Shown piece after piece: positions 1 to 64,000 of a stretch of DNA of 64,000 nt. The notes below the pieces were generated by a model. That model did not search any database and had not been told where the DNA came from. It saw only the letters and a program-made list of their open reading frames with translations. Origin of the DNA: Rhizomys pruinosus (lineage: Eukaryota; Chordata; Mammalia; Rodentia; Spalacidae). The translations under genes were made by a program, and so were the position numbers. The stretch is from contig VZQC01006365.1 in NCBI GenBank assembly GCA_009823505.1, positions 453,609-517,608 of the forward strand, written 5' to 3'. Every line of letters starts with the position of its first letter. Position 1 is the stretch's first letter.

Positions 1-162
1 AAAAAAAAAAAAAACAGAGAAAGATGCAAGACAGTTATGGCAGAATACATGATCTGGGATGGGGGGGAAGGGAAAGGGAAAAATGCCTGATCTGAATTGG
101 AAAATGATGTATGAAATGCACAAAGCATCAATAAAAAAAAATAAAAAAAAAGAAAGAAATGA
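1..162 (+). mobile_element. L1 LINE 3' end (3' UTR and A-rich tail), cut by window edge
   Basis: This is the terminal part of a rodent L1 3' UTR. It has the phrase acagttatggcagaat, a G-rich run, then caaagcatcaataaa and an A-rich tail. The same block recurs at 1745-1850, 20160-20305 and 23170-23330, which identifies it as a family-specific L1 3' end. The body lies outside the window. A B2/B3 SINE follows directly after the tail. Confidence 0.8.
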
Positions 163-405
163 GGAGCTGGAGAGATAGCCTAGCGGTTAAGAGCACTGAC
201 TGCTCTTGCAGAGGACCCGGGTTTGATCCCCAGCACCCACATGGTGGCTAAGAATCGTCTGTAACTCCAGTTCCAGGAGAATTCCAGTTCCAGGGGAATC
301 TGAGACCCTCTTCTGACCTCTGCAGCATTGCACGACACGGGTGCACAAACCTACATGCAGACAGTACATTCATACACATGCAAAAATAAAAAAAATAAAA
401 AAGGA
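163..405 (+). mobile_element. B2/B3-type SINE, sense
   Basis: A tRNA-derived SINE. It begins with a tRNA-like head (gctggagagatagcc, A-box-like tagcggttaagagc, B-box-like gggtttgatcccc), continues through the body (tccagttccagg, ctcttctgacctctgcag) and ends in an A-rich tail with AATAAA-like motifs. The phrase ttccaggagaattccag shows a short internal duplication in the body, also seen in other young copies here (17.7 kb, 62.0 kb). The head carries an internal RNA polymerase III promoter in this family. Short open frames across it are not genes. Confidence 0.9.
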
Positions 406-589
406 AATAAATGATTATATTTCACTGACTCACAGAAAATCAGAGAGTCAATGTAGGCAATAAGAGCTACTATTGTGGTAAGAGCATCATTCCCAGAACA
501 AAGAAAAGGCAATGTGACAGCATACATAATATCCATATGTATGCATACATGACCCTCTCACAACTCTGTGTTATTAAACATCCAGTATG

Positions 590-795
590 AATGTATCTTA
601 CCTTTTGGATGTGTGTCGCCATGCAGTTTGCAAGTACTTTATTGAAACTCTTTCTGTCTATGTTCATTCAGGACATTGACCTATTGTTTTCTTTGTTTTT
701 GTGTCTTTATCTGGTTGGTATTATGGTGTTACTAGGTTCATAGAAAGAATCTGGGAGTTCTTTCTCTGTTTCTATCTTTTTGAACAAGTTAAGAG
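590..795 (-). mobile_element. L1 ORF2 fragment, inverted 5' segment of the following L1
   Basis: On the minus strand this matches the reverse-transcriptase part of L1 ORF2. It parallels 25970-26170 (for example the reverse complement of tctatgttcattcaggacat, and the loop ending in a reverse complement of ttcatagaaagaatctggga). It abuts a plus-strand L1 3' segment at about 795. This head-to-head order is the usual product of 5' inversion (twin priming) during L1 insertion. Confidence 0.65.
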
Positions 796-1852
796 GTAAT
801 GATTGTAACCCACAGAGTGGGAGGAAATCTTCACCAGTGATTCATCTGACAGAGCATTAATGTCAAGAGTATATAGACTACTCAAAAAACAAAAGAAGAA
901 AACAAATGACCTACTCAAAAGATGGATTAAAGAGCTGAAGAAAGACTTCACCAGTGAAGAATTAAAGATGGCTGAGAAACATCTTAAAAAGTGTTCAACA
1001 TAATTAATAATGAAGGAAATGCAAATTAAAACCACTCTCACATATCATCTCACTCTGATACGACTGGCTAAAATAAAGAAACCAAATGCTGGAGAGGTTG
1101 TAGGGAAAGACGAACACACATCCACTGCTGGTGGGAATGTAAACTTGTACAACCATTATGGAAAGCAGTGTGGAGAACCCTTTAAAGACTCAAAATGAGC
1201 TTAACACCTGATCCAGTCATACAACTCCTGTGTATATGCCCACGAGACTCATCCTACCACAAAGATACATGCACATCCATGTTTACTGCAGCTCTCTTCA
1301 CAATAGAGCTGGAACCAACCCAAATGACCCTCAACTGATGACTGAATAACAAAAATGTGGTACATCTACACAAGGAGTACTATTCAGCAGTAAAGAAAGA
1401 TGACCTCATGAAATTTGCAGATAAATGGATGGACCTCGAAGCCATTATGCTAAGTGAATTAACACAGTCCCAGAAAATCAAGCTGCAAATGGTTTCCCTC
1501 ATTTGTGGATGCTAACACCAAATCCCCAGAAGAAAGGCAAGCTGAACAAACATTATTGTTATATTTTTGTTTATCTTAAAGCAACTATGTTGTTATAATA
1601 TAAATCTCTTAACTGGCTCTAGAATTGATCTGACACTTTCAGACTCTGTAATTACTGTATATGGGTGGAAAGTATACATTCATATTTTAGAGTAACATAA
1701 AATTAATGGAGGAAAATGTGAATTCTTAAATGTAAAAAAAAAAAAACTGAGAGAAAGATGCAGGACAGTTATGGCAGAGTGCATGATCTGAGGTGGGGTG
1801 GGGGGAAGGGAAAGGGGAATATGTCTAAAGTGAACTGAGAAATGAAAAAAAA
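796..1852 (+). mobile_element. L1 LINE 3' part: ORF2 C-terminus and 3' UTR
   Basis: Sense L1 covering the C-terminal ORF2 region. Recognisable phrases include the stretch around atgcaaattaaaacc, ccactgctggtgggaatgtaaac, and the region around ggatggacctcgaagccat. These are the plus-strand equivalents of the minus-strand copies at 20.5-20.9 kb and 63.6-64.0 kb. The 3' UTR with its G-rich run (1793-1820) and an A-rich end follow. Several stops and frameshifts make it a dead copy. It is preceded by an inverted L1 segment. Confidence 0.8.
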
Positions 1853-1854
1853 GA

Positions 1855-2038
1855 AGTATTGATTGTAGATCTTTCTTGAATATCTGCTAGAATTCTGCTG
1901 TGAATCCATCTGGGTGTGGGCTTTTTATTTATGTGAGATTTTGTATTGCTGTTTCAATTTTCTTACTTGTTATGGGTCTGTTTAAGCTGTTGACATCTTG
2001 ATTTAGCTTTGGTGGTTTCCTTAATCACTCATGACTCA
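1855..2038 (-). mobile_element. L1 ORF2 RT fragment, antisense
   Basis: The reverse complement matches the L1 ORF2 region N-terminal to the RT core. It parallels 26190-26300, including the phrase catctgggtgtgggc and gggtctgtttaagctg. It is a short truncated fragment wedged between two L1 3' ends. Confidence 0.65.
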
Positions 2039-2525
2039 GGCACCATTTCAGAAGACATATGGTTGGGGGAAGATTTTAATAGCCAGGGTTGGTGCATGAA
2101 AATAAGGAAATTGAATCTTCCAGGCCTCTGGGAACTTGCTTATATGAACTGGTAACAATACTGACAGCATGTACAAGACCAATGCTGACTCAATGAGACA
2201 AAAACCCAGCATAGAACTGGGAAATAGGCAGCAGGACCCAACTTTAGTTGAGGAACTGTTGGCAGCTGGTTACTTTTGGATGTGTGAGACTAGATTTTTA
2301 GCTAAGGGACTGACTCAAGATAGGCTGACTAGACTCCAGCGGATGGATTTTAAGAGAGGGCCATCTGGGTACAATGGCTTGATCAGGTAGGTTAACATTT
2401 ATGACAGAATACATGAAATCTGGCATAGGAGAAAGAGGGTGAATGGATGGGGTTAGCTCTTAATTTGATTAAGATCTATTATATGAAATGCATGAAAACT
2501 CAATAAAAATATACATAAAAATGTA
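2039..2525 (+). mobile_element. Older L1 3' UTR
   Basis: Sense sequence resembling the 3' UTR of an older rodent L1 subfamily. It contains gcagcaggacccaac, gaggaactgttggcagctg, and an end with tatgaaatgcatgaaaactcaataaaaat. The terminal part is matched in antisense at 3305-3400. A 73-codon open frame inside (2169-2390) looks like chance: it has no recognisable domain and lies in the UTR-like part. Confidence 0.55.
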
Positions 2526-3304
2526 TCTTACCAAGAACATAGACCAAAAGACTAATATGTAAAGGGTTTAATGAAGGCTATATACAACAATGCCTGGTCA
2601 TGCTTGGCTCTCCTCAGGATGTTAATCTGCTGAATCAGTGCAGTGTATGAGTAAATGCTGCATCTTGGCTGATAGTCTTGGTGTCCTGTCTCTTTTTCCT
2701 AGTTTTAGCAGACACTAACCAATAAAGACATTACAGTATTTCAGTTATATATTTTTCAATACCCTTGAATAATTTTCCATATACCTTTTATAAATATTTT
2801 TCACATTTTTATTTATGATTTATCTTTAGATTTTGATGTGCTTATTGAATTTGTAATTATTTGTTTACAATATCTAGTGCTATAGTGAATGTAATTATTT
2901 GTTAACAATATGTAGTGCTACCGTGAATGTTTTTGTTTAGCTTTTACTTAGTAATCATGATAAAGTTGAATAAACTAATTCTGAATTTAAGACCATATAA
3001 AGGATTTTGTAATCTATGAATTATGGCCTGTGCATGCCGTTTTTTTTTCCAGTCTATGTCTTTGTTTTATTAATCTTCCTGGAATTATGCTTTTATTAAG
3101 GGCTCCAGTGAATGTTGAACCAAATTAATAATAGGCAAGATTGTTTCTTTCTTAATATTGGAGCACAAATTTACAATTTGTTACTATATTCCTTTTGGTT
3201 TTTATCAAAACCCTTTTTTCTGAAATAATTTTATCAAAAGTGTATGGTAAGTTTTATTCACTGGCATTTGTGTATAAATTAATCATTAGAGTGTACTTTT
3301 AAAA
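2526..3304. other. AT-rich interval with no recognised gene
   Basis: No SINE, LTR or coding signal recognised. The only structure seen is a 38-bp tandem duplication at 2853-2928. Confidence 0.5.
2853..2928. repeat. Two-copy 38-bp tandem duplication
   Basis: Two adjacent 38-base units start with gtaattattt and end with gtgaat. They differ at a handful of positions (for example ctatag versus ctaccg), so the duplication is not recent. Confidence 0.75.
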
Positions 3305-3400
3305 GATTTTTATTCAGTTTTGTGCATTTCATATAATAAATCTTAATGAAATTTAGACTTTTTCCCTCATTTACACCATCCATACATCCCAGATTGTATT
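3305..3400 (-). mobile_element. L1 3' UTR terminal fragment, antisense
   Basis: The reverse complement of this stretch matches the end of the L1 3' UTR at about 2440-2525 (tgcatttcatataataaatcttaat here). It is only about 95 bp and strongly 5'-truncated. Confidence 0.6.
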
Positions 3401-4079
3401 TTTTTGTCTGTTCTTTGGCTTTGAAATAACAAAGCACAAAGTAATGTTTACATTAGACTTGAGTTGTTCATTTGTATTACATCTGTGATTCTGAGCTAGA
3501 TGCACAGAGGAATGCCACATTGTGATGGTAGATTCAGGAGTCCTTTATTACTAGTCAGTGGTTAGAGAGAGGGCTAATATCCAAAAGAATTCTTGACCTC
3601 AAGGAGAAGCAGGGCAAGGTTTCTAAAACTTATACCCACAATTACATCATGCCAGAAGCAAAGCCAATAACCTTAGTTACAACAAATCACCATAATTATA
3701 CCAGACCAGGGGCAGGACCATTAACAGAGAAGTTTTCAGTTAAAAAGTTTTGATAAGAAAAATAAAAATTTATCCAAATTGTAGAAATAATGGGCTCCAT
3801 AAAATTGCAAGTATAGCTGGGAGGGAGAACATGATATCTGGACATGCTAAATGGCTACTTGTAAATTTCCCAGTATTGTAGAAATGATGTACTTGAAACT
3901 ACCCTCTACAGACCTTCCGCCTAGCTGACTGCAGTGACAATGGTTTGGCAAAAACATAGGATGAAGTAAGTCAGCTAGAACAAAATGGAGTTAGTTTTGT
4001 CATTTCATGTCAATGCATCTTACATTAAATTTAATGAGTAGATTTTTTTCTTAGTATGTCTTTACAAAATATATAGTTT
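3401..4079. other. No gene recognised
   Basis: Intergenic or intronic-looking sequence without recognised repeats or open frames of note. Confidence 0.4.
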
Positions 4080-4222
4080 TTGACACAGGGTCTCCCTTTG
4101 GCCTTAGATAGCTTAGAACTCACTATATAGACTAGACTGGCCTCCAATATCACAGAGATCTGCCTGCCTTTGCCTTCTTTGTGCTCAGATTAAAGATGTG
4201 TACCACCACACCTGGCTTATAA
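4080..4222 (-). mobile_element. B1 SINE, antisense, diverged
   Basis: A 7SL-derived B1 in reverse orientation. It runs from a gacacagggtctccc start through gatctgcctgcctttg to ccaccacacctggct. It is an old copy with many substitutions. Confidence 0.8.
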
Positions 4223-4491
4223 AAGATAATTTTAAAGATTTCCTGTCATATATCTTTGTTTTGTTCTTTGTTTGGTGAAAAGTTCATGTGGGTCTTATTA
4301 TTAACATTTGTGGGAATAGTAATGTCATTTTAATTTTCCTGAAAATTTTGCTCACATTTCGTGTTACTTCTTTCTGTATGAATCACATAGAAATGTCTAC
4401 AATTTTAGGTACCAAGATATGAAATTCAAGAAAATTATAGGATCGTTTCTCATTTGAAATGAATAATTTTGTAAATGTATGGCAATTTAAG

Positions 4492-4830
4492 TGTGTGATG
4501 GTTTATGTGGAATGTCAATTTGAATGTCAATCTGAAATCCCCTAGGGAAAAAGTCTCTAGGCAGACTAATGAGAGTTTATTTAGATTAGGTTAGTTTCTG
4601 GGCATGCTTTTACAGGATTATCACGATTAGATTAATTAAGGTGGGAAGACCCACATTAAAGCAACCTGCCTTAAAGCAGGGCTGTACCAGTTCCTGGGTT
4701 TTGGTCCTGGAGTGTATAAAGAAAAATATTCTAGCTAAGCACTCATCACATTCTTCTTCCTGGTTGATGATTGTTATATCCTCAAAATCTGAGTCAAAAT
4801 AAAACCTTCCTTTCCTTAATTCTTTTTTAT
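4492..4830 (+). mobile_element. Possible MaLR-type (ERVL) LTR
   Basis: It begins tgtgatggttta and contains the phrases gtgggaagaccca and ggagtgtataaag. It ends with a gagtcaaaataaaacc polyadenylation-like stretch followed by a B3 SINE. This architecture fits rodent ORR1/MT-class LTRs. I cannot assign a subfamily by eye. A weaker related fragment lies at 13780-14030. Confidence 0.45.
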
Positions 4831-5047
4831 GTCTTTATTTTTATTTTGTGTGTAGGACTGTTTTATCTTACATGTATGTAAGTGCCCTATGTTCATGAAA
4901 AGCCTGGGGAGGACAAAAAACAGCATCAGATGCCCTGGAATTGGAGTTACAGATGGTTATTAGCTACCATGTGGGTGCTGGAATCCAAAGGCTGATCCTT
5001 TGGAAAAGCATCTAGTGCTTTTAACTGCTGAGCTGCTCTCTGTCCCA
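4831..5047 (-). mobile_element. B3-type SINE, antisense, old
   Basis: Reverse-oriented B2/B3 SINE with the anchors ccctggaattggagttacagatgg, accatgtgggtgctgg and aactgctgagctgctctc. It is diverged and has lost much of the B box. Confidence 0.75.
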
Positions 5048-5335
5048 TTTGTTCCTGTGGTGGGCCATGTAGAAAGCAAGCACAGGAAAGCACAGCACAC
5101 AGACTCATGATAAGGCATGGATCCTAATACAGAGAGAACTTTATTCAAAATGGACTGATTAAATAGGCAGTGTGACCTCACCTCCCAGGGTCCAATCCCA
5201 GACCTTTGCTTCATCACATCCCAATTTGTGGGCATAGCCTGGCATGTCTCATAACTCTCGCTTGTGCTTCTGGAGGCACTTGTAAGAATGCTAGCCCATG
5301 CATACCTAAACCCAGATTGTATTCACACACCTCTC
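5048..5335 (-). mobile_element. LTR-like element, antisense, member of a four-copy family in this window
   Basis: About 285 bp that is clearly homologous to 16870-17145 and more weakly to 38679-38995 and 53290-53605. On the minus strand it carries an AATAAAG polyadenylation-like signal (reverse complement of ctttattcaaaat) followed by a short U5-like end that starts at gtgggccatgtag on the plus strand. Short TG...CA ends and the absence of coding sequence fit a solo LTR, perhaps ERVK-like. The subfamily is not determinable by eye. Confidence 0.55.
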
Positions 5336-6141
5336 ACCTTTTTTGTATTAGCTTCCACAAGCTCAGATAGTATTATAGAAATAGTGGTCAACCAACTTTG
5401 TCTGCCCCAAATGGCCATGACTGCTCTGTAAAAATGCTAAGACTAATTTATGCCCAAATAAAAATGTGATATAGAGAAACCCAACCAGTAAATATAAGCA
5501 ACATTTACACAAACTCAATTAGCAGACATTTGTGTCCAGTTTCACACAGGGAATTTGGTTGTACCCCAAGATCTCAAATCTGGCTGGAAAGGGCTGTACA
5601 TGTAATTATGCTGACCAAATGAATTTCAGTCCATATTTACTATGATCTCAGGTTTTACCCCCAACTCCTCATCCCTTACACTCTGATGCATTCCCTCTTC
5701 TGAGACTGGTCCCTAGGCTTTGAGGAAAGGGGCAAGAGGGGGTGAGAAATAAAACAGTCCATTTTTTTCTTTCGAAGTGACACATCAGACTCTCCAGTCT
5801 CTTCAGGCTTTGCTTTCTACAGGTTGGTATCTCATCAAGAGGTCCCTTTTTAATTCTACTAATAAAATCCAAAAAACCCAAATAGCAAGAAGTACAGGCA
5901 CTTAGACATTAATTTTCATGACAAGTTACATTGTAGGCATGGTTGTGAATGTTTAGAATTAACACTATCCTTCACATTAGAGTTTCTTTTCTAGACAAGT
6001 CTTTTGTGAAAAAACACAGTTTATCATAAGCACATTTTAGTAGATAAACCAATGAAAGCTAATTAAATTCTTTTTCATGATTTTTTTCCCTCCCCCCAAG
6101 GAGTGAGCCACAGCCAATTAACTTTTGGGGCACACAAATAT
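5336..6141. other. No gene; includes a diverged L1 3' UTR fragment at ~5670-5870
   Basis: The part around 5690-5870, with tccctaggctttgaggaaaggggc and ttctactaataaa, resembles the younger L1 3' UTR at 34175-34335 in the same orientation (antisense). It is probably an old L1 fragment. The rest is unrecognised. Confidence 0.45.
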
Positions 6142-6628
6142 TGTTAGCATCTGAAAATCCACACCAGACACACTGAAGGATGGAAAACCAAGACTTTATT
6201 TTGGGCAAAAAGTAAACCAGTATGCTGGAGTGGGAGGAAAAAAGCTCCAACCCTGATAACATGGCTCACAGGCCTTTTATATAGGGTCTAGGGGAATTTT
6301 AGTGGGGTTTGAGTAACTTCTAGCCTTATTGGATAATAGCAGATTTATAGCTCATGGTTAGGTCAGCCCACCTGCCCCCACATACCAAAGGTTATCATTA
6401 GACACAATCCTGTGACTGGAATGAGGAAATGTTGAGTCAGCCCTCCTGCCCTCACATATCAACATATCAACAGTTATCTTTAGACAAGTTTAAATTTCAT
6501 TAGCTGTTCTTGAGGCCTTGAGCAACTGGCCTTGAGCAGTTGACCTTTTTCCTGAATTGGGCAGGTTCCAGTAATTGCTTAAAATGGTGGTTATACTCAA
6601 AATGGAGTCAGTGTGAGCCTCTCTTACA
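6142..6628 (-). mobile_element. Solo LTR of an ERV1-like element with 4-bp target duplication
   Basis: On the minus strand the element starts TGTAAGAGAGGCTC and ends ...CAGATGCTAACA, with a TG...CA boundary pair. An AATAAA signal (reverse complement of actttattttgggc, about 6192-6205) lies near the U5 side. The flanking bases are ATAT on both sides (6138-6141 and 6629-6632), a 4-bp target-site duplication typical of ERV1/gammaretroviral integrase. There is no internal sequence, so it is a recombined solo LTR. Confidence 0.65.
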
Positions 6629-6632
6629 ATAT

Positions 6633-7282
6633 CAGGCTGCCACTAACTGCACAAATCTCCAGGCAAGTGAGGTGTAGCTGAGCAATCTTGCTTGAATCAG
6701 GAGACCCTTTTCCTTCAGTGGTCTATATAACTCTCACTGGCATCATGAAGGCCAACTGTCCATTTGGAAGGCAAGGTCTCTAAACATCCTCTTCATGCTA
6801 ACACCATGTCTTCAACAGTAGGCTCTTGCCACCTCTTTTTTTGCACATACTCCAACATTGTAGGCAAATAGTCTTTGTTTGGGCAGGTTATTTGGACCCC
6901 CTGGCCAATAGCTCTTTGTTAAAAGTAGTCCCTAACTGGGTCCATAAGCTTTTATCCATCTATATGTCTCACCTGGCTATAAAGTAAAATGTAGAAGTAG
7001 GGTAATTATTCAAAGGGACAAGCACAAATGTCCATATCATCATACCTTTTAGCTGTATAGACAAATTAACTCCCCTATTGGTACTAAAATCCTCCTTCAC
7101 TAAGATTTTTTATTTAACCATTAAACTTTTAAAGATTTTATAATGATTTCTGGGCCTAGTACCCCTCTTTACTGAATTTATTTTTTTATCTTTGTTCTTT
7201 CACGTGTGTGGGGGAAATTATCTAAAAGGTTTCACCTCCATAAAACACTTAGATGCTAGTATTAGGTATTAAACATAAAACA
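6633..7282. other. No gene recognised
   Basis: Unassigned sequence between a solo LTR and a B3 fragment. No supported open frame. Confidence 0.4.
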
Positions 7283-7387
7283 GCAGAGGTCAGAAGAGGG
7301 CGTCGGATTCCCCTGGAATTGGAGTTAAAGATGGTTCTTAACTGCCATGTGGGTGCTGGGGACCACTAGGACATCTCTCCAGCCCCA
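7283..7387 (-). mobile_element. B3-type SINE fragment, antisense
   Basis: Contains cagaggtcagaagaggg, ccctggaattggagttaaagatgg and gccatgtgggtgctgggga, then jumps to ctaggacatctctccagcccc. Most of the B-box region is deleted. Confidence 0.8.
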
Positions 7388-8466
7388 TCTCTTTTTCTTT
7401 TTTAATGTCTAGATGGGCCAATCTTTCTGCTGGTGGTGTCTGGTCCATTTCTATAGTTTCAGCGACAAACGCTTTTCACAGGCACCCAAGTTGGTGTTGT
7501 CTCTATCTGTGGGACCATACAATAAACCCCCTTCTCATGTTACTCTCCCCCTTTTTGTACTAGCACCATGCATAAGATAGTCTCTCTTGTTTTTGGACTT
7601 TTACATTTTGATCTATAATTTTTTTAAAGGCAGTTGTATTGCATACCCATACACAGGAACCAAGTTCTAAAGGTCCTCTAAGTCCATTTAAACTGTTTCT
7701 TATTGGGCTATATCCTGTTGATTCAAGGAGACAAAACCCAGTCTTTTTGAGCCAAATCATCTTGTAGGCAAAAAATTGTCACAGGTAATATTATACAATA
7801 CAAAAAAATAGAAAACACTTGCATAAATTAGTCCCAAACTTGTCAATGGAAATCTACTACAAATTAGGAGTAAAACAAATATTAATAACAATTTGTAGCC
7901 CAAATTAACTTAAGTGTGTTACCATTTTTATATTGAAAATATTTAACTAATTTTATTTAATATAGGCATTTTAATTTAACTAAACCATTAAATAGCATAT
8001 AATACATAGACAAAGCTTGGGCAAAAACCGAACCCCTGTTAAATAAACCTTGACTAGAAATACATTTTTGTTTTTTAAACTAATTAATTGAGCTATTACC
8101 TTAGAGAATCAATCAAAGCTTATTTATATAATTTTATCCTTTACCTATTATAACAAACCCCTCTAGACATTTATTACTTGTATTGATTGTTTTATATTTC
8201 TATATACATCTTTACTAAAGTACCTCTATGTATGAACATGGAAAAGTTATTTGAAACACATTATCTTAAACTACAAACTTTACAACGCAGCTTTTAAATG
8301 ACCAATTTTCTTTAAACATTTGGATATGCTTTATTTAGGCTTCACATAAAACTATGTTTTAAAGATGTTTTACCTAGTGGGTAAGTGTTGTACAGATAAA
8401 ATTAATTTGAATATGTTTTATAATTGTATTTGGAATAGAAGTAATTATTTTTTTAAAGTAACATTC
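7388..8466. other. AT-rich interval with no gene
   Basis: No recognised repeat or gene. Very AT-rich from about 7790 to 8330. Confidence 0.4.
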
Positions 8467-8693
8467 TTTTTTTTAAATTTTATTTATTCTTGTATTTGTA
8501 TGAATGTACTGTCTGCATGTAGGTTTGTGCACCCGTGTCATGCAAATGCCACGGAGGTCAGAAGAGGGTGTCGGATTTCCCTGGAACTGGAGTCAAAGAT
8601 GATTCTCAGCTGCCATGTGGGTGCTGGGGATCGAACCCGGGTCCTCTGCAAGAGCAACCGGTGCTCTTAACCACTAGGCCATCTCTCCAGCCC
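8467..8693 (-). mobile_element. B2/B3-type SINE, antisense, near full length
   Basis: A complete reverse-oriented copy. It has a T-rich start (the A tail), tgtactgtctgcatgtagg, a well-preserved B-box region (gatcgaacccgggtcctc) and ccatctctccagcccc at the head. It is flanked by agtaac on both sides as an imperfect target duplication. The 101-codon frame across it is translated SINE. Confidence 0.9.
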
Positions 8694-9962
8694 CAGTAAC
8701 TTATTCTTAAAGACTAAAAACTCTATAACAGTTTAACATGGCAAGAAACTGTTTGAATCTTTGTCTCAGCTGTTGAAGGAGCCTAACCAGTAAGTGACAG
8801 CATATACCTAGTAAAACATCCAATTGTTATTACAAATTTGTAATTTTTTAAATTACCCTTAATAAAGACAAATAAATTATAGACAAAAAAAATAACCTGT
8901 GTTAAAATTAATTTATGTGTTAGCTGTTTATATTAACAGACCTGAGTCTGGGGTAGAAGGGTCAGTCCCAACTCAGAGTGAACCTTAAATGAATTTAAAC
9001 AGTATGTAAATATATACTAAAATTTTATATAAAACCAATTAAAATTGTTAATACCGAAAGATATAAAACAAATAATTTTTATGAGTTGAATCTATTTATC
9101 CTTGTTTACAGTTGCCTCCTTAATAGACAGAAACCTATAAAGCACACACATGGCCTGTGGGGAAGAAATCACATTATTTGGTACTTAAAGAGAAACATAA
9201 AATGCTTTTTAGAAAACTTTTCAGTTAGATAGAGCCAAGATTTTAATTTATGTTGACAATGAGAATTTTTACTAATAGTTAGGAAGAAATAATTTAATAA
9301 ATTAATAAATTGGAGTCAGTGCTTTTTGTCAGACTTGGCTGGCCTGGAAACTCCCATAGAAATCCACCTGTCTCTGCCTCCAGAGTGCTGAAATTAAAAG
9401 ACTATGTTTCTTTAAGTAAATTCTAAAAAGCAGTTCAAAGTAAATTCAAACATGATTTAGGATAATTTGTTACTAAGAACTGGGTAAGTCATGTACTCAG
9501 TTCAGCAGCTGGTGTACACACTGAAGGAAGGCAGGTGGCACCAGAGAATAACCCACCTGTAATCAGGAAGTCTGTGAATAAAGCCTTTATGGTGAAACAC
9601 ATTTGAAAGTCCAAAATGAATTTTAATGCATAGGACATTTTAATTAATCCATTAATTAATTAAATGAGCATGTACTTTTACTTAAAAGACATTTAGGGTA
9701 CCCAGGATTTGAGCAAAAGTATTACATCTTAATCTGGCATGCAAAGATGGAGTTTCAATCAACAGATATTGTATACAAAATTTAAGAGAAAGCTTTCAAA
9801 TGGCCATAGCTAAATATTATCCAAAATACCTAGCCCAAGAGATGTTAACACCTTAAGGCCTTTTTGTTAGGCACCACTTGATGGGTGCTATTGGTAAGGG
9901 GGTTCTGTTGACCCTCCCTGTTGCTGATGGGGGCTGCTGGTTCATGGCTTTTGGTGGCCTTC
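8694..9962. other. No gene; old B1 fragment at ~9327-9400
   Basis: Mostly AT-rich unassigned sequence. A reverse B1 remnant (ggctggcctggaaactc ... ctgaaattaaaag) sits near 9327-9400. Confidence 0.45.
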
Positions 9963-10080
9963 CAGTAGCCAGAGGCTACTATGAAATTGAAATTGATTAT
10001 TTCATAGTAGCCAGAGGCTACTATGAAATTGATTATTTCAGGCTACTATGAAATTGATTATTTCATAGTAGCCAGAGGCT
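9963..10080. repeat. Short tandem array with internal palindrome
   Basis: Three to four imperfect units are built from tagccagaggcta, ctatgaaattgattattt and their inverse. Bases 10001-10027 form an inverted repeat with 12-base arms (ttcatagtagcc and ggctactatgaa) around a 3-base loop. The array stops about 10 bases before the ERV1 5' target duplication. Confidence 0.8.
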
Positions 10081-10093
10081 GTGGATATGTTAG

Positions 10094-10571
10094 TGAAGGG
10101 ACAGAAGGAGGCCAGCTGATTTTCCATCTTGATAAACAACCCCTCCCTAGCTTGGCTAATAGCAGTCCCTCCCTAGGTTAGTGAATAATAGGTTAACAAA
10201 TAACAGGTTAGCAAAATAACAGGAAATCACAGTTGGTTGCAATTCCAGTAAGGGGCTACCCTGAGAGCCTGGCCCCCAGGGCTCCTGCATACCAACATAC
10301 TAAGTTTTTCCCCATTTCCAGAAATAACCAATCTGTGTAAAGGTCACTTCCAGTGACAAATGAAGAAATGACTCCTTGCTGTTACTGTAACCTGCTCTGC
10401 TCAAAATGTATAAAAATCGAGTACTTGGATTGTTCAGGGTTCTGCCTTTACCCCGCTGTACAGGTGAACCCCAGCACATAGGCAAATTAAACCTCTTGCT
10501 TTTGCATCGAGATTTGTCTCTGTCTCTCACTCGGGGGTCTCCCAAGGGTAAGGCTTGTTTTGGGTCTTACA
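10094..10571 (+). repeat. 5' LTR of the ERV1 element
   Basis: Starts TGAAGGGACAG and ends GGGTCTTACA. It contains a TATA box (tataaaa, about 10410), a CCAAT-like region upstream, and an ATTAAA polyadenylation signal at 10486-10491. It is 478 bp against 312 bp for the 3' LTR. The difference is one block of ~168 bp in U3 (about 10127-10294) that holds two ccctcccta direct repeats and aacaggtta repeats. Confidence 0.85.
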
Positions 10572-10573
10572 TC

Positions 10574-10591
10574 TGGGGCCCTGTCCGGGAT
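10574..10591 (+). promoter_or_regulatory. Primer binding site, proline-tRNA-like
   Basis: The 18 bases tggggccctgtccgggat start two bases after the LTR end, the standard gammaretroviral spacing. They match the tRNA-Pro-complementary site at 15 of 18 positions by eye. The mismatches cluster at positions 6, 8 and 9. A different primer tRNA cannot be excluded. Confidence 0.65.
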
Positions 10592-10650
10592 TGAGACCCC
10601 CTGTGCGGGGACACCTAGACAGACTTCGGAGAACTAAGACTGGGCCCCAG

Positions 10651-10659
10651 CAGGTACTG
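10651..10659 (+). promoter_or_regulatory. Possible leader 5' splice site
   Basis: The sequence cag|gtactg, about 80 bases past the LTR end, fits the position of the retroviral leader splice donor. No transcript evidence. Confidence 0.3.
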
Positions 10660-11027
10660 TGGCTGTGTCTGTCTTTTTTGTCCTGTCTGTCTTGTCTGGC
10701 ATTTATTTCTGTTCTGACTTTCGGTTTTGCTCGAGAGTGATCTGGGAGCTTTTGCCTCCATCTGTGAGGAATCTGGAGGACGCTCCAGTTCTGGGCAGGA
10801 GGGTTGAGAGGACTCTCCTGCTGTCTGGACTTGAGTCAGGATTTTCTCGGCCAAGCCACCTGGGGACCGAGTCTGGGAGGGACCGGTTGGTGTCTGGTAC
10901 CAGAGTGAATAGGCATCTACCTAGTGAATCTTTGTCTTGTATCTTCCGTTCGTGACAGGGACAGTTGATATCTGTGTTAATTGTTTGTGTTCGTTTCTGT
11001 GGACTTGGACTGATGATCTTTTTGGAC

Positions 11028-11198
11028 ATGGGACAGTCTACTTATTCTAATCCTCTACTCCCCTCTCTCCTGTGCAGGCAAGCATGCACACAAAGGGCTC
11101 ATGCTGTGAGCTGCAAGCAGCCAGAGCTTCCACTGCTCCACTTCCCTAGAAATACAAGATCCATCATAGTAAGGTGCCAGGCAGATGGCCCTCCTTAA
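11028..11198 (+). pseudogene. Broken gag start
   Basis: The ATG at 11028 opens with Met-Gly-Gln, the N-myristoylation start typical of gammaretroviral Gag, placed where gag should start after a ~450-base leader. After about ten residues the frame reads into sequence that no longer resembles matrix protein, and it stops at 11196-11198 (56 codons). The switch falls at a pyrimidine-rich stretch ending in cctgtgcag (about 11062-11076), which looks like a 3' splice site. No functional product. Confidence 0.55.
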
Positions 11199-14100
11199 CA
11201 GTACTGTAAGTTAAGATGGAACAGGCCCAGCATTTGGGGGCTTGGAGTACAAAAGTGTTTAAGGGAACTAACTAAAAAATGTCTTAAACTCTAAATGATT
11301 GTGTGTAAATGTGACAATGAAAATTAATGGCTCCACAGGATTGCACAGCCAAGTTGTGCAGCAGACCGGAAAACTGAGAACTTTCTATGCCTTGACATCA
11401 AGTTATTCTATGAGATTTTAAAAAGAAAAAGGGAATCTCTCATTATATTAAGTCATATGTCTTTGCAAGCTGTCTGTGTGTTAACCGTTTTCCCATGTGT
11501 CTGAGATTCGTGTCACGTGTGCTCTTCTGTGTTGGTTTCTGTTAAAAGTAGCCACCTTAAAGTTCTTTCATTCTGTATTGTACACATAAATTAAGTTTAC
11601 TTTTGGCATGCCTCTTAAACTTTTTCAAAGGCCTAATTTGAACCTGGGTTCCTTGGTTCCTACAGAGAAAAATTCTAAACTGGTTATCTAAAGGTTTTTA
11701 TTTGTTATCTTTTAAGACTGGATTTGATCTCCAAAATAAATTGTTTTAAAGTTCTAGGTATTCTAACTTCAGTTTCCTTTCAACTTGTTTTTCCAGACCT
11801 CTGAAGACCTGATTTTTAACCCTTATGGTTAAAACAAATGTCTGTTTTCTTTTCTTCTATTTAGCCAGGCTTTTGACAGCTGTGCTGCCATAAACAGTGA
11901 CACACTGCTTCCCCTGGATGCCTGTAGATGGCAATTTCTTCTCTCCAATGAAACAGTCTAAAATGATTTTTGGTATTGTTCATTGCTGAGTTGTCTTGGT
12001 TTTGTGCTGCCTTGGTAGTACTGAATGTTTCCCGATACCTTATTCTTTAGCTTCTTCCTTGGTGAAACTGTCTTTAATTATTGTATTGTGACTTCAGTTA
12101 TGGCTAGCCTTCAGTACAAACTGGATATATAATTCTGTTTTTCATTATTTGTTAAAATATTTCAATAAGTTCATCGTTTAAAACTAAATGTGTAAAGCAT
12201 CAGTGACAGCATGGTAAGAAAAACTGTATTAGCCACCTCAGACTTGGGAATGCAATTGGGGCTGTATGCTTTAAATGAAATCCCTGCAGAACGAAAACAT
12301 GTCTGATAACAAGGTATGTGAGTCTGTTTAATACAAACACTAGGATAAAAATCTCTTGTATGAATGTACAGATAAATGTGTATCTATGTGGATGACACTG
12401 TTAACAACTCTGCAATAAACTTACAGCATATTAGGAATCTATCAGACCATTGATAGACAGTATATGGTGTTTTCTCTAATATGTGTATGTCTGTGTATGA
12501 TAGCAATGTATGTCCGTGCCTCTGTTCAGTACAACCTTTATAGACTGCCATCACCAAAATTAAGTTTTAAAACCTTATGTATGAGTATGGGTATAAAGTA
12601 CTGTTCACTTTTCAGAATTCTATAATGTGGTTATAGCACATACAAGAAATTGTGTTCCACGGCTGGAGACTCTCAGTACTATGCAACATGTGGACAGTCT
12701 ATAAAAAATGATTTTATGACTACCAATCAGTTTGATATTCAAGGATAAAATAAAAGTTATTCAAAAGTTTTTAAAAAATTGTCTTAGACTTGAGTATTAA
12801 ATAGGTCATTTGGATTTCAAAGGTTCAAACTACCCTTTGAAGGTTTGTTTGTTTGTTTGTTTGTTTATACTGTCACCTCCCCCCCTTAAGACAGTTTAAA
12901 ATTTAAGGTAAGGTTAGAAAAAATTAAAGCACAATTTCATAGTGAATAAAGGTGTAGCTGCTAGATAAAATATCCAAATTCACATGCTGATATTTTAAAA
13001 AAACAGCTCACATGAAAAACCATGTTGTGTTAATAGGTAACTGTTGAGTTTTGAGAACACTGTACATTTTCGTGTGAACCAAAATTATTTACTTTGTAAC
13101 TTATTCAGTTTGGCAAGTGCTTTTCATCTGATGGGATAAATAGCAAGCAATAAAATTTGGGGGAAACTTTAGGTCCCTTAAGAAGAATTAATAATCATTA
13201 GCTACATCTATGATAAAAGTGTTTATTCTGGTTTACTTACAAAATGCTACAGTTGGCAAAAATTATAAACATAGTGTTAACACCCTATGGATGCTAATGG
13301 ATTAATAGAATGAACATTTGTTAAAAATCACTTGGTAAGGATTATAAACTCTGTTCTCACTTAAAGTGAAACATACATTTTGTTTTCTTTAAATGTGTCG
13401 CAGATCTAGTTTTCAGTTTCTTATATGTTTATTGTGACTTGCTGTTGGTACATTAGCTTCTATAACTCTGCTATATATCTGTTATACTTGGCACATGTTA
13501 CTTTTAATATTTTTAAGAAAAATTAGGTTTCACTTCTGAGGACCATATGAGAACAGTCCAAATGAAACCAATTCTGGTGAACTTGATTTAAGCATTTCCT
13601 GCTTTCTGTAGGTATGTGTTAATGCTCTGCCCTCCTTTTTCTTCTCAGAGCTGTAATTTAAAATCTGGGGATAAGTAATGTGGCCATCATTTAAGATAGT
13701 CCCAGCAGGTATTATTTTTAGCCTCTTTATTATCTTAGGTTTGTTTCCTAGACTATGTTAAAGAACAGGTTGTGTGCTTTACTGGATAGGTTTAATGCCA
13801 ACTTGACACACCTGAGCTAAGAAACCTCAATAATTGCCTTCATTGGACTGGTCTGAGCCCATTGTGGGCAATGCCATCCTTGGCCAGATATTTCTATAGT
13901 GTATACAATAGGTTAAACATGAGCCAGCAACACAAGCCAGGAAGCACCATCCCTTCCTAGCCTTTGCTGCAGTTACTACCTTGAGGCTCCTGTCATGAGT
14001 TTTCACTATCAGAATGTTTTGCAACAGCAATTAAGAATTTATAAAGAATATTTAAGTCAATGTTTAAGCTTTATTTATGTGTTATATAGGAAAGCATTCA

Positions 14101-15187
14101 ACTGACCCTCTTGGAGGTTTAACAACCATACTTAAAGCTCCAATCTGATTTGGCAATAGGGATTTAAAGGGACAATCTTTTGACCCTTACCCTCTAAGGT
14201 CAACTTAAGTCCTAGGGTCCTGCATCAGCACCTTTGTACATGTCCTGTGACAGTGAGTCACCAGTCATCCTGAGCCAGGGAGGTCTTGGAGATTCACTTT
14301 AGAGGACTTCTTCTGGCCAGTGTCCAGTCAAAGGAGGAAAGTCACTATAGAGGAGAAGCTTCTCATGCTTCAAAGGGAAGCTCTGGTCATGCAAGACCTG
14401 ACTTTGTCCTCACATAGATGGAACTGGTAAAAAGAGCCAGGCACAAGGCCTGAATGCCCATTAAGGACCAGAATCTCAACTGACCTTAACACCGAAACTA
14501 ATTTAATTTATCTGAGCTAACTGTGTGGTTTTAAAAACCCCAACAGGAAACTATGATCAAAGAAATACCATAGAGATAGGTAAAAGATCTACTGCACCAT
14601 GCAAAGAAAATAACTCAGAAATAGGTTAAGCTGGCTCTCATTCTGGAGACCTGAGTATTAAAAAGAGTTTTTTGAAATTCCTCAGAATAGAGTATAGGTC
14701 CTCTTTTCCTCTGGAAATTCTAGACGGGAACCCTCCAATCACTAATACACCCACTAGGCCCCTTGTCAGTACTGTGAAATCTGTGCACTGGTACACTCAC
14801 ATAAGACTTAACCAGCTTGTCTTTTCACTTGCAGAAAAACTGTACACTAAGTACTGCCCACTATTGATTTGGACCAAAATACCTGGCAACTAGAATGGCC
14901 AAGATGGGAAACCAGATCCTAATCCTCCAGCCTGACACCTGTTCCCTCAAGACTCCATCCCTCCTCAGCTCTGAAGCAGATACAGAAGAGAGAATAGCAT
15001 CCCATTCCCCTATAATCAAAAGACTGGAATGTTAGGTCTGAGTTTCCCAGAATTCCAAGGGACACATAGGTGTCCACTTCCCCTAGAGGCTGTCAATCTT
15101 ATGACCTCTTCCTTACCTGAGGTCCTGCCCAGAGCCTATATAGGAATGTACCTTAGTAGCCATCTTGTTTGCTGACTGCCCCACCAG

Positions 15188-15406
15188 GTGCCCACAGATG
15201 CCATGCCTCAGTTAACTTTGTACTCCACTCTGTTGGGACCATTACTCATTCTCTTGCTGATTCTGACTTTTGAACCCTGTATCCTAAACTGCCTGGTTAC
15301 ATTTGTCAAGGATCGTATCAACACAGTCCAGACTATGCACTTAAGGCAAAAACTCTCCCCCTTAAGGACTGACTCAAGGCAGGAATTAAATTTAACTGAG
15401 ATATAA
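15188..15406 (+). pseudogene. env transmembrane-subunit C-terminal remnant
   Basis: An open stretch with a hydrophobic membrane-spanning segment followed by the PCILN motif and a short cytoplasmic tail, as in the C-terminus of gammaretroviral Env TM. It stops just ahead of the polypurine tract and 3' LTR, the expected position. The surface subunit and most of TM are absent or unrecognisable upstream, so it is a fragment. The same motif in a separate provirus is at 55847-56056 (minus). Confidence 0.7.
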
Positions 15407-15434
15407 TCCGCTGCTCCAGGATTGGAGCAGTTTC

Positions 15435-15454
15435 AAGAAAAAGGGGGTGGGGAG
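15435..15454 (+). promoter_or_regulatory. Polypurine tract
   Basis: An almost pure purine run (aagaaaaagggggtgggga) lies immediately upstream of the 3' LTR. It is the plus-strand primer site in retroviral reverse transcription. Confidence 0.8.
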
Positions 15455-15766
15455 TGAAGGGACAGAAGGAGGCCAGCTGATTTTCCAACATACAAAATAT
15501 TTCCCCATTTCCAGAAATAACCAATCTGTGAAAAGGTCACTTCCAGTGACCAATGAAGAAATGACTCCTTGCTGTTACTGTAACCTGCTCTGCTCAAAAT
15601 GTATAAAAACCGAGTACTGGGATTGTTCAGGGTTTTGCCTTTCCCCTGCTGTACAGGCGAACCCCAGCACACAGGCAAATTTAACCTCTTGCTTTTGCCT
15701 CAAGATTTGTCTCTGCATCTCTCACTCAGGTGTCTCCCAAGGGTAAGGCTCATTTTGGGTCTTACA
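15455..15766 (+). repeat. 3' LTR of the ERV1 element
   Basis: Same start (TGAAGGGACAG) and end (GGGTCTTACA) as the 5' LTR, TATA box at about 15601. It lacks the ~168-bp U3 block present in the 5' LTR. The polyadenylation motif reads atttaa (15679-15684) instead of attaaa. Numerous single substitutions separate the two LTRs, so the insertion is not recent. Confidence 0.85.
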
Positions 15767-15770
15767 TTAG

Positions 15771-16869
15771 CCCCACAGGCCCATGATGTTGATAGCTCAA
15801 CTCTTTCTAAGGACTGTGGTCCCATGCAAAACTTCATGCTATGTACTCTCAATCCAAGGTAAGGGATTATGGTAAAACACAGAGCTTTACATTCAGCCAA
15901 GAGATGATGCCCCTTAGCCACTGCACTAACAGAAAACTCAACTGAAAATCTGATTCACACACAATTTGCTGGCATCTTAATCAAGTGTGAATGAAAAAGA
16001 TTACTTTTACATAGGAAGATTCAGAGATTTAAAGACAAGAAATAGACAAAAAGCCAAGAGTGCAACACAATTCCATCCAGAAATAAGTTGAAACAAAGAT
16101 AAAAGACTTTTAATATTAAAACCAAGACAGATGGAAAGGGTTGGAACCTGTTAAAGATGTTTCTAATATTGATTTTTTTAACTTTCAAGAGAATGTCTCT
16201 CTGGAAGGGAACTGTAGCTTAGTGGTGAAAGGTCCTAAATTTGCATTAAAGAAACCTGGGCTCCAACTTTTCAGTTGACCACTAGGGAATTTGCATATGA
16301 AGAGGTAGTCTGCAGATGGATGTGGTCCAAACTGGAAAAACTAGTTCTAGACAGCAGGGAATCTGTCCTTAGCATACAGCCATAAATCCAGCCGAAGCCA
16401 AAAAAAAAAAAACAAAGAACAAAAATTGCTCATTCTTTATGGGTCCTCACATAAGGTAATAGCCTTATGGGCAAACTTGTGGTTGGGGAGCTGGTGATCC
16501 CCTAGCCCCAAAAGGCCAAGAGATTGTTTACTTCCATGGCCTGCATGCAAACCAATGGCTCAACAGGTGACCCTTTGACCAGCCAGGCCAGGAGGCTGCT
16601 GGCCTCCATGGTTTCCACTTGGGCAGGTGGCCTCAGGAACTAGGCCAGGAATATGCCAGTTTCCCCCATGAGTGCAAAGCCACTTGTTCCCAGGTAGGCC
16701 ACCCATCCATCCAACCAAGCAGGACAGCCAATCCCATAGCACAGAGTAAGAGTTAAGGAGAGAAAAGAATTAATAGTAAAGAGCCAGGCTTGTGGGGTTT
16801 GCTTACAGAATTTCCTCAGGATTTCTTCCAGCCCCATGTCCAGGAACCATTTGCTGTCCCTCCCATTTA
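15771..16869. other. No gene; possible tRNA-like SINE remnant near 16205-16275
   Basis: The stretch ctgtagcttagtggtgaaagg ... gggctccaac at about 16209-16266 resembles a decayed ID-type (tRNA-Ala-derived) SINE head. A minus-strand open frame at 16640-16924 runs into the LTR-like element and has no recognisable domain. Confidence 0.35.
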
Positions 16870-17145
16870 TTTCCTTGGTGGGCCATGTAGAGAACAAGCA
16901 TAGGAAGGCACAGCACACAGTCATATATTAAGGTACAGATCCAGATACAGAGAGAGCTTTATTCAAAATGGACAGATTAAATAGTCAGTGCATTTTTCAG
17001 GGTCTAATCCCAGACCTTTGTATCATCACATGCCAATTTGTGGGCATAGCCAGGCAGGACTCTTGACTCTTATTTGTGCCTCCAGGAGGTGTTGGTAGGA
17101 ATGCTAGCCCATGCATACCTAAACTCAGATTGTGCCATCCTTGCA
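16870..17145 (-). mobile_element. LTR-like element, antisense (second copy of the 5.05-kb element)
   Basis: Homologous over its length to 5048-5335: gtgggccatgtagagaac, cacagcacacag, gagctttattcaaaatgga, and aatgctagcccatgcatacctaaac are shared. On the minus strand AATAAAG is placed as in an LTR R region. No internal retroviral sequence recognised alongside. Confidence 0.55.
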
Positions 17146-17404
17146 GTTGTAACACTTCCTCTTTAAGTGCTTTTGTCATGTGTTTTGTCATAGCAATGAG
17201 AAAATAATAAGAAAATAAGGTTTTCTCTTTATTTCTCTTTACAACATACAGAAATTTAATAAATGAAAGTACCTATAATTTCCTTTTATATCTCCAGAAT
17301 GTTGTGATGGTTCTTTTGTCCTCCTAGTATGAACATCTGGCTTCTTTTTTATATCATCCTAATTAGGTGTTTATCAACTTCATAAATACCCATATACATG
17401 AAAA

Positions 17405-17618
17405 ATAAGTTTTTTTCTTATTTGTATGAGTGTTTTGCCTGTATGAATGTAAGTGCACCACATGTGCAATACCTACAGAGGCCAGTAAAGGGAACTGGAT
17501 CAACCAGTACTAGGGTTACAGAAGTTTGTTAGCCAATATGTGGGTGCTAGAAACTGAAGCCAGGAGTTCTGAAAGTGTAGTAAGGGCTTTTTCCCACTGA
17601 GCCAACATTCTAGACCCT
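17405..17618 (-). mobile_element. Old B3-type SINE, antisense
   Basis: Diverged copy: tgcctgtatgaatgtaagtgc, cagaggccagtaaaggg, aatatgtgggtgctag, ccactgagccaac. Confidence 0.65.
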
Positions 17619-17621
17619 GAT

Positions 17622-18093
17622 ATATTTTTTAATGTGTGTAATAATATTTAGTCTGCATGTAAGTGTACCACAAGCATGCCAGGTAACCGAAGAGAGTAGA
17701 AAAGGGTATTGGGGCTGGAGAGATGGCCTAGCGGTTAGGAGCACTGACGCTCTTGCAGAGGACCCAGGTTCGATCCCCAGCACCCACATGGTGGCCGAGA
17801 GCCATCTGAAACTCCAATTCCAGGAGAACTCCAGTTCCAGGGGAATCCGACACCCTCTTCTGACCTCCGCGGCATTGCACGACACGGGTGCACAGACTTA
17901 CATGCAGACAGTACATTCATACACATACAGAAATAAATAAAAGTAATTAAAAAAAAAGAAAAGGGTATTAAATCACCTAGAACTCTAGTTTCAAAATGGT
18001 TGTCAACTATCATGTAGGTCTGGGGAATTGAACCTGGTTTCACTGGAAAAGCGACAGTGAGTTCTCTTAACCACTGAGCCATCTCTCAGGCCC
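17622..18093 (-). mobile_element. Old B3-type SINE, antisense, split by a younger B2
   Basis: The two halves, 17622-17710 and 17958-18093, read as one reverse-oriented B3 (tctgcatgtaagtgtacc ... ccactgagccatctctc). A younger sense B2 interrupts it and duplicates agaaaagggtatt on both sides. Confidence 0.75.
17711..17957 (+). mobile_element. Young B2/B3-type SINE, sense, nested
   Basis: Near-consensus copy with intact head (ggggctggagagatggcctagcgg), B box (ggttcgatccccagc), body and A-rich tail. The 13-bp target duplication agaaaagggtatt sits at 17698-17710 and again at about 17961-17973. One head base run is shortened (actgacgctc). Confidence 0.9.
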
Positions 18094-18117
18094 TTTGATT
18101 TATACCCTTAAAAATTC

Positions 18118-18290
18118 AGTGAGCCAGATGTGGTGGCCCCTGCCTTTACTCCCAGCACTAGGAAAGAAGAAGAAGGTGGATCTCTGTGAACTGGGGGCCA
18201 AACTGGTTTGTGTACCAACTTCCAAACCAGTTGGAGATACAGCGAGACCTCGTTTCAAAAATAAAATAAACAAACAAACAACAACAACAT
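18118..18290 (+). mobile_element. B1 SINE, sense
   Basis: Starts gccagatgtggtggcccctgcc, includes cccagcactaggaa and ggtggatctctgtgaa, ends cgagacctcgtttcaaaa followed by an A-rich tail. It is a diverged 7SL-derived copy. Confidence 0.8.
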
Positions 18291-19599
18291 TCAATGTGTG
18301 TTTTTTTGTTGTTGTTCTTAGGAAGCACATGTCCTCTTAATTTTACTGTTATTATTAATTTATTCCATTACTCAGTACCATGTCAAATTTTGTAATAAGG
18401 AACAGTATATCAAATTTTCCAGGATTTTTTCTCTTTTTTTTTTATTGANTCAAAAAACCTAAAAAAAAAAAAAAAAAAGATGGGGGGATACAGATAGAAT
18501 ATGAAACCTTTTTTTTCTTTTATAAACCTTAACAAACAAACAAAACTAACTCAGGGGGAAAAGCATTTGTATGTCCAACAGGTCAAAAAAAATGTCCACT
18601 AATTAAAAACTGCTTGATAAAGAAACGGATACAGATTTGCATTGAGTAGGGATGTTACCAGAAATAGTGCCAACAGAAAGGTTTTTGGCCCATCTGAACA
18701 TTGAAAGTAAGAAAAGCCCTTGGTTTGCTACCAAACATCAAAACCCCCTGTGATCCTACTTGTAAACACTATGTATAATGATGTCCATGCGAAACTTATT
18801 AACCTTTCCTCGGTGTCGGCAAAAGGGTTTATAAAATTAAGAAATAGAAAACTTCTTACCCTCCCCCCATAACACAAGGCGAAATATGAATGAATGGCAT
18901 GCCAACTCAATTAGCAACTATAGTGTAAACTCTTAATAAAACAGTAAACTGCTCCTTCTTTTAAAATGGAACTGTATATACATATGGGAAACTGGAGAAA
19001 AAGATTATTTTCCCTATCAGAACCAAATAAATACTAAAGCTCCTTAAGCTTTATGCATGTAAAGCAAACATATAATTAATACAGAGCCTCACATCAAGCA
19101 ATGGAATTATTCTACCCAAGGAGGGATGTTGGCCGGGGAATCCAAAGCCCCCCACAAAAGGTAACAAGGTCCTTTGCCTGCTTAAACTGGGCTACCTGCC
19201 AGAAGAGGAGGCAAAAGGAAGGCCCTGGCTGTCCACCAAACCGGACGTTAACATGTGGGAAAAAAGTTTTGAGACCACAACGTGAAAGTGTACAGAATGG
19301 TCCTCTGACACCAGAGATTGTACCCAAGTCCCATAAACCAATGAAGCAAATGGGTTCCGCTTGATAAGTCAAGCAAGACTTCCTTTCATCAACACTAGCA
19401 TACACCCCCACCCTGCCTGGACATACTCTGTGCAGCAGAGGCAGCCATATGCCTGTATAATTCCCAAATCTTAATTGGCTATTGGCTCTCCCTTGGAGAC
19501 ATAACCCATCATGGCTGATGCCATCACAGTTTACAAATGCCTACAATGGTCGTTTGAGATGTTATAAAAGCCACAAGTAAGAAACCCTGTCTATTTAAA
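18291..19599. other. Unassigned block with one ambiguous base
   Basis: An N at 18449 lies between T-rich and A-rich runs. From about 18900 to 19600 the sequence is of medium GC content with no repeat that I recognise. Opposing short frames at 19101-19364 and 19112-19411 have no domain. It could hold an unrecognised LTR. Confidence 0.35.
18449..18449. other. Single N (assembly ambiguity or join)
   Basis: One undetermined base flanked by ttttttttttattga and tcaaaaaaccta plus a long A run. The other N in the window, at 48656, marks an apparent contig join, so this one may also be a join. Confidence 0.6.
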
Positions 19600-20305
19600 A
19601 CAAGAAAAAACATGTAATTCATGTGCCATTATCAACCCTCCAACATCTGTGGCTAACCAAAGTAACCTATTGATAACCATTAGGATGTTGTCTAAATATC
19701 CCTTACGAATATCTAATGCTTTGTGCTCATTAGTAGGATTGAAGGTTATCCCTGGACAAAAAACCGTCAGCCCATGAAAGGAAACAGCCAAACTGACCAG
19801 ATTTCAGAAAAACAGGCTCCAGAGAAAGTAGATTTTTTGCTTCTCAAGCCACCCTGTGTCCCCTTTTCTAAGTCCAGGGAAAAACATCTAGCGGAAGGGA
19901 GCGGGCGTGGTAGAATTGTAAGAAGGCGGGATTGGAGGTTAAAAAACTACCAGCCATATAGGCCTGGAACCACTCTTTTGATCAAACATTGTTGAAAAAC
20001 ATGTACAAGCCCCCCCAAGCCCCCCCCCCCCCCCCCGCTGGATGGTGGGACCAAGGGGCTGTGTGTGTTTGGGCACAACTGCTTGGATAAATTGTTTTAC
20101 AAGAAGGATTGCTTGTACTCATAATTATCACTTATTGCTAAAAAATGAAAACACAAAAACAAAACTGAGAGAATGATGCAGACAGTTATGGCAGAAGCAT
20201 AATCTGGGATGAGGTGGGGTGGGGGTGGGGGAAAGGAAAGAGGAAATATGCCTGAACTGAATTTGAATATATGTATGAAAACAACAAAGCATCAATAAAT
20301 TTATA
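19600..20305 (+). mobile_element. Young L1 3' UTR, sense, 5'-truncated
   Basis: Matches the L1 3' UTR seen at 22815-23330 and, in antisense, at 33785-34371. Shared phrases are cagcccatgaaaggaaacagcc, cccttttctaag, ctggatggtggg and tttgggcacaac, then the G-rich run and aagcatcaataaa. A C run at about 20010-20036 is longer than in sister copies. The exact left edge is uncertain. Confidence 0.75.
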
Positions 20306-20311
20306 TCTCCA

Positions 20312-20945
20312 TTTAACTCAGATGCATTACCGTTTTTATCAGAGCCTGTAAACCAATGTTGTTTAATATACACATATTTACTTTTACTAAGTCCTAAAAC
20401 ACCATGTAACCTGTAGACAGAGTCTGGGCAAAACTGGATACTTGTTGAACTCACATCAATTAAATATGCATTAATCGAATATACACCCGTGTCCCTCTCC
20501 CACCCCTCCCCCCTTCCCAATTCACCATTTCAGTCCATTTTCTGATGCAGTCTTTCTGTTGTTGTTCTTTTACTATGCATCCCTCTCCATGAGAAATATT
20601 TATATCTGGGTTGTTGGTACTAGCATCCACATATGAGGGACACCATTTGTCGTTTGTTTTTCTGGGACTGTGTTACTTCACTTAACATAATGTCTTCTAG
20701 CTCCTTCCATTTACTTGCAAAGTTCATTATTTGTCCCTCTTTCCTGCTGCTTAGAACTCCATTGTATACATGTACCACATTTTCTCTATCCATTCGTCAG
20801 TTGAGGGGCACCTGGGCTGGTTCCACCTTTTTGCTATTGTGAACAGAGCTGCAATAAACATAGCTGTGCATGTATCTCTGCAGTAAGATGTATCTTGTGG
20901 GTATATACCCAGGAGTGGTATGACTGGTTCGATTTTTTCTCTTAA
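20312..20945 (-). mobile_element. L1 3' end (3' UTR and ORF2 C-terminus), antisense
   Basis: From about 20510 the reverse complement reads the C-terminal end of L1 ORF2. It parallels 63590-63880: gtttttctgggactgtgtta, gagctgcaataaacatag and gggtatatacccaggag are shared. The part at 20312-20510 is its 3' UTR. It is truncated at its 5' end near 20945. Frames are broken. Confidence 0.8.
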
Positions 20946-21126
20946 ATTTAATGCAGAAACATTTATATGTATGTATATTTTAGGTTTTTTTTCCACAAAC
21001 TTGAAAACAGATTTATTGGTCTTTAAATGACACAATAAAATAGGGGAATTTTCAGCTATTGAGTGTGATGACATTTCCATAAATATATTCATGAAAATTT
21101 CATCAGAATAAAAATTGTGAGTATAT

Positions 21127-21176
21127 TAAAAATTCCATGTATAAAAAATTCCATGTATAAAAAATTCCATGTATAG
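21127..21176. repeat. 16-bp tandem repeat, three units
   Basis: Three near-perfect units of aaaaattccatgtata. Confidence 0.85.
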
Positions 21177-21508
21177 TTCTATCTATAACAAACATCCTGA
21201 GCTCCTTCAAAAATACATTAGTATAATTTTTAATAGTTGCCCATGTTGCTATTTGTTTTTATTTACCTTTATATTTTTATTGCTCTGTTTTATGTCTATG
21301 AGAATAACTTTTTCAATATGGACATCATCTGGACAAATAACTTTCACCTAACTCTGCAAGGGAAATTTATTCCTAAGGTTTTAAATAATTTAACTCTATT
21401 TCAGCTTATTTACAATGTGAAACAACCTTAGTAGGACTTGGGTTCTTCTTGTGACTTGGGCATATAACTTTAATTTCCCATGACCATTTCTTGCCCTTAA
21501 CCCAGGAA

Positions 21509-21510
<2 letters not shown>

Positions 21511-21557
<47 letters not shown>

Positions 21558-21590
21558 ACTGTGTGTGTCTGTGTCTGTGTGTTTGTGTGC
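21511..21590. repeat. (GA)n microsatellite followed by TG-rich stretch
   Basis: About 46 bases of ga repeats, then a tgtgtctgtgtctgtgtgtttg stretch. Open frames across both strands (poly-RE, poly-LS) are simple-repeat translations. Confidence 0.9.
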
Positions 21591-21915
21591 ATGTGAATGT
21601 GTATCTTTTGCATATGAATAAAGCACTTGAAGAAGCAGATAGTTATTGGAAGCAACAAAAGTTATCTAATTTTTATTGCAAACAAATAAGATTAAGTTGA
21701 TAATATCTGTTTGTGCTTGTGCCTGTGTGATTTTTCTAGGTCCTTAAGAGTCAGAAAGTGAAAAATCCTTCTAACAAGATAAGGGTCCACTTGTCCTTCT
21801 CTATTTCCTTCTGGATGTAGAGTTTCAACAAAAGAAAGAAGAGGGCATTTACTGAGAGCACAGTTCAACAACAACTCAAAGCAGTTCAGGTCCTCTCTCT
21901 GGTAAAATGGATGCT

Positions 21916-22179
21916 AGGAATCAGGCTATTTTTTTTTTTAATTTATTTATGTGTATGAATGTAATGTCTGCATGCAGGTCTGTGCACCCTTGTCATGCAA
22001 TGCCCTGGTGGTCAGAAGAGGGTGCCGGATTTCCCTGGAACTGGAGTTGTCCTGGAATTGGAGTTACAGACGGTTCTCAGCAGCCATGTGGGTGTGGGGA
22101 TCGAACCCGGGTCCTCTGCAAGAGCGGTCGGCACTCTTATCCACTAGGCCAACTCTCCAGCCCAAGGAATCAGGCTATT
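21916..22179 (-). mobile_element. B2/B3-type SINE, antisense, with target duplication
   Basis: A near-consensus reverse copy (21931-22164), bounded by the 15-bp duplication aggaatcaggctatt (21916-21930 and 22165-22179). The B box (gatcgaacccgggtcc) is intact. It carries the internal doubled motif ctggagttgtcctggaattggag typical of the young copies here. Confidence 0.92.
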
Positions 22180-22249
22180 TTTATTCAGGCATCACTTTAA
22201 TGTGGCATCATGTACCACTGAATGCTTCTATTTGTGTTTATTGAATTTA

Positions 22250-22290
22250 AAAAGTTTATTTATTTATTTATTTATTTATTATTCATTTGA

Positions 22291-22335
<45 letters not shown>

Positions 22336-22456
22336 TATAGTACACCAAAAATAAGGTTTGTATGTTGGCTCTTTCCTTCTATCACATTCATCCTAAGGAT
22401 CAAATCAGACTGACAGATTTTGCAGCAAGTGCCTTTACACACTGAGCCAGTTCACA
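22250..22456 (-). mobile_element. Simple repeats and B4-like SINE remnant, antisense
   Basis: A (TTTA)n tract (about 22258-22287) and (GT)n tract (about 22293-22338) lead into a region ending acactgagccagttcac. This is the head end of an old tRNA-like SINE in reverse. The family call is weak; the microsatellites are certain. Confidence 0.5.
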
Positions 22457-22586
22457 GGGTCTCCCTGTAGCCCCAGCTGGCCTGGATCTCAATCTGTAGA
22501 CCAGGCTGGCCTTGAACTCACAGAGATCTGCCTGCCTCTGCCTCTCAAGTGCTAGGATTAAAGGCATGTGCCACCACTCCTAGCTG
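22457..22586 (-). mobile_element. B1 SINE, antisense
   Basis: gggtctccctgtagcccc through gaccaggctggccttgaactc to gtgccaccactcctagct. Good match to B1, directly adjoining the older SINE remnant. Confidence 0.92.
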
Positions 22587-22814
22587 GGGTTTTTATTATT
22601 CAATTTAAACCCCTCTTGAAATTTTATTTCTCACAATTTAATAAAACCCTATCTATATATGCTTAGATATAAATTAAAACTAGTCATAGGTTTTATGGGT
22701 AGAACTTGGGTGCTGGAGGAATTTAATGACTTCCCTACACCCAACAGGGTACGGCTATTGTGGTCCAGCATAAACTATTAGGTTAAACAGATTAGACATG
22801 ATAGGTCTTATCGA

Positions 22815-23330
22815 AAGGACAAACTGTCAGCCCATGAAAGGAAACAGCCAGAATTGACCAGAGTCCAAGTCAACAGCTCCAGAGAGAGTGGACTGTTTTA
22901 CCTCTCATCCACCTGTGCCCCTTTTCTAAGCCTAGGGAACAACCTGCGGAAGAGGGGGCGTGGTAGAATGTAAGGGCTGCGATTGGGGTGAATGGTGAAA
23001 CTACAGCAATGTAGTCTGGACACTCATTTGATCAACTTGATTGAACAAACAACCTGTCACCCCCCACTGGATGGTGGGGCTGTAGGTGTTTGGGCACAAC
23101 AGCCTGCAGATAGGTTTTGCATGAAGGATGCTTGTACTCATGGATTATCACTTATAGCTAAAAATGAAAAAAAAAACTGAGAGAAAGATGCAGGACAGTT
23201 ATGGCAGAATGCATGATCTGGGATGGGGTGGGGGTGGGGGGGGAGGGAAAGGGAAATAAGCCTGAACTGAATTTGAAAAAATGTATGAAATGCACAAAGC
23301 ATCAATAAAAACTAATTTAAAAAAAAAAAA
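22815..23330 (+). mobile_element. Young L1 3' UTR, sense, 5'-truncated
   Basis: Begins near ggacaaactgtcagccc and ends in catcaataaaaactaattt plus an A tail. It includes ccccactggatggtggggc and the G-rich run ggggtgggggtgggggggg (about 23225-23245). It is very similar to 19757-20305 and, in reverse, to 33785-34270. Confidence 0.85.
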
Positions 23331-23819
23331 AAAGAAAATTAGAAGACATGAATCTGGGGAGATTAGGAACATGGGGATGGATCTGAGATGGGGAGGTGAT
23401 CTGAATATAGACAAAATAAATTGTACAACTTCTCAAAGAAAAATAATAAATTCTTATTTCTGACTACAGTTATCTCCTCCCTCCACTGGAAGACGCCACT
23501 TCCTGTATCAGCTTCCTTTTCATTCTAGGATTTCTCAGTTCCCATGACACATTATTTCCCATCAGGCTACTGTACAATTTCCGGTGGTAAAAAAACATTG
23601 CACACTGTCCATGGCAACTTATCTTGGCTTGTCTAGATTGGTAAGTCTTGCTTTATTCCAAATTTGGACAGAAATTTATTTATTTATTTTTATTTATTAT
23701 TTATCTATTTTAGATACTGAATTCTTCTGACTCTTTGACTTTTCCTTTTAGCTTTGAAAATATCGCTGCTTCATTATGACAGTTCTTTATGGTTTCTGTG
23801 TAGATGGCAGATATTTTTA
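23331..23819. other. No gene recognised
   Basis: Unassigned. AT-rich tttattta runs near 23672-23712. Confidence 0.4.
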
Positions 23820-23859
23820 TTTTTTTATTTATTTATTTTTTAGCATTTTTATTATATAT

Positions 23860-23906
<47 letters not shown>

Positions 23907-24135
23907 TGTGTATGAATGTACTGTCTGCATGTAGGCTTGTGCACCCATGTCCTGCAATGCTGCAGAGGTCAGAAGAGGGTATCGGATTCCCCTGGAACTG
24001 GAGTTCTCCTGGAATTGGAATTACAGACGGTTCTCAGCCTCCATGTGGGTTCTGGGGATCGAACCTGGGTCCTCTGCAAGAGCAGTTGGTGCTCTTAACC
24101 GCTAGGCCATCTCTCCAGCCCCAGCAGATATTTTT
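23806..24135 (-). mobile_element. B2/B3-type SINE, antisense, with (ATTT)n tail and target duplication
   Basis: The reverse copy occupies 23820-24122. Its tail has expanded into a (TTTA)n microsatellite (about 23850-23906). The target duplication gcagatattttta lies at about 23807-23819 and 24123-24135. Head and B box are well preserved. Confidence 0.9.
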
Positions 24136-24261
24136 AAATAATCATTCATGTGAAGTACCTTTCTGAACTGTTTTGAATGTGTGCAGTGCACTACTGTTCC
24201 ATGTATGACACACTGATTCCTAATATGTGTCTATTTAATGAAATCCTCGAACATTTTTAGG

Positions 24262-24350
24262 CTAGAGGTGCTGATTTTTGGTAAAGTGCTTACTGGGTGT
24301 ACGCAAGGCTCTGGGTTCTACATCCAGTAGCACACCACAAAAGTGATGAG
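24262..24350 (+). mobile_element. ID/B4-like tRNA-derived SINE fragment
   Basis: gctagaggtgctgatttttgg ... aaggctctgggttctacatcc ... agcaccac-like end. This is a tRNA-Ala-type head with recognisable A- and B-box positions, diverged. Confidence 0.6.
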
Positions 24351-24435
24351 GGACTGTCAACCTCATTGAGCAGTGTGAGGGAAAACAAAATGAAAGAAAA
24401 CTGTGGCGATATTTGTGAGTTCAAATTTTCCCATT

Positions 24436-24582
24436 TATGGTCTGGGGGTGTAACTCAGTGATGGAGTGCTTCCTAGCACTTTTTTTTTGTCTGTTTGAGA
24501 CAGAGTCTCCCTGTAGTCTCCAGCTGGCCTGCCTCTGCCTCCCAAATGCTAGGATTAAAGGCCTGCTCCACCACACAGTCAC
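24436..24582. mobile_element. ID-like head fragment (+) followed by internally deleted B1 (-)
   Basis: 24436-24478 reads gggggtgtaactcagtgatggagtgctt, an ID-like head. 24487-24582 is a reverse B1 lacking its central part (gagacagagtctccctgtag directly to ggcctgcctctgcctccc). Confidence 0.6.
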
Positions 24583-24897
24583 GTAAGGGCAATTGTTGCA
24601 GAAAAGTACAAGAAAAAAAATTTGATATTGTTTAAAAATACCAACATAATTTCCAAAAACAAAGAAAAATTGTACTTTCTCCCAAAGTCAGATAAAATGA
24701 TTTTTAAAAACCGTTGTTGCGATTTTCACCTTGCACTAAATATTAAGACTGGCACTTCTAAGGCTTTTGGCTTCATATGCAGGACCAAGAAGCCACCTCC
24801 CTCAACCCACTCACACCCTTCCACAAAAATGTGGGGAAGGAAAAGTTGTAAATTTTCAATAGCTATTTCATCAATCCACATTTTTCTGATTTTTGGT

Positions 24898-25112
24898 TTA
24901 TGGCCTGGAGTTGTAACTCAATGACATCAATAATAGAATGCTTGCCCAGAAGTTGCAAAGCCATGTATTTATCTCCAGTCCACTCAAAAAAGATACAGAT
25001 TTTTAAAGTGTGAATAGCTATCATGTCTGCCTGAATATTCCCATTTGTAGGTTAAGAATGTAGCTCTCATTGACTACTTGGTTAGCATCTGTAAGACCTT
25101 GAATTTTATCTC
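24898..25112 (+). mobile_element. Two diverged ID-like SINE fragments
   Basis: ggcctggagttgtaactcaatg (about 24902) and gaatgtagctctcattgac ... ttatctccagcaatg (about 25053-25112) both resemble decayed tRNA-like heads with B-box-like ends. Confidence 0.4.
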
Positions 25113-25132
25113 CAGCAATGAAAAATGTATTA

Positions 25133-25245
25133 TTTATTGAGTCAGGGTCTCACTCTGTAATCCTTGATGACTTGGAACTGACCAGGTTGACCTGGAACTC
25201 AGAGATTTGTCTGCATCTGCTTCCCAGTTGCTGGGACAACAGCAA
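25133..25245 (-). mobile_element. Old B1 fragment, antisense
   Basis: attgagtcagggtctcactctg ... ctggaactcagagatttgtctgcatctgc: reverse B1, diverged and truncated. Confidence 0.6.
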
Positions 25246-25369
25246 CAAAGACAAGCAAAGGCAAGAAAAGCTACACATGAAAATAATAAAGTGTACTCAA
25301 TGTTTTGCTTAGTTACAAGCAAAACATTTAAATTTATTATTATAAAGGTCTCATGCTAGTGTTGAATTA

Positions 25370-25548
25370 CATGAGTTGGATTCATACCAGAGATGCAGGG
25401 ATGGTTCAACATATGAAAATCTATAAATATCATCAAGCATATAAATGGACTGAAAGACAAAAACCACACCATCATCTCAATTGATGCATAAAAAGCCTTT
25501 GACAAAATCCAGCATCCCTTCATGCTTAAAGTCCTAGAGGGAATTGGA
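25370..25548 (+). mobile_element. L1 ORF2 RT fragment, sense, inverted against the next L1
   Basis: Sense L1 RT-region sequence (ggttcaacatatgaaaatc, gactgaaagacaaaaaccac, aaaagcctttgacaaaatcc). It is the inverse complement of about 25776-25960 in the adjoining minus-strand L1, so the same ~180 bases occur twice in opposite orientation with ~230 bases between them. Confidence 0.8.
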
Positions 25549-27335
25549 TTGCTTGACTTCCTCTTTTCCAATTAGTACTCCTTTAATTTCCTTTTCTTGC
25601 CTTATTGCTCTAGCAAGTGTTTCAAGCACTATATTGAAAAGGAGTGGTGACAGGGGGCAGCCTTGCCGTGTTCCTACCTTTAAAGGGAATGCTTCTGTCG
25701 TTTCCCCATTTAGGATGATATTAGCTGTCGGTTTCCTGTATATGGCTTTGATCACATTGAGGAATGATCCCTCCAGTCCAATTCCCTCTAGGACTTTAAG
25801 CATGATGCTAGATTTTGTCAAAGGCTTTTTCCACATCAATTGAGATGATGGTGTGGTTTTTGTCTTTCAGTCCATTTATATTCTTGATGATGTTTATTGA
25901 TTTTCATATGTTGAACCATCCCTGCGTCTCTGGTATGAATCCAACTTGGTCATGATGGATGATCTTCTTGATGTGGGTCTGTATTTCATTTGCCAGTATC
26001 CTGTTTAGAATTTTGGCATCTGTGTTCATTAGGGAGATGGGTCTATAGTTCTCCTTTTTGGTCTTATCTTTGGCTGGTTTTGGTAATAGAGTGATGCTGG
26101 CTTCATAGAAGGAATTTGGGAGAATTCCCCCTGTTTGTACCCTTCTAAACAATTTTAGTAATAATGGTTGTCTTTTTGAAATATTTTATAGAATTATGCC
26201 ATGAAACCGCCTGGGCCTGGGCTTTTTTTAGTTGGGAGGTTTCTTATTACCGCTTCAATTTCTTCACAAATTGTGGGTCTGTTTAAGCTGTCATTATTCA
26301 TGAATGTGTTGTTTAATCTTCATGCATTCTTGTTGCTAGTAGGGTTTATTCTGGTGGTGATATTGAGCTTTATTGCACTGTGGTCTGATAGAATGCATGA
26401 AATTATTTCAATGTTTTCATATTTGTAGAGGTTTTTTCTGTGTCCCAGTATGTGGGGTGCTGAGTACAAAGTATATTCTCTGGTGTTTGCATGGAATATT
26501 CAGTAGATGTCTATGATGTCCATTTGTTTTATTGCATTGTTCAGCTCAGATGTCTCTGTTTATTCTCTGTTTTGGGTGTGTAGTGTTTTAACTATGGTAT
26601 GGTGTGGGATATTCCTTTTCTGATCTTTTCTATTTGGTGTTCTATGTGCTTGTTGAATTTGTATGGGTTTGACATTTTTCAGATTGGGGAAATTTTCTTC
26701 TATTATTCTGTTGAAGATCTGATCAATACCTTTGTCCTGGGATTCTTCTCCTTCTTCTGTCCCTATGATGCGGAGGTTTGATCTTTTCATAGTGTCCCTT
26801 ATTTCTTGATTGTTCCACTCTTGTGATTTGTTTAAACTTTTCATACTCTTTGTTTGAGCATTGTAGTTCTTCCACCTTGTCTTCCATTGTTGATATTCTA
26901 CTTTCTGCTTCATTCAATTTGTTAATGAGGCTTTCTCCCATCTTTTCGTGCTGATTGGATGAGTGTGCTATTTCCTATTTCATTTTATTTAGTATTTCCT
27001 GTTCCCTTTGGAGTTTGTCATTCTCTCCTTTTAGATCCTTGATTCGCTGTTCAGTTTCCTGTTTTATTTCAGCATGGGTTCTTTTCAGTGTTTCCACTTC
27101 ATTCCTGAGTTTGTCATTCTCTCCTTTGATTTATTTGAGTATGTTCTTTTAAGATCTGTGTCCTGGGTTATCTCCAGGGTGAACTCACTGGAGGTCTTCT
27201 ATAGGACTGATAGGTTTTGGTGGGGGTATATTATTTGCTTTTCCCATGTTGTTGATTCAGAAATAATTTATTCTTGGGTTAAATTCAATTCTTCATGGGG
27301 TATTATTATTGAAAAATGGCTTTAGATTCTAATTG
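25549..27335 (-). mobile_element. L1 LINE, antisense: RT region, EN remnant and ORF1, internally deleted
   Basis: On the minus strand: ORF1 N-terminal part (27335 to ~27000), ORF1 coiled-coil and RRM region (~26940-26560), then a jump into the end of the ORF2 endonuclease (~26545-26300), then a jump to the RT N-terminal and core region (~26290-25549). A 117-codon ORF1 piece (26560-26913) has the RRM-type RIIGTEE and IIEENFPNL segments of the L1 nucleic-acid chaperone. A 101-codon RT piece (25534-25839) has [14 protein letters not shown]. No frame is complete and two internal deletions are visible. Confidence 0.85.
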
Positions 27336-28599
27336 TTCAAACATGATTTTTTTATTTTTTAAGATTTTTCTCTAATTTTTCAGCATGCATAGCAATACTT
27401 GATTATTCTTTATCATAATGTGCTTATTAATTTGATTTAACACATATGCAGATTTTAATGACATGGAATGCTTTTCTTTACATTCTTTACTCTTTGGAAG
27501 GAGTTTTGAGTGATTGTTAAAATTCTTATGAATGAGTTTGTAAAATCACGCATTATATAGTGGAAACTATAAGAAAGGTTTAATTGTGCATTCATTTTAT
27601 TTTGTGCATTCATTTTTTTAATGAAAGTATAAATCTTACTTTATAGTTTCTGATTTCATGTTTATTAATTTTTATTTTTTTAAATGTCATATAATTTCAA
27701 ATATTATTTATGCATTTCAAGCAAAGGAGTTGATGATGTATGTCTTCTTTTTAATACTTTGTTTGGACTTGATTTATATATTTTTAAAAACTTTTCCAAA
27801 TTCTAAATAAGAAATAAACCCACTTTTCAATTTGTTGGTCTTAGCTCCTTAGCAACTTGAGTTTTATTAACAAATTTGAATTTTACTGTTTTAGTTCAGA
27901 GTAATTTTATAGCTTAAATTATCTCTTCTGTTCCCAGATTTTGAGGTGACTTTAACTTACAGTCTTAAATTTTCAGAATTTATTCTTTTTTTGTTTCTAT
28001 ATGTTCATGTTTTCATAGCTTTCAGATTTGAACTCAGGTCATCAGGCTTGGGTGGAGCCACTGACCATCTAGCTGCCTTTCAGGAATTATCTTAACATAC
28101 ACATTTTGTTTATTTACATAGGAACATAAATGCTAACCTTCTAGTTGGGTAAGATTTCCAAATTATGTAAAGTACATAAAATAATATTTTTACTTCAAAA
28201 TTCTAAACTTTAAAATAAATAAATAATGAAAAATTGAACTTTCTTTATTCATCTATGTAATTTTCCTCCTTTGTTCTCTTCTCTGGATTAAGTATTTTTC
28301 CATTCAAGTCTATTTTCTTCAGTTTAGTCTGAAGAAACACCTGTATTTGTATTAACAGAGATAAATTATCTTAATATTGATTACTTGTCTGTATCTTATT
28401 TTATTCTCAGTGTGAAGAGATATTTTGTTAGACAGCACTCTTTGCTGACAATTTCATATTTTTATTTCACAATGGCAGTTTTGCTGATCCATTGACACCG
28501 TTTCTCTAAAGATTCTTTTGAAAATGCTGCCATCAATCAGTTCATCACTCTTTGGAGGTAATTTACTTTTTTCCCTTAGTTTTTGGAGTTTCTAAAAGC
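27336..28599. other. AT-rich interval with no gene
   Basis: No repeat or gene recognised with confidence. The stretch at 28020-28085 (gatttgaactcaggtcatc ... ctagctgcc) may be an eroded tRNA-like SINE. Confidence 0.4.
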
Positions 28600-28803
28600 A
28601 TATTTTTGTTTTTTATTTTTGTGTATGAGTGTGTTCCCTGCATGTATGTAAGTGCACCTGTGTTATGCGATGCCTAAGGGTCTGAAGTTCCCTTGGAAAT
28701 GGAGTTATGGACAGTTGTTAGCACCATGTGGGTGCTGGGAATCGAAGCAGGGGCCTCTGCAAGAGCACCCAGTGATCTAAACTGCTGAGGCAGCTCTCCA
28801 GGT
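28600..28803 (-). mobile_element. B3-type SINE, antisense, old
   Basis: gtgtatgagtgtgttccctgcatg ... accatgtgggtgctgggaatcg ... gctgaggcagctctcc. Diverged, central part shortened. Confidence 0.75.
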
Positions 28804-29132
28804 TTAAAGTTTATACAAATTTCAAATTCACTAATCCTTTTAAATATCATACAGATTAAAAAGATACACTTTCTTGACAAGGTGCTTTAAAATTCTAATA
28901 CCTATTTGTGAATCATACATTTTATTCATATAAATAGCCATAATTTGTTGGTTGACAACAGGGACAGCATTTATATTCAAGTGTGGTAGATATTTTTTAT
29001 ATTTGAAATGATTTATTTAAAATCATTCCATATTGTGATGATTTCCTACTAGTCATTAAATGTATTAAGAGCAAGTAATCAAAATTTACACATGTATTAA
29101 CAATACTTTTATAGTTAGATTATTTATTTTAT
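28804..29132. other. No gene recognised
   Basis: AT-rich unassigned sequence. Confidence 0.4.
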
Positions 29133-29345
29133 GGGGTGGAGAGATGGCTCAGCAGGTTAATAGCACTGGCTGCTCTTGCAGAAGACCTAGGTTTGGTTCC
29201 CAGCACCCATGTGGTGGCTAACAACTGCCCATGACTCCAGTTCCAGGGAATCTGACACCTCTTCTGACCTGGATGGGCATTGCATACACTGACCTGCATA
29301 CACTTATACACATGAAAATAAAAATAAAAAATAAAATAATACACA
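29133..29345 (+). mobile_element. B2/B3-type SINE, sense
   Basis: ggggtggagagatggctcagcagg head, ggtttggttcccagcacccat B box, gactccagttccaggga body, A-rich tail. Older than the copies at 17.7 and 30.7 kb. Confidence 0.85.
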
Positions 29346-30256
29346 TTTAAAGGATAGATTATTTAGAAAGAAGAAAATATATTAAAATAGTCTGAAAAGA
29401 AAAGAATATTCAAACTGGGTGAAGGAAAATGTGTCATTTCCCTACAGCAAGGGAGATTATTCTTTTGTTCAGAAGGGATGCAAAAGCAATTGTGGAGGTT
29501 GGATACCTTCATGGCCTAAAAAGTTCATAATTTGATTACTGTATAATTCTATAGTTTGATTGCTGTAGAATCCATAGTTTGGCTTCACAGACTGGTTGTT
29601 GTAGAAGCTGTAGCTCTAGGTGGTCTCATTATTGTCTGCTTATATACTGTATTCACAATATATTCAAAAGTAAACAGAAATAGAAAATTAATACAGTTTT
29701 AGAATTATTGTTGCTAATAAAGACAATATGATATTCCTTTTTACCTTTTTATCTTTATATAAAATTATTCAGAAAAAACATGATACTGAGATTTCACAAA
29801 GTAAAGTATCAGTTTTAGGCAAAGTTTTAAACATTATTGCCCTTTATAAACATTTGTTTTCTTTCTGGGTTTATATAAAAGAAAACTACTGATAAATGTG
29901 CATAAAATTTGGTTAATTTAGTTAAATGCATTTTAAGTAAAGTATATTATGTTCCTACTGTAAGCCTGTAGCTTCAAAAATATTCAGACATTCTTAGGTT
30001 CCTACAAAAATATGGAAAGGTCATATTACTGATAAAAAGTCAATCACTTGTAACCAATTGTAATTATTTCTCACAGGTACATGTATATAAATATGTCACA
30101 TATACTAATGTACATGTATTTACATGTTCATAAAATTTTTCCTAATTACATGGTTACCACTTAGAAGGTATAAACACTTCAGTTTGGGGAATTTTGTGTT
30201 CAGTTTATGATAAATTTATAATCAGAGAAGAAAAATCAGAGGAACAATGCCATGAA

Positions 30257-30303
<47 letters not shown>

Positions 30304-30614
30304 ATGTTCATTCAGAAGATTACAGACTGAAATAGAAAAGAGATAGAAAACAAAGTTACAATAAGGGAAAATATTAGCCAGTTAGTTCTGTGGGAAGTAA
30401 TTATAATTGTTATCTACTTAAACAAAACTGATGTCTAGGCCTGGAGACATGGCTCTCTTTTAGAGAATGTGTTATCTCATTTGTGGATCTTTGCTTCAAA
30501 TCCTTTTCATTTTCTATGGAAGGTATGCAATCAAAAAATCTTGTTATATAAATTACTTGTCAGATTGGGGTAAAGTCCATGTAGGCACATCAAACATTTA
30601 AAGATTGTTTTCTC
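29346..30614. other. No gene; (GT)n microsatellite at 30263-30301
   Basis: AT-rich unassigned sequence. The dinucleotide tract is about 38 bases of gt. Confidence 0.5.
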
Positions 30615-30943
30615 GGGGGCTGATGAGATGGCCTAGCGGTTAAGAACGCTGACTGCTCTTGCAGAGGACCCGGGTTCGATCCCCAGCACCCACGCCGAGG
30701 GGGCTGGAGAGATGGCCTAGCAGTTAAGAGCGCTGACTGCTCTTGCAGAGGACCCGGGTTCGATCCCCAGCACCCACATGGCGGCTGAGAACCGTCTTCC
30801 AGGGGAATCCGACACCCTCTTCTGACCTCCGCAGCGTTGCACGACACAGGTGCACAAACCTGCATGCAGACAGTACATTTATACACATACGAAAATAAAT
30901 AAATAAAAATAAATTAAAAAAAAATAAATAAAGATTGTTTTCT
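30600..30943 (+). mobile_element. B2 SINE with duplicated tRNA-like head
   Basis: One insertion bounded by the 15-bp target duplication aaagattgttttctc (30600-30614 and 30929-30943). Inside, a first tRNA-like head runs 30615-30693 and stops after cagcacccac. Six linker bases (gccgag) follow, and then a full B2/B3 starts again at 30700 (gggctggagagatgg) and runs to the A-rich tail at 30928. Both heads keep A-box-like and B-box-like (gggttcgatccccagc) promoter sequence. The second unit also lacks part of the tccagttcc body block. The shared target duplication shows that the double head was inserted as one RNA. Confidence 0.88.
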
Positions 30944-32109
30944 CTTTCTATTTTCTTCAAAATTATGTGCATGATTGCTTTATTTCTTCCCCTTCACAAC
31001 TTCAGGGACCAGGGTATGGAACTGGAACAAATTGGAGGGATATTTCTCAATATAGACACAATTATTTTACATAGTTAATAAAATATGCCTATTCTTGTGA
31101 AACTGAGATATTCTTTTACTTTCTTCTTTTTTGTTGCTTCACCTTATTTCAGATGTAATGGAGGCAAGTTTCAAAACTGGTATGGCTGTATCCTTATGAC
31201 ATAAGGATGGCTCTTTTTTACTATGGGTGTAAGCAGTCAAATGTAACTTTGTTCCTAGAAAACATTTGTTTTTTAATAATATATTGCAATCCTTTATTTA
31301 ATTTGCATTACCACTTTGAATCCTTTTGGTGTGTAATCAATTCTTATATTTTGAATTTTGTATTTAATGTGTAAATTTATTTGTATGCTGTTGAAAGATT
31401 TGTCTCACAGAATCAAAATCATATTTTTTGAAGTTCAAGTAACAGTGTAAACAATGAAATTTTCACATTTAGAATATGGTACTGTTTCATATATATGTAT
31501 TCATGAAATTATCAACATAATCAAAAATTTTAATTTGCCAAATTTCCATGTGTAATTTGATAATTACACTTCATGAAACTTCCTTGTAATATACATTACA
31601 GTTTTTAAAAGTTGACCTTCTTGGGAATATATCACTTTATTTTGTTTTTATCTTTTTTATCTTCTGTGTTTCTCTCCTTTTGTGTTACTTAGATTTTATT
31701 ATTTAATTTAAATTTCACATTTGGCTTTTTAATAGTAACAGTTAAAACATGCTTATACATTCTGTGATACAGTGTATAGGAAGTCATGGTGTCATTGGCC
31801 CTGTTTGGATTCTGGACTCCACTAAATGTTTTCTTTTCATCAATGGAACACAGGGGTTAGGATCCTCCACCAATTCCATACATTTGTGATTTACCCCTGC
31901 CACCAGCAGGTGCTGCCATGTTGCCCATCAGCTCTTAACCATGGAGCCACCTATCCAGCCCCCAAATAGCTATTTTTAATAAAATATGCTTCTTTATAAT
32001 ATGCATAACTTTGCCAAATCAGGCAGATCTTTAGTAATTCCGGAAGACACTTTCATGACATGCTGTTAACAGAAAAGGGAGAACGTAATTTATTCACATG
32101 TGTTTAGAG
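30944..32109. other. No gene; B3 head fragment (-) at ~31895-31962
   Basis: The fragment reads gccaccagcaggtgctgccatg ... taaccatggagccacctatccagcccc, the head end of an old reverse SINE. The rest is AT-rich and unassigned. Confidence 0.5.
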
Positions 32110-32470
32110 AAACTTATATTTAAAATTATGTTCTTTTTATTGACATTTTGTAGATTTCATACATCATTTTTCACTCCAATTTGGATAGACTCCCCTCCCC
32201 CTGCCCCTCCATTCTCCCCAGTTTATGCATTCTGCCAAACATGTCTTAGATCTTTCTCTCAGTGTTTCCAAGGATTTTTTTTCTTCAGAGGCTTGTTGTT
32301 TTGAGCAGAATTTAACTATCAGTCAGTTCTTTGACCCAGTCCTTATGTTGTTGTTGTTCCCTCCCCTTCGTATTACTCCAAATTATGTCTGTTTAAACAA
32401 CACACACACATATCAAAATTATGACCTTTGGGAATAAACTGTGTTAATTCCAAAATATGTTTTCGGGTTC
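32110..32470 (-). mobile_element. Older L1 3' UTR, antisense
   Basis: Closely parallels 63110-63425 (tttatgcattctgcc, agttctttgacccagtc, aaaattatgacctttg, aataaactgtgttaattccaaaa). At 63.1 kb this block leads directly into L1 ORF2, which identifies it as an L1 3' UTR. Here the ORF2 part is not directly attached. Confidence 0.7.
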
Positions 32471-32721
32471 ATTTTTTTTCCTTTTAATTTTATATTACTC
32501 TAGAAAACGAATACATATCTTCCACCCCTATATGGTTAATCTTGGCTAATTGTCTGGCCTTGAGCATCCAAAAGGAAAGTAAAACCAGAACTAAATGATC
32601 AGTAAGGCACTGTTGTTTGGCCTGTCTTCAATTCTTACTGGCAAGGACATCTACTCTCTCTTTTTTCTTTTTGCTTTTTACTAAGATCTCAAGTTTTATA
32701 ACTGAATTCATTTATTTATTT

Positions 32722-32771
32722 ATTTTTGGTCTTTTTGAGACAGGATTAAAGGTGTGGGCCACCACTCCCTG
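32722..32771 (-). mobile_element. B1 remnant with internal deletion, antisense
   Basis: ggtctttttgagacagg joins directly to attaaaggtgtgggccaccac; about 90 central bases are missing. Confidence 0.65.
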
Positions 32772-33770
32772 TACTTCTTTGTTTTTTAAGTAGTCTATAT
32801 ATTCTGGATGTTACTGCTCTGTCAGATGTATTAGGGGTGAAGGTTTCCTTCCACTCTGTAGGTTTTCTCCTCACTTCCTTGATTGTTTCTTTTTTTTTTT
32901 TTTTTTGGTCTTTTCAAGACAGGGTCTCCCTGTGGCCCCAGCTGTCCTGGAACTCGCTCTGTAAAGACCACGCTGGCCGTAGACCGGCTGGCCTTGAAAC
33001 TCACAAAAGATCTCTTGCTCTGCCTCACCAAGTGCTAGATTAAAGACATGCGCCAGCTTACAAAGCTGTTGATGTGATGAGTTCCCACTTCTCCTCGGTG
33101 ACTCTATTCCTTTCTAAACCAAACAAGCCAGTGCAGCGTCTCTGTTTGGTGTTTAGAAAGGCTTTTCCCTATGCCAGTGTCTTTAGGTTTGCTGCCACTT
33201 TGTCTTCTATGACCTTCAGGGTTTTGCATTTCAGGGTGAGATCTTTTGATCATTTGGAGTTGATGTTTGTACAGGTGAGAGTAGGGTTTAAATTGTTGTT
33301 TCTACCAAATGGTGATACAGTTTTACAAGCACCATTTGCTGAAATTCTTCTATCCTCCCTTGAGTGTTTTTTGCCTCTTGTCGAATATGAGGTGGCTGGA
33401 AATTGATATGAGCTCAAGTTTGGATATTAAATTTTGTTCATTGATCATGGGTCTGTTTTTGTTGCCAGTACCAGGCTGTCGTTTATGACTATAGGCCTGT
33501 AATATAGCTTGAAGTCTGGTAAGGTAATTCCCCCTATACTTTTTTCTCAGGGTTACTTTAGCCATTTGAGGTTTTTTTGTTTTTCCATATGAATTTAAGG
33601 ATTTATTTTTCCAAGTCGGTGAAAAAGCTCATGGGGATTTTGATTGGGATTGCATTGAATCTGTATATTATTTTTGGTTAGAATGGACATTTTTACTATA
33701 TAAATTTTTCCAATCCATGAACATGGGAGGTCTTTCTGTCTTTTAATGTTGTCTTCAATCTCCTTCTTTT
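32772..33770 (-). mobile_element. L1 ORF2 C-terminal part, antisense, carrying a B1
   Basis: The reverse complement gives L1 ORF2 downstream of the RT core (agtagtctatatattctggatgtta, ctatgaccttcagggttttgc, taggcctgtaatatagcttgaag are characteristic plus-strand phrases). A reverse B1 is inserted at about 32894-33060. The same L1 continues at 34566 after a nested insertion. Confidence 0.8.
32894..33060 (-). mobile_element. B1 SINE, antisense, inserted in L1
   Basis: T-rich start, gacagggtctccctgtggccc, then gaccacgctggccgtagaccggctggccttg (a small internal duplication), gatctcttgctctgcctc, and an end at acatgcgccagc. Confidence 0.85.
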
Positions 33771-34371
33771 TTTTTTTTTTTATTATTTTTTTAATTGATG
33801 CTTTGTGTATTCATACATCAGTTCCAATTCCAGTTCAGGCATATATCCTTCCCTTCCCCCCGCCCCACCCACCACCCATCCCATATGTCATGCATTCTGC
33901 GTAACTTTCTGCATCTTTCTGTTTTTTTTTTATTTGTTTTGTTTTCATTTTTTTAACAATAGATGATAATTTGTGAGTACAAGCATCCGTCATGTAAAAC
34001 CAATTTGCGGGCAGTTTGTGCCCAAACCAAAACGCTCATTGGGTCCCACCATCCAGGCAGGGGGGCTGTATGTTCAATCAGTTGATCAAATGTGTGTCCA
34101 TCTATATTGTATGTAGTTTCACCATTCACCCAATCGCAGCCCTTACATTCTACCACACCCCCTCTTCCGCACTATTGTTCCCTAGGCTTTAGAAAAGGGG
34201 CACAGGTGTGATGAGAAGCAAAAACAGTCTACTTCTCTGGAGCTGTTGTCTTGGTCTCTAGTCAATTCTGGCTGTTTTCTTCAGGGCTGCCAGCTTGTCC
34301 AGGCATAACATTTTCAATTCTACTAATGAAGCACATGTAATTAGATATATAGGTATTTAAACAGTATAATA
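33771..34371 (-). mobile_element. Young L1 3' UTR, antisense, nested in older L1
   Basis: A poly-T start (the A tail), tgatgctttgtg, a C-rich run, then the reverse complement of the 3' UTR seen at 22815-23330 (gtttgtgcccaaacc, cccaccatccagg, ggctgccagcttgtcc). It ends near 34371 where a sense B2 starts. The target duplication tcaatctccttctt lies left of the poly-T (about 33756-33769) and again right of the B2 tail, so L1 and B2 appear to share one insertion event. Bases from 34158 on are also present at 48657 onward. Confidence 0.8.
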
Positions 34372-34565
34372 TAAGCGCCGACTGCTCTGCAGAGGAACCG
34401 GGTTCATCCCCAGCACCCACATGGGCGACTAAGAAACACTTTAACTCCAGTTCCAGGGGAATCCGACGCCGTCTTCTGACCTCCGTGGCATTGCACAACA
34501 TGGGTGCACAAACCCATGAGCAGACAGTACATTCTGACACATAAAAAATAAAAAAATAAAAAAAA
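34372..34565 (+). mobile_element. B2 SINE, sense, 5'-truncated, head-to-head with L1 3' UTR (copy A)
   Basis: Begins inside the tRNA-like head (gcgccgactgctc), lacking the first ~28 bases. The body and A-rich tail are present and run into the second target duplication. It contains indels (tgctctgcagaggaacc) that are absent from the same element in copy B at 48873. Confidence 0.85.
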
Positions 34566-36808
34566 ATCAATCCCTTCTTTAGGGTTTTAAATTTTTGTTG
34601 TAGACGTCCTTTGTGATCTTTGGTAGGTTATTCCCAGTTTTATTTTTTTTTTTGAGGCTATTGTGATTGGGAAGATCTCCTTACATTCCTTCTCCAGTTT
34701 CTTATTGTTGGTGTAAAGGAAATCTACTGATTTTTCTAAGTTTATTTTGTATTCTGTCCAACTTTTTCTGAACTTTTAATCGGTTTCTAGGAGTTTTTGG
34801 TGGAGTTTTTAGCATCCTTAGGTAACTATCATATAATCTGCAAAAAAGGGATAGCTTGACTCCTCTTTTCCAATCGTAATACCTTTAATTTCCTTCTTTT
34901 CCTTATTGCCCTAGCAAGGATTTCAAACACTAATATGAAGAGAGAATGGCATAGGGCGGCCTTACTGGTTGCCCCCCTTTAAGGGGAATGGTTAATTTTT
35001 TCTCCATTTAGGAATGATGTCGGCAGTGAGTTGTTGTTATATGGGTTGATTACATGTTTCTCATCCATGATCACTCTAGGACTTTAAGCAGGAAGTGATC
35101 CTGGATTTTGTCAAAGGCTTTTTCTGTAACAATTGAGATGATCATGTGGTTTTTGGTCTTTCAGTCCACTTAATGTAATTTTATGAGTATTTATTGATTT
35201 ACATATGTTGAAACATCCCTGCAACATCTGGTAGGAATCCATTTGGTCCATGATGGATCTTTTTGATGTGGGGCTGTATGCGTTTTGCAAGTATTTTGCT
35301 GAGAATTTTTGCAATCTGTGTTCATTAATGAGATGGGTCTCTAGTTTTGCTTTCTTGTTTGTGTTTTTGCCTGGTTTTGGTATTAGAGTGATGTGTTTCA
35401 TAGAAGAATTTGGTAGATTTCCCTCTTTTTGTATCCTTCTGAACATTTTTAATAATAATGGTTGTAAGTCTTCTTTAAATGGTTTTATAGATTCTTCCAT
35501 GAAACCATCTGGGCCTGGGGTTTTTCACTTGGAGGTTTTGTTTGTTTTGTTTTTTTTACTACATCTTCAATTTCTCAAGTATTATGGTGAATGTTTAGGC
35601 TGTCTATCTCTTCTTGGTTAAACTTTGATGATTCATGATTTCAAATATTCATACATTTCTCTAGGTTTTCTAATTTAGTAGAGCATATGTTTTTGAAGTT
35701 GTCTCTTATGGTTGTCTAGGACTCTTTGTCGTTGTGATGTTCCCTCTTTCATCACATATGCTATTATATTTGAGTTGCTCTTCTTTATGGTGAACTGGGC
35801 AGAGTTCTGTCTATCTTTTTTATTTTTTGAAGACCAGCTTTTGGATTCATTTGGATTTTTTTTGTATTTTTTGTTTGTTTATTTCTATTTCATGATTGTG
35901 CTCTGATTTTTTGTTATTTTTTTCTTGTCTGTTGGATTTAGAGTTCATTTGTTGTTGTCTCTCAAGTGTTTTTAGCTGTAATGTTAGATCATTTGTTTGT
36001 TCTCTCTTTTTTAATGTGGGCACTTAGGGAGATAAATTTCCTTCTTAGGACTGATTTTAATGTATCCCACAGTTTTGGTGTGCTGTATTGTCTTTTTCAT
36101 TTAATTCCATGGATACTTTTATTTTGTTCTTTATTTTCTGTCCCCGACCCACGTCATTATTCAGGATTGTGATGTTAATTCTCTTCCTCTAGTTTTTTTT
36201 CTTGTTTTTCCCTTATTTCTGGTTTGTTCTTTGTATTCTTTGATATCTTTGAATATGTCTTCGATTGTTCTTCTAAGGTCAATATCTTGGTTCCTTCCAG
36301 GGAAATCTTGTGGGGATCTTCTATAGAGCTGATAGTGTCCGGTGGGGACTTATTATGATCTTTTCCCATATTGTTTTTTTTCTGCTGTGTCTTGCCATGT
36401 AGATTTGTGTTTTTATTGTTGTTTGTTTTGGTTCTGGTGCTAACTCAAATGTTAAGGGAGAACAGGTTAGTCACTCACTCGTGCTTCCTGCAGGTTTCTA
36501 CCTCAACGTGGGCTGTGCAGCCTAGAATCACTGGCACTGTCACTGCTGGATTGTCCCAACCAGAGCACCAGCAGCTTAAGTCTCCACTACAGTACTGAGC
36601 TGCGGTGAGGAGGGAGGTTTACTCCTTTGGCCCAAAGCCAGTACTTCACCTGTCCTGCCCTTGGAGTCTGCAGGCCTCCTGTCTGCTGTCTATCTCTGCA
36701 CACAATTCTTCTCTCTGCTCCCCTGGGTGTGGAACAGTTCTTCGCTCTGTTCCGTGCACTGGTACTTCACCCAGCCTGTCCACTGAGTCTGCAGGCCTCC
36801 TGTCTTAG
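34566..36808 (-). mobile_element. L1 LINE, antisense: ORF2 RT region, ORF1 N-terminus, 5' UTR (copy A)
   Basis: Continuation of the L1 at 32772-33770. On the minus strand the order is 5' UTR (36808 to ~36370, with one 122-bp monomer plus a partial one), ORF1 N-terminal 64 codons (36175-36369), then ORF2 endonuclease/RT regions down to 34566. Most of ORF1 and parts of ORF2 are deleted. Frames are further broken by copy-A indels. Copy B (49069-51464) reads better. Confidence 0.8.
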
Positions 36809-37416
36809 AGAACCTTTAACATTACTCATATAATTTATGAACGTCTGTGAAATTATGCATTGCTAATCACAATTACTGAAATGAACTGTATCTACATCTG
36901 TTGTTAATTTTATACAGCATAAACATGTTATTTGTAAATGAGGTAAAATCTGTCGCAAGGCAGACTATTATATAATTATGAGATGATATTTTGATTTTAA
37001 TACAGTACATTACAAATAAGATCTTACACGAAGTCAGAATTAGAGCAGAATTATAAAGGAAGGACATAATAAAATATAGGATATATTTATTAAGGGGTAC
37101 TTTAATTCTGTATGAGTTATTAGAAATTGACTTCAAATTAATACAGAGCATGTATGAAGTTATACAATAGGAAGAGAACAGACATAATAAATATTTGTAA
37201 ATCAGTTTTAAATAGCTCACCTGTATTTAGTAAGATAATTATCCTATAATTTATACACACACTTATTATGATGAATGCTTTATCATTTGCTGAATTATAA
37301 TTACATTTTAAATATGTTTAAAGTTTATTTATGCAAATATCAAAGGACGAAGTTACCAAACCTACAACAAAAGAATCAGAGTTATGTGTAACTCATGGTT
37401 TCTGTTTTGTTTGGTT
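36809..37416. other. No gene; same sequence as 51465-52070
   Basis: AT-rich single-copy-looking sequence repeated almost without change in copy B. A minus-strand 115-codon frame (36873-37220, identical to 51529-51876) has no domain and low complexity; I do not call it. Confidence 0.5.
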
Positions 37417-37548
37417 TGTTTTTTGAGACAAGGTCTCACTGGTCTGAAACTCTAGTGCTGACCAGGGTGTCCTTAGTTTTGCAGAGATTCACTTGACTCT
37501 GCCTCCTGAGTGTTGGGATTAATGCTGTGTACCACCATGCCTGGGCAT
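37417..37548 (-). mobile_element. B1 SINE, antisense, diverged (copy A)
   Basis: ttttgagacaaggtctcactgg ... tctgcctcctgagtgttgggatt ... accaccatgcctggg. Equivalent to 52075-52205 in copy B. Confidence 0.75.
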
Positions 37549-37734
37549 CTCTTCCTTTTAATTGGCAATGACTTTAGAAAAATCATTCAAAATAAAACAT
37601 TGTAAGATTTTTTTGTCCTATTATGTATAGAAGGTTTAGTATAGGTGGTTACTCTCAGCAAGAAATATATTAAGATTTAGCTCAAAGCAAGTCAGCTCTT
37701 GTAATTATTATTATTACTATTATTTTTTAATTAA

Positions 37735-38325
37735 TATTTATTATTATTTGTTATGTGTATGAATGTACTGTCTGCATGTCTGCATGTAGGTTGGTGCACC
37801 TGTGGTCATGCATGCGGCAGAGGTCAGAAGAGGGTGTTGATTTCCCCTGGAACTGGAGTTAAAGACAGTTTCTAGCCACCATGTGGGTGCTGGGAATTGA
37901 ACCCAGGTCCTCTCTTAAGAGCAGTCATGCTCTTAATGGCTGAGGTTATATCTCCAAGCCCGCTTCTTCTTCTTATTCTTCTTCTTCTTCTTCTTCTTCT
38001 TCTTCTTCGTTCTTCTTCTTCTCTTCCTCCGTTCTCCTCCTCCTCCTCCTCATCCTCATCCTCACTCCTCCTCCTCCCTCTCCTTCTTCTTCTTCTTCTT
38101 CTTCGTTACAGACTTTTATTATTTAAATGAAGTGTTATTGACATGCATGCTTGGTGCACATATGCACTGCATGCTCATGGCGGCCAGAAAGGGGGTTCAA
38201 ATCTCTCGGAACTGAGTACAGATTTTTACAGAATAACGAAGTGGGTTCTGGGAACTAAGCCTTGGTCCTTTGCAATAACAGCAAGTGATCCTTCCTTAAC
38301 CACTGGCACATCTCTCCAAGGCCTC
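37735..38325 (-). mobile_element. Two antisense B3-type SINEs flanking a (TTC)n/(TCC)n tract (copy A)
   Basis: First SINE ~37735-37958, pyrimidine repeat ~37960-38105, second SINE ~38106-38325. The pyrimidine tract is the decayed A-rich tail of the second SINE expanded into a microsatellite. Copy B (52395-52935) has the same layout with a cleaner repeat. Confidence 0.8.
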
Positions 38326-38678
38326 ATTAACTTCACTTAAATTTCTGTTTTATTACATCTAGACTACCATCAATGGCTGGAAAATGACTACCATCATTTG
38401 GCCTCCAATAAGCTTCATTTGTTTTGTGCAATCTTCATACATTTTAGGCTTTCAGTATTATCCTAGCAATTGTCTACGATCAAAATGTGACCAGATCTAG
38501 TTTTAGAAAGAATTCTTATCTCCTCTGAGTCACAAGAAGAGAAAAAAGTACTGATTTTCACCACAGGAGTATGATAAGTTATTACTGTTTTTTGTGTTGT
38601 AATCATAACTAGATGACATTTTTATTATATGGGTTCTTTGTATCTACAGTCAGGATATGTGATAAGATATCAGTTCCA
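38326..38678. other. No gene recognised (copy A)
   Basis: Unassigned; equals about 52936-53289 with scattered indels. Confidence 0.4.
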
Positions 38679-38995
38679 CTGTGGTCAGGCCCATGGGACA
38701 AGTATACCACTTGGGTTCACTTCAGTAGCCGCTGGGGGACGTACCGAGCAAGTGCAAAGTCCAGTACAAATCCAATCTTTATGAATGCAACATGTATTTA
38801 TATAGGCAGTGTGAATCATCTCCCAGTGGCCAATCCCAGATCTTACATCATCAATGTCAACCCCAACTTGTGGGTGTAAACAGAAAGGTCCTGTGACCCT
38901 CATGTGTTGACCCTGAGACAGGCTGGGCTTAAATGTTAGCTCACACACCCCACATGCCCAAACTCAGATCAGACACGCCCACAGTGGTATCACAA
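38679..38995 (-). mobile_element. LTR-like element, antisense (copy A)
   Basis: Diverged relative of the 5.05- and 16.9-kb elements (cagtgtga...cccagtggccaatcccagat, caacttgtgggtgtaaac). Equivalent to 53290-53605. Confidence 0.5.
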
Positions 38996-40181
38996 TTTTG
39001 TCTTTTGTTGTGTTAAAGTGGTTTTATTTTCTTTTTTTTTTTATCCTTCTCAAAAATAGATATCTGACTACTGTTGTAATTTCACTTATAGCTAATATCT
39101 TTTTATGTGTTTCTTTGTCAAGTATTAGCTCCTTTTTGGGGTTTGGGTTTTGTCGTTTTGCTTTAACAGAGTCTCCCTTGTACCAGCCCTCCTGGAACTC
39201 ACGATGTGGACCCAGGCGACCTCAAATCTCACAGAATCCACTACCTGCATGCCTCAGGGTGGGATAAAGGCTTTGTGCCACCACACAAGGTGTAAATATT
39301 GGCTTTCTTAATTTAGTGTGATTAAGCACTAAAATTTCCTGAGCAATATAAATGTTTGATTTTTATCTACATGTAATGTTTTAGTCTTGTGGGGGAAATG
39401 GGAAATTTGTTTATGTGATGTTGACTATTGCATAATGGACTAACAAAAGTGTTTTGGCAAGCTATCCCGGTACTCGTATCTCAATATGTATGAATTGGGC
39501 TTCAGTTCTTTGGGTTGTGAAAAAAAAAAAAGACTTGTCCGTGGCTAAGATGTGATGGTAAACAACTAAATACACATGTCAGTGTGTCTGTGCTTGTTTC
39601 TCATTATGTGGGTATGCCTATGAACATTATGCAGGTGGAAGAGTTATTTTTTCTTATTCTCTTCCTGAGACAGTTAACCCAGCATTAAAATGGTAAATGT
39701 AATGGCAGAGTGTGTTTGTTCAAAGATCACCATATTGAACTTTTAAACACTATCTCAAAGCCAGCTGAATGAACTACTTAGATTATGGGTTGAATATTTT
39801 TAATAATTAGGTCTTTGAATTAGATAATCCATTTGCATGTTTCCTCTTCCCGAAGATGTTACATTTTTATTTATCTTATAACATTGTGAAGTTTGATGGC
39901 CTCAAGGCAGCAAAGACATAGCATTCTATTCTAAGACAACGAAAAACAAACCAATAACTAAATAAAAGGTATTTGGTAATGTGCATCGGCCCCAGTGAAC
40001 ATTCACATTTCGTCCGTAATTGTGCGGTAACAAATGTTCTGCTTATTTTTTTCTTACATTTTGGTGTGGTGCCCATTTATTAGCATATTCCTATGTAATG
40101 AGCCATGTTCTGTGAATATATTGCAAAAATTCCTTTTCGTTGTAATTTGAATATTATTACTTTTATTTATTTATTATTCTA
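38996..40181. other. No gene; B1 (-) at ~39165-39290 (copy A)
   Basis: Apart from the reverse B1 (cagagtctcccttgtaccagccctcctgg ... tgtgccaccacacaagg), nothing is recognised. Equivalent to 53606-54764. Confidence 0.5.
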
Positions 40182-40342
40182 TTTTTTCAGGTCTTTTCGC
40201 GACACGGGTCTGTCTTGTCGCCCCAGCTGTCCTGGAACTCACTCTATAGACCATGCTGCGTTGACACTCACAAAAGATCTGGGGGCGTGCCTCTGCCTCC
40301 CAAGTGCTAAGATTAAGGTGGTTGGGCCACACACCCAGCCTT
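40182..40342 (-). mobile_element. B1 SINE, antisense (copy A)
   Basis: tcttttcgcgacacgggtctgtcttgtcgcc is a noisy version of copy B's gacagggtcttcttgtagcc. It ends ccacacacccagc. Confidence 0.8.
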
Positions 40343-40344
40343 GG

Positions 40345-40560
40345 TGTGGTTTTTAAGATTTAATTTTTATATTTTTTAATTCATGTGTGTGTATGTCTTT
40401 GTGTGTAATTGACATGGAGTAAGGTAACCATGAAGTCCAGACAAGGGTGCCAGATCCCTAAGCTAGTGGTTTTTACACATGGTTGTGTGGTGTCAAATGT
40501 AGGTTCTGGGGACCCAACTGGTTTAGCTGGAAGACAGCAAGCACTCTAAATATGTTTTGG
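40345..40560 (-). mobile_element. Old B3-type SINE, antisense (copy A)
   Basis: tcatgtgtgtgtatgtctttg ... acaagggtgccagatccc ... aggttctggggacccaac. Equivalent to 54917-55125 and, inverted, to 48480-48655. Confidence 0.55.
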
Positions 40561-40734
40561 CAACATCTTTACATACCCCTGATTTTTGTCTTGATAACAC
40601 TTCTTAGGGTTTTATCATTTTTAATAATTTATGAAAATCAGATCTGTGTGGTTTTTTTCTGTACAAATGTAAAGATATCTCTGAGGACATTACAGTATTC
40701 AATTGCCTTTTGCCTGTCTTACAATGAAAATAAC

Positions 40735-41372
<638 letters not shown>

Positions 41373-44300
41373 GGCTAACCTGCTCTGTTTTGTTTTTTTT
41401 TTTTTTTTTTGTGTTTGTTTTTTGTTTTTCTGAGAATTTTCAATTTCTTCTGTAATAATTTCAAATTTCCTCTTATTTCTGCCTTTCTTTGATGCTCACT
41501 TATTTTATAAGGGCATCTTTTCTGTTATAATCCTTTCAGATTAGCGGTTGATAGTTCGAGAAGCATCTGGAACTTTATGTCTTTATTAGGGAGAGACGAC
41601 AGAGGAAGGTTGACAATGTTGAGGATGCAGGACCAACCAGGAGTACCAGACAATGAGTGTGAGAAGAGGGCTAGCTAAAGGGAGTAGACAGGAAGCCCAA
41701 ATCCAAACATCTGCCAATTCTAGGAATCTGCTAGTTCTTGTCTCCTATTTCTAATTCATTCTTTTAGACATATAATTGTTAGTGTCACAAAAAGCAGATA
41801 ACTACCATGAACAGGCCCCTTATACATAGGTAGAATATTGGCAGTTATAACCCTTTCTGATTAGCTGCAGTTGTTTGGTGCTGTATTAGCTAGGCCTACA
41901 GAAAATAATAAATTTATCAGTATTAATCTTAAGTAAAAAGGGTAGCATTTTGGCCATAATTTCCTGGTGTCCCATGTTGAATTCCTCAGGCTTCTTCCAT
42001 ATCTTGATCAGTCAGCCTCTAGGTTTGTGGCTAGGAAAGGCTTGTAGAATGAATCCTTAGGTGCTGGCTGTGTGTGGTCTTCAAGCTTTAGTTATGTGTA
42101 AATTGATCAGCTTCCCATGTGGTCAAAGAAGACTAATGGTCATGAAAGGTGATATTGAGATGATTCCCAGGGTCCCCGGTTGCTGTCCACCAGACTGGTT
42201 CCTCATGTGGGGTAGCAGTCCTGATCTGGGAATGATGGATCCAGGTGTCTATACCTATAAATTTTAAGGCTGCAAGTGTGGTTTAAAGCACAAGGTAAGG
42301 TCCCTTCAAGGCCAGTTAAGTGGTGCTTTATGCTAATATTTTATTAATATCATGTCTTCTGACTTGTGGGAATATACGAGGTTACTTATGTGAAAGGGAA
42401 ATCTCTCTAGCGACCACTGCTGTAGCTGGACTATGGTATAACAATAAGATGCAGCTGAGTATGGATATGTGCATTTTGGATTTCCTTCAGTCCCTGAGGA
42501 TTCTTAAGAATGGAGGAGGTTTACTAATCAGAATTTCATAAGATGACAGCTTAATTTCTGCTTGGGGTGAGCATCTGACCTAAGGAGAGTCATAGGCAGT
42601 GCTAAAGTCCAAGGCAATAAGGTCTCTTGACAAAATTTACTCAGGGCTCATGCATTCCATTTTCCTTAATGTCCAAAGGCAAATAGCCACATGCAAACAT
42701 CTATTAATTTTTTTTTTTTTTTTTTGGTCTTTTCGAGACAGGGTCACTCTGCTGTAGCCCCAAGCTGTCCTTGGAAACCTCACTCTGCTTTAGACCAGGC
42801 TGGCCTTGAACTCACCAAAGATCTGCCTGCCTCTTCCTCCCAAGGCTAGGATTAACAGGCATGCAACCACCATGCCCACGGCTTAATTCTATTTAATTTT
42901 AAGGAGTTTTCCTCGTCCTTGCATGACCTCAACCATAAAGTAGTCCCATTACCTGACCCAATTGAAGTAGCCATTTAATACCTGGGCAAGATTTCAGTCA
43001 GAAAAGCCCTGTTTACCCCCTTAGTCTTTACAGTCCTGGTAGGATATGCCTCTACCCAGCCAGAGTAAGTTGTACGCAATGACTAGCTGCTACTTATATC
43101 CCTGCTAGGTGGCAGTTTAGTAAATCTCCATCCACATCTTCAAATGAAATGTGTCCAGTGCTCTGTACTCATGGAAGCAGGAAGACACCTTGCTTGTTAC
43201 TGTTTTGGTCACAAGTTTGGCATCAATGCCACTAAGTATGAAGAATGTGGACATGTAGTAATACTAGTTTACCAAGGCCTCTAGTGCCATTATTTTTGGT
43301 AAAATATGAGTACTCTTTATGGAGTTGGTGAACCGAGGATAAATGCTATGAACTGAGATTAAAGATGTTCCTGTCAGGAGGAGCCACGCATCCATCTGAA
43401 ATCTTGATTCCTTTCCTCTCGCTTGCAGCCTCTTGGTTCAGTGTAGATGTGTTGGGTAGGATTAAAGTCATACTATTTTTACTGGAGGAATCTATGATGT
43501 TTAATCTTCTGTTTGCATTCCCTGCCTTTCCTGGTCTGCTCATTGGTTCCCATACAAGCATGGCTGCTGTGTCCCCAAACCTGCTTCTAGGACTTAAAAC
43601 ATTGGGTTTGATTATTTTCATTATACTTTTTCTCCTTCAGGAAGTACCCCCCTCTCAAAGAGGGGCCCATGGAGGTGCACATGGTTGGTAGCAAATGTGC
43701 GTCTTAGGTCTGTGTAAACGTTTTCCCTTTGTCCTTTGCTTTCGTCCAGTGCCCTGATTAAGGCTAAGGGCTCTGCTCATTGAGCTGACCATTAGGGAGG
43801 GTGCCTATTATTTTAGTCTGCCTTAACCATCCTTATCCTGCTCAGATGTTTTCCTGTAATAGGAAGCTTCTGTCCCCATTCAAATGGATATTTACCTCCC
43901 ACTGTGATTCTATAGAGGGGCTTGACTATTACAGGCTAGTTATGTATTCTAAAGTAGCACAAACTGGCTGCCCCTAGAAACTCTATGATCTGTCTGTGTG
44001 ATGGTCCACACTGCCTTTTGTAAGGGATACCCTGTTTCCAGGCCTCTTGAGCAGATCTAGGAATATTTCTGTTCCCCTTGCCAAGGTCACCTTGCTAGAC
44101 AACTAGAGTGGTTTCATATACTGTAAAACGCACATTACATTTCTGCTCTTGGGGAAGTGCTGGGCAGGTTTTTTTGATTTTGTTTTGTTTGTTGTCCTAG
44201 GGGGTTCCCCAAATATTCTGGGAGAGTTTTTTTAAAGCCCTTTTAGCTGTAGGGTCTTCCCATTCAAAGGCAAATATTGGCTGAATTAGAGGTGTCAGGT

Positions 44301-44560
44301 GAATGCTCTAAAAACATTCTTCAAGTCAAAATAAGTGAACCATTGGGCTTCAGGTAGGAGGCCCAGCAGGGGGTATGGGTTGGGTATATTTGGATAGATT
44401 ATGGCTTTAGCCTGGATCATGGCTTACTGGCCCTGGACAGATTTCTAGTTGTTGGTACTTTCTCTACAGGGAGCAAGGAGAGAATTCAAAGAAGACTGAC
44501 ATTTTCAAAGCTAACCCCAATGTAAGGCTTCAAGAGGTAAGGGGGTATAGACTGTTATCA
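41373..44560 (-). pseudogene. ERV1 pol and env-tail remains (copy A)
   Basis: Antisense proviral sequence equivalent to 55726-58871. It covers the env TM tail (~41475-41690), the integrase C-terminal domain to zinc-binding region (~42060-43260), the RNase H region (~43500-43700) and the N-terminal half of RT up to 44560, with a reverse B1 at about 42706-42885. Extra frameshifts relative to copy B reflect local sequence error as well as decay. See the copy B entries for motifs. Confidence 0.65.
42706..42885 (-). mobile_element. B1 SINE, antisense, inserted in ERV pol (copy A)
   Basis: T run, ggtcttttcgagacagggtc ... gaccaggctggccttgaactc ... aaccaccatgcccacgg. Inserted between integrase segments, same site as 57047-57218 and 46325-46505. 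Confidence 0.85.
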
Positions 44561-44642
44561 TCTCGATCTCTCAAGCAAATCCACACGAGAAGGGGGAAAG
44601 AAACAAAGAAAAAATGTGGGGTGAGGAGTAAAAGAGAGAGAT
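44561..44642. other. Adapter-like sequence at the palindrome apex (degenerate PacBio SMRTbell hairpin)
   Basis: The 82 bases between the two palindrome arms match neither arm nor copy B. They contain atctctcaa at 44566-44574, followed by caa/cac-rich then G-rich sequence, and end gaggagtaaaagagagagat at 44623-44642. The PacBio SMRTbell hairpin adapter (about 45 nt) begins ATCTCTCTCAACAACAAC and ends GGAGGAAAAGAGAGAGAT. Both ends and the internal order of C/A-rich then G/A-rich blocks agree, with noise and extra length compatible with a poorly resolved or double adapter pass. Confidence 0.82.
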
Positions 44643-47600
44643 ATAACAGTCCCTAATACCCCTACCTCTTGAAATCCACATTGGGTTGCTTGAAATTGTC
44701 AGTCCCTTCTTTGAATGCTCTCTTGCTCCCTGTAGAGAAAGTACCAACAACTAGAAATCTGTCCAGGGCCAGTAAGCCATGATCCAGGCTAAAGCCATAA
44801 TCTATCCAAATATACCCAACCCATACCCCCTGCTGGGCCTCCTACCTGAAGCCCAATGGTTCACTTATTTTGACTTGAAGAATGTTTTTAGAGCATTCAC
44901 CTGACACCTCTAATTCAGCCAATATTTGCCTTTGAATGGGAAGACCCTACAGCTAAAAGGGCTTTAAAAAAAACTCTCCCAGAATATTTGGGGAACCCCC
45001 AGGCAAAACAAAACAAAAACAAAAAAACCTGCCACACTTCCCAAGAGCAGAAATGTAATGTGCGTTCTTACAGTATATGAACCATCTGTGTCTAGCAAGG
45101 GTGACCTTGGAAGGGGAACAAGAACTATTCCTAGATCTGCTCAAGAGGCCTGGAAACAGGGTATCCCTTACAAAAGGCAGTGTGGACCATCACACAGACA
45201 GATCATAGAGTTTCTAGGGGCAGCCAGTTTGTGCTACTTTAGAATACATAACTAGCCTGTAATAGTCAAGCCCCTCTATAGAATCACAGTGGGAGGTAAA
45301 TATCCATTTGAATGGGGACAGAAGCTTCCTATTACAGGAAAACATCTGAAGCAGGACGTAGGGATGTTAAGGCAGACTAAAATAATGGCACCCTCCCTAG
45401 GGGCAGCTCAATGAGCAGCAAGAGCCCTTAGCCTTAAAAAAATCAGAATCAGGGCAACTGAAAGCAAGGGGCACTGGACGAAAGCAAAGGACAAAGGGAA
45501 AACGTTTACACAGACCTAAGACGCACATTTGCTACCAACCATGTGCACCTCCATGGGCCCCTCTTTGAGAGGGGGGTACTTCCTGAAGGAGAAAAAGTAG
45601 ATGAAAATATCAAAACAATGTTTTATAAAGCCTAGAAGCAGTTTGGGACACAGCAGCCATTGCTGTATGGGAACCAATGAGCAGACCAGGAAGCAAGGCA
45701 AGCAACAAAGATATAAACATCATAGATTCCTCCCAGTAAAATAGTAATGACTTTAATCCTACCCAAACATCTACACTGAACCCAAGAGGCTGAAGCGAGA
45801 GAAAGGAATCAAGATTTCAGATGGATGGTGGCTCCTCCCTGACAGACACATCTTTATCTCAGATCATATCATTTATCCTCTGGTTCACCAACTCCATAAA
45901 GATACTCATATTTTACCAAAAATAATGGCACTAGAGGCCTTGGTAAACTAGTATTACTACATGTCCACATTCTTCATACTTAGTGGCATTGATGCCAAAC
46001 TTGTGACCAAAACAGTAACAAGCAAGGTGTCTTCCTGCTTCCATGAGTACAGAGCACTGGACACATTTCATTTGAAGATGTGGATGGAGATTTACTAAAC
46101 TGCCACCTAGCAGGGATATAAGTAGCAGCTAGTCATTGCGTACAACTTACTCTGGCTGGGTAGAGGCATATCCTACCAGGACTGTAAAGACTAAGGGGGT
46201 AAACAGGGCTTTTCTGACTGAAATCTTGCCCAGGTATTAAATGGCTACTTCAATTGGGTCAGGTAATGGGACTACTTTATGGTTGAGGTCATGCAAGGAC
46301 GAGGAAAACTCCTTTAAAATTTAATAGAAAAATTACCGGGGCATGGTGATGCACATGCCTTAATCCTAGCCTTGGGAGGCAGAGGGCAGGCAGATCTTTG
46401 TGAGATTTTTAAAGGCCAGCCTGGTATACAGAGTGAGTTTCCCAATGGACAGCTGGGGCTAACAGAGAGACCCGTCTCGAAAAGAACCAAAAAAAAAAAA
46501 AAAAATTAATAGAGTTTTTGTCATGTGGCTATTTGCCTTTGGACATTAAGGAAAATGGAATGCATGAGCCCTGAGTAAATTTTGTCAAGAGACCTTATTG
46601 CCTTGGACTTTAGCACTGCCTATGACTCTCCTTAGGTCAGATGCTCACCCCAAGCAGAAATTAAGCTGTCATCTTATGAAATTCTGATTAGTAAACCTCC
46701 TCCATTCTTAAGAATCCTCAGGGACTGAAGGAAATCCAAAATGGCAACATGCCAGACTCAGCTGACATCCTTTTTGTTGTTTGTTTTTATTGTTATAATA
46801 CAATAGTCCAGCGACAGCAGTGGTCGCTAGAGAGATTTCCCTTTCACATAAGTAACCTCGTATATTCCCACAAGTCAGAAGACATGATATTAATAAAATA
46901 TTAGCATAAAGCACCACTTAACTGGCCTTGAAGGGACCTTACCTTGTGCTTTAAACCACACTTGCAGCCTTAAAATTTATAGGTATAGACACCTGGATCC
47001 ATCATTCCCAGATCAGGACTGCTACCCCACATGAGGAACCAGTCTGGTGGACAGCAACCGGGGACCCTGGGAATCATCTCAATATCACCTTTCATGACCA
47101 TTAGTCTTCTTTGACCACATGGGAAGCTGATCAATTTACACATAACTAAAGCTTGAAGACCACACACAGCCAGCACCTAAGGATTCATTCTACAAGCCTT
47201 TCCTAGCCACAAACCTAGAGGCTGACTGATCAAGATATGGAAGAAGCCTGAGGAATTCAACATGGGACACCAGGAAATTATGGCCAAAATGCTACCCTTT
47301 TTACTTAAGATTAATACTGATAAATTTATTATTTTCTGTAGGCCTAGCTAATACAGCACCAAACAACTGCAGCTAATCAGAAAGGGTTATAACTGCCAAT
47401 ATTCTACCTATGTATAAGGGGCCTGTTCATGGTAGTTATCTGCTTTTTGTGACACTAACAATTATATGTCTAAAAGAATGAATTAGAAATAGGAGACAAG
47501 AACTAGCAGATTCCTAGAATTGGCAGATGTTTGGATTTGGGCTTCCTGTCTACTCCCTTTAGCTAGCCCTCTTCTCACACTCATTCTGGTACTCCTGGTT

Positions 47601-47867
47601 GGTCCCTGCATCCTCAACATGTCAACTTCCTCTGTCGTCTCTCTCCTAAAAGACATAAAGTTCCAGATGCTTCTCCAGAACTATCAACCAGCTAATCTGA
47701 AAGATATAACAGAAAATGATGCCCCTTAGATAAAATAAGTGAGCATCAAAGAAAGGCAAAAATAAGAGGAAATTTTGAAATTTATAAGAAGAAAATGAAA
47801 ATATTCCAGAAAAACAAAAAAACAAACAAAAAAAAAAAAAAAAAAAAAAAACAGAGACAAGGAGCCT
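44643..47867 (+). pseudogene. ERV1 pol and env-tail remains in inverted copy A'
   Basis: Sense-strand version of the provirus: RT from 44643, RNase H region near 45515-45700, integrase from about 45830 to 47120 with a sense B1 at 46325-46505, env TM tail at 47520-47729 (69 codons, with the same PCILN motif as at 55847-56056). The segment at about 46745-46795 differs from the other two copies (an extra ttgttgtttgtttttattg). Not an independent locus if the palindrome is artefactual. Confidence 0.65.
46325..46505 (+). mobile_element. B1 SINE, sense (copy A')
   Basis: Inverted image of the B1 at 57047-57218. It carries several differences (gggcatggtgatgcacatg, gagatttttaaaggcc) that look like read error. 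Confidence 0.85.
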
Positions 47868-48302
47868 TGGAGAGACCAGCCATTTTTTTGATTTAAGAAG
47901 CAGGTTTCCAGTTTGCCCCAAATATAAGTCTATTCTGTTTGGGCTGAGAAACAAGTCAAGGTTTTTAACTTTTGTTTGTCTCTGTTTTTTTAGAGACCCC
48001 ACACACACTTTTATGATACATAGGTTAGATACCCCTGTGCATGCCTTAAGCCATTTAGGCTCCCATGCATAGTACACTGTCACATAGACTGAAATGTCAC
48101 TTGAACCTGATACTCAGCAATGTCAGAGCAGGGTCTGAAATGATGCTAAATTGCCTGTATATATTAGAAAATGTCTGTAGTCTACTGCATAGGCTTTGGA
48201 GATTATGCTCCTAGGCTTGCTGCTGGAAGGATCAGGAATAAAAGTTGTGACTTTCCTCTTTGGCCCTGGGTGTCTGATTTGGAAGCAGCAGTTATCATAA
48301 CA
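47868..48302 (+). repeat. ERV1 LTR in inverted copy A'
   Basis: Inverse of 55299-55725. The polyadenylation-type ggaataaaag is at about 48236-48245. No poly-G is present here, which is the key comparison with copy A. Confidence 0.6.
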
Positions 48303-48655
48303 GTTATTTTCATTGTAAGACAGGCAAAAGGCAATTGAATACTGTAATGTCCTCAGAGATATCTTTACATTTGTACAGAAAAAAACCACACAGATCTGAT
48401 TTTCATAAATTATTAAAAATGATAAAACCCTAAGAAGTGTTATCAAGAAAAAAAATCAGGGGTTTGTAAAGATGGGTTTGCAACTAATGTTAGAGTGCTT
48501 GCTGTTCTTCCAGCTAAACCAAGTTGGGTCCCCAGAACCTACATTTGACACCACACAACCATGTGTAACACTAGCTTTAGGGATCTGGCACCCTTGTCTG
48601 ACTTTCATAGGTACCTACACTCACATGGCATTCACACACAAAGACATACACACAG

Positions 48656-48656
48656 N
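48656..48656. other. Single N: apparent contig join
   Basis: Left of the N is the end of inverted copy A'. Right of it, copy B starts abruptly in the middle of an L1 3' UTR with ccccctcttcc, exactly where homology to 34158 begins. A one-base N at such a double breakpoint fits an end-to-end contig join with no measured gap. Confidence 0.75.
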
Positions 48657-48871
48657 CCCCCTCTTCCACAGATTGTTCCCTAGGCTTAGAAAAGGGGCAC
48701 AGGTGGATGAGAAGCAAAACAGTCTACTTTCTCTGGAGCTGTTGTCTTGGTCTCTAGTCAATTCTGGCTGTTTTCTTTCATGGGCTGCCAGCTTGTCCAG
48801 GCATAACCTTTCAATTCTACTAATGAAGCACATGTAATTAGATATATAGGTATTTAAACAGTATAATATAT
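48657..48871 (-). mobile_element. Young L1 3' UTR, antisense, partial (copy B)
   Basis: Same element as 33771-34371, but the distal end and A tail are cut off at the N. Contains ttccctaggcttagaaaaggggc and gctgccagcttgtccagg. Confidence 0.8.
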
Positions 48872-49068
48872 AGCGCCGACTGCTCTTGCAGAGGACCCGG
48901 GTTCAATCCCCAGCACCCACATGGCGACTAAGAACCATCTTTAACTCCAGTTCCAGGGGAATCCGACGCCCTCTTCTGACCTCCGTGGCATTGCACAACA
49001 TGGGTGCACAAACCCATGAGCAGACAGTACATTCATACACATAAAAAATAAAAAAAATAAAAAAAGAA
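48872..49068 (+). mobile_element. B2 SINE, sense, 5'-truncated (copy B)
   Basis: Starts at gcgccgactgctcttgcagagg, missing the first ~28 head bases. B box (gggttcaatccccagc), body and A-rich tail are intact, followed by tcaatctccttctt. Confidence 0.9.
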
Positions 49069-51464
49069 TCAATCTCCTTCTTTAGGGTTTTAAAATTTTT
49101 GTTGTAGACGTCTTTGGTGACTTTGGTTAGGTTTATTCCCAGGTACTTTGCCTTTTTTTGAGGCTATTGTGATTGGGAAGATCTCCTTACATTCCTTCTC
49201 CAGTTTCTTATTGTTGGTGTAAAGGAAATCTACTGATTTTTCTAAGTTTATTTTGTATTCTGCCACTTTTTCTGAAACTTTTAATCGTTTTCAGGAGTTT
49301 TTTGGTGGAGTTTGTAGCATCCCTTAGGTAAACTATCATATCATCTGCAAAAAGGGATAGCTTGACTTCCTCTTTTCCAATCGGTAATCCTTTAATTTCC
49401 CTGTCTTTCCTTATTGCCCTAGCAAGGATTTCAAACACTATATTGAAGAGGAATGGCAATATGGGGCAGCCTTTCTGGTTCCCCCCTTTAAGGGGAATGC
49501 TTCTAATTTTTCTCCATTTAGGATGATGTCGGCAGTGAGTTTGTTGTATATGGGTTTGATTACATGTTTCTTCCAGTCCATTTCACTCTAGGACTTTAAG
49601 CATGAAGTGATCCTGGATTTTGTCAAAGGCTTTTTCTGTAACAATTGAGATGATCATGTGGTTTTTGTCTTTCAGTCCACTTATGTATTTTATGATTATT
49701 TATTGATTTACATATGTTGAAACATCCCTGCATCTCTGGTAGGAATCCAATTTGGTCATGATGGATCTTTTTGATGTGGGTCTGTATGCGTTTTGCAAGT
49801 ATTTTGCTGAGAATTTTTGCATCTGTGTTCATTAATGAGATGGGTCTCTAGTTTTCTTTCTTGTTTGTGTTTTTGCCTGGTTTTGGTATTAGAGTGATGT
49901 TGGCTTCATAGAAGGAATTTGGTAGATTTCCCTCTGTATTCTTATGAACACTTTGAGTAATAATGGTTGTAAGTCTTCTTTAAATGTTTTATAGAATTCT
50001 TCCATGAAACCATCTGGGCCTGGGTGGTTTTTCACTTGGGAGGTTTTTTGTTTGTTTGTTTTTTTACTACATCTTCAATTTCCTAAGTATTATGGTAATG
50101 TTTAAGCTGTCTATCTCTTCTTGGTTAAACTTTGATGAATTTAGGATTTCAAATATTCATACATTTCTCTTAGGTTTTCTAATTTAGTAGAGCATATGTT
50201 TTTGAAGTTGTCTCTTATGGTTGTCTGGACCTTTCTTTGTCTGTTGTGATGTTCCCTCTTTCATCACATATGCTATTGATTTGCAGTTGCTCTTTCTTAT
50301 GGTGAACTGGGCTAGAGTTCTGTCTATTTTGTTTATATTTTTGAAGAACCAGCTTTTGGATTCATTGATTTTTTTTGTATTTTTTGTTTGTTTATTTCTA
50401 TTTCATTGATTTCTGCTCTGATTTTTGTTATTTTTTTCTTGTCTGTTGGATTTAGAGTTCATTTGTTGTTGTCTCTCAAGTGTTTTTAGCTGTAATGTTA
50501 GATCATTTGTTTGTTCTCTCTTTTTTTAATGTGGGCACTTAGGGAGATAAATTTCCTTCTTAGGACTGATTTTAATGTATTCCACAGGTTTTGTTGTGCT
50601 GTATTGTCTTTTTCATTTAATTCCATGGATACTTTTATTTTGTTCTTTATTTCTTCCCCGACCCACTCATTATTCAGGATTGTGATGTTAATTCTCTTCC
50701 TCTAGTTCTTTTCAGAGTCTGTCATTCTTTCCCCTTAGTTCTCTGCTTTGTTCTTTGTATTCTTTGATATCTTTGAATATGTCTTCGATTGTTCTTCTAA
50801 GGTCAATATCTTGGTTTCCTTCCAGGGAAATCTTGTGGGGATCTTCTATAGAGCTGATAGTGTCCGGTGGGGACTTATTATGATCTTTTCCCATATTGTT
50901 GTTTTTCTGCTGTGTCTTTGCCATGTAGATTTGTGTTTTTATTGTTGTTTGTTTGGATTCTGGTGCTAATCTCAAATGTTAATAGGGAGAACAGGTTAGT
51001 CACTCACTCTGCTTCCTGCAGGTTTCTACCTCAACGTGGGCTGTGCAGCCTAGAATCACTGGCACTATGTCTGCTGGATTGTCCCAACCAGAGCACCAGC
51101 AGCTTATAGTCTCCACTACAGTAGCTTGAGCTGCGTGGGAGGAGGGAGGTTTACTCCTTTGGCCCAAGAGCCAGTACTTCACCTGTCCTGCCCTTGGAGT
51201 CTGCAGGCCTCCTGTCTGCCTGTCTATCTCTGCACACAATTCTTCTCTCTGCTCCCCTGGGTGTGGAACAGTTCTTCGCTCTGTTCCGTGCACTGGTACT
51301 TCACCCAGCCTGTCCACTGAGTCTGCAGGCCTCCTGTCTGCCTGTCTATCTCTGCACACAATTCTTCTCTCTGCTCCCCTGGGTGTGGAACAGTTCTTCG
51401 CTCTGTTCCGTGCACTGGTACTTCACCCAGCCTGTCCACTGAGTCTGCAGGCCTCCTGTCTTAG
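49069..51464 (-). mobile_element. L1 LINE, antisense: RT region, ORF1 N-terminus and monomeric 5' UTR (copy B)
   Basis: On the minus strand: 5' UTR from 51464 with two full 122-bp monomers (51201-51322 and 51323-51444) plus a partial one, then an 87-codon ORF1 N-terminal frame (50712-50975), then ORF2 pieces (endonuclease/linker ~50690-50000, RT ~49980-49208). The RT frame 49208-49459 contains FADDM, the RT catalytic motif with its paired aspartates. Most of ORF1 and the ORF1/ORF2 junction are missing. The L1 continues at its 3' side in 33770-32772 if copies A and B are one locus. Confidence 0.85.
51201..51455 (-). repeat. L1 5' UTR monomers, 122-bp period
   Basis: The phrase ctgcaggcctcctgtct recurs at 51201, 51323 and 51445. 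The two full units are nearly identical, as expected of L1 promoter monomers. Copy A (36668-36806) has one unit fewer. Confidence 0.85.
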
Positions 51465-52074
51465 AGAACCTTTAACATTACTCATATAATTTATGAACGT
51501 CTGTGAAATTATGCATTGCTAATCACAATTACTGAAATGAACTGTATCTACATCTGTTGTTAATTTTATACAGCATAAACATGTTATTTGTAAATGAGGT
51601 AAAATCTGTCGCAAGGCAGACTATTATATAATTATGAGATGATATTTTGATTTTAATACAGTACATTACAAATAAGATCTTACACGAAGTCAGAATTAGA
51701 GCAGAATTATAAAGGAAGGACATAATAAAATATAGGATATATTTATTAAGGGGTACTTTAATTCTGTATGAGTTATTAGAAATTGACTTCAAATTAATAC
51801 AGAGCATGTATGAAGTTATACAATAGGAAGAGAACAGACATAATAAATATTTGTAAATCAGTTTTAAATAGCTCACCTGTATTTAGTAAGATAATTATCC
51901 TATAATTTATACACACACTTATTATGATGAATGCTTTATCATTTGCTGAATTATAATTACATTTTAAATATATTTTAAAGTTTATTTATCAAATATCAAA
52001 GGACGAAAGTTACCAAACTACAACAAAATAATCAGAGTTATTGTAACTCATGGTTTCTGTTTTGTTTGGTTTTG
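51465..52074. other. No gene recognised (copy B)
   Basis: AT-rich sequence nearly identical to 36809-37416. Confidence 0.5.
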
Positions 52075-52205
52075 TTTTTTGAGACAAGGTCTCACTGGTC
52101 TGAAACTAGCTATGCTGACCAGGGTGTCCTTAGTTTTGCAGAGATTCACTTGACTCTGCCTCCTGAGTGTTGGGATTAATGCTGTGTACCACCATGCCTG
52201 GGCAT
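52075..52205 (-). mobile_element. B1 SINE, antisense, diverged (copy B)
   Basis: tttttgagacaaggtctcactgg ... gcctcctgagtgttgggatt ... accaccatgcctggg. Confidence 0.78.
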
Positions 52206-52394
52206 CTCTTCCTTTTTAATTGGCAATGACTTTAGAAAAATCATTCAAAATAAAACATTGTAAGATTTTTTTTGTCCTATATGTATAGAAGGTTTAGTAT
52301 AGGTGGTTACTCTCAGCAAGAAATATATTAAGATTTAGCTCAAAGCAAGTCAGCTCTTGTATTATTATTATTACTATTATTTTTTTAATTAATT

Positions 52395-52935
52395 ATTTAT
52401 TATTATTTGTTTATGTGTATGAATGTACTGTCTGCATGTCTGCATGTAGGTTGGTGCACCTGTGTCATGCAATGCTGCAGAGGTCAGAAGAGGGTGTTGG
52501 ATTCCCCTGGAACTGGAGTTAAAGACAGTTCTTAGCCACCATGTAGGTGCTGGGAATTGAACCCAGGTCCTCTGTAAGAGCAGTCAGTGCTCTTAATGGC
52601 TGAGGTATATCTCCAGCCCTTCTTCTTCTTCTTCTTCTTCTTCTTCTTCTTCTTCTTCTTCTTCTTCTTCTTCTTCTCCTCCTCCTCCTCCTCCTCCTCC
52701 TTCTTCTTCTTCTTCTTCTTCTTCAGGACTTTTATTATTATGAGTGTTTTGACTGCATGCTTGTGCACATATGCATGCAGTGCTCATGGAGGCCAGAAAG
52801 GGGGTCAAATCTCCTGGAACTGGAGTTACAGATGTTTACGAATAACCATGTGGGTTCTGGGAACTAAGCCTTGGTCCTTTGCAATAACAGCAAGTGTCCT
52901 TCCTTAACCACTGGCACATCTCTCCAAGGCCTCAT
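52395..52935 (-). mobile_element. Two antisense B3-type SINEs flanking a (TTC)n/(TCC)n microsatellite (copy B)
   Basis: SINE 52395-52616 (tgtactgtctgcatg ... tatatctccagccc), pyrimidine repeat 52617-52725 (ttc, then tcc, then ttc units), SINE 52727-52932 (gcatgcttgtgcacatatgc ... cacatctctcc). Charged poly-E/poly-K frames here are simple-repeat translations. Confidence 0.85.
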
Positions 52936-53289
52936 TAACTTCACTTAAATTTCTGTTTTATTACATCTAGACTACCATCAATGGCTGGAAAATGACTACC
53001 ATCATTTGGCCTCCAAATAAGTTTCAATTTGTTTTGTGCAATCTTTATACATTTTAGTCTTTCAGTATTATCCTAGCAATTGTCTACATACATAAAATGT
53101 TGACCAGATCTAGTTTTAGAAAGAATTCTTATCTCCTCTGATCACAAGAGAGAAAAAAGTACTGATATTTCACCACAGGTATGATAAGTATTACTGTTTT
53201 CTGTGTTGTAAAATCATAACTAGATGACATTTTTATTATATGGGTTCTTTGTATCTACAGTCAGGATATGTGATAAGATATCAGTTCCA
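52936..53289. other. No gene recognised (copy B)
   Basis: Unassigned sequence, equal to copy A 38326-38678. Confidence 0.4.
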
Positions 53290-53605
53290 CTGTGGTACAG
53301 GCCATGGAGAAAGTATACCCACTTGGGTTCACTTCAGTAGCAGCTGGGGGACGTACCAGAAAGTGCAATTCCGAGTACAAATCCAATTTATTGAATGCAA
53401 CATGTCATTTATATAGGCAGTGTGATATTATCTCCCAGTGGCCAATCCCAGATCTTTGTATCATCATGTCAACCCAACTTGTGGGTGTAAACAGAAAGGT
53501 CCTGTGACCCTCACTTGTGACCCTGGAACAGGCTGGCTTAAATGTTAGCTCACACACGCCCACATGCCCAAACTCAGATCAGACACGCCCACAGTGGTAT
53601 CACAA
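53290..53605 (-). mobile_element. LTR-like element, antisense (copy B)
   Basis: tgtggtacaggccatgg to cacgcccaca. It shares the order of motifs with 5048-5335 and 16870-17145 but is clearly diverged, with a longer U3-like part containing acaggctggcttaaatg. Confidence 0.5.
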
Positions 53606-54764
53606 TTTTGTCTTTTGTTGTGTTAAAGTGGTTTTATTTCTCAGTCTTGGCCAAACAATAGATTATGCTTGACTACTGTTTAGTAGATTCACAGGTTTAT
53701 ATACTCTTAATAATCTTTTTATGTTTTCTTTGTCAAGTATTAGCTCCTTTTTGGTTTGGGTTTTTTGTCGTTTTGCTTTAACAGAGTCTCCCTTGTACCA
53801 GCCCTCCTGGAACTCACTATGTGGACCAGGCTGACCTCAATCTCACAGAAGTCCATCTGCCTCTGCCTCCCAGGGGCTGTGATTAAAGGCTTGTGCCACC
53901 ACACAAGGTGTAAATATTGGCTTTCTTAATTTAGTGTGATTAAGCACTAAAATTTCCTGAGCAATATAAATGTTTGATTTTTATCTACATGTAATGTTTT
54001 AGTCTTGTGGGGGAAAATGGGAAATTTGTTTTATTGATTTGACTATGCAGAATGGATAACAAAAGTGTTTTGGCCAAGCTATCCCTGTACTCGTATCCTC
54101 AATATGTATGAATTGTGCTTCAGTTCTTTGTTGGAAGACTTGTCCCTGGCTAAGATGTGATGGGTAACAACTAAATACACATGTCAGTGTGTCTGTGCTT
54201 GTTTCTCATTATGTGGGTATGCCTATGAACATTATGCAGGTGGAAGAGTTATTTTTTCTTATTCTCTTCCTGAGACAGTTAACCCAGCATTAAAATGGTA
54301 AATGTAATGGCAGAGTGTGTTTGTTCAAAGATCACCATATTGAACTTTTAAACACTATCTCAAAGCCAGCTGAATGAACTACTTAGATTATGGGTTGAAT
54401 ATTTTTAATAATTAGGTCTTTGAATTAGATAATCCATTTGCATGTTTCCTCTTCCCGAAGATGTTACATTTTTATTTATCTTATAACATTGTGAGTTGAT
54501 GGCCTCATGCAGCAAGACATAGCATTCTATTCTAAGAAAAAGAAAAAAAAAACTAAATACAAAGGTATTTGTAATGATGCATAGGCCAAGTGAAATTATT
54601 TTCGTAATTTGTTAAAAATTGTCCTTGATTTTTTTCTTAATTTTGTGTGGTGCCCAATTTATTAGCATATTTCCTATGTAAGAGCCATGTTCTGTATAAT
54701 ATATTGCAAAAAATTCTTTTATGTTGATAATATTGATTATTTTATTTATTTATTTATTTATTTT
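53606..54764. other. No gene; B1 (-) at ~53765-53910 (copy B)
   Basis: The B1 reads gtctcccttgtaccagccctcctgg ... gtccatctgcctctgcc ... gtgccaccacacaagg. The rest is unassigned. Confidence 0.5.
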
Positions 54765-54912
54765 TTTAGTCTTTTCGAGACAGGGTCTTCTTGTAGCCCC
54801 AGCTGTCCTGGAACTCACTCTATAGACCATGCGGCTTTGAACTCACAAAGATCTGGCTGCCTCTGCCTCCCAAGTGCTAAGATTAAAGGTGTATGCCACC
54901 ACACCCAGCTCT
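54765..54912 (-). mobile_element. B1 SINE, antisense (copy B)
   Basis: agtcttttcgagacagggtcttcttgtagcccc ... gatctggctgcctctgcc ... gccaccacacccagc. Confidence 0.88.
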
Positions 54913-54916
54913 TGGT

Positions 54917-55125
54917 GTTTTTTAAGATTTATTTTTATATTTTTTTAATTCATGTGTGTGTATGTCTTTGTGTGTGAATGACATGTGAGTAGGTACCTAT
55001 GAAGTCCAGACAAGGGTGCCAGATCCCTAAAGCTAGTGTTACACATGGTTGTGTGGTGTCAAATGTAGGTTCTGGGGACCCAACTTGGTTTAGCTGGAAG
55101 AACAGCAAGCACTCTAAATAGTTGC
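54917..55125 (-). mobile_element. Old B3-type SINE, antisense (copy B)
   Basis: gattcatgtgtgtgtatgtc-like start, gaagtccagacaagggtgcc, ggttctggggacccaac. Old and diverged; family assignment moderate. Confidence 0.55.
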
Positions 55126-55298
55126 AACATCTTTACAACCCCTGATTTTTGTCTTGATAACACTTCTTAGGGTTTTATCATTTTTAATAATTTATGAAAA
55201 TCAGATCTGTGTGGTTTTTTTCTGTACAAATGTAAAGATATCTCTGAGGACATTACAGTATTCAATTGCCTTTTGCCTGTCTTACAATGAAAATAACT

Positions 55299-55725
55299 GT
55301 TATGATAACTGCTGCTTCCAAATCAGACACCCAGGGCCAAAGAGGAAAGTCACAACTTTTATTCCTGATCCTTCCAGCAGCAAGCCTAGGAGCATAATCT
55401 CCAAAGCCTATGCAGTAGACTACAGACATTTTCTAATATATACAGGCAATTTAGCATCATTTCAGACCCTGCTCTGACATTGCTGAGTATCAGGTTCAAG
55501 TGACATTTCAGTCTATGTGACAGTGTACTATGCATGGGAGCCTAAATGGCTTAAGGCATGCACAGGGGTATCTAACCTATGTATCATAAAAGTGTGTGTG
55601 GGGTCTCTTAAAAAAACAGAGACAAAAGTTAAACCTGCACTTGTTTTCTCAAGCAAACAATAAGACTTATTATCTTGGGGAAACTGGAACCTGCTTTCTT
55701 AAATCAAAAAATGGCTGGTCTCTCA
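55299..55725 (-). repeat. ERV1 3' LTR
   Basis: On the minus strand it starts TGAGAGACCAGCC after an A-rich and purine stretch, carries AATAAA at 55358-55363 and ends near GTTATCATAACA. The start is supported by alignment to 61858-62220. The exact 3' end is less certain. Confidence 0.6.
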
Positions 55726-55846
55726 GGCTACCTGCTCTGTTTTTTTTTTTTTTTTGTTTTTTTTTTTTCTGGAATTTTCATTTTTTTTTTTTATAATTTC
55801 AAATTTCCTCTTATTTCTGCCTTTCTTTGATGCTCACTTATTTTAT

Positions 55847-56056
55847 CTAAGGGGCATCATTTTCTGTTATATCTTTCAGATTAGCTGGTTGATAGTTCTG
55901 GAGAAGCATCTGGAACTTTATGTCTTTTAGGAGAGAGACGACAGAGGAAGTTGACATGTTGAGGATGCAGGGACCAACCAGGAGTACCAGAATGAGTGTG
56001 AGAAGAGGGCTAGCTAAAGGGAGTAGACAGGAAGCCCAAATCCAAACATCTGCCAA
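55847..56056 (-). pseudogene. env TM C-terminal remnant
   Basis: A 69-codon frame with a hydrophobic membrane-spanning stretch, a GPCILN motif and a short cytoplasmic tail, placed just before the 3' LTR. The N-terminal env regions expected between integrase and this point are missing (only ~350 bases remain). Identical translation occurs in inverted copy A' (47520-47729). Confidence 0.75.
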
Positions 56057-56399
56057 TTCTAGGAATCTGCTAGTTCTTGTCTCCTATTTCTAATTCATTC
56101 TTTTAGACATATAATTGTTAGTGTCACAAAAAGCAGATAACTACCATGAACAGGCCCCTTATACATAGGTAGAATATTGGCAGTTATAACCCTTTCTGAT
56201 TAGCTGCAGTTGTTTGGTGCTGTATTAGCTAGGCCTACAGAAAATAATAAATTTATCAGTATTAATCTTAAGTAAAAAGGGTAGCATTTTGGCCATAATT
56301 TCCTGGTGTCCCATGTTGAATTCCTCAGGCTTCTTCCATATCTTGATCAGTCAGCCTCTAGGTTTGTGGCTAGGAAAGGCTTGTAGAATGAATCCTTAG

Positions 56400-57780
56400 G
56401 TGCTGGCTGTGTGTGGTCTTCAAGCTTTAGTTATGTGTAAATTGATCAGCTTCCCATGTGGTCAAAGAAGACTAATGGTCATGAAAGGTGATATTGAGAT
56501 GATTCCCAGGGTCCCCGGTTGCTGTCCACCAGACTGGTTCCTCATGTGGGGTAGCAGTCCTGATCTGGGAATGATGGATCCAGGTGTCTATACCTATAAA
56601 TTTTAAGGCTGCAAGTGTGGTTTAAAGCACAAGGTAAGGTCCCTTCAAGGCCAGTTAAGTGGTGCTTTATGCTAATATTTTATTAATATCATGTCTTCTG
56701 ACTTGTGGGAATATACGAGGTTACTTATGTGAAAGGGAAATCTCTCTAGCGACCACTGCTGTAGCTGGACTATGGTATAACAATAAGATGCAGCTGAGTA
56801 TGGATATGTGCATTTTGGATTTCCTTCAGTCCCTGAGGATTCTTAAGAATGGAGGAGGTTTACTAATCAGAATTTCATAAGATGACAGCTTAATTTCTGC
56901 TTGGGGTGAGCATCTGACCTAAGGAGAGTCATAGGCAGTGCTAAAGTCCAAGGCAATAAGGTCTCTTGACAAAATTTACTCAGGGCTCATGCATTCCATT
57001 TTCCTTAATGTCCAAAGGCAAATAGCCACATGCAAACTCTATTTAATTTTTTTTTTTTTTTTTATTTTTCTTTGTCTTTTTTGAGACAGGGTCTCTCTGT
57101 AGCCCCAGCTGTCCTGGAACTCACTCTGTAGACCAGGCTGGCCTTGAACTCACAAAGATCTGCCTGCCTCTGCCTCCCAAGTGCTAGGATTAAAGGCATG
57201 CACCACCATGCCCTGGCTAATTCTATTTAATTTTAAGGAGTTTTCCTCGTCCTTGCATGACCTCAACCATAAAGTAGTCCCATTACCTGACCCAATTGAA
57301 GTAGCCATTTAATACCTGGGCAAGATTTCAGTCAGAAAAGCCCTGTTTACCCCCTTAGTCTTTACAGTCCTGGTAGGATATGCCTCTACCCAGCCAGAGT
57401 AAGTTGTACGCAATGACTAGCTGCTACTTATATCCCTGCTAGGTGGCAGTTTAGTAAATCTCCATCCACATCTTCAAATGAAATGTGTCCAGTGCTCTGT
57501 ACTCATGGAAGCAGGAAGACACCTTGCTTGTTACTGTTTTGGTCACAAGTTTGGCATCAATGCCACTAAGTATGAAGAATGTGGACATGTAGTAATACTA
57601 GTTTACTAAGGCCTCTAGTGCCATTATTTTTGGTAAAATATGAGTATCTTTATGGAGTTGGTGAACCAGAGGATAAATGATATGATCTGAGATAAAGATG
57701 TGTCTGTCAGGGAGGAGCCACCATCCATCTGAAATCTTGATTCCTTTCTCTCGCTTCAGCCTCTTGGGTTCAGTGTAGAT
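56400..57780 (-). pseudogene. pol integrase region, interrupted by B1
   Basis: Minus-strand pieces: a Cys-x2-Cys pair from the zinc-binding domain near 57540-57556, then FED at about 57475, the N-terminal edge of the catalytic core. After the B1 (57047-57218) come C-terminal core residues and a GPY-type domain ending in WIHHS near 56568-56586. Stops and frameshifts are frequent, so no integrase is made. Order and spacing fit gammaretroviral integrase. Confidence 0.65.
57047..57218 (-). mobile_element. B1 SINE, antisense, inserted in integrase region
   Basis: A near-consensus reverse B1 with T-rich tail: gagacagggtctctctgtagcccc ... tctgcctcccaagtgctagg ... caccaccatgccctggct. Flanked by taattctatttaatttt-like sequence on both sides, consistent with a target duplication. 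Confidence 0.92.
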
Positions 57781-57789
57781 GTTTGGGTA

Positions 57790-58060
57790 GGATTAAAGTC
57801 ATTACTATTTTACTGGGAGGAATCTATGATGTTTATATCTTTGTTGCTTGCCTTGCTTCCTGGTCTGCTCATTGGTTCCCATACAGCAATGGCTGCTGTG
57901 TCCCAAACTGCTTCTAGGCTTAAAACATTGGTTTGATTATTTTCATTATACTTTTTCTCCTTCAGGAAGTACCCCCCTCTCAAAGAGGGGCCCATGGAGG
58001 TGCACATGGTTGGTAGCAAATGTGCGTCTTAGGTCTGTGTAAACGTTTTCCCTTTGTCCT
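57790..58060 (-). pseudogene. pol RNase H region
   Basis: On the minus strand a frame near 57848-57885 reads ADQEARQ, the C-terminal part of gammaretroviral RNase H. Preceding residues (58040-57900) fit the upstream helix region. The frame 57810-58019 is broken. Confidence 0.6.
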
Positions 58061-58299
58061 TTGCTTTCGTCCAGTGCCCTGATTAAGGCTAAGGGCTCTG
58101 CTCATTGAGCTGACCATTAGGGAGGGTGCCTATTATTTTAGTCTGCCTTACCATCCCTTATCCTGTCAGATGTTTTCCTGTAATAGGAAGCTTCTGTCCC
58201 CATTCAAATGGATATTTACCTCCCACTGTGATTCTATAGAGGGGCTTGACTATTACAGGCTAGTTATGTATTCTAAAGTAGCACAAACTGGCTGCCCCT

Positions 58300-58937
58300 A
58301 GAAACTCTATGATCTGTCTGTGTGATGGTCCACACTGCCTTTTGTAAGGGATACCCTGTTTCCAGGCCTCTTGAGCAGATCTAGGAATATTTCTGTTCCC
58401 CTTCCAAGGTCACCCTTGCTAGACACAGATGGTTCATATACTGTAAGAACGCACATTACATTTCTGCTCTTGGGAAGTGTGGCAGGTTTTTTTGTTTTGT
58501 TTTGTTTTGCCTGGGGGTTCCCCAAATATTCTGGGAGAGTTTTTTTTAAAGCCCTTTTAGCTGTAGGGTCTTCCCATTCAAAGGCAAATATTGGCTGAAT
58601 TAGAGGTGTCAGGTGAATGCTCTAAAAACATTCTTCAAGTCAAAATAAGTGAACCATTGGGCTTCAGGTAGGAGGCCCAGCAGGGGGTATGGGTTGGGTA
58701 TATTTGGATAGATTATGGCTTTAGCCTGGATCATGGCTTACTGGCCCTGGACAGATTTCTAGTTGTTGGTACTTTCTCTACAGGGAGCAAGAGAGCATTC
58801 AAAGAAGACTGACATTTTCAAAGCAACCCAATGTAGGCTTCAAGAGGTAAGGGGTATTAGACTGTTATCATGCAGGCCTCAGCTACCAATATGACTACCA
58901 CAGGTGGATGATTAATGGCCAACTCAGGCAGGTTCTT
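58300..58937 (-). pseudogene. pol reverse transcriptase region
   Basis: Continuous with the protease. The motif WFTYFDLKN (about 58632-58658) carries the first catalytic-region aspartate of retroviral RT. Further down, a LL..PGNRVS segment near 58340-58380 matches the RT thumb/connection approach. The YxDD catalytic box is not visible. A gap or deletion between about 58500 and 58400 removes the expected palm segment. The copy A/B breakpoint (58871) lies inside this domain without any disturbance of copy B. Confidence 0.7.
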
Positions 58938-59361
58938 TCAGCCTAGACTCCAGGGCATGTGAGCTCCAAACTTCCAGAGATGAATTGATGTTTGTGATGA
59001 TTGGGAGTGAATTTTCCATTCTTCTTCTTGGGGGACTGAGACTGAAAGGATTAGGGAAGTGGCTTCCAGGGGGTTTTGCAGTTGGAGGCTGGCAGTGCCA
59101 TCAATGGAAAAGGTGACCTGCACTCCAAGCTTAGGCAATAGATCTCTTCCCAATAAGGGCACTGGGTACTCTGGATGATAGAAAATTATTGATGTCCACC
59201 ATAACACAGCTGAGAGACCTAAGGAAGGGACTCTTGGTTAGAACCCTGGTAGCTCCAGCTCCTGTCAGGCTTCCTAACATGGGAGGCATTGGTTTGCTAA
59301 GGACAGAATATTCAGCATTAGTGTCAACCAAATAGTCTATCAAGTGGCCCCTGACTTTCAT
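58938..59361 (-). pseudogene. Retroviral aspartic protease remnant
   Basis: Two overlapping frames. 59361-59131 contains LVDTNAEYSVL, in which the catalytic Asp-Thr-Gly reads Asp-Thr-Asn (59317-59325). 59207-58938 contains LLGRDLLPKLG, the C-terminal protease motif. The change of frame near 59.18 kb and the mutated active site both inactivate it. It sits directly before RT, as in gag-pro-pol. Confidence 0.8.
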
Positions 59362-59426
59362 TTTTCATCATGGGCTCATGGGACCCTAGTTTTATTGAGC
59401 CTAGTGTGTTTCAGTTACAGTCAATT

Positions 59427-59577
59427 CTTTTTGGTCTTTTGGATTCAGGGTCTCCCTTTAGTCCTAGCTGGTCTGGAGCGTGCTCTGTAGACCAGACTGG
59501 CCTTGAACTCAGAGAGATCTGCCTGCCTCTGCCTCCGGAGCACTGAGCTCAAAGGTGTGTGCCACCACGCCAGGCGA
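59427..59577 (-). mobile_element. B1 SINE, antisense
   Basis: ggtcttttggattcagggtctcc ... gaccagactggccttgaactc ... gtgccaccacgccaggc, inserted between gag nucleocapsid and protease. Flanked by cagttacagtcaattc and cagttacactcaattc, a 16-bp target duplication with one mismatch. Confidence 0.9.
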
Positions 59578-59680
59578 CAGTTACACTCAATTCATTCCAG
59601 CCCATTGAAGTTGCTGGTGTGGGACTTTGTAAGATCCTGTTTTGGTCTCTGATTTCTCTCCTTTTATTTGATTTTTAATG

Positions 59681-61850
59681 GGCATCCATTTTTCCATTGT
59701 CTAATTTCCTCACAGTAGGCTCATTGATTTTTTTGTGAGAGAGTTCAAGGCTTAGGCTTATTTCCCATCTGCTTCAGTGCAGGCCTGGAGGGAGCTGCTT
59801 GACTTTGCACTGTTGCCAGGAGGGCTGCCTTTTATTTCATTCTTCATCTGCTTACTTTTTGGCAGTTTGTTCCTGGATCACAAATATTTTGCTGGCGACC
59901 TCCAGCAGCTTCGTACTGTTGACCTTTTCTTTTTCTTTTTCTTTTTTTGTTTTTTGTTTTTTTTTGTTTTTTGGTCTTTTTGAGTCAGGGTCTCCCTGTA
60001 GCCCCAGCTGTCCCGGAACTCACTCTGTAGACCAAGCTGGCCTTGAACTCACAAAGATCCGCCTGCCTCAGCCTCCCGAGTGCTAGGATTAAAGGCGTGT
60101 GCCACCACGCCTGGCCTGTTGACCTTTTCAAACCCCTTCAGTTTCTTTAACTTTCTCCGGATATCTCCTTATGTCTGGCCACAAAAGGCTGCATTTACCA
60201 TTCACTAGTCTCCAGTCATTTCAGTGGAAAGGGTTAAAGAAGTATACAGGTAGAAAACTTCACATAGACTCATAAAAGTCAGATGGACTCTCATCTGGTT
60301 TCAGAAGCATTTTAGTGATCTCGGGACAAGCTGTTGGACTTTTTAGTTCCCTTTTTCAATCCATCTAATAGGGCCTATCAGTACATCCCTTATCAGTTTC
60401 TGAATTGGAATCCATGTGGGGAGTCTCTTCCTGGAGGTCATTTCTGACCCATATCTCTGCATTCAGTTCTTCTGGTGGGACCTGAGCTATTAACAATTTC
60501 TAAGCCTCTATTTTCACTTATCAGTCACTCCTCCAAATCAAGGACGGTTAGGACGAGTTGGCAATTACTGTACCAGGTTGGGTAATGACTTTGACAAATA
60601 GATTCCACTAGGTCTATTGAGGCTATGGTTTCTCAGATTATTAAGTGTTGTGTTTTCAACTAAGCAATTCTGTGGTCGGGTAATGCTGGGAGTAGAAAAT
60701 AAAGTGCCCTCCTTCTATGCACTCATCCTGGGTCACATGTTGGAGCCCTCTGGCCTCTGAGGGGTGCATCTGGAGAGCAGTTAGCTGCCTTTGGCCTGAA
60801 CGGAGACATTTTCCACTTTGTTCAGGCTCCTAAAAGTGGGACATTTGCTCCAGAGGAGGAAGCATAATCATCAGGCTTCTGGGGAAATATCTATGGTGGC
60901 TGAATCTTTGGCAATGGTAGGACCTCTGTTCTGGGCAATGTAGCACAGAGTGTTAGCAGCAGGGTTCGTCTTCATCTTCCTAGAGGATTGGCAGAGTTTT
61001 GGTGGAGCCTCAATTTCTGGATGGAGTCTTGACCAGCAGAATCCTAGTATCCTCTTGTCTACCAGCATGCAACCTTATCCAGTGAGGGCTGGGCAATGTG
61101 ATATGTAGCTAGAAATCCATATAAGGAAAATGTCCTGGGTCTCCACTATCACCTGTTGCACTACCTTAATCTTAGTTATACTAAAGTTTCCATAAAAAAG
61201 TTGTTTTTTCTGCTTCACAGATGCCTCCAGTATTTCTGGTTTCATCTTAGTAACATTTCCTGAATATCCTTTCCTGAAATTTTTTGATCACACAGTCTAA
61301 GACAGTGGGTTTCCAATGTCAGCCTCCCATTCTGTAACTCCTGTCGTTGGTGCTGCACAGACCAAAGATAAGAGTTTTGGAGCAGGAACTTCCCCAAATA
61401 GAATTCACATCACCCCAGCCTTGCTGTTCCCCTCGTGAAAAATCAGATCCAACATATAGTGGATTGGTATACTGCTGGAACCTGACGCCCAGAGAGAGAT
61501 TGGGTCCCCAGAGTCAGACACTGCCTTACAGTCTTATGTGGTGATCACCAAATCACAGGCTTGGTCCCGATCAGTAACTTAGTTGCCTTGTAGCCACATT
61601 TATACATAGCACCACACTCTCACATCAGACTCCAGATAGAATCTCCCTGTGACATTTACCTAACTGAGGCAGCTATAAACTGCTAGGAGGTGATCAATCT
61701 CCCCTTCTACCTAAGATAGCGGGCCTTATTACTGGTCACTCTGGGGTGTCTTATTGGTTCCTAAAATCTTGAATGATTCCTTCAGTTCTACCTCTGGTGT
61801 TCTGGGCAGATCAAGGTCTAAGGGTTTGGGCCACAGCCCATGGACCTTTC
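59681..61850 (-). pseudogene. Degenerate gag
   Basis: Near its 3' end (59681-59723) the minus strand encodes a decayed CCHC zinc knuckle of nucleocapsid. The second and fourth ligands (Cys) remain, the first Cys codon is a stop (tga) and the His position reads Gln. Upstream (60100-60320) there are capsid-like residues such as PSDFYE. The 61.5-61.85 kb part is taken as matrix/capsid by position only. Interrupted by a B1 at 59972-60117. No long frame survives. Confidence 0.55.
59972..60117 (-). mobile_element. B1 SINE, antisense, in gag
   Basis: tttttgagtcagggtctccctgtagcccc ... gccttgaactcacaaagatcc ... gccaccacgcctggcc. Close to consensus, flanked by gttgaccttttc on both sides as a target duplication. 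Confidence 0.93.
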
Positions 61851-61857
61851 CAGAAGC

Positions 61858-62332
61858 AAAGTTAAGCATACACTTGTTTTCTCAAGCAAACAACAAAACT
61901 TATTTTTTTTAATTTTTTTTTTTATTTTATTTCTGTATGTGTATGAATGTACTATCAGCATGTAGGTTTGTGCACCCGTGTCGTGCAACGCCGCGGAGGT
62001 CAGAAGAGGGTCTCGGATTCCCCTGGAACTGGAGTTGTCCTGGAATTGGAGCTTCAGACGGTTCTCAGCCGCCATGTGGGTGCTGGGGATCGAACCCGGG
62101 TCCTCTGCAAGAGCGGTCGGCGCTCTCAACCGCCAGGCCATCTCTCCAGCCCAACAAAACTTATTATCTTGGCTAAACTGGAACCTGTTTTCTTAAGCCA
62201 GGAGGTGGGTTGGTAACTCAGGTATCCCCCTTGTTTTTGTTGTAGTTTTGTTTTGTTTTGTTTCTCTTGATATTTTTGTTTTTTTTTTTAATAATTTCAG
62301 TTTTGCTCTTAACTCTCACAGAGTTCTGGTCT
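61858..62332 (-). repeat. ERV1 LTR U3 start, PPT-like and env-tail-side fragment, split by B2
   Basis: After removing the B2, 61858-61904 plus 62153-62332 aligns with 55622-55810. It contains the U3 start (minus TGAGTTACCAACC, beginning at 62220), a purine tract aagggggatacc just upstream, and the A-rich stretch that precedes the LTR at 55.77 kb. So it looks like the 3' end of a second related provirus, joined at about 61858 to gag. The rest of the LTR and the leader are missing. Confidence 0.6.
61892..62165 (-). mobile_element. Young B2/B3-type SINE, antisense, with target duplication
   Basis: The reverse copy at 61905-62152 is very close to the consensus of the young copies: gaccattccc-free head, gatcgaacccgggtcctctgcaagagc B box, and ggagttgtcctggaattggag. 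The 13-bp target duplication aacaaaacttatt is at 61892-61904 and 62153-62165. Confidence 0.93.
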
Positions 62333-63104
62333 ATTTTCACTAAACCTCTACTCTTGCTTGTTGTCCACTTCCTCCACTAGAGCCCTTAGGATATGAAATA
62401 TGATTATCTAAAGTTCTTAGTCCTCAAGTTCTAAACAATGTTATACTTGTATATTCATGATATCTTTGTCTTTTAAAACTGCTTATTTAAATACATATTT
62501 TTTTTCTTTTCAATTGTCATAATTTTTCTTACAGAAAGCTTAACAAAAAGTATTGGGAGATGAGGTACAGAAGTCTTTGATTTAAATTTTTTTGCATCTT
62601 ATGGCTAAGCATTAGACTGTGTTTACTCTGTGCTGTGCTGGTGCTCTTGTTTTTGTGTCCCCTGTTGTCTTTTAGTTTTCCTAAAAAGTTCTTAAGCTCT
62701 CAGATGTTCACAACATAATACCTTTGCTACTAGATTCAGCAGTGTATTTCTTCCCCTGGGCTTTTGTTCTGCCAATCAGTTACTCTCTGTATTTGCCTGT
62801 CTCTGCACTATTCAGGCAACATTTCTGTATATGACACCAGGTCTCTTATTGAATCAGTAGAATTGATTTTCAATTTGTTTCAGTTTATTTTTTGTTGTGA
62901 GGATAAGAATGAAAATTTTCAAATTCCTTATATATCACATATAAAACAGAAGTCCTCTTATTTTTCTTTAACTTTTTGAATTTACCATTCAGCATATCAT
63001 ATATCACTATGCCCCACTGCATTGGTTAAATTTACATGAGAAATAGTTCAATTACAAATTTCCAGGATTTCCATCTTGTATTTGTACAGCATATCTTGCC
63101 CTAT
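62333..63104. other. No gene recognised
   Basis: Pyrimidine-rich, unassigned. It may include flank or env-side sequence of the second provirus. Confidence 0.35.
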
Positions 63105-64000
63105 TTTTTATTGAAGTTTTGTGCATTTCATACAAAATTTATTAATCGAATATATACCCCTTCCTTGCCCCCCGCACCACCAGAGTTTATGCATTATGTC
63201 ATACAAATCTTGCATCTTTTCCTCAGTCTTTTTTAAATTTTTCGGTGCAGAAGTTTACTGTTTTGGGCAGAAGTTTATTGTTTCAGTTGGTTCTTTGACC
63301 CAGTCTTTTTTGTTGTTTTTCCTTCCAATTTGTATCATTTCAAAATATGCATATATACGTACCACACATATGCCAAAATTATGACGTTTGAAAATAAACT
63401 ATAGGTTAATTCCAAAACATGTTTAGGGATTTACATTTTGTTAGTAGAGTTGTATGCAGGTAAAGAAAAAAAATACTACTTTACATTCCCACATTACATA
63501 GTAAGTTGATGAGTAACATCAGGTATTATACTTAAAAATAATTATTCAGTTTGCCTTACAAATAGGGATTTGGTGCTAGGATCCACAAATGAGGGAAATC
63601 ATATGTTGTTTGTTTTTCTGGGACTGTGTTACATCACTTAGCATAATGACCTCTAGTTTCATCCATTTTCCTGAAAGCTCATGATGTAGTCTTTACTTTC
63701 TGGTGCATAGAATTTCATTGTGTAAATGTACCACGTTTTCTTTATCCACCTGCTGGTTGAGGGACACTTAGGTTGCTTCCACTTCTTCAATATTGTGAAG
63801 AGAGCTGCAATAAACATAGGTATGCATGTATCTCTGTGATGATATGACAAGTCTTGTGGTTATATACCCAGGAGTTGTATGACTGGGTCAGGTGGTAGGC
63901 TCATTTTGAGTCTCTTAAGAATTCTCCACACTGCTTTCCATAGGGGTTACATGAGTTCACATTCCCACCAGCAGTGGATGAATGTTCCCCTTTCCCCACA
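63105..64000 (-). mobile_element. L1 LINE 3' end, antisense, cut by window edge
   Basis: 3' UTR at 63105-63570 (parallels 32110-32470), then the ORF2 C-terminus from about 63580 to the window end (gtttttctgggactgtgttac, gagctgcaataaacatagg, gggttacatgagttcacattccc on the plus strand). A 63-codon minus frame (63659-63850) is ORF2 residue. Continues beyond the window. Confidence 0.85.

Follow-up and report, generated by a model that had tools for sequence, protein, structure and literature searches.

The 64,000-nt stretch of DNA analysed here (the window) contains a large palindrome with a short spacer at its apex, and the sequence that leads into the palindrome is repeated downstream in direct orientation. 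This arrangement raises the question of whether it belongs to the genome or was produced during sequencing and assembly. Judging by the sequence, it is almost certainly an artefact of sequencing and assembly, namely an unsplit PacBio read pasted into a gap, and not a biological feature. The features on which the analysis is based are listed in Table 1, where the three related stretches are called passes A and B and copy C.

Table 1. Coordinates of the palindrome, its spacer and the adjoining features in the window.
Feature	Position	Strand	Basis
Pass A, presumed forward pass of the unsplit read; indel-rich duplicate of copy C	34158–44558	+	Comparison with copy C
Stretch with G runs (11, 63, 99 and 30) confined to pass A, interpreted as false sequence	40915–41147	+	Run listing, comparison with B and C
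Garbled PacBio SMRTbell hairpin adapter (most likely)	44560–44642	+	Anchored alignment, BLASTN, exact 13-letter end
Pass B, presumed return pass of the same read, ~4 kb, to the point matching 40386	44643–48654	-	Reverse-complement match to A and C
Single N joining the presumably read-derived fill to copy C	48656	.	One other N in the window (18449)
Copy C, likely the true locus copy, running into the right flank	48657–58868	+	Error comparison, outside L1

Geometry of the Palindrome and Its Spacer

A self-BLAST search of the window revealed an opposite-strand match at 41196–48049 (91.9%) and the pairing of 40386–40911 with 48125–48654 (93.5%). The inverted arms occupy approximately 40386–44558 and 44643–48654. 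The extent of the palindrome, ~40386–48654 or 8.3 kb, is in agreement with the length of about 8 kb given in the preliminary description of this DNA, which was made from the sequence alone. The final paired base of the left arm is 44558 (...ACTGTTAT; also written ...GACTGTTAT), and the right arm restarts at 44643 (ATAACAGT...; also written ATAACAGTC...). The preliminary description had placed a spacer between the arms at 44561–44642. A spacer is indeed present, and its limits were corrected to 44559–44642 (84 nt). The letters quoted from it were found as well, and taaaagagagagat forms its right end, with the final letter exactly at position 44642.

In addition, a direct copy of 34158–44561 was found at 48657–58871 in three BLAST pieces. 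Copy C passes the position equivalent to the apex into other sequence and is collinear with the right flank. It reads GACTGTTATCATGCAGGCCT uninterrupted at 58860–58879, so that the spacer is missing from the other copy, as had been claimed. When a second source of the spacer was sought within the window, only matches of 10–20 nt were obtained besides the spacer itself (best E 0.058), and an Rfam search gave nothing at gathering scores. It was also found that the inverted arms that meet at the apex are two copies of one sequence, as would be the case in a read with a missed adapter.

Similarity of the Spacer to the SMRTbell Adapter

The spacer was compared with the 45-nt SMRTbell adapter, the sequence of which is printed in two papers. 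With both ends fixed, the alignment of 44560–44642 contained 44 of the 45 adapter letters in order, with 1 missing and 39 inserted, and its score was 51.5. This score was reached by none of 20,000 shuffled spacers (best 50.0, mean 23.3, s.d. 6.8) and by none of 20,000 shuffled adapters (best 48.5, mean 20.0, s.d. 6.8). These counts are not fully blind, as the length of 83 nt and the choice of 44560 over 44559 as the start were settled post hoc, after the arms and the first letters of the adapter had been seen, and the dinucleotide shuffles retain the first and last letter. When the adapter was placed at 127,834 positions on the two strands of the window, the score was reached at a single one, the apex, while the top placement elsewhere scored 42.5. 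The final 13 letters of the adapter are present exactly at the end of the spacer and occur once in the window. The top BLASTN match of the adapter in the window was located at 44623–44642 (19/20 letters, E 4.5e-4).

The SMRTbell sequence expected at the apex in the case of a missed adapter was found in the anchored test and was less distinct in a free local alignment, the score of which was reached in 17 of 5,000 shuffles of the spacer and in 9 of 5,000 of the adapter. In a free local scan with a 10-base step, the apex was still the best position in the window (51.5; runner-up 48.0). The middle of the adapter is barely recognisable, and the 39 inserted letters in 83 weigh against the adapter reading, this being far noisier than usual PacBio sequence. 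The small distance between the top shuffle scores and that of the spacer also weighs against it. Nevertheless, the match anchored at both arm ends, together with the shuffle and placement controls, allows us to consider the spacer (44560–44642) to be, most likely, the PacBio hairpin adapter in garbled form, the identity that had been suggested from its ends and internal order. Such heavy garbling may be the reason why trimming missed it.

Comparison of the Three Copies

Pairwise alignment of A with C gave 9,752 matches, 93 substitutions, and 241 insertion and 199 deletion events (440 indel events). For B and C (54955–58868), 3,854 matches, 24 substitutions, and 49 insertion and 28 deletion events were counted. 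Within the stretch shared by A and B, the number of events relative to C was 158 in A and 101 in B; 8 of them were exactly common, and 24 of the 158 events in A had an event of the same type in B within 2 bases. The comparison of A with B gave 218 events, where full additivity would correspond to 259. The errors of A and B are independent largely, but not wholly. Indel-dominated and largely independent errors in two passes are characteristic of a missed-adapter artefact; divergence consisting mainly of substitutions and spread over the copies, as expected for a true inverted duplication, was not found.

A column vote was performed on 4,286 columns of a MAFFT alignment of A, B and C. The columns were identical in 3,556 cases, A was odd in 465 (a count that takes in the inserted letters of the G-run stretch), B in 182 and C in 60, and all three differed in 23. 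The MAFFT alignment recast many indels as mismatches (738 mismatches in all for A versus C), and the error spectrum was taken from the pairwise alignments. When an L1 copy located outside A, B and C (at 25.5 kb) served as the reference, A had 44 indels and 94 mismatches and C had 16 indels and 99 mismatches. Passes A and B are likely two noisy readings around the truer copy C, and C is considered the likely true locus because A and B differ from it by indel-rich, mostly unshared errors. Many of the columns in which A and B agree against C are situated in poly-T or ambiguously aligned stretches, and a few of these columns may reflect heterozygous sites or errors in C. A tandem unit of ~122 bases occurs twice in A (36626–36807) and three times in C (51159–51463); either a collapse or an expansion has affected one of the two.

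The longest event-free runs were 1,047 bases in A and 946 bases in B, and the event counts of A and B per 250 bases were correlated (Spearman 0.57, p 0.02, 16 bins). Over most of their length, A and B contain fewer errors than a raw read would, which counts against the proposed artefact. Since the errors are patchy, with long clean runs, and the counts in A and B are correlated, it can be assumed that other data were used to correct the read in part, or to polish the assembly, and that these data failed at the same places. The adapter would have no support in the correcting data and may have remained raw for that reason.

Sequence at the Junction and Other Signs of False Sequence

The BLAST pairing of B ends at 48654, two bases short of the N at 48656, and the first base of C (48657) follows this N immediately. 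Thus, a gap character marks the junction with a duplicated contig end, as in a mis-filled gap. The G-run stretch of A comprises 233 bases; B and C have no such runs and, opposite them, contain identical ordinary sequence (101 nt compared).

The L1 sequence to the left of 34158 is indel-rich in comparison with another L1 of the window, with 33 indel events in 33750–34157 and 7 in 34158–34300; C had 2 indel events in 163 bases aligned with the comparison copy. The read-derived sequence may begin before 33750, where the comparison L1 copy could itself differ and C provides no control.

Origin of the Duplicated Sequence

From the three passes, the adapter match, the N and the error pattern, all of which are observed in the window, we infer the read itself, the gap-filling step and the partial read correction. 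A left contig and a right contig, the latter beginning at 48657, would have been separated by a gap. A PacBio polymerase read would have crossed this gap, followed the sequence of the right contig for 10.4 kb on one strand (pass A), rounded the SMRTbell hairpin adapter and returned for ~4 kb on the other strand (pass B). The adapter would have been read too poorly for recognition, leaving the read without splitting into subreads. The whole overhang of the read would then have been inserted after the left contig, with one N left in front of the right contig; the sequence of this contig itself (copy C) repeats pass A. An unsplit read had already been proposed in the preliminary description, and this reading is supported by the adapter anchored at both ends, the three passes of one sequence, the N at the point where the return stops, the indel-rich noise and the collinearity of C with the flank. 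Since a missed-adapter read with passes A and B fits as gap fill and C is the likely true locus, the spurious sequence probably amounts to ~14.5 kb (34158–48656), exceeding the palindrome itself. Left unmarked, this stretch would be taken for a segmental duplication that includes a palindrome.

Three near-identical copies are present in the assembly, and these would also be expected from a genuine inverted-plus-direct duplication in the genome that has a short, unrelated A/G-rich spacer; large inverted duplications are known to form in genomes. Also in favour of such a duplication is that C stands alone in 60 of the 4,286 columns, where A and B agree. However, the divergence consists mostly of single-base indels concentrated in A and B, the spacer resembles a synthetic adapter, the second junction carries an N and A contains the 233-base stretch with long G runs. 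This explanation was rejected on these grounds and is considered very improbable. It is just as hard to credit a true recent inverted and direct triplication in which a badly sequenced, adapter-like A/G-rich spacer merely happens to lie at the apex.

A palindromic chimera that arose by whole-genome amplification or template switching and was pasted into the assembly, with no missed adapter involved, would have the same fold-back geometry, which is described for long reads in the Pacasus paper (PMC6218980). With such a chimera, one would hardly expect a SMRTbell match that is anchored on both sides of the apex; the chimera was rejected for this reason, and its probability is estimated as very small.

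The unsplit read is consistent with artefacts reported earlier. In the PBJelly paper (PMC3504050), the text on unremoved hairpin adapters gives ~1% of PacBio reads as consisting of two overlapping subreads of opposite strands, and the Pacasus paper (PMC6218980) names missed SMRTbell adapters as one cause of palindromic reads. Like these reads, the palindrome contains passes of opposite strands joined at a hairpin adapter. Unlike the reads as presented there, the read apparently entered the assembly here, the adapter is much garbled and a large part of the sequence around it looks corrected. The overfilled gaps described in PMC3504050 are also similar, with excess sequence in a gap and no join to the far contig, whereas here a single N remains. 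According to the same description, PBJelly itself splits missed-adapter reads, and it is therefore not an obvious culprit.

The artefact belongs to a known kind and is of little biological interest. A search for inverted copies that are rich in indels, bounded by an N and garbled in the adapter at their apex is suggested for cases of this kind that exact adapter screens may miss.

Other Features of the Window

The only other N of the window is a single base at 18449, beside T- and A-rich runs. It is possibly another gap-fill join; no fold-back at this position was found among the self-BLAST matches listed. The window also contains sequence that we take to be B1/B2-like SINE sequence, which points to a rodent. 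A Pfam scan of 6 out of at least 31 reading frames gave no match for three of them, RVT_1 for two and Transposase_22 (L1) for one.
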